NCBI RefSeq assembly: GCF_001540865.1
Contig: NC_033629.1
Location: 10,165,873-10,229,872, forward strand
Direction of reading: 5' to 3'
DNA length: 64,000 nt
Origin: Ananas comosus
Lineage: Eukaryota > Streptophyta > Magnoliopsida > Poales > Bromeliaceae
Part shown: in pieces, positions 1 through 64,000 of the stretch
How positions within the stretch are numbered: position 1 is the stretch's first letter
How the letters are laid out: every line of letters starts with the position of its first letter
The notes under the pieces: generated by a model
Told to the model about the DNA's origin: nothing
Seen by the model: only the letters and a program-made list of their open reading frames with translations
Databases searched by the model: none
Position numbers and translations under genes: made by a program

Positions 1-2914
1 AGATGTCTCTCTTATGTTCTTCGAAGTGTAAAATCTGAAGGCCTTGAGAAATAAAATCAAGAACACAGCGGGGTCGGTGCTTGGATCTCACAACTACCGC
101 TAAATCATCCTCTTCAAGCAAATTTTGCAGATCTGCTCTCACATCTGAGCCATTAATAACATGACACTGCAACATAAACTCTAGTCATTGACTTGATTAA
201 TATTGCTTCCAGGAAAGAATATCTAATTAGTTACAATGAACAGACAGATTAATTTCTAAAGAAGAGAAGCAAATGAAAGAGGAAGAGAAGTGCAAAATTT
301 CTGACATAGCTCAGGCTTTTCATAGCAAATTTATTCTGAATCTTAGTTCCAAAATCCAATTAATATTAAGCTAAATTTATGGATGCACATTTTGAATTCG
401 AATTTCATTTACTTCCACTGTAGAGGAAAATACTAAAAATTCTAAACAAAATCAAAGCCAGTTTTTACCCATCAGTCAAGGAAAAAGAAGAATCAAATTT
501 CTCCATCATAGGACTTCATGAGCATAAAATTTTCTTCCATTGTGTCCATCTTGGTAATAATAGAAAAGCAGAGTCGTAGCATAATTTTGGAGGGTATATA
601 TTATTGAACAACTACTACAATAGTTTTTCTACTCAAGAAGTAGAAGCCGAGCATTCGGGAAACAAGAAGTTTGCTAGGGCTTCTGGCCGTGAAAAAGAAG
701 CAGAGATGAGCTTCAAGGCTATAGAAGCAGAATTTACAGCTTGAAGCTTCTACTTTTAGTTGCAGAGTGCAACTACTAGAAAGTATTTAATGAAAAAGCT
801 TTTATTGCTTCTTTGAATAGCTCTACTCAAATAATCATAGCATAATTTGCGAGGTGATAGAACCTTGTAGCATTAGTATTGCAAGAAGAACAATGTTCAA
901 AAAAAAAAAAAAAAAAAAAAATTGAGATTCGAAAGCATGCAATCTCTTTGGATCATAACGAGTAAATCTTCCCCTCATTACCTTTAGAGCAACAGGAAAC
1001 GCCATAATGTAGTTCAAGATCGCCCGCCTGATGCCATCCCTTTCCTTCGCTGACATCACCAACCCCGCTAGCTCATTGGCTCCTGCAATCACTTGCATCC
1101 ACACCTTCCTCCCCTCCTGGTGTTGAATATATAAAAATATTAAAAACATTGTTCTTCAGTAGCTCAAGCTTTTGAGAATCTGCTGTTTCATACCGTAATG
1201 AACCAGAAAGTCCTGTGAGCCCAAATGCGAGGGGGATGTAAAGTACAACAAATTTGTTCCCTGAATTTTGGTTATATATCTTTCTAGTCCTCGAAATTTC
1301 AAAAAAAATAATTTCGTCCTTGAAATTTGCCTAATTTCAACTTCATCCTCATCATTTATATTTGGTCCCTGAGTTTCGTAATAAATTTCAATATCATCCC
1401 TAAATTTGCACTTGACTTCAATTTGTCCTCAACATTTAAACTTTAACATAGTAAAATCTAAAAAGTTGCCAGCTTTTTCATCCATGAAATGTTGAAATAT
1501 ATGTAGGGAGCTTACTATACTACAACTCATTTTGAAACAGCTCTCTTACTTTTGGCAGTTTTGAGTTTACTACCCAACATTTCAAGTCATTTGATTTCAG
1601 CTATTGACGGCTATTTTGCTACCAAATTCAAATGCACTGCTTGCTCTAATTGAATTGTACTCCGTAAATCATATGAGATATTCTAAACAAGTTTAATAAG
1701 ATAAATAATGAGCCTGAATTTTATACCAAAAAAATGATTGAATGGTTCAAATCATATGAATTAAAATGGTAGATGGCAAAATCAAAATTTTGAAAGGCTA
1801 GATACTTGTTTCAAAATGGGTCACAGTTCCATAAAGCTCCATACATTTTTACGTCCATTAAACTAATCGAAGTAATTAATTGTGCACCAGGACACTTCTT
1901 GGACTAAATCTTTACAATTAAAACTAGTTAGAAATGTAGAGAACTAACTACCTGATCTATGACCCATTTTGATCCAACTACGCAACCATAAAAAATTTTG
2001 GTTTTGCTACCTAATCTTTGAATTCATTTGATTTGAGCCATTTAATGACTCTCACACTTCAAAATTTGAATGCGTGGTTTACTTTTACAGGGGTCGATTA
2101 GCATAGTTCACACAAGTCATGCGGCTACAATTCCATTAATGTAAATATTGGGCCAAAATTTTGTACCGGAAGAACCATCAATTAAGTGCCACAATCAAAA
2201 TTTTAAGAGGTTGGGTAGTTGAATCAATACAGACCCAAATTCAGGCGAAGTTTTATACATTTTTACCTAAAAAACTACAAGGACAAAATTCAGTTTAAGA
2301 TCAAACATGACAAAATTAGTAATCAAACCTAGAAAGTGATAAAAAACACAATTTTGAGAGGTGATCTTTGTTCTTCCACACCTGGAACCTAGAGTAGGAG
2401 GCCTCTGTCCGGAACACGAGCAGGAGCGCAAGCGCGGGGGCCGTGAGCTGGTAGGGCAGCGACGAAGCCCTGAGGACGGGGAACACTCCCCCGGGGAGCC
2501 ACCCGGCCGAGGCAGCGTAGTTGTAGATGGCGATGGCGGCGGCGACGGCGGTGAGGGCGAAGACGGGGGGGATGAGGGAGAGGATGACGCGCGAGGAGAG
2601 GCTGGAGAGGAGGTGGCGGAGGTGGCGGCGCGAGGAGCGGTGGTGGCGCCAGTCGCCGGCGGTGTAGAGCGGGCGTCGGCCCAGTCTGGGACGGCGCCGA
2701 GGAGGGAGCCGAGGGAAATGGGATTCGGATTAGGGTTAGGGTTAGGGTTGGGGTTGGGGCTAGGGTTAGGGTTGGAGGGGGAGCAACGGACGGGGGAGAA
2801 GAAGAAGAAGTAGGGTTTAGCAGGGGCGGTGCGGCGAGAGGGGAGAGGGAAGGAGGGGTGGGGTTTGGGGGAGTTTTTTGGGTGGAATTGCGCGGCGAGT
2901 GGGGGCTTGGCCAT
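1..2914 (-). CDS. VCCN1/bestrophin-like chloride channel, chloroplastic (5' part, frame-broken)
   Basis: Member of the plant bestrophin-like family (VCCN1 type), thylakoid voltage-dependent chloride channels that adjust proton motive force in changing light. Three exons are visible: 2382-2914, 982-1116 and 1-166; the third runs off the left edge. The proposed start at 2914 (MAKPPLAAQF) opens a Ser/Pro-rich, plastid-transit-like N-terminus with an Asn-Pro repeat. The core shows LYTAGDWRHHRSS, RVILSLIPPVF, ASSLPYQLTAPALALLLVFR and TEASYSRFQ, then EGRKVWMQVIAGANELAG, LNYIMAFPVALK and CHVINGSDV, all family hallmarks. All visible junctions are GT..AG with matching phase. Odd point: the conserved PDWADA stretch (ending near 2672) and the following RPLYTAG stretch lie in different frames, with about 9-10 family residues missing between them, so exon 1 does not read through as given. 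Family identity is firm; whether the gene works is open. Confidence 0.88.
1500..2245. repeat. Two related ~340-bp MITE-like repeats in intron 1 of the channel gene
   Basis: Two back-to-back units (about 1500-1870 and 1920-2245) share inward-facing ends of the type 'cattttgatccaactac' and 'gttgaatcaatacagacc', with inner words such as 'aaaattttgg' and 'atttgatttgagcc'. Similar units recur near 46150-46480 and 58060-58350, so this is a dispersed non-coding family. No coding capacity is seen. The preceding 1200-1500 holds another AT-rich repeat with 'gtcctcgaaatttc' words. Confidence 0.5.
2729..2778. repeat. GGGTTA/GGGTTG hexamer tandem repeat inside a coding exon
   Basis: About eight copies of a degenerate hexamer (GGGTTA, GGGTTG, GGGCTA) lie within exon 1 of the chloride-channel gene. 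On the minus strand they encode alternating Asn-Pro in the predicted transit region. The period is six, unlike the seven-base plant telomere unit. Confidence 0.85.
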
Positions 2915-3990
2915 TGTGTGGGGGGACGTTTTGGGGTGTATTTTGGGTGCCGCGGAAGGAGAGAGAAAGAGGAGGAGGAGCCGAGGAGGAGGTAGGGTTA
3001 CGGAGAGCTCGCTGTGTTGTGTCTTGAGTGCCGCGCGAAGGTTTTCTGGGAGGGAGGAGTCAGTTTTGCGAAGGAGGATGCCGCACGTGGATCCAGTTGA
3101 TTGGGTGTAAATGTGTGGGCCAGGTTGTGGGGAATATACCATGCAAAAATATCGGACGAACTTTGAGACGTGGGTACAGGGATGCATCACATATGCATGC
3201 AATCTGTAAAGTCCGTGTGGCGTCCACCTTCTTTTACAGAAAAAAAAGAAAAAAAGAAAAAAAAAAAAGTGTGAGTTTATTTATTTAGATCGAAATTTGG
3301 AATCGAATTCATAAGTTCGTGCAACTCGAGATTACTGGTATTTGAATGTAATGTTGATCTCCGACTTTCGTAGGTTTCACACGGCCTGCATGTGTGAGAC
3401 AGTCTCATGAGACAGTGAGTCCCGCATAGGCACGAATATGTGACTACTGTGTGATCGTCACAACTGAAGTCGAATTTTGTCGTACGGAAGGAACTTGCCG
3501 TCTTCCATAATGTGGAGCTCCATATTAACAAAAACACTTCCAAGTCCGCCTTTCATTTTGCTTGCTTTAATAATAAAATTAAGTTGTGAGGAAAAAGACG
3601 AAAAGCTTTTTTGAGAAAATCATCGGATTGTATTGTATTTTTTTTTAAAAAAAAGAGAGAGAAGAAAGAGAGAATTACAATGTCCAAGATTTAAGAATTT
3701 CGAATGGTTCGAGGAATGCCACCGTATATAGGTCTTCCGTTATCCAAGCATATAATTAGAAGGTCGCCAAAAATTATCGCTAACTATATATATACTATAT
3801 ATATACTACTATATATACTATACTACTACTAATATATCATACTACTAATATATATACATATCGTAAACAGGCCAAAAAAGAAAGGCAGCATTATTACCTA
3901 TCATTTATCACCTACCTCTATTAAATAAGCATTTTGAAACTTTAATAGCAGCCAAAAATCCTCCCATTCATGCTGGCCTCTCAGTATAGC
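2915..3990. other. Upstream region of the channel gene; no gene recognised
   Basis: The first 200 bases are GC/GA-rich and would be promoter and 5' leader of the minus-strand chloride-channel gene. The rest is AT-rich, with a TATA-type microsatellite at about 3785-3860. Short open frames here show no recognisable protein features. Confidence 0.5.
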
Positions 3991-3999
3991 TCCTGAGTT

Positions 4000-4497
4000 T
4001 TTTAAAGTATGAAAGTTTTCGTGTTTGTAAATTATTTTTGATATTGGGATCCGATTCGACGATCGATTTGTTAGGTATGATCTATATTATTATAAGTATT
4101 TAGAAATCAAATTTTATAATTTTTTGGTTTCGTTTGTCTAGTGAATAAGTAGTCTTAAAATGAACAACTGAAAATAAAAATCTTATAAAAAATAGTGATA
4201 AAAAACTAAAATTTTAAATTGAAAATATTATTCTTGCTCTTGATGTTAAGTAGAATTTTAATTTGGATTCTTCTACACCATTAAACTTACAAACGTGCCA
4301 TATCAGCCGTTAAAATAGTTATTTTTAAGACCCTGTAATCACTTGATAAATAGTGTCGAAAAATTATAAAATTTAATTTCTAAATAATTCTAATAGCGTA
4401 ATTCATACTTAACAGAACTGATAGTCGAATCGAATATCCTATCATCGAAAACAACTTACAACTACAAAGACCTTCGTGGTTTCGAAAACGTAGAAGA
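4000..4497. mobile_element. Foldback MITE with ~190-bp inverted arms
   Basis: The left arm (from 'gaaagttttcgtgtttg') and the right arm (ending 'cgtggtttcgaaaacg') are imperfect reverse complements over roughly 190 bases, including 'gattcgacgatcg' against 'gactatcagttctg' and a shared 'aaattttataattttt' block. There is no coding capacity. A related half-element with 'cgaatcgtcgatcgg' and 'gactgaaaataaaaatctta' lies at about 16680-16980. Target duplication was not resolved. Confidence 0.55.
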
Positions 4498-5188
4498 CGT
4501 AATCTTAAAAATCAGTACCCAACCTAATATTTGTATCAAAATTTCTAGACATCAAATGTATTGGTAGAGCTCAAATTAGAAACAAAGAAACAAAGAACTG
4601 CAAAGAACAAATTAGAAAAAATAAAAATAAAACAAAAAATTTGTGCACTACTTGTTAGATTGTGGATGAAAATTTGACCAAATCTTGACAAAAGGAAAGA
4701 GATCATCGAGCTTTAATTAGTTTCATCTAAGTTATTGAACTTTAGATCTATTCTAATTGGAGTAATTCTCAATATTTAACTAAGTTTTCAAAAGGAATAA
4801 TGAGAATAAGAGCCGATTCAAAAATTAAAAAAAATATTTGGTTAATGGTCGATTTAACAGTACATCATTGTAAGACTGATATTGTTAAATTAAGCACATG
4901 AAACAACTGTAATCTCCAAAAATTTATGTTAGTTGAGAATCATATTTTTAATATTTATATTCAAATACTTCTTATCATGTCTGAACTCAAGACATTTTTA
5001 TAAGCTTAGGAGGTAAAATTAAATTAGAGCAGAGGAAATTAATAAATTAAATAATGCTGGGCTTTGCTGGACACAAACTCAGAATCTCCTGTTGTGATAC
5101 CATATAAAATTATATAATATAACCGATTTCCACCAATACCTTAAGTTTTTTGACAACAATAATTATTTCATATAATTTTAATCAATTA

Positions 5189-5480
5189 TCTATTACTATA
5201 TACTAAAGTCTGTGAATGTAGGTTACTGTGTTGCCACGTGTCGGCGGGCTACTTTCGGTGTATCTGGTGCAACATAAATCGTTGTGTGTGGACATATGTA
5301 TGGTCCATGCATGGGTAGGTCTTCGGTGCATCTGTTCTATATAATCAGACTTCTGCAACTGTACTGCCACGTGTCGGGCTGCTTTCGCTGCTCCTGGCGC
5401 ACCATAGACTGTTGATTGTCGACATATGTATGGTCCATGGGGGATCTTTGGTGCACATGTTCTATGTATATCTTATACTA
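5189..5480 (+). mobile_element. Helitron-type 5' terminus followed by a G-box-containing tandem duplication
   Basis: TCTATTACTATATACTAAAG at 5189 matches the 5' terminus of the complete Helitron at 35616, and is preceded by A as expected for insertion between A and T. Downstream, about 5231-5345 and 5361-5470 are two diverged copies of one segment, each with 'tgccacgtgtcgg' and 'gacatatgtatggtccatg'. I found no matching 3' hairpin/CTAG end nearby, so the element is truncated or its end has decayed. Confidence 0.45.
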
Positions 5481-7408
5481 TTTTATTTGACAGAACGCCA
5501 GTACACGTGGCGTGTGGACATTGTCCTATTCCACATGGGAGTTATGGATGTTGTGGGGCTCACAAACATCTCCTCCTTTCTTCACTATTCCTTCCCCCTA
5601 AACCTACTCTAGCCCAAAAGGACTTTCCAAGATTTGAGAAAATTATTTACATATTTTAGAAGATACATGAAAGGATCACTAGAGATTTAGATCGGATGGG
5701 ATGGTTTGCTCAGAGCAAAATCAGATCTATCTTAGCTCTCCTCAGATTGATCTTTTTTTCTTTTCTTTTTTTTTTGTTGGTTCCCAGCTTTTGTTTTTCT
5801 AGCTGCTGCTACTTAGATCCGGAGAACATAATTAAATTCGTATTCTTTTAATTGTTGATTTGTACTCATCAATGCTACACTGTTTGGTCTTTAACTTTAT
5901 AATATCTCATTGGGATCGATTGAGAGAAAAGAGAAAGCTTCTCTTTGTTATTTTAGTTGTTCTTCCTGATGTCTCATTAGTCTCATTTTATTTAATTTTA
6001 GTTCTTTATGTCTTCAACTCATATTTCTTTGTTCTTTAATCTAATTTTACAAGTTTATGGCTTTCTCATTCAATTCCCCTCTATGGGTCTCTTTGAGGTG
6101 ATTGCCGAAACTACAAAAGAGAAGCAATTTTGGATACAAAAGAAAAGTAATTTTGGGTGGCCTCATTGAGTGCATTGAGACCCATTTACTTCAACTGAGA
6201 TTATTGGATGGGACTTTTGTCTCAGTCTCATTTTTCTTTTTTTTCATTCATGTGGATTAGAAAAAGAAATATATGCCCAATTCTATTCTCCTATCTTTCC
6301 TTAAGAACTTCTTTAAGCGTTGCATTATTGTTAGTTTAATTTATCACACCATGATTTCTAGGCTCTTCTTAATAAATATTTTTTTTGGGGTACTATGTCT
6401 TCTATTATTTGTATTTGTTTTTGTTTTTGACCTCCCCTTGCTATTGTTTTTAGTGTATATTTTTGGCTATTCCTCACATATTTGTTGCTTGCTATGATGA
6501 GAAAAGAATAAAAAAAAAAAAGAAGATAAAAACATTGGGTAGCCTACATAGTTGGCATCCATTAGATGATTTCCTTGGCCTGCTAAACAATAACCGAAGC
6601 TAAAAGAGTTTTACATTGCATTTGCAGTGAAAGGGTTTTATATTGCGTTTACAACATATGTAATAATAGTTCACAACACTTTGGTTCAATGTTAGCTTTG
6701 TTCTTGAGTTTTGTTCCCAGATTTCATTATTGCTGAGTAGAGCTGCGTTCGGTTCGGGTATAAGTAAGAACTGCTAGTTACTGGGATAGGTACAAGTTCA
6801 GGTATAAGCAGGAACTAGACTAACTTTGCGTTTGGATGAAAATTGGGTTGTTCCTAGGAATAAGATAAATAGTGTTTGGATGGTTAGATTGGAATAAGAG
6901 GAATAAGAGTTATAATTTGAATTAAAATTATATTATGTAATTAATCATAAATAATAAATTAATTAATTATTTAATTATTAAAGCAATAAATAATGATTTA
7001 AATATATTAATTAGATTAATTAATAATTTACTGACATTAAAATTAAATTTAGATTTCAAGATTCTCATCAAGAAACAAGTTTGTTCCAGGAAACGGGTGA
7101 AACAACAGTTTCAGCCTTATATCAGCTTGTTTCAAAAACTTAAAAATTACTGTTTTCGGGAACCAAACATACTGTTTGGAAACAAAGGGGGGAACAAGGG
7201 CTTATTCCCCCCCTTGTTCCCGAACCAAACACTACCTAGTATAAGTTTGTACTTTCCCACTTGAGATCATGTTGTTTTACACAATGATTTATATTTAATC
7301 TATGTTATACTGTCTGGTTTATAACTTTGTAATTTCTCATTGGGGTTATCTTTGTTATTTGTAGCTCTTTTTCTGATATTCTCCATAGTTTCATCCTATT
7401 TAAGTGTA
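5481..7408. other. AT-rich spacer with a hAT-like MITE remnant near 6745-7238
   Basis: No gene recognised. The stretch 6745-7238 begins 'gcgttcggttcggg' and ends 'cccgaaccaaacac', inverted ends typical of small hAT-like MITEs, around an AT-rich core. The remainder is T-rich spacer; its open frames (such as 6273-6497) are hydrophobic low-complexity translations of T-runs. Confidence 0.4.
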
Positions 7409-7423
7409 GTCTTCGTAAATTCT

Positions 7424-7578
7424 TTTTTTTTTTGAGAGATAGGTAGCACGCTACCTGTTTCGTTTACTTCATTTAAAAATAAATTTAGCTGGAAATATGA
7501 ATCAAATAGGATTCAAACTTGAGACCTCGGGTACCAATCATCAAGCCCTTTGCCACTTGCTCTAGGGACGGTCGGTAT
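7424..7578 (-). mobile_element. tRNA-type SINE, minus strand, with 15-bp target duplication
   Basis: Read on the minus strand, it has a tRNA-like head with a B-box-like AAGTTTGAATCC, a body, and a tail with the hairpin AGGTAGC-GT-GCTACCT followed by TCTCA and a poly(A) run. Direct repeats flank it: 7409-7423 (gtcttcgtaaattct) and 7579-7593 (gtcttcttaaattct), one mismatch. The 3' hairpin is the same as that ending the LINE fragment at 51579-52010, suggesting that LINE's reverse transcriptase mobilises this SINE. Confidence 0.8.
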
Positions 7579-7858
7579 GTCTTCTTAAATTCTAACAACA
7601 ACATTGTTAAAATTAAATGCAAATTTACTTATGATGTAAAATTAATCATAAGTTATTTAACCGTGGCGAATGCGGGTTCTATGCTAGTTTTTGATATTAA
7701 AGGAGGGTTTGAGGGTCTTAAAGTGACAAGTCCCCGGAAGCCCTTTGCCACATGCTAGTTTTTTTTTTTTTTTGTTTTTTAAAAAAGGAAAAATAAAAAC
7801 TTTTCACTTTTCACCTCGCCCTGTCGGCTGTCGGTGTCGGCTTTCCTCGAGAGGATCG

Positions 7859-8225
7859 ATGTGGCGTTTGTTGGGCAGGAGGGGGCCGTCTGGCTACTCA
7901 TCCTCATCTACGGCGGAGGAGGTGACGGAGGGAATCGACGGCTCCGGACTCACCGCCATCGTCACAGGTCCACTCTCATCTCCTCATCTCACTAAATCAT
8001 TATACCCAGGTTATAATTTTTTCTTTTTTTGTATAAATTTTAAAATATATGTATATAAAAACTAATTTATCTGTTCAAATCAACCGTTCAATTCAAAATT
8101 ATATCCAGTCTTCCCAGATGCGCTCTGACGGTCATGTGGCAAATTATCTCCAGTCTTCTCATCTATTACTTATTTAGATTCGCTATTTTCTCAAAACGGT
8201 AAATTATTCACTGCTTTCATCTTAC

Positions 8226-8264
<39 letters not shown>

Positions 8265-11200
8265 ACATTAAACACTGAAAATAACTTTAATGTTTTGAAA
8301 AAAACGGTGAACGATTTGCCATATTTAGACAGCGGTAATTCATTCACTGTATAGATTTAATTTTATAAATAAATTTTTTGAAGAAGAACTATTTTTATAA
8401 TCGTAATATTTTTTTAAGCCTATTAATAAAAAAAATTCTTTATATCACCTCTGAACTCACAAGTTTGGTGTTATTAGAAATCTTAACAAGGTTTTTTGTT
8501 TTTTTAAGTTTTGTGAAAGTCACGAAGTTCAGCACGGTGAGACACGAAGTTCAGCAGGGTGAGCAGATGATGGGGACAAATTAATGCATGTGTTTAATTA
8601 TAATTTGATGTAACATTTAGATTGAATGATCAATTGGAAAAAAATTGATTGTCTAGGGAGTAAAATTTGAACTTCTTAATCTCCAGGTGTGGATTTGCAA
8701 TCAGGCAAAGTTCATATGGGTCTTTGTAACCTTTTCTCTTTACCCGCTCTTTGCTGTTATGTTTGTGGAAGAGGATGGTGGATTGATGGATTAGGATGTG
8801 CAAATTGCAACACCTGAGTTCTTTTTGTTTTTTGATTTGTTTATGTTTGGATTTGTTGAGTGCATTTAAGTTGTAAACTGTTCCATTTCTTTAGTTGTTT
8901 GGATTAAGGATTAAAGTGCCCATCGACACGGGCCGTATCCACAGTGCCGTATCGTGCCAACAAAATATCAGCACGATACAGCCGCTGACACAATTCAAAA
9001 CCCTTTATTCTTGAAATTAGTGAGTAATTTTCTCAATAAAATTCAAAAGATTTGATAAAAATATATAATAAATAATTGTCATATGTTGTTGTTAAAAAAA
9101 TAAATATTTCGTGCCATTACATATCGGCGCACATATATTTTTGGTGACCGGCACGCATCGGCACGGCCCAGCACACACCGCGCTGTACCATGCCGGCAAG
9201 TTTCTGGCACAACCTCGTGCCACGACAACTTAAATCCTTGGTTTGGATATGACTGGTTTTGTAGGAAATAGTGATTAACTATTGATTTTGGAAGTTGGAA
9301 AGATTTTTCTCAAAAAAAAGAAGAAGAAGAAGAAGAAGTTGGAAAGATCTCTTTGGTTTTACTGGAATCGTGTTATTTTCTGTTGTCCTACTAATCTTGA
9401 GATTCATGCTGTTTTGTTTGGTGAACACTAAGCTCTGTTTTCTTCTGATTCTGATTTTAATTTCATTGTTTTGTGAAAGTGATGCTTTATGTTGTTGTTG
9501 CCTTGCATTCTCTTAAGGTTTTGTTTCTTTATGGTTATACATCATCAATAGTCCATGAATTTTTTCCATTAAAATTTGCTTTAGTTTTTGGCCTCTAAGG
9601 GTTCGACTTCTTGAAGTTATCTAAGTGCTTCAATTGTAGTCCTTCCCATAAACCTTTGTTGGTGGCACTAATTGACGGGAAATCAATTTCTAGGATAGCA
9701 GTTTTTGTGAATTAGGAAATTCAAAATTTCATGTTTATTTGAGGCTCTGCAGTATCCCCATTTTAACCATTCTTTTGCGGTTTGTTCTTCCCCCTCATTT
9801 AATCAATGAAATCATGTACTTCTCTTTCTCTAATCTCTACTCTTTTTATCATCTTATGGTTTTTATGAATGACCAGTATAACATGATCATAATTTTTATG
9901 CTCTAGTTTGGCTTGTACAATTTATGAGTACTTCATGCGAAATAACTTCATTTTAAGGCTTAGTGGTATGTTAGTCTTACCCAGTGGCGACTTTTCTATT
10001 TGTGCTTTGTCTAATAAGCTATGATGAAGTTGGAAAAGTTCTCAATACTTGATATTTATTGTTCCAAAAGCTTTTAGAGTAAAATATTATGTGCTCCTTT
10101 TTAGCAACATGAAACTTCCTATGAGTTTGGAATATGTCTGTTTTGATAGTTAGAATGAGTAGAAGTTAACTATTCAAATTATAGTTGTGTTTCAACTCTG
10201 AAATTCATCTACTTAAATGAACTTTGGTGTAATGGAGTTGTCAAATGATTCAGCATATCAGTTTATTTTTCAACAAAATGTTCTTTCTTTAACAAGTTAA
10301 AAAATTCGAACTATAAGAGTAAAATACTTTTTCTGTGCCATTTCTACATTTGTTTATTTTATGGCTAATCGTTTGATAAATTCTCTATTTTTTTGTGTCA
10401 ATTTTACCTGTTAGTGCATACATATAGTGGTATGGTCTACGCCCTTTAGCTTGCTCATTTTCTATTTAATTTATCTAATTTTCAAGTTCCATTTATTAGT
10501 TCTTCTTCATTTTCCTTCCCCAACTTATATGTCTATTTATATTATATTTTATTTTTAGTAGTACTTCTAATTAAATAATTTGTTTAGGTGCATCAAGTGG
10601 AATTGGTGCCGAAACATGTAGGGTTCTTGCATTACGTGGTGTACATGTAATAATGGGGGTGAGGAACGCATCAGCCGGTGCATGTGTGAAAGCAGTAATA
10701 ATAAAAGAAATTCCCAATGCTAAAGTTGATGTCATGGTTTTAGACCTCAGTTCAATGTCATCGATAAGAAATTTTGCGGAGAACTTCAACTCGCAAAATC
10801 TTCCATTGAATATCCTTATGTAAGATTTGTTGAATCTTGAAATTTCGGAAAGCTCTTACCTTTGATTTCTCTTTTGCATTTAGTTAACTGGTCATATCTG
10901 GCCTAGCTTGTGAAATAGCTTCTCTCCTCTAAGAAGCAGTAGTTAGGTGTTTAACAAACAAAATATTTGGAGCTTTTGCTGTTTCAGAAGCAGCAGTTAG
11001 GTGTTTAGCAAACAAAATACTTAGAGCTTTTGCTGTTTCAGAAGCAGCAGTTAAGTGTTTAGCAAACAAAATACTTAGAGCTTTTGCTGTTTCAGAAAGC
11101 TGAGATGAGCTTATTGGACCTAAAATTAGAAGCTCCAATATGAAGCTTCTACTATTGCTACAACGAAAAGCTATTGAAGACTTCAATAAAATATGTTAGT

Positions 11201-14200
11201 GCTTTGCAGAAGCTCCAGCCAGGCCCAGAAAGATCCTTATTGGTATTTAAGAAGTTTATTTAATCCAGGAATTTTTTTGCATTTAGCCCCCTCAGAAAAT
11301 TTTTTTCCACAAATAACCTCATAAAATTTATATTTATAAGATTGACCCTATCCTCTCCACGCAAGCGCCACACGAGCGCTACGTGGGCGTGGCGGTAGGT
11401 TAAGTTGAATACAGTGAACCATTCACCGTGTTTGGATACAGTCAAGGATTGAAGTGCCGCCCGTGCCGTACGGCACGGGGGCGTGCCGTACCGTGCCCCC
11501 AAAAAGAGGGCACGGTACAGAGGGGGTCTCGGACCCCCCCTCTGTCTCGCGGCACGCACCTGCGTGCCGCTCGAGACAAAGCGGCACGCAGGTGTGTGCC
11601 GGCGGCATGTACCGTGGGTGCTGCCAATTTTTTTTTTTTCCTTTTTGGCTTTCTTTTTTTGGTTTTTTTTTCCTTTTGTCCTCTGGGGTTTGGAGCCCCC
11701 CCTCCCCTCCCCTTGGGCTACCTATATTGTCTTTTTTTCACTTTGTTGTCTTTTTTTCAACTTCTTTTTTACTTTTTGGCGGATACCTTTTTTTTAACTT
11801 CTATATTGATAGCAAATTTTTAATTGACATACTTGATCCATACCGAGCCCTCCGCTTCCACCACAGACATTCATTTTTTTTTCACAAAAAATTTTGTCAA
11901 AATTTGTCGCACCATGAAACTTTCGATGAATCAAAGAAACAAAAATCAATTTCCTAAACAAATTTTGATCAGATATTTTTTTAAAAAATAAAAGAACAAA
12001 AAATATAGATGTAATATTAGGAATATATGAATTTCTCACAATACCGGCAATACTTATATCAACATTATCAAATAAATCTTGTATCTGCAGATAATAATAT
12101 GCCATATGATCAAGCGCGACGATCTATGTGGAATTACGCAGTTATCTCTATGTAAAGATGTAAATTTAAATAATTATTGTACTTGTGAATTTTATTATTA
12201 TATTTTAATTTCATTCTGCATCAGGTATGGCTGTACTTTACTTACAAAAAGTTTTCATGCATGTTAATTGATGAGTATAGTAAGGTATATATATTAAATA
12301 TTCATAATTATTTTGTTTAAATTTTTCAAAATAATATTATAAGAGTTTATTGGAACCAAAAAAACTAAAATAAGTCCATGCCAAAGCGTGCCAGTAGGAG
12401 GTCATGCGTATCTATCGGCACGCAAGCGTGCCACATGTCGGCACGCAAGCGTATCTGTGCAGTACCGTGCCAGGGACATAACGGCACGCCCCCGTGCCAT
12501 GGAACTTTAAACCTTGGATACAATGATGGTTCACCGTGTCCTTCCTAAACCGTAAATCTCAAATACTACGTAATACCATGATAGGAAAATAATGGAACAT
12601 AGTGAATCATTCACCGTGTCCAAACACGGTGAATGGTTCACCGTATTCAACTTAACCTACTCCTCCATCCACGCTTGCGTGGTGCTCGCGTAGGCCAATC
12701 TTGCAAATATAAATTTTGTGGGACTATTTGTAAATTTTTTTTTTGAGAGGGCTAAATGCAAAAAAAGCCCTTCAATCAATGTCAACGGGGTGGTTAAATA
12801 ATTTGTCCTATTATTGGAAGTAATAATGCAGGAATTGCTTTTGCTCCTTTCACACTTTCTGAGGATGGCATTGAGCTGCATTTTGCCACAAACCACTTGG
12901 GTAATTTTCCTGTTCAAAATTTTAAATTCTCACATGTGGAAAATATTTCTTTTTGTTTGTATCTTTTGGATGACCAACACTTAAAAAACACATTGAAGGA
13001 AAAACACTGCCATCTTTGCAGGCCATTTTCTTTTAACACATCTCTTGTTGGAGGGCATGAAAAGGACTGCTCAGGAAACTAACATAGAAGGAAGGATCAT
13101 CATTGTTTCTTCAGATAGTTACAAGCTTACATACCATGAAGGAATTCGCTTTGATAGGATCAATGATGAATTGGGGTAAAACTCTATTTTTGAAAACTAG
13201 CAACTTTTCTTTTTTCATTTTACTTTTGTTTTGTTTTATTTTATATTATTTTATTTTATATTTTTGGTTATCACTAGGTACAAAAGTATTCTTGCTTATG
13301 GGCAATCCAAGCTCGCCAATATTTTGCATGCTCAGGAGCTCTCTAAGCAATTGAAGGTGTCGATGCTCTTCTTTTTCTTCAAATGGATCACTGTACTAAC
13401 AGAGGAACAATTCTTGTTTCACTTTAAACATATAAAATGATTAGCCTGTATAGTTGTTTTGCTAATTTTCGAAGCCTCTTACAAATTGCTGAAGCTATCA
13501 CATATTATACATTTTGTTGTATTCACATTTTTTTCCTTTTTTACCAATGCCATGGGAGAAAAAACAATCTTCCACAGTTCAATCTATTTACCTCAATAGC
13601 CAAGTAATCTTTTGATCTCTATCTTCATAGTATACTAAAGATGTTTCACATTACTAATCGGGAGGAGGGCCTATAGATTGTGTTCGCTTCTGAGTACCCG
13701 GTCCTACTAGAGAAGAAAAGAGAAGAAAGAGTCCGAGGTTCCTCACTGCATTTGTTGGATAAAATAAGTTTAGTATCCATTTTGTAGAAGACGAAAGTTG
13801 AAGAGCATATCTTGCTCTTCGGCTTCCTCTAGAATCACTTTATTAGCAAACCATTTTTCACCCTGATATTCTAAAATTCTCCAACTTTCGTGGTTTCTTT
13901 TCTTTACGAAGGTATGAGTCATACCTTAACTTTTGGTTGACAATTCTCTCCTTTGTCTTTAACAGCATGAAGATGTGAAGATAACAGTTAATGCACTTCA
14001 TCCAGGGGGTATCGTCACCAATATCATGCGGTATCAAGGTTTTCTTGATGGTATGACCTTCTCTTTATCTAACTTTATTTCATTTATTTTCGCATATTTT
14101 GCGTTTAACTGGGGATTTTTTTTTACCCCTTTGGATTCATATAATTCTATAAGTTGAACACAACTCTGAGACTCTGATAGATTATATGAAGTTAAGAAAT

Positions 14201-15693
14201 TCCAGCCATCTGGGAAAATAAGAAGCCAATTATCAAAAGTTTGGAAATGGCTGGCGAGTAAATGAACTTTATGGTTATTAAGAATTAGCAGGAAGGTAAG
14301 CAAGCACATGATATGTATAGGGTTATTTGATGTATGAAGAGCTGCTTGTTAGGCGAAGCATAAGTGAATATGCTATCGAGTATTCTTGCATACAACAAGG
14401 ATTGCAATTATTTTACTTTTTGAAACTCCCCTTTCAGAAATAGCGATTGCTATAATTTTTATGAATCGAGGATACTATGTTTAACACCTACTTATTTGTT
14501 GATCTTTAAAATGTTTTTTTTTCAAATCTTGAGATATATTCATGATTCTACATCTTCTGATCGAAAGTTGGAAAGAAGCAATATTTCATCTTTTGCGTTG
14601 TCAAAGTATCATCTATATATGTTGTTCTCAAGTGGAAATAATACAAAGATTAGTATGTTAAAAGAATATTTGCTGATTGTTGTCCACAAACTCCACAGAA
14701 ATGCTAAAGTTGATTGTGGCCCTGAGAAAGTTTCAAAATGTAACAAACAATAGTTGATTTTACAGTATACATATTTTTTTAACTCTAATCTGTCATATGT
14801 AGTGGGTTAAACATACTGTTATCTATTTTGCAGGTCTTGTAGCTACACTTGGTAAATATGTATTGAAAAATGTTCAACAAGTAAGTTTAGGAAATTAAGC
14901 TTTTGTTTTGTTTTCTCTTTTTTTTCTTTTCTTTTTTATTTGGGTGTGTGTTTGTTCGCACATGTGCACATCAAAACTACTTGTTCATCATGTGTTATTT
15001 TCTTGACATTCCATTTGATGCTTTCAAGTTGTATGCATATGGATGGGTACTCAGTTATCGATTATAATCATATTTAGAGTCACGTCTATCGTACAGAAGT
15101 GATAATATATAGACAGAGTAAATACGACATTATACCGTTTTTTTTAACAAGAAAACAAACTATGCTGCCGCGTACAATGAAGAGTTATTCCTTGACATGA
15201 ATCTATTTAATTTTCAAGTAGAAGAACATGTATTCTTTCTGAAACATTTTGTATGTACTTACTGGAAACTGCAGAATTACTAATGGCTTATAATTCTTCT
15301 TATATGTGCTACTTTTAAAGAATGCCCGTCTGCTATGTAGCTATATTTATATGGAAATAAGATTGTTATTAAGATTTTTTGGAATCACCATGTGGTTTTG
15401 TTCCATTTACGCAGAATTTGATTAAGGAGAAACCCTTTGGGCATAATGTGACTAGTAGAATGAAATTTGAGCACGAGAAGCACTTTTTAGCTGACTTTGA
15501 GATTCCATTTCTAATGCAGGGAGCAGCCACAACATGCTACTTGGCATTGCATCCGCAAGTGCGGGGAGTCAGCGGCAAATTCTTCGTCGACAGCAATATA
15601 ACAGAAGTAAAATCTCATGCGACCGACGAAGATCTCGCGAAGAAGCTGTGGGATTTTAGCATGGGCTTAATCAAAGTACAGATGACTTCCTGA
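7859..15693 (+). CDS. TIC32-type short-chain dehydrogenase/reductase (8 exons, 319 aa)
   Basis: NAD(P)-dependent short-chain dehydrogenase of the plant 'TIC32, chloroplastic-like' group; TIC32 itself is an NADPH-dependent redox sensor at the inner-envelope import machinery. Exons: 7859-7967, 10588-10819, 12821-12900, 13022-13175, 13278-13356, 13966-14050, 14834-14880, 15520-15693. All junctions are GT..AG and all phases match, giving 319 residues, normal for the family. Visible: family N-terminus [20 protein letters not shown], cofactor motif TGASSGIG (36-43), NNAG (115-118), IVSSDSYK with the active-site serine region (170-171), catalytic YGQSK (Tyr199, Lys203), HPGGIVTN (230-237) and the conserved tail [16 protein letters not shown]. 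Intron 2 has been enlarged by a foldback MITE and a nested hAT element. True import-complex membership versus another reductase role cannot be told from sequence. Confidence 0.95.
8225..8262. repeat. (TA)n microsatellite
   Basis: About 18 TA units in intron 1 of the short-chain dehydrogenase gene. Confidence 0.9.
8905..9240. mobile_element. hAT MITE, copy 1 (336 bp, 8-bp TSD)
   Basis: Terminal inverted repeats TAAGGATTAAAG and (inverted) CAAGGATTTAAG, flanked by a perfect 8-bp duplication GTTTGGAT (8897-8904 and 9241-9248). The interior is rich in 'cggcacg' and 'cgtgcc' words shared with the copies at 11443 and 60300. An 8-bp duplication with CAAGG-type ends fits the hAT superfamily. It lies in intron 1 of the short-chain dehydrogenase gene. 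Confidence 0.85.
10935..11098. repeat. Three tandem ~54-bp repeats
   Basis: Three near-identical units containing 'gaagcagcagttaggtg', 'ttagcaaacaaaatac' and 'ttagagcttttgctgttt' lie head to tail in intron 2 of the short-chain dehydrogenase gene. The outer sequence (about 10890-11215) resembles the 'gcctagcttttg ... aagcacttggcaaac' repeat at 31270, so these look like an internal expansion of a MITE. Confidence 0.75.
11267..12770. mobile_element. Foldback MITE family, copy A (split by a nested hAT element)
   Basis: The left arm ('tttttgcatttagcccc' ... 'ttaagttgaatacagtg' ... 'ttcaccgtgtttgg') and right arm ('ccaaacacggtgaa' ... 'attcaacttaacctac' ... 'gggctaaatgcaaaaa') are inverted repeats of about 170-250 bases. 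Related copies lie at 34534-34957 and 50112-50501. The hAT element 11443-12516 interrupts the centre. No protein signal. Confidence 0.75.
11443..12516. mobile_element. hAT-type non-autonomous element, copy 3 (1,074 bp)
   Basis: Ends CAAGGATTGAAGTGCC and (inverted) CAAGGTTTAAAGTTCC, flanked by near-perfect 8-bp repeats gatacagt (11435-11442) and gatacaat (12517-12524). Both subterminal regions are packed with 'cgtgccg' and 'cggcacg' words forming GC-rich palindromes. It is the largest of three family members here. Overlapping open frames at 11423-11957 are Cys/Arg/Pro-rich readings of this GC-rich end and look non-coding. Confidence 0.8.
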
Positions 15694-16591
15694 AAGAAAT
15701 GCATTTGTACAGAAAAACATATCTGCATCTCAGACAACATCTGAAAGAAATGTATTTGTACAGAAAAATGATATCAGTATCTCAGACAACATGTAAAATT
15801 TTGGATAAATGGTTTTTAGGACAGTGATCATCTGCTGTACTAGAATATAACTTTTCGAACAGTTTCTCTATGTTAATTGCCCACCAAACAGTTCAGAAAA
15901 ATCAGCAATATAAAAAGAGGCAGCATTAGATTTATTAGAAAAGTGTCTAAACTTGGTCTTATGAAATATATGCCTTGTGCATGTTATAAAATGCATCTGA
16001 TAAATTGAATTATGAATTTAAAACCTCTATTTAGAACCTCTATGGTAGGGTTCTAAGAAGTACAGTGCACAATTAATGTACCGGCTGCATACAAAACTAT
16101 ATCCTTCAGTGAACCACAACACTATTTTTAGCTCAGTTATAATGAAAAACTATCAAAGGTACCGCGTGTTGCGGCAGGTTTATTCCGTAAAAATAAATAA
16201 TAAATAAAATAAAAAAGAAAAAAAATTAAAAAAAGTCAAAGAATAAAAGAGAATACGAATATAAAAAACTAAAGAAGAACCAGCTGCATTAAAAATATAA
16301 GAATAAAAATATGAAAAGAACAAAAATTTTAAAAATTATAAGAATAATAAATTACATTTATAGCAAAAAATAAAAGTTTTGGATTAAATAAGCGCCAAGC
16401 TATTAGTGTATTAGGTTTTTGGCCCTTGGGTGAAAAAATGTACCATTAGAAGGATATGGACTTTCTAGGATTGAGCTATTGGTTTAACAGTATAATCTAA
16501 CGGGTGAAAATAATTGAAGAGTTAAATCTAACGGCAGAAAACTTGATAGCACTAAATACTTGGTGCTATCGATAGTATTCCAGCAGATGGA

Positions 16592-16632
<41 letters not shown>

Positions 16633-17400
16633 GAGTGAGGCTACTATGCTTCTGGAAGCACGGAGCCTTCCGTGCTTCCAGGTCGTTTTTGATGTTACGA
16701 CTTTCGAATCGTCGATCGGTTCCGTTAAATTTGATCTAGAGTATTTGGAGTAGCTAGAAAATAAATCATGCGATTTTTCGTTATTATTTACCTAGTGAAG
16801 GAAGGGGCTCAAAATCAACGACTGAAAATAAAAATCTTACAAAACGTGATAATATGACATTAAAATTTTAGATCAAAGATATTAATCTTGTTTTATATAG
16901 TATAAAGAATTTTCTATCAAAATTTCACATAATCTTGTTTTATATAGTACAAAGATATTGATCTTGTTTTATATAGTATATATATATATATATATATTTC
17001 TTTGATTAGTGAATTGCCTACTTCCCTATATTTTCCCATAAAAAATACGCCTCTGGTAAACGCAATCAAACTTCTTTTTACTACAGTGCATTCACTATAT
17101 ATGACTCTTCTTTGATAGCAAAAGACTTAACAGATATGCATTAGAAGGCGTAAATTCTCTGTCGTCCCAGTTTGCAGGAAATCCTTATGTGGTTTCTTAC
17201 GGACCAGCGATCATACTTTCCGTTCGAAATACAAGCCATGTTTTACTCGCCAATGATGATCCAACAGTCAGTCAAGTGAGAAATCAACCAGCACCTTGCC
17301 ATCACATTCAATAGTCAGATCAATCTGTGGGCAAGAGTTTTCCGCATGCCGAATCTGCACCGGTCTCTACCTGCTGTATAAATCTAATCTGTCAATAACG
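15694..17400. other. 3' flank of the dehydrogenase gene and AT-rich repeat debris
   Basis: The first ~250 bases are presumably 3' UTR, with a duplicated 'tctgaaagaaatg...ttgtacagaaaaa' segment at 15691 and 15740. Further on are a (CT)n tract at 16591-16621, a half-copy of the 4000-4497 MITE type (about 16680-16980) and a TA microsatellite (about 16978-16998). No gene seen. Confidence 0.5.
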
Positions 17401-17449
17401 ATTCTTACTCAGTTGATGTTACTTCCTGCCTTATATCGTTTTAGAAGAA

Positions 17450-18073
17450 ACATTTTGACCAAATAATCACTCTAATATGTGCTCAAACTTAGAACATCAT
17501 CCGCTCATACCGAGTCTTTCTCAATTGATCGACCTTGACGCTCGACGGACAATCGATTGCCCAATCCACAAAGTGCTCTCGACAAATCCGCCCTACCTTC
17601 GGCTCATTGATCAACGGTGACAACAACCAACCTTCCAACGCCCGACAGCTCAAAGCCGCCACCGGCGGAATGGCGCCATGACGCACTTCCTCTCATTGCT
17701 TCAATCAAGATCCCTGAGCACCCGCACATCGGGCATGAGTCATGCAACACAAGCCACTATTCAAATGCACTGCAGATGGAGCTTAATTATACCATGTAAA
17801 TTTATATGAAACAATCGTTATTCTTCAAAAGCTTAGACCGTAAGAAAACGGCGCTTTTAATATTTATATTCAACTACCACCGTCACCTCCTTCCCCTCAT
17901 CGAATTCTGTCGGGCACACCCTCTAGTTTGTCAACATAGTTGTAGGAACCGTCTCTACAAGCCTCTACGAGCGTTTTTTCCTGTAGTGTTCGCACTTATG
18001 TTTTGTAGGGGCGGTTTAAACCATCAGTATAGGTCAAGAAAACAGCCACCAAAAATCTCTTTTCCTTGTAGTG
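17450..18073 (-). mobile_element. CACTA-type transposon terminus (one end only)
   Basis: On the minus strand the boundary reads CACTACAAGGAAAAGAG, a classic CACTA/Spm terminal repeat, starting at 18073. Subterminal words follow: a second TGTAGTG at about 17990, 'tgtaggggcggttt' and 'ctctacaagcctctacgag'. The inner part (17490-17690) is moderately GC-rich with a 65-codon open frame I do not recognise. I could not find the partner end; 17085 'ctactacagtg' is too weak. Confidence 0.5.
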
Positions 18074-18138
18074 ACAAGAATAAGAAAAGTAAAGAAGCAT
18101 CTTCGCCGTCGACATTGTTGGGGTTGTCGACAGCCTTT

Positions 18139-18592
18139 TGTTGGTGAAAAACTCAAAATTTTGAGTTTGAACTTATTTTATTTGAACTTTAAATTATTTA
18201 TTATTTATTATTTATGATTCTATTTATTTATTACTTTATTTATTTTATTTTATTTAATTATTTTAGTATCTTTCTTAATGAGAAAGAAACTAACGGAATT
18301 TTTTTCCGTTCCGTTTCTTCCGCGTTACGTTGGGCGGGTTCCGCTTCTTTCTCGTAAGAGAAAAACGTAAAATCCTCTTTCCTTTTTAGGTCTTTTTCCT
18401 TTTCTTCTTGCTTAAGATAGAGCAGACAGAAAAGATTTTTAATCATTGGTTAATCTCTATCCATTTATTCTTTTATCTTTCATTTTTGAACATTCCCCTT
18501 ATCCACTGGGTGTTGAGAATCTTCGTCAACCTCCTTCACGATCGTGCTCGCAGAATGAGGAATTCCGGTCGTACCTTGGGGTGTTATTTCCG
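18139..18592 (+). repeat. Left LTR, first 454 bp in normal orientation
   Basis: Nearly identical, base for base, to 23914-24367: I count about three differences by eye. It begins TGTTGGTGAAAAACTC and stops abruptly after 'ttatttccg', where the right LTR continues 'gttaatcccgcacg'. The two overlapping open frames in each LTR (about 60-80 codons) are not recognisable proteins. Confidence 0.9.
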
Positions 18593-19112
18593 AATGACGT
18601 CATCCTTTTTTTTATGAAATTAATGATAAAAGATAAAACAGGAAATATTATAGTTACTGACCCAGTTTTCAACGTACTATTCAGCTCGGGGTAGATAAAA
18701 ATAGTAATTATAATTTTTTAATATTTGAGACTAAAGATTTATAAATGTTATCGACACCCTAAGGTGGGTGTACTTAGAATTGTTGTCTCACTTTAGGTTC
18801 GTAGGGGACAAAAAAAAAATTGGGGTTTTTTACTCTTAAGGTGTTTTTTATCTATTATTTCTTACTTTGTCGTCCCTTGAACTCCCTTTGTTTAATCTTT
18901 AACGGTTTTCGTACTGTCCTATTACAGTTTTTAATCGTGGTTTTAATGTTGTATTTTAGTTGACTGGACGAGACGTAGAAAGGTAAACTGAATTAGAACA
19001 TTCTAGTAGAGTTGACTCCGGACTCTGTTGATTGACATTGTCAAAGGTTTGATTATTATTTTGACCGTATTTTTCGTATCAACTTAAAGGCTTCGACACT
19101 AATGTTTAATGA

Positions 19113-19293
19113 AGTAAAGGACGCCTAGAATTATAAGTTTCAGGTAACTTCGGAAGGGAGACCAGCGCCTTATAGGAAGCCGTTTGCCTCGCCGTGGAGC
19201 ATGAGAGGGTCGCTGCAGTCGCCGCTGCCATCCACCTCCAATAGACCCACCTATAACTATGTTTCAACGGATCGGTGGACACACACACACATA

Positions 19294-19330
<37 letters not shown>

Positions 19331-19907
19331 ATCGTTTTCCTCTTTTCTCTCAAAGTTGAGATCTGTTTAAACACGTCTTTTATTTTAATCGTCTCACTTC
19401 AAAGTGTCTTTTCCGTAATCTAAACTTCTTCGTACTTTGTCTACGTTGTTTGTCTCCGGATTCTATTTATAAAATCAGGTCCAAGTCGTTGCTTTTTGTA
19501 TGACTCTACAAACTAGCGAGTTTTCTCAATAGTCACCAAATGTTCTTGTATGGTAGCGTTTCTTTTAGGTACTTAATAAAAGAAAAGTCTACCCTAATTT
19601 TCTTTTAAATCTTTTTACCAACCTTTATCTTTTCATGGAGGAGCTGTTAAAGTAGGAAACAGTGGCCACTTGCGTTAAGCAATAGTTGGAACTACTTGGA
19701 GGAGTTTTGGATACCACTATAAAATGTCCTCAATGTCAGTATCGGTATACATATCTTCGGCCATCATGTAGTTCTGTTATAAAGTTTCAAACTAGTCGTT
19801 TACTTTGTCATCCTTAAGGTGCGTAATGCTAAAAAAGTAACAGGAAACATCCTCTCATTTATATTTTTAATAGTAGCAGGTATCCAACTAACCTTCGTAG
19901 TAATATG

Positions 19908-19939
<32 letters not shown>

Positions 19940-20643
19940 CGTTGAACCTTTGACAATAAAATCAAAGGCAAGTTTCTAATTTTACTACCATTTTAGTTAA
20001 TCGTGACAACTCTATCTTTTTTATAGTGTAAATGGTCTTTGTCTTACAAGGAGAATGTTTAATAGTATATAGTTTTCTCTTGTACTTTTCATCTGTCTTA
20101 TATAATCTTTTCCACGGTCAAAAGTTTACGTATCATGTCTTTGAACTTGGGAGAGGGACCATTAGAACTGTAATATATCGTAATATATGATTAACTCTAA
20201 GAGATAAGGTAAAAGTAACGGTTTTTGGCTTTGGTATTATAAGGGCGAAAACAATTTGTTTGGTGATCTTCTTAGTTCTTTTCTTTTAGCGGTTTCAATC
20301 GACTTATTTCTATTTTTGAGTTAGATGACAAAAACTTTAGGAGGTTAGATGCTTTCTTATATATCTCAAAGCGTTAAGTCTCTTTACCTTTTTAGAAGTT
20401 GATTTATACTTGACAATTGCCGTGGCATATAGTTTCTTCTTAGTTAACGTACGGTTCGTTTTAGTTCATTAATTGTGGTAAAGAAATAACTTTACTACGA
20501 TCGTTTGTAAGTGTTATTTATAAGACATCTGACTTTGTATTACGTAGTCTTTTCATGTGTTGATGGTTTAAAAATGAGTGGTTCTCCCGTAATAGTTCTG
20601 CGAAACGACGGTAGACTATAAGAAAGTAAAATTCAAGGACAAC
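19113..20643. pseudogene. Ribosomal protein L9 (mitochondrial type), C-terminal 3 exons, readable only backwards
   Basis: Reading right to left on the given strand without complementing: exon 20643-20581 (21 codons; KMKEYQMAAKRLDNALL), intron beginning GTGAGT, exon 19709-19638 (24 codons; VLRRFIKVDNELRSPVTKDE), intron beginning GTAC and ending CACAG, exon 19277-19113 (54 codons plus TGA; ends PEGRLQWTLNIKIRRK). All exons are phase 0. These are hallmark residues of the plant nuclear-encoded bL9 family, a large-subunit protein of about 220 aa; this is its C-terminal ~99 residues. The N-terminal exons were not found in the rest of the block. The coding sequence itself looks intact, so the source locus is probably a working gene; as stored here it cannot be expressed. 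I use 'pseudogene' only for lack of a better type. Confidence 0.9.
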
Positions 20644-22010
20644 GACAAAGTCTGTTTATTTTTCGTGTAATCTTAAACTGATCGATGTTATCTCATACTT
20701 ATGTAGGTTATTTACATTCTTTTTACGTTATCATTCGTGCGTACTACATTTAGCATGTTATGCGATTTAATCAAAACGTGTCCCTATGAAGTCAAGGAAC
20801 CGTAAATGCATTAAATCCGTTTATGTTTATAATTTCTAGAGAAGTTTATACATGAGGCACGACGGTGGTTCCAGTAACCATTATCGAATTAAGAGGATTT
20901 GAACTGTAAAAGAGTTTAGGTGGGTGATTACTCATGTCCTTGTTGTGACATTGAATGTAAAACTTTGGTGTGGGATTCCGGGTTTCTGGTCGATTAGATG
21001 AAAAGACGTTAAACGGGTCCCAAGTTGGTATAAAACTTGGAGATTTCCTGAAGTTAAGTATGAGTCTACTTACACGTCTCATAAATTCTCTCGTTACGGT
21101 GGTTGTCTATTTTGTTATCTTGTTTTGTAAAATCTATTTTATCTAGAAAGAATGAATTCATGAATTGATCGAGTAGTGGATAAAAAACAAGTTAGTTTGT
21201 GAAGGCAAAAATGCATGATGTAACAGAGGAAGTTGAGGAGGAATGAAAGGGACGAATAAAATGTAGATTTGAATTAGGTGAGAATTGTTTTAATTAACAA
21301 TATGGTTAAAACCACATATACTGGAATCATAAAACCTAACCATTTTAAGGATACATGAAATTAGGATCTGGTCTATCGTCACTAAGACCGTAATGTAATT
21401 CGTAAAGTTTCTAGTCAGCCTCCTGAACAAATGTCATTCAGAAGATGTAACAGTTCAACTATATAGTGAAAGGTTTCTTTCCCGTCATCAGGCTGTGTAC
21501 TAGTAAGACTATGGATACAAACAAACGTACTATTATAATATGGAGATAAGTATGGAGATGAGTATGGAGGTATGAAGATAAATGAAGCTAACTCTTATAC
21601 GTTTAAAAACTTCATACCAATTTACCGTAAAGGTAAAATACAATAAGGTACAGGACACTCGATCCTTTCACTCGTTGTTTTCTTTCCTTTGTACTAGTTT
21701 AATATCACGTTGAGAGTACCTCCATCTCTTCTCATAAGGAAGGTAGAGTTTGACCTTGTAGTGATTGAGAGTACCTTTTAATCTACATCTTTTCTCTTAA
21801 GGAAGATCTTTGTTCAATACATGATGGCGTTGTTTTGTATATTAGGGTCTAATGTCTTTATAACCATTAATTTTGTTGTTTAACATTATTTATAGGAGTA
21901 TTTTTTTATATATAGACAGTGACTACGTGATGTATTCGAGAGGAGGCTAGTATAGATGTACGTAATAAGGTATTCTCAGTTTTATCTTCTCTTTTCTTTC
22001 TACACATTGT

Positions 22011-22231
22011 ACAACCTTGTTTATGGCGTCGCTTTTAGACTAACACTAATTTTAGATTGATTGAAACACTATTTTTATTTTTGTTTGTTTGTATGTCTAT
22101 TTGCGTTTATTTAGTTGAGTGTCTATTAGCGATTTAGGGTTTTAACACCTTTTCCTTATAGTTGTATAATTAGGCCTTCGCACGCTCCGTGACGGGATTC
22201 CGCATAAGGGCAGGAATGCACGCCTTAATTG
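22011..22231. repeat. Last 221 bp of the left LTR, reversed
   Basis: Read backwards it runs from 'gttaattccgcacg' to 'tttgttccaaca', matching 24368-24587. Differences are mostly C/T and G/A exchanges and number roughly 15-20 by eye, many more per base than in the first 454 bp of the same LTR pair. Confidence 0.9.
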
Positions 22232-22232
22232 N

Positions 22233-23913
22233 ATTGTGATTAAATCTGACGGTGCTAATCTATTAAAATATATACATATATATTTTTGCATATAATTCTG
22301 TTTGACAACTTGCTTGTATGCTTGTCATTCAAATTTAAATAAATTGGGATTAGCATTTTTAATTTCTAATTGGATATTGTTTATCTGCAAATTATTTTTT
22401 TTATTGTTATTATTTTTACCGTACGGATTCAAAAGGGTGGATTTTTTTTTGCGACAGTAAATAACATTTTATTTATGTACGGTTTGAGTTTTGCTATTGA
22501 AAATTCCTTAAAATTTTTTTGTTAAAAAAAAAGGGATTTGCTACAGTGATTTTTTTAAAGTGTACGGTTTTTTTAAAAATTGTTACAGTAATTATTTTTA
22601 GCTTTCCTGTGTGTACGGGTTTTAGTTTTGCTACAGTAAAACCCATTGCTAATTAAAAAAAAATTGCTACAGTACTTTCTTTTCCACTGTTGAGATTTAT
22701 TAAAACTTATTTTCAAATAGATTTTAAAACTTAATTTTAGAGATATAAATATACTATTTTTCGAAAAAAAAAAAGGGAAGGAAAAATATTTTGTTCCAAG
22801 GGAGATTTGATTTCACAGTATCTAACCTGCAACACTATTTCTAAATTTTATTTTTTCTATTATTTCAGCAATTTTTAAAATCTATTTGCTGCATAGATAT
22901 TATTTGATTGCATATGTTATTTGCTCGAAATTACCTAATTGAAATCAATTTTGTTTTAAAAAAAATTGTTTGGTCCGTCTTTTGCTGTTGAATCAAACTC
23001 TATTCAACATGATTAAATTTCATGATTTTTAAATTTTAGTATATCTCTGAAATTGTGGGGGAGCGTCTTTATCAGTTTGATAAATTTTGATATTATAATT
23101 GCTCTCATGTTTTCATTTTGTCTATCATTGTGTTTAACTTGTAAATAAAATTTATAAATTCTAAAGTTAACATTTATATTATATTGAGATAGAAATCTGT
23201 TAGATGGTTAATTATCTATCATATTATTTATTTGAGTTTTGTCAGATTTGACTAGAATCTTGCAGATTACCAGATTGAAGGCCTAAAGAGGACTATGGTC
23301 CTGTAGTCATCGAGGGGGATGGGACTTTGCCCGTAAAGGGCCTTCCTGCAGTGGGAACCCAACCTTTGTGATAGGAGATCCCTTGAAGAAGGTTCAATGT
23401 GGTAAAAACAAGCTGTCAGGTTGGCCAAGAGCACTTTCTACAAATTTTATAAAGGAGCTTTAGCTCCAATCCCATCCCTATGGTGAGTAGTGCTCTGTGT
23501 AGTGGATCAGGTTGAGCTGAGAGCTCTTAATGGGATCCAAGGCGATAATTTTCGCGAGATGTGACTCTACACACATCCCTGGAGGAAACCACCTATATAA
23601 GAGTATCCGTATGTGGCCGCGGCTATGTGATATGGGCTATCCATAGAAACTCTTATGAAAAATCAAGGTACTGTGCATGGCCATTAACGCACAGACCCGC
23701 GACGGAGAATTCTGTACTGTGTGTGTGGTGGTTGAAGTCAGGGTCAAAGGAACGTAGTTCAAGACCTGGTTCACTCCGATTCCTTCTGATGGAAATCACT
23801 TACACTAAGTGGGGTTAAGTCTCTTAAAGACACCTCACCCATTGCATAGTATAAAACACCCAGTAAATTTGATTTTAATTCGTAATTTTAAAATTTTGAG
23901 TTTTGTGGGGGAT
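22233..23913 (+). other. Non-coding 3' interior of the LTR element
   Basis: Normal orientation. A degenerate tandem array at about 22425-22680 repeats 'ttgctacagta' and 'gtgtacgg' words with a spacing of roughly 60-75 bases. The part from 23250 to 23830 is GC-richer with many short conserved-looking words but no continuous frame; the 85-codon frame at 23561-23818 is not recognised. It ends in the purine tract before the right LTR. Confidence 0.6.
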
Positions 23914-24587
23914 TGTTGGTGAAAAACTCAAAATTTTGAGTTTGAATTTATTTTATTTGAACTTTAAATTATTTATTATTTATTATTTATGATTCTATTT
24001 ATTTACTACTTTATTTATTTTATTTTATTTAATTATTTTAGTATCTTTCTTAATGAGAAAGAAACTAACGGAATTTTTTTCCGTTCCGTTTCTTCCGTGT
24101 TACGTTGGGCGGGTTCCGCTTCTTTCTCGTAAGAGAAAAACGTAAAATCCTCTTTCCTTTTTAGGTCTTTTTCCTTTTCTTCTTGCTTAAGATAGAGCAG
24201 ACAGAAAAGATTTTTAATCATTGGTTAATCTCTATCCATTTATTCTTTTATCTTTCATTTTTGAACATTCCCCTTATCCACTGGGTGTTGAGAATCTTCG
24301 TCAACCTCCTTCACGATCGTGCTCGCAGAATGAGGAATTCCGGTCGTACCTTGGGGTGTTATTTCCGGTTAATCCCGCACGTAAGGACGGGAATACGCCT
24401 TAGGGCAGTGCCTCGCACGCTTTCGGATTAATATATTGATATTCTTTTTCCACAATTTTGAAATTTAGCGATTATCTGTGAGTTGATTTATTTGCATTTA
24501 TCTGTATGTTTGTTTATTTTTATTTTTATCACAAAGTTAGTTAGGTTTTAATTGCAACCGGATTCCTATGCGATATTTGTTCCAACA
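23914..24587 (+). repeat. Right LTR (674 bp)
   Basis: TGTTGG at the start and CCAACA at the end form the usual short inverted termini. The CCTTT duplication follows at 24588-24592. Confidence 0.92.
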
Positions 24588-24592
24588 CCTTT

Positions 24593-25636
24593 TCCGTGTC
24601 CAGCGGCCCGCGGAATCAACGTCCGAGGCCTGAGACTCAACTGGAAAGATGAGAAACGAAGATGCTCCACAGCTCCAGTGGTTTTTTCAACTTCGGGAGA
24701 AGTAATAAAATCCATTTACAATAATGAGATAGTATTGAGAGTCAATCAAAACAAATGATGGTGCCATTTCAAAATGGCTTAAATAGTCGGAATAATTTTG
24801 AAATGAGCCCCTCAATTTTATTTTATTTTTTCTAATGGGCCCTACTGTATCTTATGACTGCCATAATGGAACAGTTACCTGTTTTCATGCATTTTTAGGA
24901 ATATACTTCTTCGTGACACAAGTTGAGTACTTACGATTGGGACCTGTAGTTATCTTAAACTTTTTGAATGAGCAATACCTAGTGGTACGCTGAAAAACGG
25001 ATGTAAATCATACATTCCATTCATCCAAGAATAAAATTCTCTCCACTAATCACCGCACCCTTGAATAAGTGGGGCGCAAAATATACACCTCTTTTAAGAT
25101 GTATAAATAGCATTTACCCTTTTGCATACAAGCAATGACTATAAATGATAAATAATACCAAATTATTGATGTACTTCACCTACAATTTTTTCAAATGTGC
25201 ACACTCCAAAAAAAAAGAGTGTAAATACCTCCTTTCATCCAAGAATCAACTTTTGACTCTTTATCCTGTCAACTTTTTTTTCTTAAAAAAATATATATAC
25301 GAAAAACATTAAGAGCTTTTGGTTATAACTCAGCCACCCCTTTTGGGGTGTAAAACTAGCATTTTTTTTCCAAATAATTTGAATTATATAAGGCAAGTCA
25401 GAATGATTTCTCAGCATACGAGCATTCTATAAATATATTAAAAAAAAAAAAAAATGCTACTTGTACACCCGAAAAAGATATAAATCTTAGACCCCCTCAA
25501 CCTACAGTATAGAAAATCCTAGATGAGAGTTTTTAGTAGTAAAAAACAGAGTTTTGACAAGACATATGGGCCATTAGATGGGGGACCTAAGATTTAGACC
25601 CATGTCTGAGTGTGCAGGTTGCAGTGCTCTTAAAAA

Positions 25637-25684
<48 letters not shown>

Positions 25685-25831
25685 GCATAGGAGCCAAAAA
25701 ACAGCTGCTAATTTTACAGCAACCAGAAAGCTGCATAGGAGCCAAAAAAAACTCTTTCTAATTTTACAGCAACCAAGTTTAAGCTCACCTAAGATGATTT
25801 CACCTCCTCTAAGGTATACATTGATGTATCT
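24593..25831. other. Spacer between the LTR element and the MYND gene
   Basis: No gene recognised. About 24595-24700 is GC-richer. A (GA)n microsatellite lies at 25642-25682. 'gctgcataggagccaaaaaa' is duplicated at 25682 and 25731. A stretch of poly(A)-containing AT-rich repeat lies near 25440. The last part is 3' flank of the minus-strand MYND gene. Confidence 0.5.
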
Positions 25832-28800
25832 CTACATACCGAAAATAAAGCAGTTTGAGTAGCATGGAAGGTACAAAGCGCTGTCTTCAACCGCCATAGG
25901 CTGTCGGAAAGGATTTATCTGAATCTGCAAGAAAGTGTTCACCATTTTATCTTGATCTTAAAGAAAAATGAGATCTACATACATACCCCAGCAAAATTTT
26001 CCAAACTTACTTTCTTGTGTACATGCTCTCATAATTACAAGCCCAGCTAAAGAAAAGCTAGGACATGAATCCCCATTTAATGAGGGCAATATTTTTGTAA
26101 AAAACTGCACTTTTGAGGGAAGTTTATGAAAATTCAGATTTTACAGGATGTATACATGTAAACAGATGATTTGCAGGGAAATATATGTAAAAGCCCCAAG
26201 CAACAAGAGGCAAAGCTACAGAACAGCTTACTGGCAGGCTGAGAGGGCGGCCAGTTACAGAGCTTATGCAACGGGAAGCTAGAAATGCAGCTTCTTCACA
26301 AAAGTCGGTAAATATTGCCGGGACGCCCATCTCCTTGATTAATTCCTTAAAAAGATGATAATCAATTAGTTGGATTTGATTATAGCATTCGACACAAATA
26401 AAATGTCAGCTGCACATAAAACTACACTGCTAAAAGTTGCAAGAGAATAATGAAACTGAATTCTAATTTATTTACTAACAAAAGCTAAAAATGGAACTTG
26501 GAAATAGAAAATGTTTATGTTTTGGTCCACATTGTACCGGGATTCACGAGTTCCAGTTTTCAGAACAAGTAGAAAGCTCTAAAAAGGTTCACTTCCATTT
26601 GGATGATAAAAGTACCAATATATGCATTACTCATCACATTATGATCAAAATTATTACAGATAAAAAAGAAAAGAAAATTCAATAGAAACAAAAAGGTCTC
26701 ATTGTCTAAATTCTTTATCAGTATGTCGATCCTTGTGTATAGTGATATTTGGTGGAAAACTAAGCCTCGTCAAGGAAGATTTTGATGTGCAAACAGAATA
26801 CAAATACCACCAGAAGAGTAAGTAGCTTGAAAGTAGTTTGAACAGGGAAGACATACTATAGTTGGTAGCCAGCTAGAGTATGCGGCAACACCAGCATTAG
26901 GAGCAACAATAAGATGTGGATTTGAATCCTGCTGAACTCTTTGTTAGTCGAGATGTTGAAAGAAATTAACCAACATGAGCTAGCACTGAAACATCTCTAG
27001 AATTTTTCTTTTGTTATCAGCACGACAAAGGTATAAATTAATGGCAAAACAATTTATAGTCTATGCCAGAAAAGTCGAATGATAAATATCAAATATGCAA
27101 TTCGTGCGGAAAAAATAAAAGAACTGCTATATTGAGGATTCCTACTGATTCATGTTCTTTCCCAAGTGTTCACATTCGTACGACATGTCAAATCTGATGT
27201 AGAATTGGCAGTAAGTTAATGACTTAGTTAAGACTAATAAAACATAAAATTAGCTCTGTCCTGTTATATGTAAAGTAACAAGGACTCGAAGCATTTAAGG
27301 CTTTGATACCATCTTAAAATTATATCTTTTCCATTTGCTAACAGCAAGAAATTAATTTAAGGTGAAAGATAAAACACATGCATTTACTCAGAGTACTCTT
27401 CAAAATTACTTCAGAACAAAAGTGAACTGCGTAGAGGCAGCTATTCATTATGCAGTTGTTTAGTTCGATACGACAGCTTTCTTATGTTCGGTGTACTCAA
27501 ACTTTGATGGGTTGAAATTCTGGTAGACCATTCGAAATTATGTGCAGTCTATGTTGTCTGATCTCAACAGGTCAAGATCTGCATTGACAAATCAAAACTT
27601 TCGACTGGTCGATATTTATGCCGACCAATCAAGATCCTCTACAGAATCCCATTGGAAGCAGGATTTGACTCAGACAGTCTTTCATTTCGTAGTTTAACTA
27701 GTCTTATTCTATTTTTGGATTATTAGTAGTTCGTTCTGCTTTTATGCTTACTGAATGCCAAAGAAATTTAGAGAGCTTCGTAACCTTTGCCATACAAAGC
27801 AAAGAAGAATTCAAGACAACCTTCACAATATCTGTATATCTGTCATGATAATACCCTTTGCGAAGCCTCAGCATCACTGCATTAGTTCTTTCACTTGATC
27901 TACAATGGCAGCTTTCCTCAGAACAATGGGCATAGTTCGAAATGCATATTGTCTCACCATCCCTATTAACCAACATGTAGTGTGAATCAAAAGACAAAAG
28001 GAAACAAAAATTATGCTTGGCCTAAGCACAAGATTACTAGCATAGATTGCCCTTGGCTCATCAATATATTTGTAAGCAACATCCTAATGTATTCAAAGTA
28101 CAGATGAAAAATAATCAGTAAAAGACAAGTAAAAAAGAAGAAAATAGATCCCTACTTAACTGGTAAACTACCCTTCAAGGCAAGCAAATAGAACTAGGTA
28201 TTAGTCTAGAACTAGGTATTAGTCTCTTTATGCACAACGTTCTATTATTTTCATACTAATCCAGGTAACCTAAAGAAATTACCTATTGAAACACCAAACA
28301 TCCTGGAGAATAATCAGTAAAAGACATAAGTAAAAAGAAGAAAATAGATCCCTACTTACTGGTAAACTACCCTTCAAGGCAAGCAAATAGAACTAGGTAT
28401 TAGTCTCTTTATGCACAACGTTCTATTATTTTCGTACTAATCCAGATAACCTAAAGAAATTACCTATTGAAACACTGAACATCCTGGACCCGCCAACAGT
28501 CAAATATGAGAATGTTCTTTCGAAAGTTTAATAGGCAATGAAACTAACCTACATTGTGGAACTGCTGGCCCAACAATCTCAATGTACAGCTGAAGACCAG
28601 GAAAAAGTGCCCGCAGCTCTCCAAAGACCGCAAGTTGCAAAAGCTCTTTCTCAGGGCCTTCAAATGAACAAATTACACATGAACCTTGTGCTTATGATAA
28701 TTGAAATTTTAGATTTTCAGAGATGCAAGTCAAAGAAAAGATTGATGAGCTTATAACATGAGTTTTTTTTTACATATATATACCCCTTTAAATATGCAGA

Positions 28801-31800
28801 CCCCTCTAAATATGCAGAATATCACATATATTCTTGCAAAGTTGGTTTTTGTGTGCAGGCCACCGAAACCTCTATTGATTGCATTCATAGCCTTGCCAGG
28901 AATATATGCAAACAAGTTTTGCATAAATGCAGTTGGCAGGACCACAAACAGAAATAAGAAAATTTTTGGTGGCATGCGTGCAAATACCACCTTTGCATGG
29001 ATATTTGCGCAATTTTCACATATTTCCAGGGCTATATGCAAAGAAAAAGAAACCTAAAGTTATCTATGCAATGATTAGCTGTAAATTATCAAACTTAATA
29101 AACTTATATAACCATTGTTGACATTGCAGACTTGCTCCGGTTACCTAGGTAATGTATGTGCAATTTTCCTGAAACTTCTGAACTTGAATTTCTAGCAAAA
29201 GAAAGTTGAAGGCAGTGATATATGGTAAGAGGCTGTAAATTAGGAACAAAATTAAGTTACTATCATGAAAGGCTTTAAAAAAAAAAAAAAACAAGGCATG
29301 CTAAAGCACTATTTATAAACTGTTATTGCATAGTTATGCAATTCTCTACATCAAAGAAGAGAAACAGAGGCAACAGCGAGAAGAGATTCAAACAACATGG
29401 AAATTTACTCCAAATAGAACTGCACATAGTTTGACAGAATCATCAACTAATCTCACCACATAGTCATTCATTATTTGAACTTTGTAAAGGAAAAAAGTAA
29501 TATTATCACCTATATTATGTTGCATGACTCAGATTACTCCTAAACTATTAGATGGCATTGCAGGATATATGAATCACAATCGGTGAAATTCATGCGTAAC
29601 TTAGGTGCCCTATGTTGTCACTAATTTATTTAGGCATTTCATTCACCAGAAACACATAAGAAAGGAACACATAAGAACGAATTACTTACTTGCTAGGAAA
29701 AATAGAATCATTCAACTGAGGCTAAATTGTACTTTTGTTCCTCTAACTCTGAGGGGTGCGACATTGGTCCTCAAACTTTAATTCATGCGATTTTTTACTC
29801 AGAAAGTCCTAAATTGTTACAATTAAGTTCCACAGTCCAATTTAATTGGTCAAATAATGATATACGGTAATATAGTGGTGATGTGGTAGTATTGTAATCG
29901 ATGACATGACAATTAATAAGATACCACACCACTTCCATATCAACGAAATATTAGTATTCAGTTCAATTAAATTGGACTATAGAACTTAATTGCAACACTT
30001 AGAAAGTTCAAGCCAGAAATTATAACAAATTATAACAAATTAAAGTTTGAGGACTAAAAGTGCAATTTACACCTTCAACTTATTATTCCATTAGTTGGCT
30101 ACGTTTTAGTTAAACAACAATGCGATCAGGATCGGATGGAAAAGAAACCATTGAAGATTAAGAAGATGACAAATATGAACACCATCTTCTAATGAGTTTT
30201 AATAGAAATCCAATCTTTGGGATACTCAAGCAGTTCTAGTAAACTCATTGCAGAATGATGCTCAAGTTTCTCCAACCATGGCAACAAACATGAAGAGTGA
30301 CATGCAGTAAGGCTAACAAAATATGGAGATTACATTTCTAGATTAATCATGGAAAGCGAAAACATTGTTCTTGCAGGGTTTGTCAGATGGACAGCATAAA
30401 TATGCTTACCATGTTTCATATTCTTAATTTGGCTATCTAGTGGCTTCTATACCAAGAGGGGAATTCAAGCAAAAAAGGTCCTTGAAGGCCAGAACACTAC
30501 ACAGCACTGTTTGTACCTTTTATAGAGTCCAATTATGTTAAAATGTCTTGGTTATAAGGAAGTGAACTAAACCTTACATCTGTATTAACCTCCTGTCTTG
30601 CTTTGAGTATAGTACAGAGATATGCAATCATTTTTCCAAAGAGAGACAAATAATAATCACAACAAAATTAGTGAGGAATCTCCGGAAGTAAACATAAAGA
30701 CTCCAGGAAAAAAAAAATGCTATACCCAATGGAGTAACAATGCGACAGGTGAATGAAAAGGAAGGCTTCTCCACTTGTAGTAATCCTTCCAACTACTCAA
30801 AGGAGTTGATATCGGATTTTTTGGATCTGTTATAAAGAAGCAGAAATGCTAACAGTATACCAGTACATGATAATGCTAGTTAAACTGATTACTAAGTGAA
30901 AAGTATACCAGTACATGGGCACAGCGAACTCGGTAGGTTCCAGTCATTCATTATACTGCCAACAGATAAATATGTTAGTAAATATAATGCATGTATTTTT
31001 AGAAAAATAACTGTTCATGACATGAGTTTTCCATTAAGGCGACGAGTAGAGCAAACAATAAAAATATACCCTGTATCCATGATTGGCAATATATTACACT
31101 GTTTGGCTCAACAATTTTCATCATTTTTTTTTTTTGAGAGGGGACATCCATAGGGTGATTCCCTAAGGGAAATCAATTTTCATGATAAAAATCATTTAAA
31201 TATGATAAAAATTCTTTTAAAGACAAATATAGCAAACCCCATCTAGCATGAAGTTAGGTGCATGTTTGGCCTAGCTTTTGGTTGCACTCCTGTTTCTGTA
31301 GTTGCAGCCTCCTTTATTAAAGCACTTGGCAAACAAAAAAGTTTTGGAACTGTTGCTGTGTTGTGAAGATGAAAGAGAATTTTGAGGCCTGCAAGCAAAA
31401 AGTCCAATGTGTTTTTGCTTCTTCTGCAACAAAAAGAAGTTTGGGAGAGATTCTAATGATAAAGCAATTAGTGCTTCTCCCACCAGCACCAGTCAAACAG
31501 AATCTTATCAAACACAGCTACACCTAAAGTCAAGACAAACAAGCCCTAGAAATAGTTTAATTGAGGTACTAAAGCTTAAGAAATCAAGGACAAATGCTTC
31601 AAAGACATAAAATAGAAAATATCTCTAAGGATAGTCTTAGTTATAACAGGATCATCCACAAAATTAAAACTTCAATGTACAATAATTAGTAAATCATTAA
31701 TGATTTCAAAGTCACTCTTGTTGTTAACATACATGGTTAGTCTCATCTACAAATATATTACCCTATACCCATGGTTCGCAATATATTACACTGTTTACCT

Positions 31801-34439
31801 CATCAATTTTCATCTTTTTCTTTTTTGAGAGAGAGGGAACATCCATAGGGTGATTCCCTATGGGAAATCAATTTTCATCATAAAAATCATTTCAGCATGA
31901 TAAAAATTATTTTAAAGGCAAATATAGCAAACCCCATCTAGCATGAAGTTTGGCCTAGCTTTTGGTTCCACTCCTGCTTCTAATTTAGTTGTAGCCTCCT
32001 TTATTAAAGCACTTGGCAAACAAAAAAGTTCTAGAGCTACTGCTGTGTTGTGAAGAAGAAAAAGAATTTTGAGGCCCGCAAGCAGAAAGTCCAATGTGTT
32101 TTCACTTCTTCTGCAACAAGAAGATGTTTGGGGGAGATTCTAATGATAAAGCAATTAGTGCTTCTCCCACCAGCACCAATCAAACAGAATCTTATCAAAC
32201 ACAACTACACCTATAGGCAAGCCAAACAAGCTCTAGAAATAGTTTAATCGAGGTACTAAAGCTTAACAAATCGAGGAGGAATGGCTTCAAAGTCATAAAA
32301 TAGAAAATATCTCTAAGGATAGTCTTAGTTATAATAGGATCATCCACAAAACTAAAACTTCCAAGTACAATAATTAGTAAATCATTAGTGATTCTAAAGT
32401 CACTCTTGTTGTTAACATACATGGTTAGTCTTATCTACAAATCTATATGAGGTCCTCGAAATATGTCCAGATGAACAATGGAAATGGTCATTAAATTGTC
32501 AGATTTCTTTAACTACGTGAATTTCTCCACTTTTGATGATGACAGGAACTCAAATGTTATTTGGCCACACGTGGGTCAAATTATGTTGACTTAGAAACCA
32601 AACAAGAATTGTCGAAATTCATTAAACCATGTAATATATTATAAAAAAGTTGTGCATCTTTCTGAAAAGTTCCAAATAAAATATGGAAAGTTTCCAAAGA
32701 GTTCGGTTCATCGCACCATTTCTTTTATATGCACGAGTTTTCAAAAATGTTCTATGCACTCAATCATATGGATTTAAATCAAACTGTCCATGCATTGCAA
32801 CTCCATCTGTAAGAGAATGATTTTAAAGCTCAGCCAAGGCCTAGTTTGGGATTAAAGTATCTAAAAGCAGTAAAGCACCCGCTTTCATGCTTTGGAAGGC
32901 CTGGAAAATGGAAAGCGCTTTCAATCATCTCTCCTTTATGTCATAAAATGATAGTGGGAAACACCGCCGGAGAATCAAGCAACTACTTGCTTCTCCCGTG
33001 GTAGTTCCCACCACCATTCATAACATCAGAGGAAAAATTGAAAGCGCTTTCAAATTTTTTGGCCTTCCAAAGCATGAGAGTGGTTGTTTTTAGACACTGC
33101 GATCCTAAACCACGCCTTAATGAGAAGATTGCTTATCGTGGACAACATGATGCATCATTCCTTAAAAAGAAGAGGAAAGAACCCACCACGGAGAGGGGAA
33201 AAGTAAATAAATAAACTAGAGTACGGCAAAGTAGTCTAGCGAATAAGATACATTAATTAGTTCCTTATTGACTAATATGCCACTCGCAGAGAAAACCATA
33301 TCCTATGAATATATATGAGAGCACAAGATTAGGAGAAAACCCTAAGCCACCGATAGAAGCCAAGGTGGGCCCACAGCTGCATTCCGACGTCCACAGCCCT
33401 CGTTGATGAAGTCCCTTTGACATGAAAAGAGAGCATCTAGTCATCTGTTCTCCAGATCTCTATAAAACAATAAAAAATATGTAATCACGAAAAGAGACAG
33501 ATGGTCAAAAGCAGCAATTTTTCTGGATGGAAGTTCCATCTAAATGCCACACACCAGAATTCACATCTCATAAAAACTGATTGACACAGTATCATAACAT
33601 GGAAATAACTTTGTCTGGAAGCTGCACATCTCGATCTCTACTAAATTACACAGAGGAACAAAATGGCAAAAGAACAAGTAACAATCACTGAACGGTTTCC
33701 GACGCATGATGCTTACTTTGAGACAACTCATTTTGAGTTAAAAAAAAGAAAAGAAAAGGATAGTGAGAGCTCCTCACACCAATTTAGACCTGAGATCACA
33801 GACCAGGTTAAGTTTGCCTGGTCCGGAGACTTTACAGCTACATTAAGCAACAGGCAGAGGAATTATGATTCTTTCTAAACTAGAACAGTAATTCGGATGC
33901 CGAGGAACCATGAAAATTATTAGCTTTAAATTCTCATACTCATTCACATTGCAAAGATGTGAAATTTCCGTTTATTTCATACTAGTCAAATCTCAAGAGA
34001 TATTCTGAATTCAAGCATGTTGCGTTGAGGCAGATGAATAATGGTATCCCTTCAATTTAATGATTCGGACTAATTTACAGAGACTAGAATAAACTCAATA
34101 ATGTGATTTTACCAGGAGCGAAGCTTCCTCAGAGAAGGTGAACGGGAAATCGTTTAAAGTATCCGCCATCCTCATCTGTTCTTGGAGTCTCGCGCATTCA
34201 TCTCTGTGATCGTTCCAATGCAACATCTGCAGAATCGTTGCAGAAACTTTCCAAAAATGAATTGAGCTAAATAAGGGAAATTCAAATAATCACATCGAGA
34301 GAAAGAGAGAGAGATTGATGATGACGACCTGGTGGGAGGGTGAGCAGTAGGCGACGGCGCCGCAGAGCCCGCAGCGCCGCGAGGGTCGGCCCGGCGCGCA
34401 CGGCCCCGCGCCGGCGCTGCCCTTCGCGGCGCACTCCAT
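25832..34439 (-). CDS. MYND zinc-finger protein, plant ZMYND15-like group (11 exons, ~367 aa)
   Basis: Protein of a conserved plant family of unknown biochemical role with one N-terminal MYND zinc finger (a protein-interaction domain). Exons, 5' to 3': 34439-34329, 34226-34113, 33444-33341, 30955-30909, 30826-30726, 30404-30334, 28684-28549, 27962-27821, 26928-26857, 26345-26232, 25924-25832. Visible: start MECAAKGSAG, zinc ligands in RRCGLCGAVAYCSPSHQ and HWNDHRDECARL, then LNDFPFTFSEEAS, TRCSLFMSKGLHQRGLW, NDWNLPSSLCPC, SSWKDYYKWRSLPFHSP, GPEKELLQLAVFGELR, RDGETICISNYAHCSE, PHLIVAPNAGVAAYSSWLPT, VPAIFTDFCEEAAFLASRC, and an end in PCYSNCFIFGM. Ten of the eleven exons join in phase. The sixth (71 nt) leaves a one-base phase conflict with the seventh: a mispredicted splice site, a missed micro-exon or an indel. 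The start codon sits about 95 bp from a foldback MITE. Confidence 0.92.
28107..28497. repeat. ~200-bp tandem duplication in a MYND-gene intron
   Basis: Two adjacent near-identical copies (about 28107-28313 and 28314-28497) share 'aaaatagatccctactta', 'ttcaaggcaagcaaatag' and 'caacgttctattatttt'. The first copy has an extra internal duplication of 'tagaactaggtattagtc'. The second copy ends just before the acceptor side of exon 28549-28684. Confidence 0.85.
28760..29060. repeat. Unclassified TGCA-rich repeat in a MYND-gene intron
   Basis: A GC-richer island of about 300 bp is open in three frames. It contains 'ttgattgcattcatagcc', 'atatgcaaacaagttttgc' and 'gcatggatatttgcgc'. Its minus-strand reading resembles that of 54213-54473 (shared 'NAI..G...' pattern and Thr-Lys words), so it may be a terminus of the same Mutator-like family rather than a gene. 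Confidence 0.35.
29715..30086. mobile_element. MITE with ~35-bp terminal inverted repeats
   Basis: Left end 'ctaaattgtacttttgttcc' and right end (inverted) 'gtaaattgcacttttagtcc', followed on both sides by 'tcaaactttaatt'. It lies in the MYND-gene intron. Related copies: 48605-49455 (interrupted by an RNase H remnant) and about 39905-40200. Confidence 0.65.
31068..32445. repeat. ~690-bp tandem duplication in MYND intron 3
   Basis: Copy 1 (about 31068-31760) and copy 2 (about 31761-32445) run in parallel from 'taccct(g/a)tatcccatg'-like starts through 'catccatagggtgattccct', 'agcaaaccccatctagcatg', 'ttggcctagcttttggtt' and 'gttgttaacatacatgg'. Each includes a MITE-like part similar to 10890-11215. 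Open frames inside both copies are equivalent and not recognisable. Confidence 0.85.
32838..33118. mobile_element. MITE with ~60-bp inverted ends in MYND intron 3
   Basis: Left 'aggcctagtttgggattaaa' plus 'gctttcatgctttggaaggc' pairs with right 'ccttccaaagcatgagag' plus 'gatcctaaaccacgcctt'. A second inner pair is 'gaaagcgctttcaa'. No coding capacity. Confidence 0.65.
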
Positions 34440-34533
34440 GAAAAAGCCACGCCTTCCGAGCAGGAACAGACTCGCTCCCTCCAAACAAACAGCAGGTTTT
34501 AGGCCCTCCCTCGTTGGTCGGAAGGAAGTCTGG

Positions 34534-34957
34534 GGGCTTTTTTTTTTTGCATTTGACCCCCTTAAAAAAATTATTTTTACAAATAGCCCCACTAATTTTA
34601 TAATTGTAATTTTAGTTCACACATAGGGAACACGTCAACGCCACGCGAGCAGGGATGGTGGATGTGAAATAAGCTGAACACAATGAATTATTCACCATGT
34701 CTAGTGTATTATATTACTTGCGCGCGGGGTCAATATATTCACTGAACACAGTGAACCATTCACATTCACCGTGTCTAAACATGTTGAATGAATTACCGTG
34801 TTTAACTTATTCCACATCCTTCACTTCTCTTCGCATGGCGCTGACGTAGCACTTACGTGGCGGGAATAGAGTCAAAATTATAATTATAAAATTAGTGGGG
34901 CTATTTATGAAAAAAAGAAATTTTTGAGAGGGCCAAATATAAAAAAAAAAAAAAGCC
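34534..34957. mobile_element. Foldback MITE, copy B, next to the MYND gene start
   Basis: Left 'ggggctttttttttttgc' through 'aaatagccccactaatttta' pairs with right 'ttagtggggctatttatg' through 'aaaaaaaaaaaagcc'. The centre carries 'tgaatgaattaccgtgttt' and 'gaaccattcac' words shared with copies A and C. It sits 95 bp upstream of the MYND start codon, so it probably lies in the 5' leader or core promoter. Confidence 0.75.
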
Positions 34958-35146
34958 TCCACACAGCATCCAACACAAAGATTTTAGTACACTAGCTTTC
35001 TTCAAAAACTCCATTCTAAAATTAGACCGTCAAAATTTTATTTGTTAATATATTCTCCATTTTATCATGTGAGTGGAAAAAAAAAAAAAACGAGTGGAAT
35101 AGACTCCCTCCTTAATCAGGCCCTCTTTGGTAAGAGGAAGTCCACT

Positions 35147-38100
35147 GCTACATGACACTTACATAACATAATCAATAATCAATTAATTATATTGTTTATA
35201 AAAAAAAAAATAATATTTTTTTAATAATCATAATAGAACAGATGAACTTTTTTAAAAAATAAAATTAGTTAAAAACGACACATCAGTAATATAACTGATG
35301 CTTGACTTATTCGTGACGTTCACACCACATCATCAATAATCAGTCAATTATATATATATTTTTAAAAAATATAATAAAAATATTTTTCTAATAATTATAA
35401 TAGAACGGGTGAACTTTAAAAATAATAATCTGATATGTTAAATACACCGCATCAGCAATATAATTGGTACTTGACTTTTTCGTGATGGTCACATGATATC
35501 ATTAATAATTAGTCAATTATGCTTTTTAAGAAACATACAATAAAAATATTTTTCTAATAACCATAATAGAATGAGTGAACTCAAAAAAAAAATTTAATTA
35601 GTTAAGAATGTCACATCTATTACTATATACTAAAGTAGAACCCTTAATGAACCCTATATGAAAAGCTGACACGTGACGCTCTATATGTTTGCCATTCAAA
35701 GTCATCTATAATTATGTTGAGATATTTGAGAAATTCATGCTAAAGAATTGGCGGGTGCGGATATTACTGTTTTAGGAAAAATAATCTATATGTCAAGTTG
35801 AAATATAGATATTTTACTTTAGGAAAAATAAAATTAGATTTTTTAAGGAAATAATACTTTAGGGAAAATAAAATTAGATTTTTTTTTAAGGAAATAATAC
35901 TTTATGGAAAACAAAATTAGATTTTTTAAGAAAATAATATCTTTTACTATATTATTAAAAATCACCTATAATGAATGAAATTTTATAGATAGGAAAAATA
36001 AAATTAAATTTTTTAAGAAAATAATATTTTTTACTATATAGAAAATCTACGTATCAAACTCAAATACAGATTTTCTACTTTAGGAAAAATAAAATTAATT
36101 TTTTAAAGGAAATAATATCTTTTACTATATTATTAAAAATCACCTATAATGAAGAAAATTTTATTTTAAAGTCACCTATAATTATGTTGAGATATATAAG
36201 AAATTCACGAATATTACATTGCGAAAGAATTGGCGGGTACAAATATTACGCATGAGAAGGAAAATATTTATCTTTATTCGGAAATAAATTACTACTTAGT
36301 TAATTATTTGAAATTATTAGTTGAAAATATGGATATAAAAATATTATAAAAATGATAGAGACAATTTCCTAACATGGCTTTCTATATGTTTCTACGTGTC
36401 ATCTGTATCTATTCTATTTACTAAAATGAGGGTGGATTAATGAAATATTTGAGAATTCACGATATTACGTTGTGAAAAATTGACTGGTGCGGATATTACG
36501 CGTGAAAGGAAATATTTTGAGAAACCGTAGATAGAAAATAGATATAAATGCGAGGGTAATATTGTCACAAAAATTAACAGATATTTTTTTTCAATAATTA
36601 AGATAAGATCTAATGCAAAAAATTAAATATCTTTTGCTCTATTATTAAAAATCATCTATACATGAAGGAGATTTTATTTTCAAAGTCACCTATAATATGT
36701 TTGAGATATTTAAAAATTCACCAGGATATTATGTGGCAAAAAAATTGTCGGTGACAGATATTATGCGTGAGAAAAAAATTGTTATCTTTATTTGAAAATA
36801 AATTACTACTTAGTTTAATTATTTGAAAATTATTGGTTGAAAATTTCTGACATAAAAATTTAGAAAAAAAGGATAGAGACATTTTTGGAAAGAGAAAAAA
36901 TTCAAAACTCACGCTTTTATAAAATTAATATCTTTTACTATATATAAAAATCACATATAATGAAAGAATTTTATATTCAAAGTCACCTATAATTATGTTG
37001 AGGTATTTGAGAAATTTATGGATATTATGTTGGCGAAAGAAGTTGGCGGTGCGGATATTACCGTAGAAGAAAATATTTATCTTTATTGGGAATAAATTAT
37101 ACTTAGTTAATTATTTGAAATGATTTGGTTGGAAATTTCTGGACATAAAAATATAGTAAAAAGGATAGAGGCATTTTTGAAAAGAGGAAAAAATTTAAAA
37201 CTCACATCACCTCTGTAATTTCTTCGCTCTAAATATTGATGCTTTTAAAATAAATATATTATTTCCCTACTATCACTTCGTAATTTCATTTCGTAATTTT
37301 TTTCCTACTGTCACTCCTGTAACTTTTTATCTTCATGCAACAAAGTTTTTTTTTCTTTATATTTTCTTGAAAACCAACATCTATAATATTTTTGAATCTT
37401 AAAAGTGACAGTAGGAACATAATATAAATGTGTGCTTACTCTAATTTGTGTCAAGATATGAAAGTTTAGTTGATCTCATTATATGCTTAAATATTAATGT
37501 CATTTGTAATTTTTCATATCAATTTAGTGTATCATTTTATTTTGCACATCAATATGTAAATGTAAATTATTTTGCACACAGAATTCATAGATAATAGAGC
37601 AAGATTGAATTTTGCATTTTAGTTAATTATTTACTTTTGGCCATAAATTTTTTTTCTCTAGCTTGTGTACTTTAATATATAACTATAATTAAGATTGATA
37701 GTATATTTTTTTATTTGTTAAAAAATATAAAATTAATTAGAAAATCTTTTTATTATCATCACATAATAATTTTTATTATTCTATATTATTATATTAGCCG
37801 TGCATCGCACGGGTGAAAATCTAGTTAGCAATATAACTAATACTTGACTTTTTCACGACAGTCACACCACATCATTAATAATCAGTCAATAATTTTTTTG
37901 CAAAAAAAATACAATAAAAATATTTTTCTAATAACCATAATAGAAAAGATGAATCCAAAAAAAATAATATGATTGGTTAAAAATGCAACATCAACGATAC
38001 GATTGGTTAATAATTTAATTGGTTAAGAATGTCACATTAGCAATATAACTAATTCTTAACTTTTCATGACAGTCACACTACATCATTAATAATCAGTCAA

Positions 38101-38410
38101 TAAAAATATTTTTCTAATAACCATAATAGAAAAGGTGAATCCAAAAAAAAATAACATGAGTGGTTAAAAATGCAACATCAAGGATATAACTATTTTTAAC
38201 TTTTTTATGACAGTAACACTACATAATTAATAATCAGCCAACTATATGTTTTCTAAAAAGAAATACAATAATCATAATAGAATTAGTGAATTGAAAAAAA
38301 AAAAAAAAATCTTGACTTTTTCTGTGGCAGTCACACCATATCATTTATAACATTCCAATAATATTTTTCAAAAATAAAGTATGATAAAAATATTTTTTTA
38401 AAAATCATGA
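35147..38410. repeat. ~165-bp tandem array, interrupted by a Helitron
   Basis: At least six diverged units share 'cacaccacatcattaataatcagtcaa'-like and 'aaaaatatttttctaataa' words followed by 'ccataatagaa'; unit starts ('ttgacttttt') are visible near 35306, 35471, 37846, 38056, 38195 and 38315. The Helitron at 35616-37824 splits one unit. Very AT-rich, no coding signal. Confidence 0.7.
35616..37824 (+). mobile_element. Non-autonomous Helitron (2,209 bp)
   Basis: 5' end TCTATTACTATATACTAAAG, 3' end with hairpin CCGTGC-ATC-GCACGG followed by GTGAAAATCTAG, inserted between A (35615) and T (37825). These are the defining Helitron features: TC start, CTRR end, 3' hairpin and AT target without duplication. 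The empty site is seen in a neighbouring repeat unit at about 38029 ('gaatgtcacattagcaata'). The interior is AT-rich with several internally repeated segments ('aattggcgggtgcgg', 'aattactacttagttaatta') and no Rep/helicase frame. Confidence 0.9.
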
Positions 38411-39661
38411 TACGTAAGAAGCAGAAGTAGGTTCTTTTTTTTTTTTTTTTTCCTTTGATAGAGCATTTCGTAATTTTATGTTATAAAATCTAATTTTGAT
38501 TTTTAAAGTTAGATTTTTTTTTTTATATTGGCAGCTAAAACTTACTTCCCACATTCTGATTCTGAATTTGAGTTAAAATTTCAAATTTAAATTTAAATAT
38601 TGAATTTAAATTTTAAATTAAAATTCTTAAAATTGATAAATTTTAAATTTTAAATTTTAAATTAAAATTTTATTTTTAAAATTTAAAATTTGAAATTTGA
38701 AATTTAAATTTTGAAATTCAAATTTTGAAATTTGAAACTCCAAATTTAAAAAATTTAAGTTTAATTTTTGAAAATAAAATTTTAAATTTCAAATTTTAAA
38801 TTTCAAAATTTTAAATTTTATAAATCACTTTAGCAAATTTGTCAAACAGTTTTACAAAATTAGTTTGAAAAAATCACTTTCCTGCCCTACTCTGTCAAAT
38901 ACTTTGGAGCTTTTATCTATAAGTAAGTTTTCAAATCAAAATTGCTATTTCAAAAGCTAGGTTAAACAAACTCGATCCTAGCTATGCCTAAACGAGGATA
39001 GTTTTTTTTTTCCCCCTTAAAAATTAATCTTGTGCTTATGGTCCTTTCTTCTTGGGATTGCGAAAAGAATATGTTGCATATAAAGAAAAAGTGTGATAAA
39101 AAAATATTTTATTTATTTTCATTATAGCTATTATATTTTATAGTTCACACACATTCGACTATAATATAATTTCTATGGTCTCATCAAAAATTGGACAAGT
39201 ATATCTCAATATGCTTTTACCTTCATTCGAATACAAAGTGAGCCCTAACAGCAGTAGCATCAGGTTAAAAACTTCTATTTTTGATACCCAAAAGCTCACA
39301 TCTGATTCTCGCTCGGGCAAAACCCACGGCAGAAGAAATTATCAGGACATTTTAATAAAAATAATCATCATTTCTAAGAATAACTCTAATCAACCAAACA
39401 CTTCTCTAGCAATAACACTACAGAAAGAACATGGACATGGACAGGGCTTTTCTATCTCTGATATTCAAATTTCTCTTCCTCCCCAAAGAGAGAGAAAATA
39501 GAGCCATTCTAACTGCTACAAACTACACAAATATTTTATGATGTGATCTTGCATTATATACACAAGAATATAATAAATATACAAGTTACCATACATATAC
39601 CAAACAAAAATAATGAAAATAAAAATAAAAATGCCGAAAAGAAAAATTTGTTCGCGCTAAT
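38411..39661. other. AT-rich spacer with palindromic AATTTAAATT tract
   Basis: The stretch 38560-38830 is made almost only of interleaved 'aaattttaaattt' words, highly self-complementary. The flanking sequence resembles a MITE ('tttgtaaaacaaac'-type ends near 38460 and 38960). The stretch 39175-39600 is ordinary spacer, then the 3' flank of the ACT-domain gene. The 108-codon frame at 39175-39501 has no recognisable features. Confidence 0.5.
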
Positions 39662-42600
39662 CTACTCCCATCCCATCAACATTTTTGTCACACTGTCAAC
39701 AATCTTGTCCTTTGACGCGGCCGAGTCGAAATCATCGTTAAGGAGGATTCTGTAAACTTCCCACTCCCTGCCACCAATAACGTGCCTCCCGATCTCAGCC
39801 TGAAATTGAAAAACATAATTATAGAGATTCGAGTTATTAACTCAAACTTGAATTACTAAACCTAAAAGTAATCCCATTTGCAAAGACAAAAATTTACTCA
39901 AAAGGTAACAAGGATAACTTGCAACTGGATCCTCAAACCTTTAAGCATAGTTTTAGTCCCCAATCTTTTGATTCGTGAAGTCGGTCCCCACCCTTCAATT
40001 AATACAATGTTACATTTGCTGTCGAAGTTCCGCATTAAATTGGCCTTAATAAGCAATTTCTCGAGTTTTCATATGGTGATTGGGTGGAAATTCCCTTCAA
40101 TTCAATTGAGGAATTAACTGGAAAGGGTAAAATAGCAGTGAAATGCAAAAGTTACGGGACTCAATTGTATCGGTTGAAAGGTTCAGCCCATACTGAAGCC
40201 CCAAAGAAGGTTTTCCAATTTGCTCAGAAAAAGAATTGGTGGAATAGATAAAGCAATTGCTGTAATTTTAAAAGATAGTCCCAGTGTGAACAAATTAGGA
40301 TGGGAAAGCACATACCAAAAATATTCGAATGTTAAGCATCTTGAGGGCTAGGGTTATGTCGTAGAACACAAGAGGGCGGCCTTTGCCCGATAATTCAACA
40401 GGATTTGTGACTAGAAGCTCAGTGTCGGGCCCGCGGCTGACCACGGCGACTCTTAGCGGTCGGAGCAGCTCCATTCTCAAGCGTGAACATAAAGACATCT
40501 GCTTGTTCAAGTCGAATATCTTCTTCCCATCCATTTGGATCACAAACAAGTCAACTTCACAACTTCCATTCTGGGTTGAGTAGAACCTCCCATAGGATAT
40601 CTGGCAGATTTATTGCGCAAAAATATATATTAACAGTAAATATTGAGGATGTAGGACGTATAATTCAATTAGGTACGTAAATGAGCCTAGCTCGAGACTA
40701 CGTCTATAGTCTTATATTACATGTACATGTGTATAGAAGCCTTTCAAGCCGAACCTGGCTCAAGCTTGCCTCGATAAAAGTAAGGTAGTCACGCTAAGCT
40801 CAAACGGCCTTCACACCACAAGCTTGTTTACATCATTTGCACTCTTTTACTTACATTTTCTATCACCAAGCAAGTATATAGGTATAGAAAATGGTTTTCT
40901 GATAGTATGGCCATTTTGCAAACGAGGTGTCCAATGGTTTCTACATTTTGCAACTTTCAAACACTATTTCATTTTGGTACGTAAAAGAACTAAAATACCC
41001 TTACAGAGACGGGATGCTCTGGGCTAGAACTCTAATGCATGGATTAGCACACAGTGGCCCAATTATATTTCCAGTTCACAGAAGAAGATTTCAGGCTTCA
41101 GCCCAAAAATTGTTAACAAAAAAAAAAAAAAAACGATCAAATTTAGAATATCCAAAAAAGGGGATTCTCTGTTACGTAGTCAGGTTCTTCACAAAACAAA
41201 AAAGGCTTCTATCAACACTAATCTGCACGGTGGGCAAAATATATTACCAGTCAAATGTAAATGTATTGTTAATTGTTGAACATGTCTCTTAAAATAATGA
41301 TTACTGATCGTAAACTGCATGGATACCTGTATGCTGTAGTCCTTTAGAGTCCTCATGATATCATAGAGTATTCCCTTATGATCAGGGCAAATTATCTGTA
41401 TAAGCGTATGACCCCGGCTAAGGGAGTTGTCCACTGTGACAGAGAGATTCTTAGTTGAAAAATTAGAGGAATTAGAATGCAATTCCTCGGGAAGCTCCAA
41501 GATGAACATTTCTTCAGTGATTGGAGGGGGGAGAAAAGGAGAAGCCTGCAGATATGCAGCAATTTCTGCACTGGCTGGTTCGATGTCGCAGTTCATCATG
41601 GACTCCCCAAGAGCAGTTCTAAGTTGATCGCACGTCTCGTCTTTTCTCCATTTTGTGTGAAGAAGTTCCCTAGGTCAACAATATAATTAGAAACTAAAAA
41701 GAAAAAATAAATTGCCCAATGAATATCCATCTTTAGAAGAAAAATAAAAAAGAAAATCCAAAAAACAACTATTTTATGAAAAGAAAGAACCACACCATAA
41801 GATTAGGAACATTAGTTACAGTACGAGTTAATCTTGTCACAGAGAGCAAGGATCAAAGCATCCTAAGACAGCAATAATTATCTGTAGTATTCTAATTAAT
41901 TGTAAGGTAAACCTCGATTAGTTTATTTATTTTTTGATAATTTGTGCGTCCTTCACTGGAGAAGCTCTTAGAGCTTCTTTGAAGAGCTCAACATAAATAA
42001 TAGTTCCATAGAAGCTCCAGATGAGAGAAACAAGCCCCACGTAGAATGAGAAGCCAAAATCAGTCCAGACATCAGACTACATTATTTGGTATTTGTTATT
42101 TAAGTTACTATAACAATTCCCATCATACAATAGCTCCATTTGTAAACAAAAGATTGCATAGTTAGCCTAGTTCAAATATTATATACTTTTATGAGTCCAC
42201 AAGTGGCAAGCACCAAAACAAGCATGGCATCGAATCAAAGTCTCTGTACACGTATATTTGTGCACATGCGAGCATGCACGACCAATGAAAGAGGGCAAGT
42301 GTCATTGCGCATTTCAAGGGCTATATCTACTGTACGTGTTTCCTCATCACCCTCTATCATTTCCAATATTGGACTCACACATTTACTTGAATAAAAGAAA
42401 GTTTTAGTAAGGTTTTGTTACGTTAATAAATATATCAACAAATGCTAAAACAATCGTCAGCGAAGAATAATTCACTTAAGAACAAAACATGGAGGCCTGC
42501 TTGATCCCCTTAAATTTCTGCAAAATTCAAGGGATCATTACCCTGGAAGCTCTATAGGCGACTGGGAGAATCGGTTTCAACTAAAATGCTTTAAAAAAAA

Positions 42601-45400
42601 AAAATTATGTGGCATTCTAGTCACAAGAAAATAAAAATATGTAGCCTGATGTTAATCTTTTCAGTTCAATCACAAACTATAACAGTAAAGATTCGAGAGA
42701 CATAATTATACATCATATAAGTTTAACTATTTGTGAAAATACTACAAAACATACGCAAAATAATGGCTACTAGGAAAAAACTTGCTTGTGGAAACCAGAA
42801 AGAGAAAACTACTAAGTAAAGAATGTCATAGAACCTTGCATCAGTGATAAAGAAGAGGTCCATAACTCTCCCGTCTGGTGTGGTCGATACCTTCACGCGC
42901 CTAATTGTGAGTTCAAGCTCGCATAGTACCTGTGTAACATCTGCTGAACCCAACAAAAACTCTCGGGTAATTAAATCTTTAAAATTCCCAATTGAGAAAC
43001 TCTCCAAGGCTTAATTTGAGAAATCCTAAACAGATATAAATATCAGAATCTAAAAAATAGAAAAAGAGAAAAAAGAAAAGAAGAATGAAATATGAAGTAG
43101 ACTATTCTAGTGAATCAATACTTCTAATATACAGCATATTAACAAATTCACTGTAAACTTGAAAGCTAAAGTTTTTCCCTACAGAGGAATACTCAGCTGT
43201 CAGACAGTAAAGACAGCTCCCAACAAGGAAACAAACAACTATTCAGGAATAGTTACACAAGCTTTAGCATCATTGATTAGTTAGAGAGAAACAACGATAC
43301 ATTGATATCAAATTAAACTAAAAGTAGAGAACAAGTTGAAAAAGAAAGAGGTTGACAGACAAGCGAACCCACCATGCAAGAGGCCCATTCGATCAAAGCA
43401 GCAAAACTTCAGGAGAAAGACTTGTGGTTGTTGCTCCATCGCCAACATCTCCTGCTGATAAAATTTTGGATGAACAGCTAACTCCCTTCTTTGATTTTAT
43501 TTTATTTTTTAATTTTGACTATACCTTCATTTGAAATTAAAGTTTGGACCATTTTAATACCTGCTGCCTATGGTAAAATGCATAGAGCCCCGACGCAGCA
43601 GTTACTGCCGGACAGACGCCTAACAGCCTCTTCTTCAGTAATCCCCATCGAATTGAACTCCCTCTCCTTCCCACCACCCAAAACACAATATAGCACCACT
43701 TGCCATCAGTGCTCACATCTACGGAAAAAGTAATAATAATTGATAAAATAAAAATCACAAAGAAATTCGCTAATCATTTTATATTTGCAACTGTCCAAAA
43801 CAAAAAGGTCTACTAACTCAATTCCTATTGCAACAAAGCTAAATCTGATGCAAAAAGCCTCATCTAGGGCATAGCTAAATCAGTAATATTAGATAATTAG
43901 TAAGTTTTTTTTTTACCCCTAAGTTGAACTAAAATGGTGTGAAATTTAATCATTTACACTCAACACTCCCCCGGGGCGGACAGATTACTACCACGAGCCC
44001 AATGTTACACAAAGATTGATCTGATAGGAGAAAGTATATAAATAGTACTAACAGTCTCGCTAAACTACATAGAGGGGATCCAGTAAACCATGTTATGCCA
44101 TGTTGCCCGAACTAAGAATAAATTAAAGTTCATGTCATTAAATGATAAATGTAGAAATTGAACCTAAAATCTCACGTGGATCTTTTGAAGTAAATGTAAG
44201 GGAGCGAGAAATGATAACTCGGGATCTTTTGCACCATTGACATATAACCAGAGAATAGTATTTTAATTATTTACACTCAACAAATAAAAAATAAGCTACT
44301 AAATTATTCTCATCAAATCAAATTTACTGGATCAGATATTGCTAGAAATTCGCGACTTATACTGCTTGATGCCAATTTGTTATGACAAAATGGTATAAAT
44401 CTAGTTCGTCGGGTGCGAAAATATCCAAAAGAATCAAGAAAGGGAGAAGAAAAATAAAGCACACAAAATTATTTATGTAGTTCGGCCGCTGACCTACGTC
44501 CACGAGCAAAGACGTAGTGGAGATTTTCACTATAATCAAAATATTGTATAATATATGTATCTCTCATAAACCCCAGTCCTAAGAATACATCCATACCCTT
44601 CCTCATCCGCCGAATCAAATCAAATAAAGAGGCTAAATTCTAATACGATTAGAAATACAAATCTACCAAGATTGTCTCAATAAGATTAGGCATAATTTAA
44701 ATTTAGGGTAAACTTTAAATACCACCCCTGTGATTTCGCACATTCTCACTTTAGTACCATATGGTCTAAAGTGTATCAAGTTAGTGTCCTGTGATTTCAT
44801 TTTTATCTTTTCGTCAGCTTTTCTGTTAATATTTCATTAAATTATATACAAAAAACTTCAAATATCCCACCTAGGTTTATCGAATAGTTTTAACTTTGTC
44901 ACTGATTTAATAAAAAAAATTAGTGGAATCGATAATAAAAAAATAAAAATAAAACCACAAGATACTAAATTGATACACTTTAAACCACATGGTACTAAGT
45001 GAGAAAGTGTGAAACCACGGGGGTGGTATTTGAAGTTTTCCCTTAAACTTAACTTAATTAGATAACTAAAACATAATAGGATTAAGAATCCATCCAGAAT
45101 TGGAGACCTATCTAGCAGATATCAATAGAAAGAAAAACACAAAAAAAGAAAACCCCACATAAAAAATCCACATCAAGCCCCTTCAAAATCTAATTTTTAA
45201 CCGAGAATTAAGAAGAACTAGCACAATTAGGGTATCAGGGTTTCACCTCCTCTGACAATGCTCAGGCCAAAGAAGAGGATGACCCGGCAGAGGTCGCAGC
45301 CGAGGCCGGTCTTGTCGGGGCAGCTCACCGTGATCTCCGCCGGCTCCCCGGCCGCCTCCGCCTCCCTGATCACCACCACATCCTCACAAGGAAAGCCCAT
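39662..45400 (-). CDS. ACT domain-containing protein, ACR9/ACR10 type (7 exons, 420 aa)
   Basis: Plant ACR-family protein built from repeated ACT domains, small ligand-binding modules linked to amino-acid sensing; the ACR9/ACR10 branch has no demonstrated enzyme activity. Exons, 5' to 3': 45400-45247, 43718-43561, 43451-43373, 42940-42835, 41669-41327, 40600-40316, 39799-39662. All junctions are GT..AG and in phase, giving 420 residues, the usual family length. Start MGFPCEDVVVIREAE is the family N-terminus. ACT signatures: ITVSCPDKTGLGCDLCR (exon 1), VFLLKFCCFDRMGLLHDV (exons 3-4), TLIQIICPDHKGILYDIMR (exon 5) and a C-terminal domain with VTNPVELSGKGRPLVFYDIT and EWEVYRILL. Exon 4 carries RRVKVSTTPDGRVMDLFFIT. 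Intron 1 contains a Harbinger-type MITE. I see no defects. Confidence 0.95.
39900..40205. repeat. MITE-like repeat in the last intron of the ACT-domain gene
   Basis: The ends 'acttgcaactggatcctcaaacc' and 'gggactcaattgtatcggttg' resemble the 'aattgcactttt..cctcaaac' family at 29715 and 48605, in diverged form. Confidence 0.35.
44706..45042. mobile_element. Harbinger-type MITE (337 bp, TSD TTA)
   Basis: Left end GGGTAAACTTTAAATACCAC and right end (inverted) GGGAAAACTTCAAATACCAC extend for about 55 bp, including 'cacccctgtgatttc' against 'gaaaccacgggggtg'. TTA lies directly outside both ends (44703-44705 and 45043-45045), as in the PIF/Harbinger superfamily. It lies in intron 1 of the ACT-domain gene. 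Confidence 0.8.
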
Positions 45401-45560
45401 GCAAACCCTAGGAAGATCCCACCTTTACCAAATACAATAGCCTACTCTTTCTCCTATTCACCTCTCTCTCTCTCTCTCTATCTCACTCCTCTTTGATCTC
45501 TCCTCCAAATTGGTGATTGGAGAGGGTTTGGGAGAGAGAATTGGGAAGTGGGTTTTGCTC
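45401..45560 (-). promoter_or_regulatory. Likely 5' leader/promoter of the ACT-domain gene
   Basis: Immediately upstream of the start codon, the minus strand is GA-rich; the plus strand shows a CT microsatellite at 45463-45481. Such pyrimidine/purine tracts are common in plant 5' leaders. No unambiguous TATA element was assigned. Confidence 0.35.
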
Positions 45561-48500
45561 CTTAGGATCGAATTCGACATGGAACTGGGGTTTCCATGGG
45601 GACTCAAATTTTTTTTTTTTTTTTTTGCTTTGCTTTGCGTCTTGAGCTTTGCTGGTAACCGCTTCTGCTGCTGGATATTTATATTGAGCAATTTCTCATG
45701 AAAATTATTATTATAAAAATTTACAAATGTAACAAGCTCCCTCAAGTATCGACTATTGTGAACGAGGTACTCCAACTTCAGTAATGTATGGTATGGAGTT
45801 CTCCCTCAACAATTCTTAAATTTTCATTGGATAAATTAAATTAAAGGTTTATTAAATTAATATTTTTTGAACACTTAAAAGTGTTAATTTTTGTAAAATT
45901 TGACATTTAATTGACTAAACAAATTCAAATCGGACAAGTAAAAATAAAGTAATGCATTTGAAAGAAAAGAAAAACTAAAGGGCCATTTTGCAAAATTTTT
46001 ACAATTGAGGGGGTATCCTTGTACTTTTACCCAATGCGACGAGTTGGGAGAATTTGGAAGTAGGCGGAAAAAGTTATTGCGTGCACCAGGTGTACAAATG
46101 CATCTCGTACACCACACATTTGAAACTCTAATAAAGGTAAAATTGTATAGAATTTACTTGGATTTTTGTCCGTTTTGATTCAACTATTTCAATTTTCAAA
46201 TTTATGATTTTGACACTAAATTCTTTATTTATTTAATTTAAGCTATTTGATGCTTCGTTCCGTATAAATTTAAGGCTCTTACTTTCTTTAGTAAAATTAT
46301 AAGCGTATAAATTGCGCGAAATATACTAACCATGTTGTTAAATATAAATTGTGCATTTAATTTGAGACTGTAAGAATTAATTAATAGTTTAAATGAGATG
46401 AACTAAAAATTTGGTAGTAAAATATAAATTTCTAAAGATTAGGTAGTTGGACCAAAAAGGATAGTAATTTAGGTAAGTTCTCTCTAATTTTTATCTCATA
46501 AAAAATCTCGTGATCAAAGTTTTATTTATTGGTTGTGTTTTTTCGTATTCACAAGAATTATATAAAAACAATAAAAATGTATACAACTTATTTAAACTAT
46601 GATTATTCCAATTTTGCTTCTAATTAATTTATTCAATTTAAGCAATTTGATAATTACATTTAACATGTTTACTTAGAGTATTATATTTGATTTACAAGAT
46701 TACATTTCTATTAAATTAAGTACCAACGAGCATAAATTTTGACAATATCTAAAGAGCTATAAAAATGGCAAAAACCAAACTAAAATTTTACTATGTATGA
46801 TAATCGGATCAAAACGAATTGTACTTAAAGTGAATCTCATACGTTTTAACTTAATTTTTAGAAATGTTTAATGCATAAATGAAACAGTGGTATTTCTCTA
46901 TGCCATAGTATTAGGGTTTGAAATTTTGTGATTTTTTTATATACAAGGCTTTTTTGATGGTGCAACATATTTATTAGATTGAATTTTAATTTTAAGATGC
47001 TCATTATCAAAAATTGGATAAAGTGTTTTAGACATTCTGATACACCAGGTGCTGGCAAAAATTTGCTAGGAGGCAGGTGGGAAGAAAGTTGACACAGGGG
47101 CAGAAAGTCCCTCATGTTTTCAAACTTACACAATGATGCCCCCTCCAAAGATTATGGCACTATTGATCTTAAATTAAAAAGAAAAAAGGTTATTTTTTAT
47201 ATTTTTGTAAGTTTGCTTAATTTAAATGTTCATTTTGTTGTTGCTTAATCTATTAGAAAATAATTTTCAAACATTATAAATTTTGACTCTTATATTCTTC
47301 GATTAATATTGATTAACAGTGTGAATCGTTCATTCAGTAGTTTTTAAATTGATTCCATGACCTCTGACTGTGATACCATTTTTCGAATTGTTGGCGTTAA
47401 CCATTAATTCCAAAAATTTGAGGATGTTAAAAATATTCAACTAACTCACTTTTTTGAGTATAAACACGGTGTCTATAGCTCTCAATTATGACTCGGCTCA
47501 ATCAGTCTCATATTATTTTGAACATGACTATCTCCAACCTAGCCTTCCACTATTTTGAATATAACATCGCACAATCTGACCTCCTACCATAAGACAAGAA
47601 GATGGCCTCTTTAAGCTAACAACAACTCTCCTATCTTCTTTTCTGTACCGTGGAAATAATTATTGTTAGGAGAGAGTGTGATGCTCATCTTTCTTTTCCT
47701 CTTCTTTCTAACATTCTCTCCATCTTTAGCTACTAAGATTAAAACTATTGTTGCCACCAATAACATTCTTATTGATTATTGTTGGGTGATGCTAAACAAT
47801 GTGAAAAAACTAATTTCTTCGGAAGGTTAAGCTAGCAAAGAACGATATTATTAACTTTTATATTCAATACTCTCTCCCATATTTGGAGTAAAGATTTTTT
47901 TTGTAGGTATAAAATATAGACTTACTTAACGTAGGAGAAAATTAAATAAGACTAAAAACCAAGTGCGATTTGAATCCAGAATTCCTACTCTGATAGCTTG
48001 TCATCCAAAATATCGACCTAGTAGAAAATGATCCGAAATATATATATTAACACCCTACTCATGTGATAGGTGAAGTAGGAGATGATGATTTAATTTCTTT
48101 TTTTATATAATATAAGAATTTAATCCATTAAATATTGAAGGTCGAGATTAAACTCCAATCTCACAGAACGAAAAAGTTTAAAATTCATTCTTATACCATG
48201 TGAAATGATATGAAACAATCAATTGCTCGAAAAAGCTTAAGCTATTAGTATTTGTAATATTTATATTCACTAGGTGAAAGCATTGTTGACTTGGTGTAAC
48301 ATTTTGTAAATTGTTTATGTAAATATTTGAATAATCCATTGAGAATTAAGTTATACCAAATATTTGAAAAGGCCATTAAGAATTAAATCACGTTGGTGAG
48401 CCAAATTTCAATTTGTTATGAATGCTCATTGTTCATAAACAATATGATTCACCAACCACACTAATCAAAGCTTAGCCTAGTAATTAGCACATTTCTGTGC

Positions 48501-48600
48501 TAAGCATATATATATTTTATTTAAAAAATAAACTTAGGAAATAGCAAGCTATTTGTCCATTGCCTCTTAAATAAATAAATTATGCATTTAAGATCCTTCA
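45560..48600. other. Gene-poor AT-rich spacer
   Basis: A repeat unit at about 46150-46480 belongs to the 'gattcaacta' MITE-like family seen at 1500-2245. The 96-codon minus-strand frame at 46858-47148 has no recognisable features. The rest is AT-rich without codon-like structure. Confidence 0.45.
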
Positions 48601-48604
48601 AAAT

Positions 48605-49455
48605 GGCAGTAGATTGAATTGCACTTTTGATCCTCAAACTATGAGGCGCAAGATACTTAATCTAGTTCTCATACTTTAATTTATTTTAATTTTTTAGTTG
48701 AATTTTCTAAGTTGTTGCTATCAAGTCCTACAATCTAACTGCTATCAAGAACCTACGAACTCTTTCTATCATGTGTGGGTAGATGGGAGTTGGAAAGGTA
48801 GTATCGAAGGTGGTGTAGGATGTTTGGTTACCAATCAACATGAAACCGTCGCATGGATATCTGATGTAATAGACGAAGTCCCATGATACTTACTCTACGA
48901 AAATTAGAGTAATCTTCCAAATGACAGAGCTTCTTTTGCAAATGTATCATGGAGAAAATTTTCATATCTTTTCATATTCAACATCCGTCGTCAAAGCTCT
49001 GCATCTTCAGAATTATCATTTTGATTCACTAACATCTGAAGCTCGGAAAAGAATCACGGAGCTATAGACTTTTAGAAAGAGATTTAAATATTTCAGCTTT
49101 GGATGGACTTCGAGATTTTCTAAAAATGCTATAGTCGCAGATCACTTGGCCAATTGGGGACTCGCAAGCAAAAAGTTTTCGTTTGCTCTTCTATTGATGA
49201 TTTAACCCAATCTGCACTCTCGATTAATTAAATAAAATCACCTTAGGGTGTGTTTTCCCTCAAAAAAGATGTTGGCATGTCGCTGATGTAGTATTAATGT
49301 TATATAATTTTTACATTAGTGATACGTTAATATTTAATGAATTAAATTAAATTATTAGACTTAATTATAACAAATTAAAAATTTCGAGCCAAGAAATTAA
49401 AACTAATCACAGTTTGAGGATCGAAGTGTCACGCATAGTTTGCGGACCACAAGCG
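48605..49455 (+). mobile_element. MITE copy interrupted by a LINE RNase H remnant
   Basis: Outer ends 'gaattgcacttttgatcctc' and (inverted) 'cagtttgaggatcgaagtg' match the family at 29715. Between them, about 48690-49250 decodes with several frameshifts into a reverse-transcriptase-associated RNase H domain: YHVWVDGSWKGSIEGGVGCL, EMTELLLQMYHGENFHIFS-like, SVVKALHLQNYHFDSLTSEA and AIVADHLANWGLASKKF. It ends near 'ccctcaaaaaag'. It is the 3' end of a dead non-LTR element. Target duplication not found. Confidence 0.6.
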
Positions 49456-49459
49456 TTAT

Positions 49460-50111
49460 TTAGCCATAGCAATATCTTCAATATATAATATATAATTAGA
49501 ACAAGATCAGAAATTATCCAAAATACCCTAAACTTTAAAAAAATTACATTTGGGGGTTTTATTGGGTACCCGTAGGAAGGCTCCGAAAGCTAGAGGGAGC
49601 CGCAGCAGCCACACACACGTGTCAATTTGGCTTTTCTAGTGAGGGGATTGTCACACGTGCCAGCCCTTTAGCGGATGCTTTAATAAAAAGATCACGCATT
49701 ATCTCTTTTTCGACTTTTTTTTTTTTTTTAACTTCGTATCTGCATTTATCCTCAACAATTATCTATATCTATATTACAATAACAATTTGTATTATTATTT
49801 GACGATGCTCAAAGTCATAGCCACATAATATCAACCAACTGTTCTAAATGGCAACATGAATCCATTATATTCATAAAGAGAAAAATTTTGATAATATTCA
49901 ATTAAATTTTGAAATAAATTATATATTCGACTCTTTGAATTCGTGTCGAAATTAATTAAAATATTTTGTGAAGAATAAGTAGAAGAAGACAGAATATTTG
50001 GATCGTTTGATTTAAGCCTTGGGTACCTAGATTTGAACTATTGTAATTTTTTTCACCATGCTATTAAATGCTGGGCTCCAATCCATAAAACATATAATAT
50101 AATTTCTAGCA
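49460..50111. other. Spacer, no gene seen
   Basis: AT-rich with a short GC-richer patch at 49565-49690 ('gctagagggagccgcagcagcc'-like) that has no open frame of note. Confidence 0.4.
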
Positions 50112-50501
50112 GGGTTTCTTTTTTTCATTTAGTTCTCTCAAAACTTTTTTTTCTAATATTCCTGACAAATTTATATATACTTGCATAAATAGTTTTTTTT
50201 TTTTTTTGCCACACGAGCGCCTATGTAGTGTTTTTAAGTTGAACACGGTGATTCAATTACCGTGTTTAAACAAGGTGATTGATTTATCGTGTTTTCTTTT
50301 ATATTTTTTATAGTTCCCGAGTTAAAAAACGGAGTTGAAGTGTATATATGAATACGGTGATTCAATTATCGTGTTCAACTTAAAAATGTTAATGTTGCGT
50401 TCTCATGACAAATAGAGGGTCATGTGTCTGCAAATATAAATTTGCTAGAACTACTTGTAAAAAAAAAAAAAGTTTTGAGAGGGCTAAATGTGAAAAAGCC
50501 C
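50112..50501. mobile_element. Foldback MITE, copy C
   Basis: Left 'gggtttctttttttcattta' and right 'taaatgtgaaaaagccc' are inverted. The centre has 'gttgaacacggtgattcaat' and 'gaatacggtgattcaatt', matching the centre of copies A (11267) and B (34534). Confidence 0.65.
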
Positions 50502-50826
50502 TTTATAGTAAAATTGGTAAAATAAAATTAGTTTGCTTCTATCATACAAAAACATTGTTTTTGCTTTTTAAAAAGCATATGAACATAATCCAGCAAAATC
50601 TATCCTATACTGAACCTACCTCTCACCTACATATCTTTTTGATGATCTCTCCTTAAAGCGAAAGATACCTAAACCTTTTTTCTTTTTTTTTTTAAACCAT
50701 TAATGGTGCTTCATGAAGCTAACTTTTACCTACCTAGTTCCACATACACTGATATGTGAAGTTTACTCCTATCGATGTGGATTACAGCAAAGCATAGAGT
50801 CTTCTAATTTGACTCTCTTTTTTTTT

Positions 50827-51382
50827 TGAGTTAATTTCATACATACGGTTTTCTGCAATTATAGTGAATTGCGTACAAATATATTTCTATAAAATTCAAC
50901 TTTTATATGTTGTCCCTGTAAAAACACTGATGTTTTCAACTATGTCCTTACTGTTAAGACCCGTTAGAAAAAATTAGTTAACCATAGATAAAATACTCAA
51001 CCATAGTTAGTTAATAAGGTGAATTGATCTTTTTGCCCCTCTTCGATTAAGAGTTGAGACTTTTGATGGGGCATATTTGTGATGACAAAAAGATTATTTC
51101 ACTTATAAAATAAATAGTAATTTAATGGTAACAAGCCAGAGGGACATATTTAAAAATATTAGGACTTTTGCAGGAACAATGTATGAAAGTTTAACTTTAT
51201 AGGAATATATTTCCAATTTACTATTTATTTTATAAGTGAAATAATCTTTTTAATGGTAACAAGCCAGAGGGACATATTTAAAAATATTAGGACTTTTGCA
51301 GGAACAATGTATGAAAGTTTAACTTTATAGGAATATATTTCCAATTTACTATATTTGTAGGGATCTGTATGAAATTAACCTC
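50827..51382. mobile_element. MITE with inverted ends plus an internal direct duplication
   Basis: The left end 'gagttaatttcatacatacgg' region and the right end 'ctgtatgaaattaacctc' are inverted, as are 'tttctataaaattcaactttt' and 'aaagtttaactttatagg'. A 104-bp segment starting 'taatggtaacaagccagag' occurs twice (about 51123 and 51250), so one end was duplicated. Confidence 0.7.
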
Positions 51383-51578
51383 TCTTTATTTTTTTGGCTC
51401 TTTGTTGCCTAAATTTAGAAAAGCCAAATTTACATCTTATGATTTAACAAATCACTTAAAGGGATAATGGGAGGTGGCAGAGCATTGTAGTTTGCATGTT
51501 TGAGGATATTTTCTCAATGTGTGATGTTGTATTTGTGATATTGGGCGTTTTTTTGTGATTTAAAGTTTTATCAAATAA

Positions 51579-52010
51579 TGGCTGGGATAGCCAGCAGTGT
51601 CTCGATTGTGGACGTTCGAGATCGCTGGAACTCTCTATCTCTTATCCCGGATGCCATCGCAAGAGCTAAAGAATTAACCAAGCTAGCGGCTACCTGGTGG
51701 GTTGTCTGGACCGAGCGAAACAGCTTTGTCTTCTCTTCGACTCTACCGAACGTTGTTAGAGCCTTGGATAGAGGCTCATCCCTGTCCAACTCCTGGATCT
51801 CGCTCCTGTAATCGTGCAACGTTGCCTTTTACTGTCTTCCCCCTCTCTCCCCCTGACTCCTCTTCTCGTCTTTGCTTTGTCTCTTTATTTCCTTTTATGT
51901 ACCTCCCCTATGTTCTTTCTAAAGGAAGCCTAAGCTGCTTCCACCTTGTACGCTTAGTTCATTGCTCTTACTGAATGAAGCAGGTAGCGTGCTACCTTTT
52001 TCTCAAAAAA
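51579..52010 (+). mobile_element. 5'-truncated LINE 3' end with 17-bp target duplication
   Basis: Flanked by perfect AAAGTTTTATCAAATAA repeats at 51562-51578 and 52011-52027. The insert starts in the C-terminal tail of a reverse-transcriptase ORF (KLAATWWVVWTERNSFVF... SNSWISLL, stop at about 51811), followed by a 3' UTR ending with hairpin AGGTAGC-GT-GCTACCT, 'tttttctc' and poly(A). The perfect duplication implies a young insertion. Confidence 0.9.
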
Positions 52011-52027
52011 AAAGTTTTATCAAATAA

Positions 52028-54480
52028 GGTAGTTTGTTTATTGTCATATTTAGTATCTTTTGTAATTTGAAATTTTATTCAGTTTGAAAATTTTCTAAAG
52101 CTTTGGGAAAGGTCAGATTAAGCAGATTGGCATTAAAATTGACTCATACTATCTGGAGCACTTTAGTTGTTACGAGCTTTTTGGATTTGTACTTTGCCAT
52201 GTTAGGAAATAGGTTCTAAGATAAGTAAAGAATCAAATCAAGAAAGAAAAAATAAATAATTGCAAAAATTTTCGAACCTTGAAGAAAAGAGGGCCAAAGG
52301 ACTCTGAAGAACTGAAACACTCCATATGGTAGGAGTCGACCTTAACGCCGATCTTCTAGATCCTACCCTTCCCAAGAACCGCCTCTTCCTCAGCCACTCC
52401 TCCTCCTCTCTTCCTTTCTGCTGCGACCGCCGCCAGCACCACCCCTAGTACCCTAGTCCCGCACATGACAACTACTGCATGCGACCCTTTTATTTATACA
52501 TGAAGAACTCTAATGCTCTAGTTGAAATACTGTACCACACAGTGCAATATAAGACTTGAACGAACAAAGTTTTGACTTATATGGCCTTTTTATTCTGAAC
52601 AAGCTATAAATAGTACAACATAAGACTTAAAAAGTGTATATTTTGAACTTTTAGTATAGCATTAACCACAATAGTGCATACTGTATCAATACACGAAGAA
52701 AAAATAGTGCAATGCACGTCCTAAAGAGTGCAATTCTGTTGTGTAGTAATGCAACGACATGCATTTAAAACACCCTTAAGAAAAAGGTGAAAAGACTCTT
52801 ATTACCTGTCGCTTTTTCTTCCCGAGGAAACAAGCTGTGACATTTACTTTATGATGCAAGAACATATCTCAAGAACTAAGCGTTATCGTAATTATATCAA
52901 ATACGCTTTTTTACTATAAAAGTAAAACATGGTGCTAATATCCATAAAATAATGTTGCACTACAATTTCAACAAAGGGTGCAATGTAACTCCAAATAGTG
53001 TACTACTAGGAATATATAATAGTGCACTAATACCGGATAATAGTGCAATATAATCTATTCTTCCAAAATCCTGCCATTCTTCTTCTGTTTCTTTCTTGCT
53101 TTTGTATTGCAAAAGAGATTTCGTCTCCTTTAGGGCTTTTGTAGCCACTCATTTAAACCTTCTAAATGATTTTCTTTCTCTAGTCTCCTGCCCTCTTTTG
53201 CTTATTCCCACAAGTTACTAGCTTCTTTGCTTGATGTTGGGATTAGTGTTTTAATGGTGTAACAACTCAACGTGTACAACGATAGTGTTTTAGTAGTCTA
53301 ACAATGATGAAATAGTGCAACACTGTTTCATCAAGTGCAATATTTGTAGTTCAGCCGTACAACCCTCATTTCCTTCCCTTAGTTTTTCTGCAAATGTAAT
53401 AATTTTATTGGGTATGGTTCCCATCTCTAATATAAAAGGTCCCCCGCTATGAGCTATTCGAATAAATTTGAAATAAAATAGGGAGACATTTCCGAAAGAA
53501 AACCCATCATCTTCCCCTCTTCTCTCGCTTTCGTTTCAGCTATTGTAGGAAATATTTACACAATTAGTGCAGTTGTTGCACTCATACGTATGAAAATAAT
53601 TTTTTATGCCTAATCAACACTTTACTGCAACTAAAATCATCCACAATTAATAGTATGTATAAGATATGAAAGAGACGTAATTTGTAATACACAGTGATTG
53701 AGTTGCACTGGTTAGTGTCTAGTTGCAATATTTATAGAAACGTTGCACTATTTAGAAAAATTGTTGCACTATTTAGAGATCCGTTGTACTATTACATTCG
53801 CCACGGAGAAAAAATTGCACTAGTTTAAATAATATTGCACCGTTTCGTATAACGTTGCACTACTTGTATGCCGTGTGATACCACTTTGCAAATAGATGGC
53901 TTGTCCTCCTCCCCTTGCTACCCTTGAACCCCTCTTCCTCCTCCACGTTGCTGTACTTCTTCAACTTCTCTTTTGCATACACTAAGTGCGGCGAATAGTA
54001 TTAAAATAAGCACCGACGGGTTTAGAAATTGGGTAAGCAGCATAGGACGCTGGAGAGGGGATAGTCGGGAGAGCAGAAGAAGATTGACTACATTGCACTG
54101 TGAGCGAAAAGAGTTGCATTGGTATGAGGTACGTACTACACTACTTGGAGTGTTGTTGCACCATTATTTCTTTTGCTACCGGCATTATCTTCCTAATATA
54201 ACTTCAAAATATTTATTTTGGAAAAACCGAACAGCAAATATCGGGGCTGGCAAATAGCGGGAACAATTTGGTTTGAATTTCGAAAACTAGGAGGTTGCGT
54301 AATCCAGCGTAGATTGCATTTAATGCCTGCCCAGGCCCCGTACAGTATAGTAGACGTATCTGAGAGGATATAGGACCGAATCTACAAAATGGTGAAAAAA
54401 TAGGACCGAATCTACAAAATCGAAAAAAAGGCCTATTTTGCAAAATCGCAAAACTAGTAGATTTTTTATGCAAAAGGCCT
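52028..54480. mobile_element. TTGCAC-box-rich region with a Mutator-like right terminus
   Basis: From about 52500 to 54200 the words 'ttgcacta' and 'tagtgcaa' recur many times on both strands, as in subterminal arrays that bind a transposase. The right side (about 54360-54480) has tandem 'aggaccgaatctacaaaat' and ends 'gattttttatgcaaaaggcc', close to the terminus of the 55125-57489 element ('gattttttatgcaaattggcc'). I could not find a left terminus or duplication. About 52370-52460 is GC-rich and coding-like (Pro/Ser/Arg), possibly a captured gene piece. No transposase frame seen. Confidence 0.5.
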
Positions 54481-55115
54481 TAAAACTATTATTTGCACTT
54501 TGTTCGCCTACTAGAAATTAACTTCTTCTTTTTTTTCCATTTCATATTTTCAATTTAGAGTAGAAATGTCAACCGATCAATTTTGGTGAACAATTTTTGA
54601 AAAATTTGAAACTAAACCTGAATAAAGAACCAAAATATGAGACTGCACGCGAACCCGACTGGGTACTAAAGTTAGAATATGAAACTGAACCCGAATAAGA
54701 AATAGAAAACTTGTACCCAAAATTGAAAATCAAACCCAACTATTTAATATACTAAATAGTAAATTAAGTGATTAATATATATTAATAATTATTAAAATAA
54801 ATATAAAAAATATTATTTTATTTTATATTATATATGTAATAGGTTTTTATATAGATTTGGTTTTGGGTTCGAGTTCAGGATCGGGAATTGACAAAATTCA
54901 AAATCGAATCTGAATTAGTTGATTTTTCATATTTAATACCCATAATCATCATACTTATTTAATATCGGTTAAATCTGCCCTTTTCAGATTCCGCTTGGAT
55001 AAAATCTCGGATATATATACCCATTGACATCCCTAATTCCGGAATATAGTTTTTATATTAAAAAAGCAAAACTGTAATAGCTGTAGCTCAATAAGGAATA
55101 GGTTTGAAATGTGCA
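54481..55115. other. AT-rich spacer, no gene seen
   Basis: Words such as 'gaacccgaa' and 'ttgggttcgagttcagg' recur here and, inverted, around 57690-58010, suggesting another old repeat on both sides of the foldback element. Confidence 0.4.
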
Positions 55116-55124
55116 ATAGAATAA

Positions 55125-57489
55125 GGCCAATTTGCATAAAAAATCCACTTATTTTGGGCTTTTGCAAAACCGGGCCACCTTTTTCGTTTTTGCAGATTCG
55201 GTCCACTTTTTCAGCAAACTGACCAAAATACCCTTTTTACTTTTTCTCTTTCCTCTTTCTCTCTCCTCTTCGTTTCTCTCGTTCTTTTTTTTTCTCGCCG
55301 GCAGAGCGGAGGCGGAAACGGTCCGTCTCGCCTCTCACCCTCATTCTCTAGCCCTCGCCCTCGCCCTCGCCCTTGCCCTCGTCCACGCACCCCCCACCTT
55401 CCTCGCCTCCAACCCCGCCAAGGCCGCGCCGCGATTTTTTTTTTTTTTTTGCTTTTTTCTTTTCTTTTCTTCTCCGACTCTTCTCCACCGTCTCCGACGA
55501 CGATGCCTCTCTCGTCCTTCTCGTCCTTCCCCGCCCTTCTCATCTCTCCCTCTCCCTCATTCTCTGCCGCCTCCGACGACGATGCATCTTCGCCGGCGCC
55601 GACGTCGACACCGTGGAGGTCACTGCGGCGCTACAGGCTCGGAGCGGGGGTCCTTAGCGGTGTCGTCGCCGGCACCGTGGCTGTTGGCAGAGAAGGGGAC
55701 AAAAAAAAATTATAGAAAAAAAAAAAAAAAAAAATAAAGATAAAAAATTATATAAAAAGAAGGATGAACATCAAATTGTATCGTTAACTGCAAAAAAAAT
55801 TATAAGTTGCACTATTTAAGATGTAAACTGCAGCTTTAAGATGAAAACTACACTCTTTAAACGAAAATTACACTCTTTGAGAAATATTTACACTGTTTCT
55901 CTTCTTATTACACTCTTTCAGATGTAAACTGCATCCATTAAGATGAAAGTTACACTCTTTAAACAAAAGTTGCACTGTTTCTCCTCTTGTTGCACCATTT
56001 CTCCTCTTGTTACACTATTTTTTATCTTAAACTGCACCCTTTTAAGAGATATTTATACTGTTTCTCCTCTTGTTGCACCATTTCTGTGTAAATAAGAGGA
56101 GAAATAGTGCAACAAGAGGAGAAACAGTGCAAGAAGAGAAGAAACTGCACTGTTTTAAGAGATATATATACTGTTTCTCCTCTTGTTGCACCATTTCTGT
56201 GTAAACAAGAGGAGAAATAGTGCAACAAGAGGAGAAACTGCACTGTTTTAAGAGATATATCTACTGTTTCTTCTCTTGTTGCACTGTTTCTCCTCTTGTT
56301 GCACCATTTCTGTGTAAACAATAGGAGAAATAGTGCAACAAGAGGAGAAACAATGCAATAAGAGGAGAAACTGCACCCTTTTAAGAGATATTTATACTGT
56401 TTCTCCTCTTGTTGCACCATTTCTGTGTAAATAAGAGGAGAAATAGTGCAACAAGAGGAGAAACAGTGCAAGAAGAGAAGAAACTGCACTGTTTTAAGAG
56501 ATATATATACTGTTTCTCCTCTTGTTGCACCATTTCTGTGTAAACAAGAGGAGAAATAGTGCAACAAGAGGAGAAACTGCACTGTTTTAAGAGATATATC
56601 TACTGTTTCTTCTCTTGTTGCACTGTTTCTCCTCTTGTTGCACCATTTCTGTGTAAATAAGAGGAGAAATAGTGCAACAACAGGAGAAACAGTGCAACAA
56701 GAGGAGAAACAGTATAAATATCACTTAAAAGGATGCAGTTTAAGATAAAAAATAGTATAATTTTCGTTCAAAGAGTATAATTTTTATCTTAAAGCAGCAG
56801 TTTACATCTTAAATAGTGCAACTTATAATTTTTTTTGTAATTAACGATGTAATTTCATCTTCATCCTTCTTTTTATATAATTTTTTATCTTTATTTTTTT
56901 TTTCTGTTTTTTCTATAATTTTTTTGTCACCTTCTCTGCCAACAGCTACGGCGCCGGTGACGGCGCCGGTGACGACGCCGCTAAGGACCCCCCGCTCCGA
57001 GGCTGTAGCGCCGCAGTGACCTCTACGGTGTCGACGTCGGCGCCGGCGAAGATAAATCGTCGTCGGAGGCGGCAGAAAATGAGGGAGAGGGAGAGATGAG
57101 AAGGGCGGGGAAGGGCGAGAGGCGTCGTCGTCGGAGACGGTGGAGAAGAGTCGGAGAAGAAGAGAAAAGAAAAAAGCAAAAAAAAAAAAGTCGCGGCGCG
57201 GCCTTAACGGGGTCGGAGGCGAGGAAGGTGGGGGGTGCATGGACGAGGGCAAGGGCGAGGGCGAGAGCATGAGGGTGAGAGGCGAGACGGACCGTTTCTG
57301 CCTCCGCTCTACCGGCGAGAAAAAAAAAAAAACGAGAGAAACGAAGAAGAGAGAGAAAGAGGAAAGAGAAAAAGTAATAAGGGTATTTTGGTCAGTTTGC
57401 TGAAAAAGCGGACCGAATCTGCAAAAATAAAAAATGTGGCCCGATTTTGCAAAAGCCCAAAATAAGTGGATTTTTTATGCAAATTGGCC
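55125..57489. mobile_element. Mutator-like foldback element (2,365 bp, 9-bp TSD)
   Basis: Perfect 9-bp duplication ATAGAATAA at 55116-55124 and 57490-57498. The ends GGCCAATTTGCATAAAAAAT / inverted are the tips of arms of roughly 700-800 bp that are reverse complements along their whole length. Each arm carries a GC-rich, coding-like but unrecognised segment (Pro/Ser/Arg-rich; about 55300-55700 and 56930-57300). The centre (about 55790-56820) consists of TTGCAC-type boxes and tandem hairpin units. 9-bp duplications and long inverted repeats are Mutator-superfamily features. No transposase. Confidence 0.88.
55990..56730. repeat. Tandem hairpin array at the foldback centre
   Basis: Units alternate 'ctgtttctcctcttgttgca' with its complement 'tgcaacaagaggagaaacag' around 'ccatttctgtgtaaa'. 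A larger ~340-bp block is itself repeated about twice (starting near 56040 and 56380). The 186-codon minus-strand frame over it (56022-56582) is just this repeat translated. Confidence 0.85.
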
Positions 57490-57498
57490 ATAGAATAA

Positions 57499-58560
57499 TA
57501 GCTGATAAATGCATGATGCACAAATGTACAAAATGCATCGTTTGCAGATAATAATTTATTCTCTAAAATAGTGAATATATATATAGCGACCAAAATGAAA
57601 TTGTTGTAACACTTCAAGAATGATCTATAACAAATTGAAAGTTCGGATACCAAAATAAAACTTGACTGAAAGTTTGTGGAGTCTGAAGGATGTCAATGAG
57701 TTAGATTCGGGATAGATTTTCGAACTGAACTAGATTATCAAAGCCAAAATCTGAACCCAAAATCGACTACCAAAATCAAAATTTGAACACAAATCTGAAA
57801 CCGTTAGGTTTTGAGAATTCATAATTAAAATCACAGAGGGCCAAATTGAATCATAGGATAACAAAGTAAAAATGCACTAAACCACGAGAGGCCAAATCGA
57901 TGTTTACCCTAGATTTTTATATATTGTTCGATTTCGAGTTCAGGTTTGTGTTCAGGTTGGGGTCGGGTATAAATAAAAAACATATCTAAATCCGAATAAA
58001 TTGGATTTTTATATTTTATAGGTAAAAAAATATATAAATATTTGCCACGCCAATGACCTATTTGAATTTGACTATCTAATCTTTAAAACTTTTGATTTTA
58101 CCATTTGTTTCTTTAATTTATTTGATTTAAATTAGTTAGTGACTCTTTAATGTCAAAATATAAATTCATCGGATTTAGTTTCTTTATTCGTGCAATTTAC
58201 ATAACAATAAATTCATTGAAATTAGTAATTATCTTAAATTTTATTTCTGAAGAGCCATCAAATTATTGAAATCAAACAAATTAAAAAGTTGGGTACTAAA
58301 ATCAAATTTTAAAAAATTGAATAGTTGAATCAAAATAGTCTATAGTTTAGATAAGTTTTAATTTTTTTTATTATACCCATAATAAAAACCGTGCCGGTTT
58401 AACCTAAGATATATCCGTGATACGAATTGGTAAAGCTCCTGCTCTAATGCATCCGAAATGGGACGGTAAATAAAGACAAAAAATAAAAAGAAATAATTTG
58501 CTCCGAATTCTCTTCGATCTATTAGAAAAAGGTGCCGAAGATGAAAACCTTTCCCTTTTT
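57499..58560. other. AT-rich spacer
   Basis: It holds a copy of the 'gattcaacta' MITE-like family at about 58060-58350. No gene recognised. Confidence 0.4.
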
Positions 58561-58639
58561 TTTTCTCAAAAATTTCTCAAATTTGTTCCATTTGATTCCG
58601 GATTAAAAAAAAGAAAAAAAAAAAAGAAAAAAAAAAAAA

Positions 58640-58830
58640 CCTGAATCCACCTGACCACCTGAATCCACCTGACCAGGTTAGGAACGGCCTCGGATTCGAG
58701 GATAGCCGTAAACGTCGACATCCCCGCCAGTCGGTGCGAGTTACCGCCCCAATCCGTGTCCTGCGGCTCCCAACAGCGCCCGCGTGTCTGGGCCCCACCG
58801 ACATTTCCCCAATAACCAATCAACCACACG
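58640..58830 (-). other. GC-rich island, possible first exon (minus)
   Basis: A short GC-rich patch in AT-rich surroundings. On the minus strand, an ATG at 58721 opens MSTFTAILESEAVPNLVRWI, followed by a duplicated RWIQV caused by an 18-bp tandem repeat (58640-58675), then a T-rich tract that could begin an intron. A CCAAT-type word lies upstream on this strand. I recognise no family and see no following exon. Confidence 0.25.
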
Positions 58831-59599
58831 ATCACACAAGGACTTTTTTTTTTTTTTTCCCTGAAGAAATCATAAAAAATATTGTAATCATAAATGACCC
58901 TGTTGAAAATATATTTGGCTTATTAAATAAAATAGAGTTGGGGTAAAAACACCTATTGGGATATACTTTTGCTTCTCAAGTAGGATCGTAACGGAATATT
59001 ACGTGCGGACAGGATAGTTTTCATTGTACTTTTTTACCGCACAGAACGTAATCTTTCCGCAATCCTGAATGAAGTCTGAATAGTCTTTTTTTTTGTCGTG
59101 TGTTTAGATCTTTTACTGCTTTCATAAAAGTGTCGTGAATCATTCACCGTTTTTTTGAAGATTGTTTGTTATAATTTTTTAAATTTTTTAAAATCGTATC
59201 GGATTTGTTGATGTGTTTATATGACTGTTAGAATTATATATAGAAAATAAAAAAAAAAAGATTGTTAGGATTATATGTAGATTGTTAAAATTTTTTTTTA
59301 ATTGTTAGGATTTTATGGATTGATTATTATGATTTTTTTTTTATTATTAAGATTGTATGTGATTTGTTGAAATTTTTATGTACTTATTAGGATTACTGAT
59401 GAATAATTTACTGTCATGGTAGAAAATTATAAAGACGGTAAATAATATACCATTTTTAAGAGAAAATTTTATCGTGGCCGCTAGGTGGCAAAAAAAAAAA
59501 AGAAAAAGAAAAATTAGTATGCCAAGTTTTTTTTATAAGGTTATTTATATAATTAAAAAGTTTTATAGGGTTATTTTGAAAAAAATTCCTCACACAATC

Positions 59600-59716
59600 A
59601 CCGTCCTACAAATCCTTCCCTGCCACTCTAATCCCATTCTCTTCTTTCTCTCTCTCCTCCCCATTTTCTCTGGTCGGGCGATTCAAGACGAATCCCAGTG
59701 TCCGTGCCAACCCTAA
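59600..59716 (+). other. Possible 5' non-coding exon (plus)
   Basis: A CT-rich leader-like stretch ('cttctttctctctctcctcc') ends in 'gccaaccctaag|gtaagg', a good splice-donor context, followed by T-rich, intron-like sequence. It may be exon 1 of a gene whose body lies beyond the right edge, with the hAT MITE and LINE in its first intron. Supported only by composition and one splice-like site. Confidence 0.25.
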
Positions 59717-60299
59717 GGTAAGGGCTCCAACATCTTCCCCCTCAATTCCCCATTTCGGTATACGCTCGATTCATGAGTAAACAAATTCTTGTTTAGATGG
59801 TTGTTCTCTTTGATTCGATCTTCTTTCTTGTTGTCTACGTAGAGTGGTTACGCGCTTTTGTAAGTTCAGTTGTTGAGAATTATGGTTTAGTTTGCTTAAT
59901 TGGTTTGATGATGCTGCGCGTAATGTAAGAGAATTTGATGCATTTGTTTAGGCCTCGTTTGGATAATTGTAGAATTGGAGCTGTGTACGGAACACCTGAT
60001 TGCAGGGATATCCTGATTAATGTCCATATGATGGAGTTTTCTGATTAAAGTCCATGGTGTTGTTAAGGTTATGTCAGGATGTTTCTTAAAGCTAATTGTA
60101 CTATGTATTTGTGTGAAAGGGTGCAAATGTTGAGATTCTTGAGAATTGTTATGTACTCTCTGAATGTTGCCTTATTGAGATTGTGGAACCTTAGAATGAT
60201 CGAATTAAGGTGGTATTTGTTTTTCCAAGTGTCTCCGGAATGTTGCATTTGGAGTTCATTTCAAGTGGTGGACACCCATTACTTACGGTCTATCTCTAG

Positions 60300-60600
60300 C
60301 CAAGGATCTAAGTGCCCATGGGCCGTATCGTGCCAATAAGATATCAGCACGATACAGCCCCTGTGCCGATGACAAAGCTCAATACCCTCTTTTCTTTAAA
60401 TTAATAAGTAATTTTCTCTATAAAATTTTGAAAAATTCATAAAGATCAATTAGAATATTTTGTTGCTAAAGAAAATTAATATTTCATGCCATTATGTGTT
60501 GGTACACATGTTTATTTTTTTGATCAACACGCATCGTATCGTACCATACCATGCTGACAAGTTTTCGGCATAATCCCGTGCTATGACACTTAAATCCTTG
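60300..60600. mobile_element. hAT MITE, copy 2 (301 bp, 8-bp TSD)
   Basis: Ends CCAAGGATCTAAGTGCC and (inverted) CAAGGATTTAAGTGTC, flanked by perfect ATCTCTAG at 60292-60299 (an extra C belongs to the element) and 60601-60608. The interior words 'gccgtatcgtgccaa' and 'atatcagcacgatacagcc' are shared with the copy at 8905. Confidence 0.85.
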
Positions 60601-60619
60601 ATCTCTAGTTTAAATTATC

Positions 60620-63110
60620 TTCCAATACAATTACCTAGTTTGCTGGCCTTCCTCTTTCATCCACTGGGTTGTGCAGCTTTTCCTCTCATTCCTTTTATTC
60701 AAAGGTGGGAGGTTATGGGGGGACCCTTTTGTTCAGCAGATTGCAAAAGAAATCCTGAAGGTGACAGAGAACTCCCCCAAGAAGTCTTATAAAGAGGCCC
60801 TCATCCAACCTTCTCCACATTCTAGTCCAACACTACCTTTCCCTTCTCCTAGGTGAAACAACCACTCTCTTTAGTTTCAAGAGCAGGTGCACCCCACGCT
60901 AGCCCCGACTAGGAGTAAATTTTTCTTTAAAGGAAGGTGCTATAGGTGTCTAGCGAAGGATCATCGGATCCACGAGTGTAGAGTAGAGACCCTATCCGGT
61001 ATTCCAGGTGCTTCAAAACTAGTCATATTGTGCGAAACTGCCATAGTCGCAGATCCCTTTCCCTCGCTAAGATGCATAGGGCTATGCAGTTTCGTCCCCC
61101 TTCCAGGAAGGTGTTCATCCCCCTCACGGAAGGCTTCCATACTCGCTAGCAAAAATGTCAGAACGCCGTACTCGCTAACGTCATTGGCTCGTCGAGACTC
61201 GGACATTTTTCTCAGGATACGATCGCAAATGACTTCGCTAACAGTTTTGTCGGGGTATGCAACGATTTCCTGGTTGCTCGACATAGCGACAGGGACTTAG
61301 TTATTTTCCTCCCTCTCTAGGTGCGACCTTAGGTCTAGTTAGACGAGGGATTGTTTTTTTCCTCACTGTCAACTGCTATGTTACGTTTGGAACCCGTACA
61401 GGGACGCCACACGTTCTCGAATCACCTGCAAAGCTTGGATTAAGTTGATAGATTTGTCGTTCGAATGTTGGTCCGAGGCAAGAGTCGCAGCTATTGTCAA
61501 CAGGTTCGGTCGCTACCTCTGTGCTGACGATAAGAGTGCCAATATGAAAGACTTAATCGGGTTTAGATGCTAGATTGCGGTCGACGACCTTGCTGAAATC
61601 CCAGAAAACTTGGCAATTACTATAGGAGATATTGTCGTGTCCTTTATTGTCCACCTGGAGAGCACGACCCCGTTTGGAGGGGATGACCGCGGAATCCCCT
61701 TTGCTGGAGATGACCCAAACGAGGGTGGAGATCAAACAGATTCGCTGGATCGACGGCTAGGCCGGAAGGTTGATAACCATGGCGGGGGCGCGGGTGACAG
61801 CTACTCAAGAGAGGGAGATGCTTCTGGAAAAGAAAGGCAAGATGATACCTGGAACTCGTTTGAAATCAGAGATCGAAGGCGGACTACGGCTTCGGACTCC
61901 CAAGATGTTCAGTGTCGGCCGGTGGACCTAGGCAAAGGCACGGTTCAGCTAGCCGTCGGAGCGGATGTGGTTTTTCCTAATTTTCCAGCAGGCGGTGCGT
62001 GATGGCCTAGTGGCTCGCTCCCCAATACTTGCCGGATTGTGGAAGACTCTCAATGGCCTCCCATACTCATCGGTGTGCATGCGATGAATAGTTGTGCTCC
62101 CATACCCATCGTGATAAAGGAAAAGCGGCTGTTGACCTGATCGATCTGGAAGCAAATGCGGACATCAAGGAGCACAACGCTTCAGCGCTAGGTGGCTCCT
62201 TTTTTCGCAGATCGGTGAATCGGCACGTTCCTCGAGCGGGGTGTCACCAAGGAGAGAGCTCCAGGTCTCACAGCGGAGGGATGAGGCCTAGACGCTCCGG
62301 TACGGCTTCCCTAGCCTCGGCTCTTGTGGTGTGGGAGCTCGAGATGGCTTTCGTGACGAGGGGGTCTGAGACGGAAGGATGCCCGATGCAGACCCCGCTG
62401 TTTCCTGTAGATAATAAGAGATGGGATCCAATCCTAGGATGTTCTTGGAGGCAGTTGGCCCGTTCTGATATATGGGCTCCCCATCTTGTAGGCTCAAAAC
62501 TTGATCAGGACGTGGGTCAGCTTGTTGTGAAGGATATCTTGCCTCGGGTGGATGTGGACTTTCTGGTGGGCTCCTAAACAGAACCTAATGCATTGGGATT
62601 ATTTCTTTCAGTATCTAGTTTCGGAAATTCAAGCTATCTGCTACATGATCCATACTTAGACTCAGTTGGACTAGTCGTTCTGACCGGGGGCGTACTTTAA
62701 TCTAGTCGTGCCATTCGGTTCTCGGCTTGTTGGGGACTCGCAAGGCGGGCTACTAACGTGGCGCCGCCTCTCACTGAGCCGCGCTGTTGTTTGTTGGAGG
62801 GTGCACTTGATTGCAATGACCACCACCAGGGTTTAGAATATAGTTTGGCACCCCCAACGGCAGCGACGGCCACAGTCGGTACGGTTTTGGGAGAAGTGGC
62901 CGAACTTTCTCCTCCCACCAAGAAGAGCACTCGTAAGGTGAGGAATGAGCATATACTCATGATGGATAGGGCTATTTCGCGCAAAGTGCTGCTTAGAGAA
63001 GGGACGACTCGGGAACTGCTGGACATGAGTACCATGAGCGCACATGGGAAGAGTAAAGGTGCCCCATCTAACGGGTACAGTAAAACCAAGAAGAAAAGCT
63101 AAAAGTGCGG
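60620..63110 (+). pseudogene. Decayed LINE ORF1 (gag-like, CCHC knuckle)
   Basis: The region is GC-richer than its surroundings and open in shifting frames. RCYRCLAKDHRIHECR at about 60928-60975 is a C-x2-C-x4-H-x4-C zinc knuckle typical of nucleic-acid-binding ORF1/gag proteins of plant L1 elements. An upstream piece reads TENSPKKSYKEALIQPSP. Downstream frames (61610-62002, 62092-62577, 62758-63102) are Asp/Gly/Arg-rich and are interrupted by stops and frameshifts. It directly precedes ORF2 on the same strand, as in intact LINEs. The 5' end of the element is not defined. Confidence 0.7.
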
Positions 63111-63117
63111 GATTATT

Positions 63118-64000
63118 ATGAGCGATGATGACCTCTGTAGTTTTATCGATTTCGTTACGGCCTCAGCTCAGGCCCTTGCTAGCTATAGAGTGTTTTTGAT
63201 GTTTTCTTGTGTTTCCATGTTTCAAATCTGTAGTTGGAATATCAGGGATCTAAACGACTTGGGTAAAAAGGGTGTAGTGAAGTTTGTCGTCTCTAAGTTT
63301 AGGATATGTGCTTTGTCTACAAGAAACTAAAGTGGACACTGTGTCTCGTTGTTTTCTACGATTGCTCGTGGGATCATACTTCGATAAATGTCAATTTATC
63401 AAATCAAAAAGTGCGACAGGAGGGACTATTACCTGTTGGAGCTCTCACGACTTCTCGTGTGGAGAAGTGATTGTTCGAAACTTTTTCCTTACTATCTGAC
63501 TGAAACACAATGCCAGTAACACTGTTTTTTACCTAACGAACGTGTATGGCCCCTCTACGTGGAATGGAAAGTCTGAATTTTTAACGAACTAGCTGAACTG
63601 AAAATAGCCTGTGGAGGACTGTGGGCCATGTGCGGTGATTTCAATCACCAGAAATCTTGACGAGAGGGGGGCTGGAAGTTGGTGCGAAGGGCTAATGGCT
63701 ATGTTTACTGATCTTTTAAACGAATTGGGACTAATTGACCTACCGCTGGGTAATCAGAAGTTCACGTGGTCCAACATGCAAAACTGCCCATCCTTGGCCA
63801 AGTTAGACCGGTTTCTCATTTCCACGGAGTGGGACCAAGCCTTTCCTTTGTCGAAAGCTTTAGCAGTCCCGAGAATTACGTCCGACCATTCTTCGATACT
63901 AGTTTTTATTATGGATATAAAACCTCGCCGTTTATTCAGATTCAAGGAGGTCTGGCTAGCTCGAGAAGATTTTTGCAACCTAGTGACTGTATGGTGGGAG
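63118..64000 (+). pseudogene. Decayed LINE ORF2, AP-endonuclease domain (runs off right edge)
   Basis: Start of an L1-type ORF2. The apurinic endonuclease motifs appear in order but across frames: ICSWNIRDLNDLGKKG (about 63228), CLQETKVD after a +1 shift near 63310, FYLTNVYGPSTWNGKSE (about 63523), WAMCGDFN (about 63620), LPLGNQKFTWSNMQ, KLDRFLISTEWDQAFP and SDHSSILVFI (about 63880). Several stops and frameshifts make it inactive. Reverse transcriptase would follow beyond the window. Confidence 0.88.

Follow-up and report, generated by a model that had tools for sequence, protein, structure and literature searches.

A 3.6-kb block of a pineapple assembly written in reversed letter order, probably a misplaced gap fill

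We analyzed a window of 64,000 nucleotides from the Ananas comosus assembly GCF_001540865.1 (contig NC_033629.1, positions 10,165,873 to 10,229,872) and found that positions 18593 to 22231 of this window are written in reversed letter order without being complemented. Repeat, gene, and composition evidence agree on the reversed reading. In its written order, the block is an artefact and has no biological meaning. Our best explanation, to which we give a probability of about 0.88, is that a gap fill ran through an LTR into another chromosome's copy of it and was written out string-reversed. A preliminary description of the window had recognized the reversal from the LTRs; what is new here is the host gene in the reversed reading, the mirrored composition, and the probable mosaic nature of the restored LTR.

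The LTR pair and the edges of the block

The left LTR was expected from the preliminary description to stop at 18592. As written, its positions 18138 to 18592 were equal to 23913 to 24367 of the right LTR at 452 of 455 aligned bases, with mismatches at 18172, 18231, and 18323, and this forward identity broke off at 18592 exactly; the bases that follow 18592, read as written, showed no likeness to the right LTR. The missing 221 bases had been placed in the far end of the block, and 22231 to 22011 read backwards did align to 24368 to 24587 (203 identities, 17 mismatches, and 1 gap). With the block read reversed, the repeat proper ran from TG to CA in both copies, and its limits agreed with the lengths first proposed: 675 bp on the left, made up of 454 bp written correctly on the plus strand (18139 to 18592) and the 221 bp at the end of the block (22011 to 22231), and 674 bp on the right (23914 to 24587, plus strand). 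The paired LTRs were enclosed by an identical 5-bp target-site duplication, CCTTT, at 18134 to 18138 and 24588 to 24592.

The right edge of the block directly abuts the single N of the window (22232), as had been described, and the left edge falls where the LTR identity breaks. Both edges thus lie at assembly seams, if 18592 is taken, as we infer, to be the end of a contig. In a slide test, neither edge could be moved by one base.

The match to the LTR depended strongly on the orientation in which the block was read. In local alignments against the right LTR, the reversed block scored 350, the block as written 29, its reverse complement 27, and its complement 26, and the top score among 200 dinucleotide shuffles of the block was 49. 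An exact 16-mer scan of the whole window in the four letter orientations, with low-complexity words excluded, gave one strong reversed-string diagonal (66 words, 22055 to 22224 against 24375 to 24544), and the remaining nine reversed diagonals held 1 or 2 words apiece.

These orientation scores led us to reject two readings of the block. A natural inversion yields the reverse complement, and the block did not behave as the reverse complement of an ancestral form (27 for that orientation versus 350 for plain reversal), which leaves an inversion or other DNA rearrangement, dismissed already in the preliminary description, with practically no probability; to our knowledge, no process makes a 3.6-kb same-strand mirror copy. 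Alternatively, the block could have been complemented without being reversed, in which case its complement in place would be the true sequence. Letter by letter, such a complement would also be valid DNA, on the other strand, and, apart from one gap and one mismatch, the first 18 bases past the N (22233 to 22250) resemble the complemented LTR end of the block. However, this likeness is short and near chance level (its score was 26, while 24 was reached in 17 of 1,000 shuffles and the shuffle maximum was 27), and it is by reversal only that the left LTR is continued at the exact base where it stopped. We therefore regard complementing alone as extremely improbable.

A backwards bL9 gene and a mirrored composition

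The reversed string carries three exons of 63 nt (20581 to 20643), 72 nt (19638 to 19709), and 165 nt including the stop codon (19113 to 19277). Each is preceded by AG, and the 63-nt and 72-nt exons are followed by GT. Spliced together, they gave 99 residues closed by a stop codon, and these were identical at 99 of 99 positions to residues 124 to 222 of the protein record P0001 (124 to 144, 145 to 168, and 169 to 222 for the three exons, respectively). This closest relative is Ananas comosus LOC109727046 in the source's naming, with 100% identity over 98% of the query. When the window as written was compared with its reversed string by tblastn (E of 0.01), P0001 found a match in the reversed string only, and its residues 1 to 123 gave no hit above 22 bits, whichever way the window was read. 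Known sequence in the block, both the LTR and the bL9 gene, was matched in the reversed, non-complemented reading only.

The 78-amino-acid piece spliced from the last two exons matched three solved chains, which we take to belong to plant mitoribosomes. The best of these, 6xyw_Ag (E of 3.4e-23), is named ribosomal protein L9/RNase H1, and the other two (E of 6e-23 and 7e-23) are named bL9m; relatives of the protein are labelled bL9c in UniRef. Based on these names, we call the predicted product organellar ribosomal protein bL9. Pfam evidence for bL9, taken alone, is weak, since a search of the three reversed frames of the block (E up to 0.1) gave L9_C alone, at an E value of 0.033 and with 15 bits, below the cut-off of 23.2. 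In P0101, a bL9 record from Ananas comosus var. bracteatus, the frame shifts after LTSL and the C terminus matches another frame of the same bL9 exon; the frame change would be consistent with one missing base in the source of that record.

The genes on both sides of the element read as written. To the left lies a TIC32-like short-chain dehydrogenase gene (7859 to 15690, plus strand), with 100% identity over 93% of 55 amino acids to the Ananas comosus record P0241, and to the right lies an ACR10-like ACT-domain gene (39665 to 45400, minus strand), with 99% identity over 115 amino acids to the Ananas comosus record P0121. In the same tblastn comparison, P0241, P0121, and the paralogue P0148 had matches only in the window as written.

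Several other features were observed in the window. On its left side there is a Bestrophin-like ORF (2319 to 2729, minus strand; Pfam Bestrophin_2, E of 2e-17), and 42-bp inverted repeats at 11395 to 11436 and 12619 to 12660, about 1.27 kb from end to end, possibly delimit a small DNA transposon (11395 to 12660). Right of the element, a unit of ∼690 bp occurs in two tandem copies at 31067 to 32446 (87 to 94% identical in pieces), and at 55125 to 57489 long inverted arms, with pieces of 55125 to 55831 pairing with 56797 to 57489, enclose a tandem array with a period of about 113 bp near 56029 to 56720. A weak CCHC zinc knuckle below the Pfam cut-off (60875 to 61297) and an ORF judged by eye to be endonuclease-like (63608 to 64000) suggest a LINE at 60875 to 64000; Pfam searches of 63608 to 63997 and 62092 to 62574 gave no match.

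The composition of the block was compared with that of the rest of the window using a strand-symmetric 5th-order k-mer model trained on the window outside 18593 to 24600. The log-likelihood of the block was +107 in favour of the reversed reading, and every third of the block scored positive. The control windows of block size, which overlap and were each excluded from their own training, all preferred the written order (51 of 51 negative; mean, −86; highest, −39). The block contains 110 CpG and 58 GpC, a ratio of 1.9, and among 106 overlapping control windows CpG exceeded GpC in 5, with a top ratio of 1.17. The asymmetry in base composition is mirrored across the whole block, and for the remaining interior between the LTRs (22233 to 23912, plus strand) the k-mer scores favoured the sequence as it stands.

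On a finer scale, 25 of 252 one-kb windows scored positive; 16 of these touch the block, out of 18 windows that do (2 were not positive), and 9 lie off it (highest score, 4.9). A cross-validated 6-mer segment search listed eight segments, with 17809 to 22193 at the top (score of 79) and 3992 to 4525 next (8.1). It is important to note that the top segment starts 784 bp to the left of the block's left edge (17809 versus 18593), so that edge cannot be placed from composition alone, and the composition test does not locate edges precisely. The correctly written piece of the left LTR leaned weakly to reversal (+4.5 with the 5th-order model and +6.3 with the 6-mer score), and the right LTR scored −0.1 (6-mer). 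Based on exact 16-mers and the cross-validated 6-mer score, we claim no second mirror block in the window. A fault of this kind can be flagged from the sequence itself by its CpG/GpC and k-mer asymmetry.

Origin of the block

The preliminary description implied that flipping the block in place would repair the sequence, and here our results depart from it: the flipped block would probably not give the true locus. The left LTR differed from the right LTR at 3 of 455 positions outside the block versus 18 of 221 inside (Fisher P of 5e-7), and when the poorly matching LTR end was left out, the count inside was 9 of 180 (P of 0.001). The divergence jumps at the edge, with 0 differences in the final 269 bp before it and 9 in the first 180 columns beyond. 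The lack of a hit above 22 bits to residues 1 to 123 of P0001 also counts for a foreign origin. In the protein table, the bL9 record P0001 has a single contig, of 10,398,566 bases; that of P0121 measures 13,841,557 bases, and P0241 has two contigs, the longest of 13,841,557 bases. Because the names of these records look like one annotation set, we infer that the bL9 record and the two flanking-gene records are on different chromosomes, a placement made indirectly from contig sizes only. Given the jump in divergence and the different-sized contig of the bL9 record, the block is probably foreign to the locus at 18593 to 22231, and the restored 675-bp left LTR is therefore probably a mosaic of two copies.

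The explanation that we favour would proceed as follows. The left contig would have ended within the LTR at 18592, the position of the observed identity break. A fill would then have resumed at the same LTR position, using a diverged copy flanked by the 3' part of the bL9 gene; in this simplest account, it passed from the left contig into the LTR and exited via another copy in or near the bL9 gene. While the sequence of the fill can be read directly from the block, its origin would lie on another chromosome. The extension would have been one-sided, rightwards from the left contig, and its string would have been reversed without complementing and inserted, with one N left before the right contig. 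The letter order and the N are plain in the assembly, and a program fault would account for them. The earlier suggestion of a string-handling fault at a gap is in this way supported by the LTR, bL9, and composition evidence together. Against the fill account count the weak lean of the left LTR piece to reversal and the 784-bp overshoot of the segment search; in addition, if part of bL9 had been copied naturally into the element and string-reversed later, the gene would likewise be found here.

The last of these points leads to the main competing explanation, in which the block is native to the locus: an LTR element captured part of bL9 with its introns, the letter order alone was spoiled, and an in-place flip restores the truth. 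The restored left LTR has a fitting size for this (675 versus 674 bp), and the outer target-site duplication is intact. However, capture by an LTR element goes with an LTR pair that is uniformly diverged, and the pair found here is not (3/455 versus 18/221), with the jump exactly at the edge; the bL9 introns are kept, unlike in a capture via spliced RNA; just past the end of the left LTR, the best match to one Met-tRNA-type primer-site motif covers 6 of 12 positions; and the contigs of the bL9 and flanking-gene records differ in size. Pfam detected no TE domains in the three reversed frames of the block (E up to 0.1; weak L9 match only) and no domain of any kind in the three forward frames of 22233 to 23912 (E up to 0.01), so gag and pol domains were not found between the LTRs. 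We thus consider a native block rather improbable. The reversal could also have been introduced after assembly, in later handling of the record, and this is very unlikely, as the edges coincide with the N and with the change of LTR copy, which points to the gap-filling step. A misplaced and mirrored gap fill remains our preferred explanation.

Known gap-filling errors and significance

Long-read gap closers are known to misassemble, and the relevant parts of two evaluations count relocations, inversions, and translocations with QUAST (PMC6324547 and PMC10815858). Such misassemblies resemble the pineapple block, as far as these texts describe them, in that a gap holds the wrong sequence, probably because of a repeat, and reads placed at the wrong locus through repeats are described in an excerpt of PMC8848313. 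In contrast, the QUAST classes named in those parts of PMC6324547 and PMC10815858 include no string-reversed class, whereas the pineapple fill is mirrored. The same operation, reversal without complementing, appears in a passage of PMC8920891 as a deliberate control set of motif matrices, while here it is an assembly fault. In searches of an open-licence library for reversed-not-complemented sequence and for faults of gap closing, none of the titles and abstract openings listed described an assembly fault of this kind.

LR_Gapcloser is reported to have been used for the MD2 v2 pineapple assembly. In its one-sided fills, as outlined in part of PMC6324547, the gap receives sequence from the read closest to one boundary and the remainder is N, and this is similar to the extension proposed here. 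According to the same part of PMC6324547, the number of Ns left by the program is the gap minus the fill, with 100 Ns at places where two fills come together, so the single N of the pineapple block would need a coincidence, and the string of that block is reversed besides. We did not adopt LR_Gapcloser as the culprit because its N rule, as stated there, does not predict a single N. A second argument is weak, since error-corrected reads may have been used for the MD2 v2 fill: an excerpt of PMC8848313 gives fills ∼88% identical to the truth in one benchmark, versus 99 of 99 residues in the exons here.

It is possible, although we hold this tentatively and with more doubt than confidence, that one of the gap-filling programs in real use wrote its one-sided extensions as reversed strings without complementing them, and that this assembly and others made with that program carry many mirror blocks, often chimeric via repeats, that could be flagged from the sequence by their k-mer and CpG/GpC asymmetry. 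The mirror block is of moderate interest as a class of error that can be detected. The strand-symmetric k-mer and CpG:GpC test works without reads or a reference and could screen any assembly. Such a block would pass quality checks based on Ns and length, and it would mislead gene and repeat annotation; since no alignment partner is expected for it, an assembly could retain it as "unique" or "novel" sequence. In its written order, the pineapple block is very unlikely to be present in any cell, and it hides a real gene fragment and spoils the dating of the LTRs.
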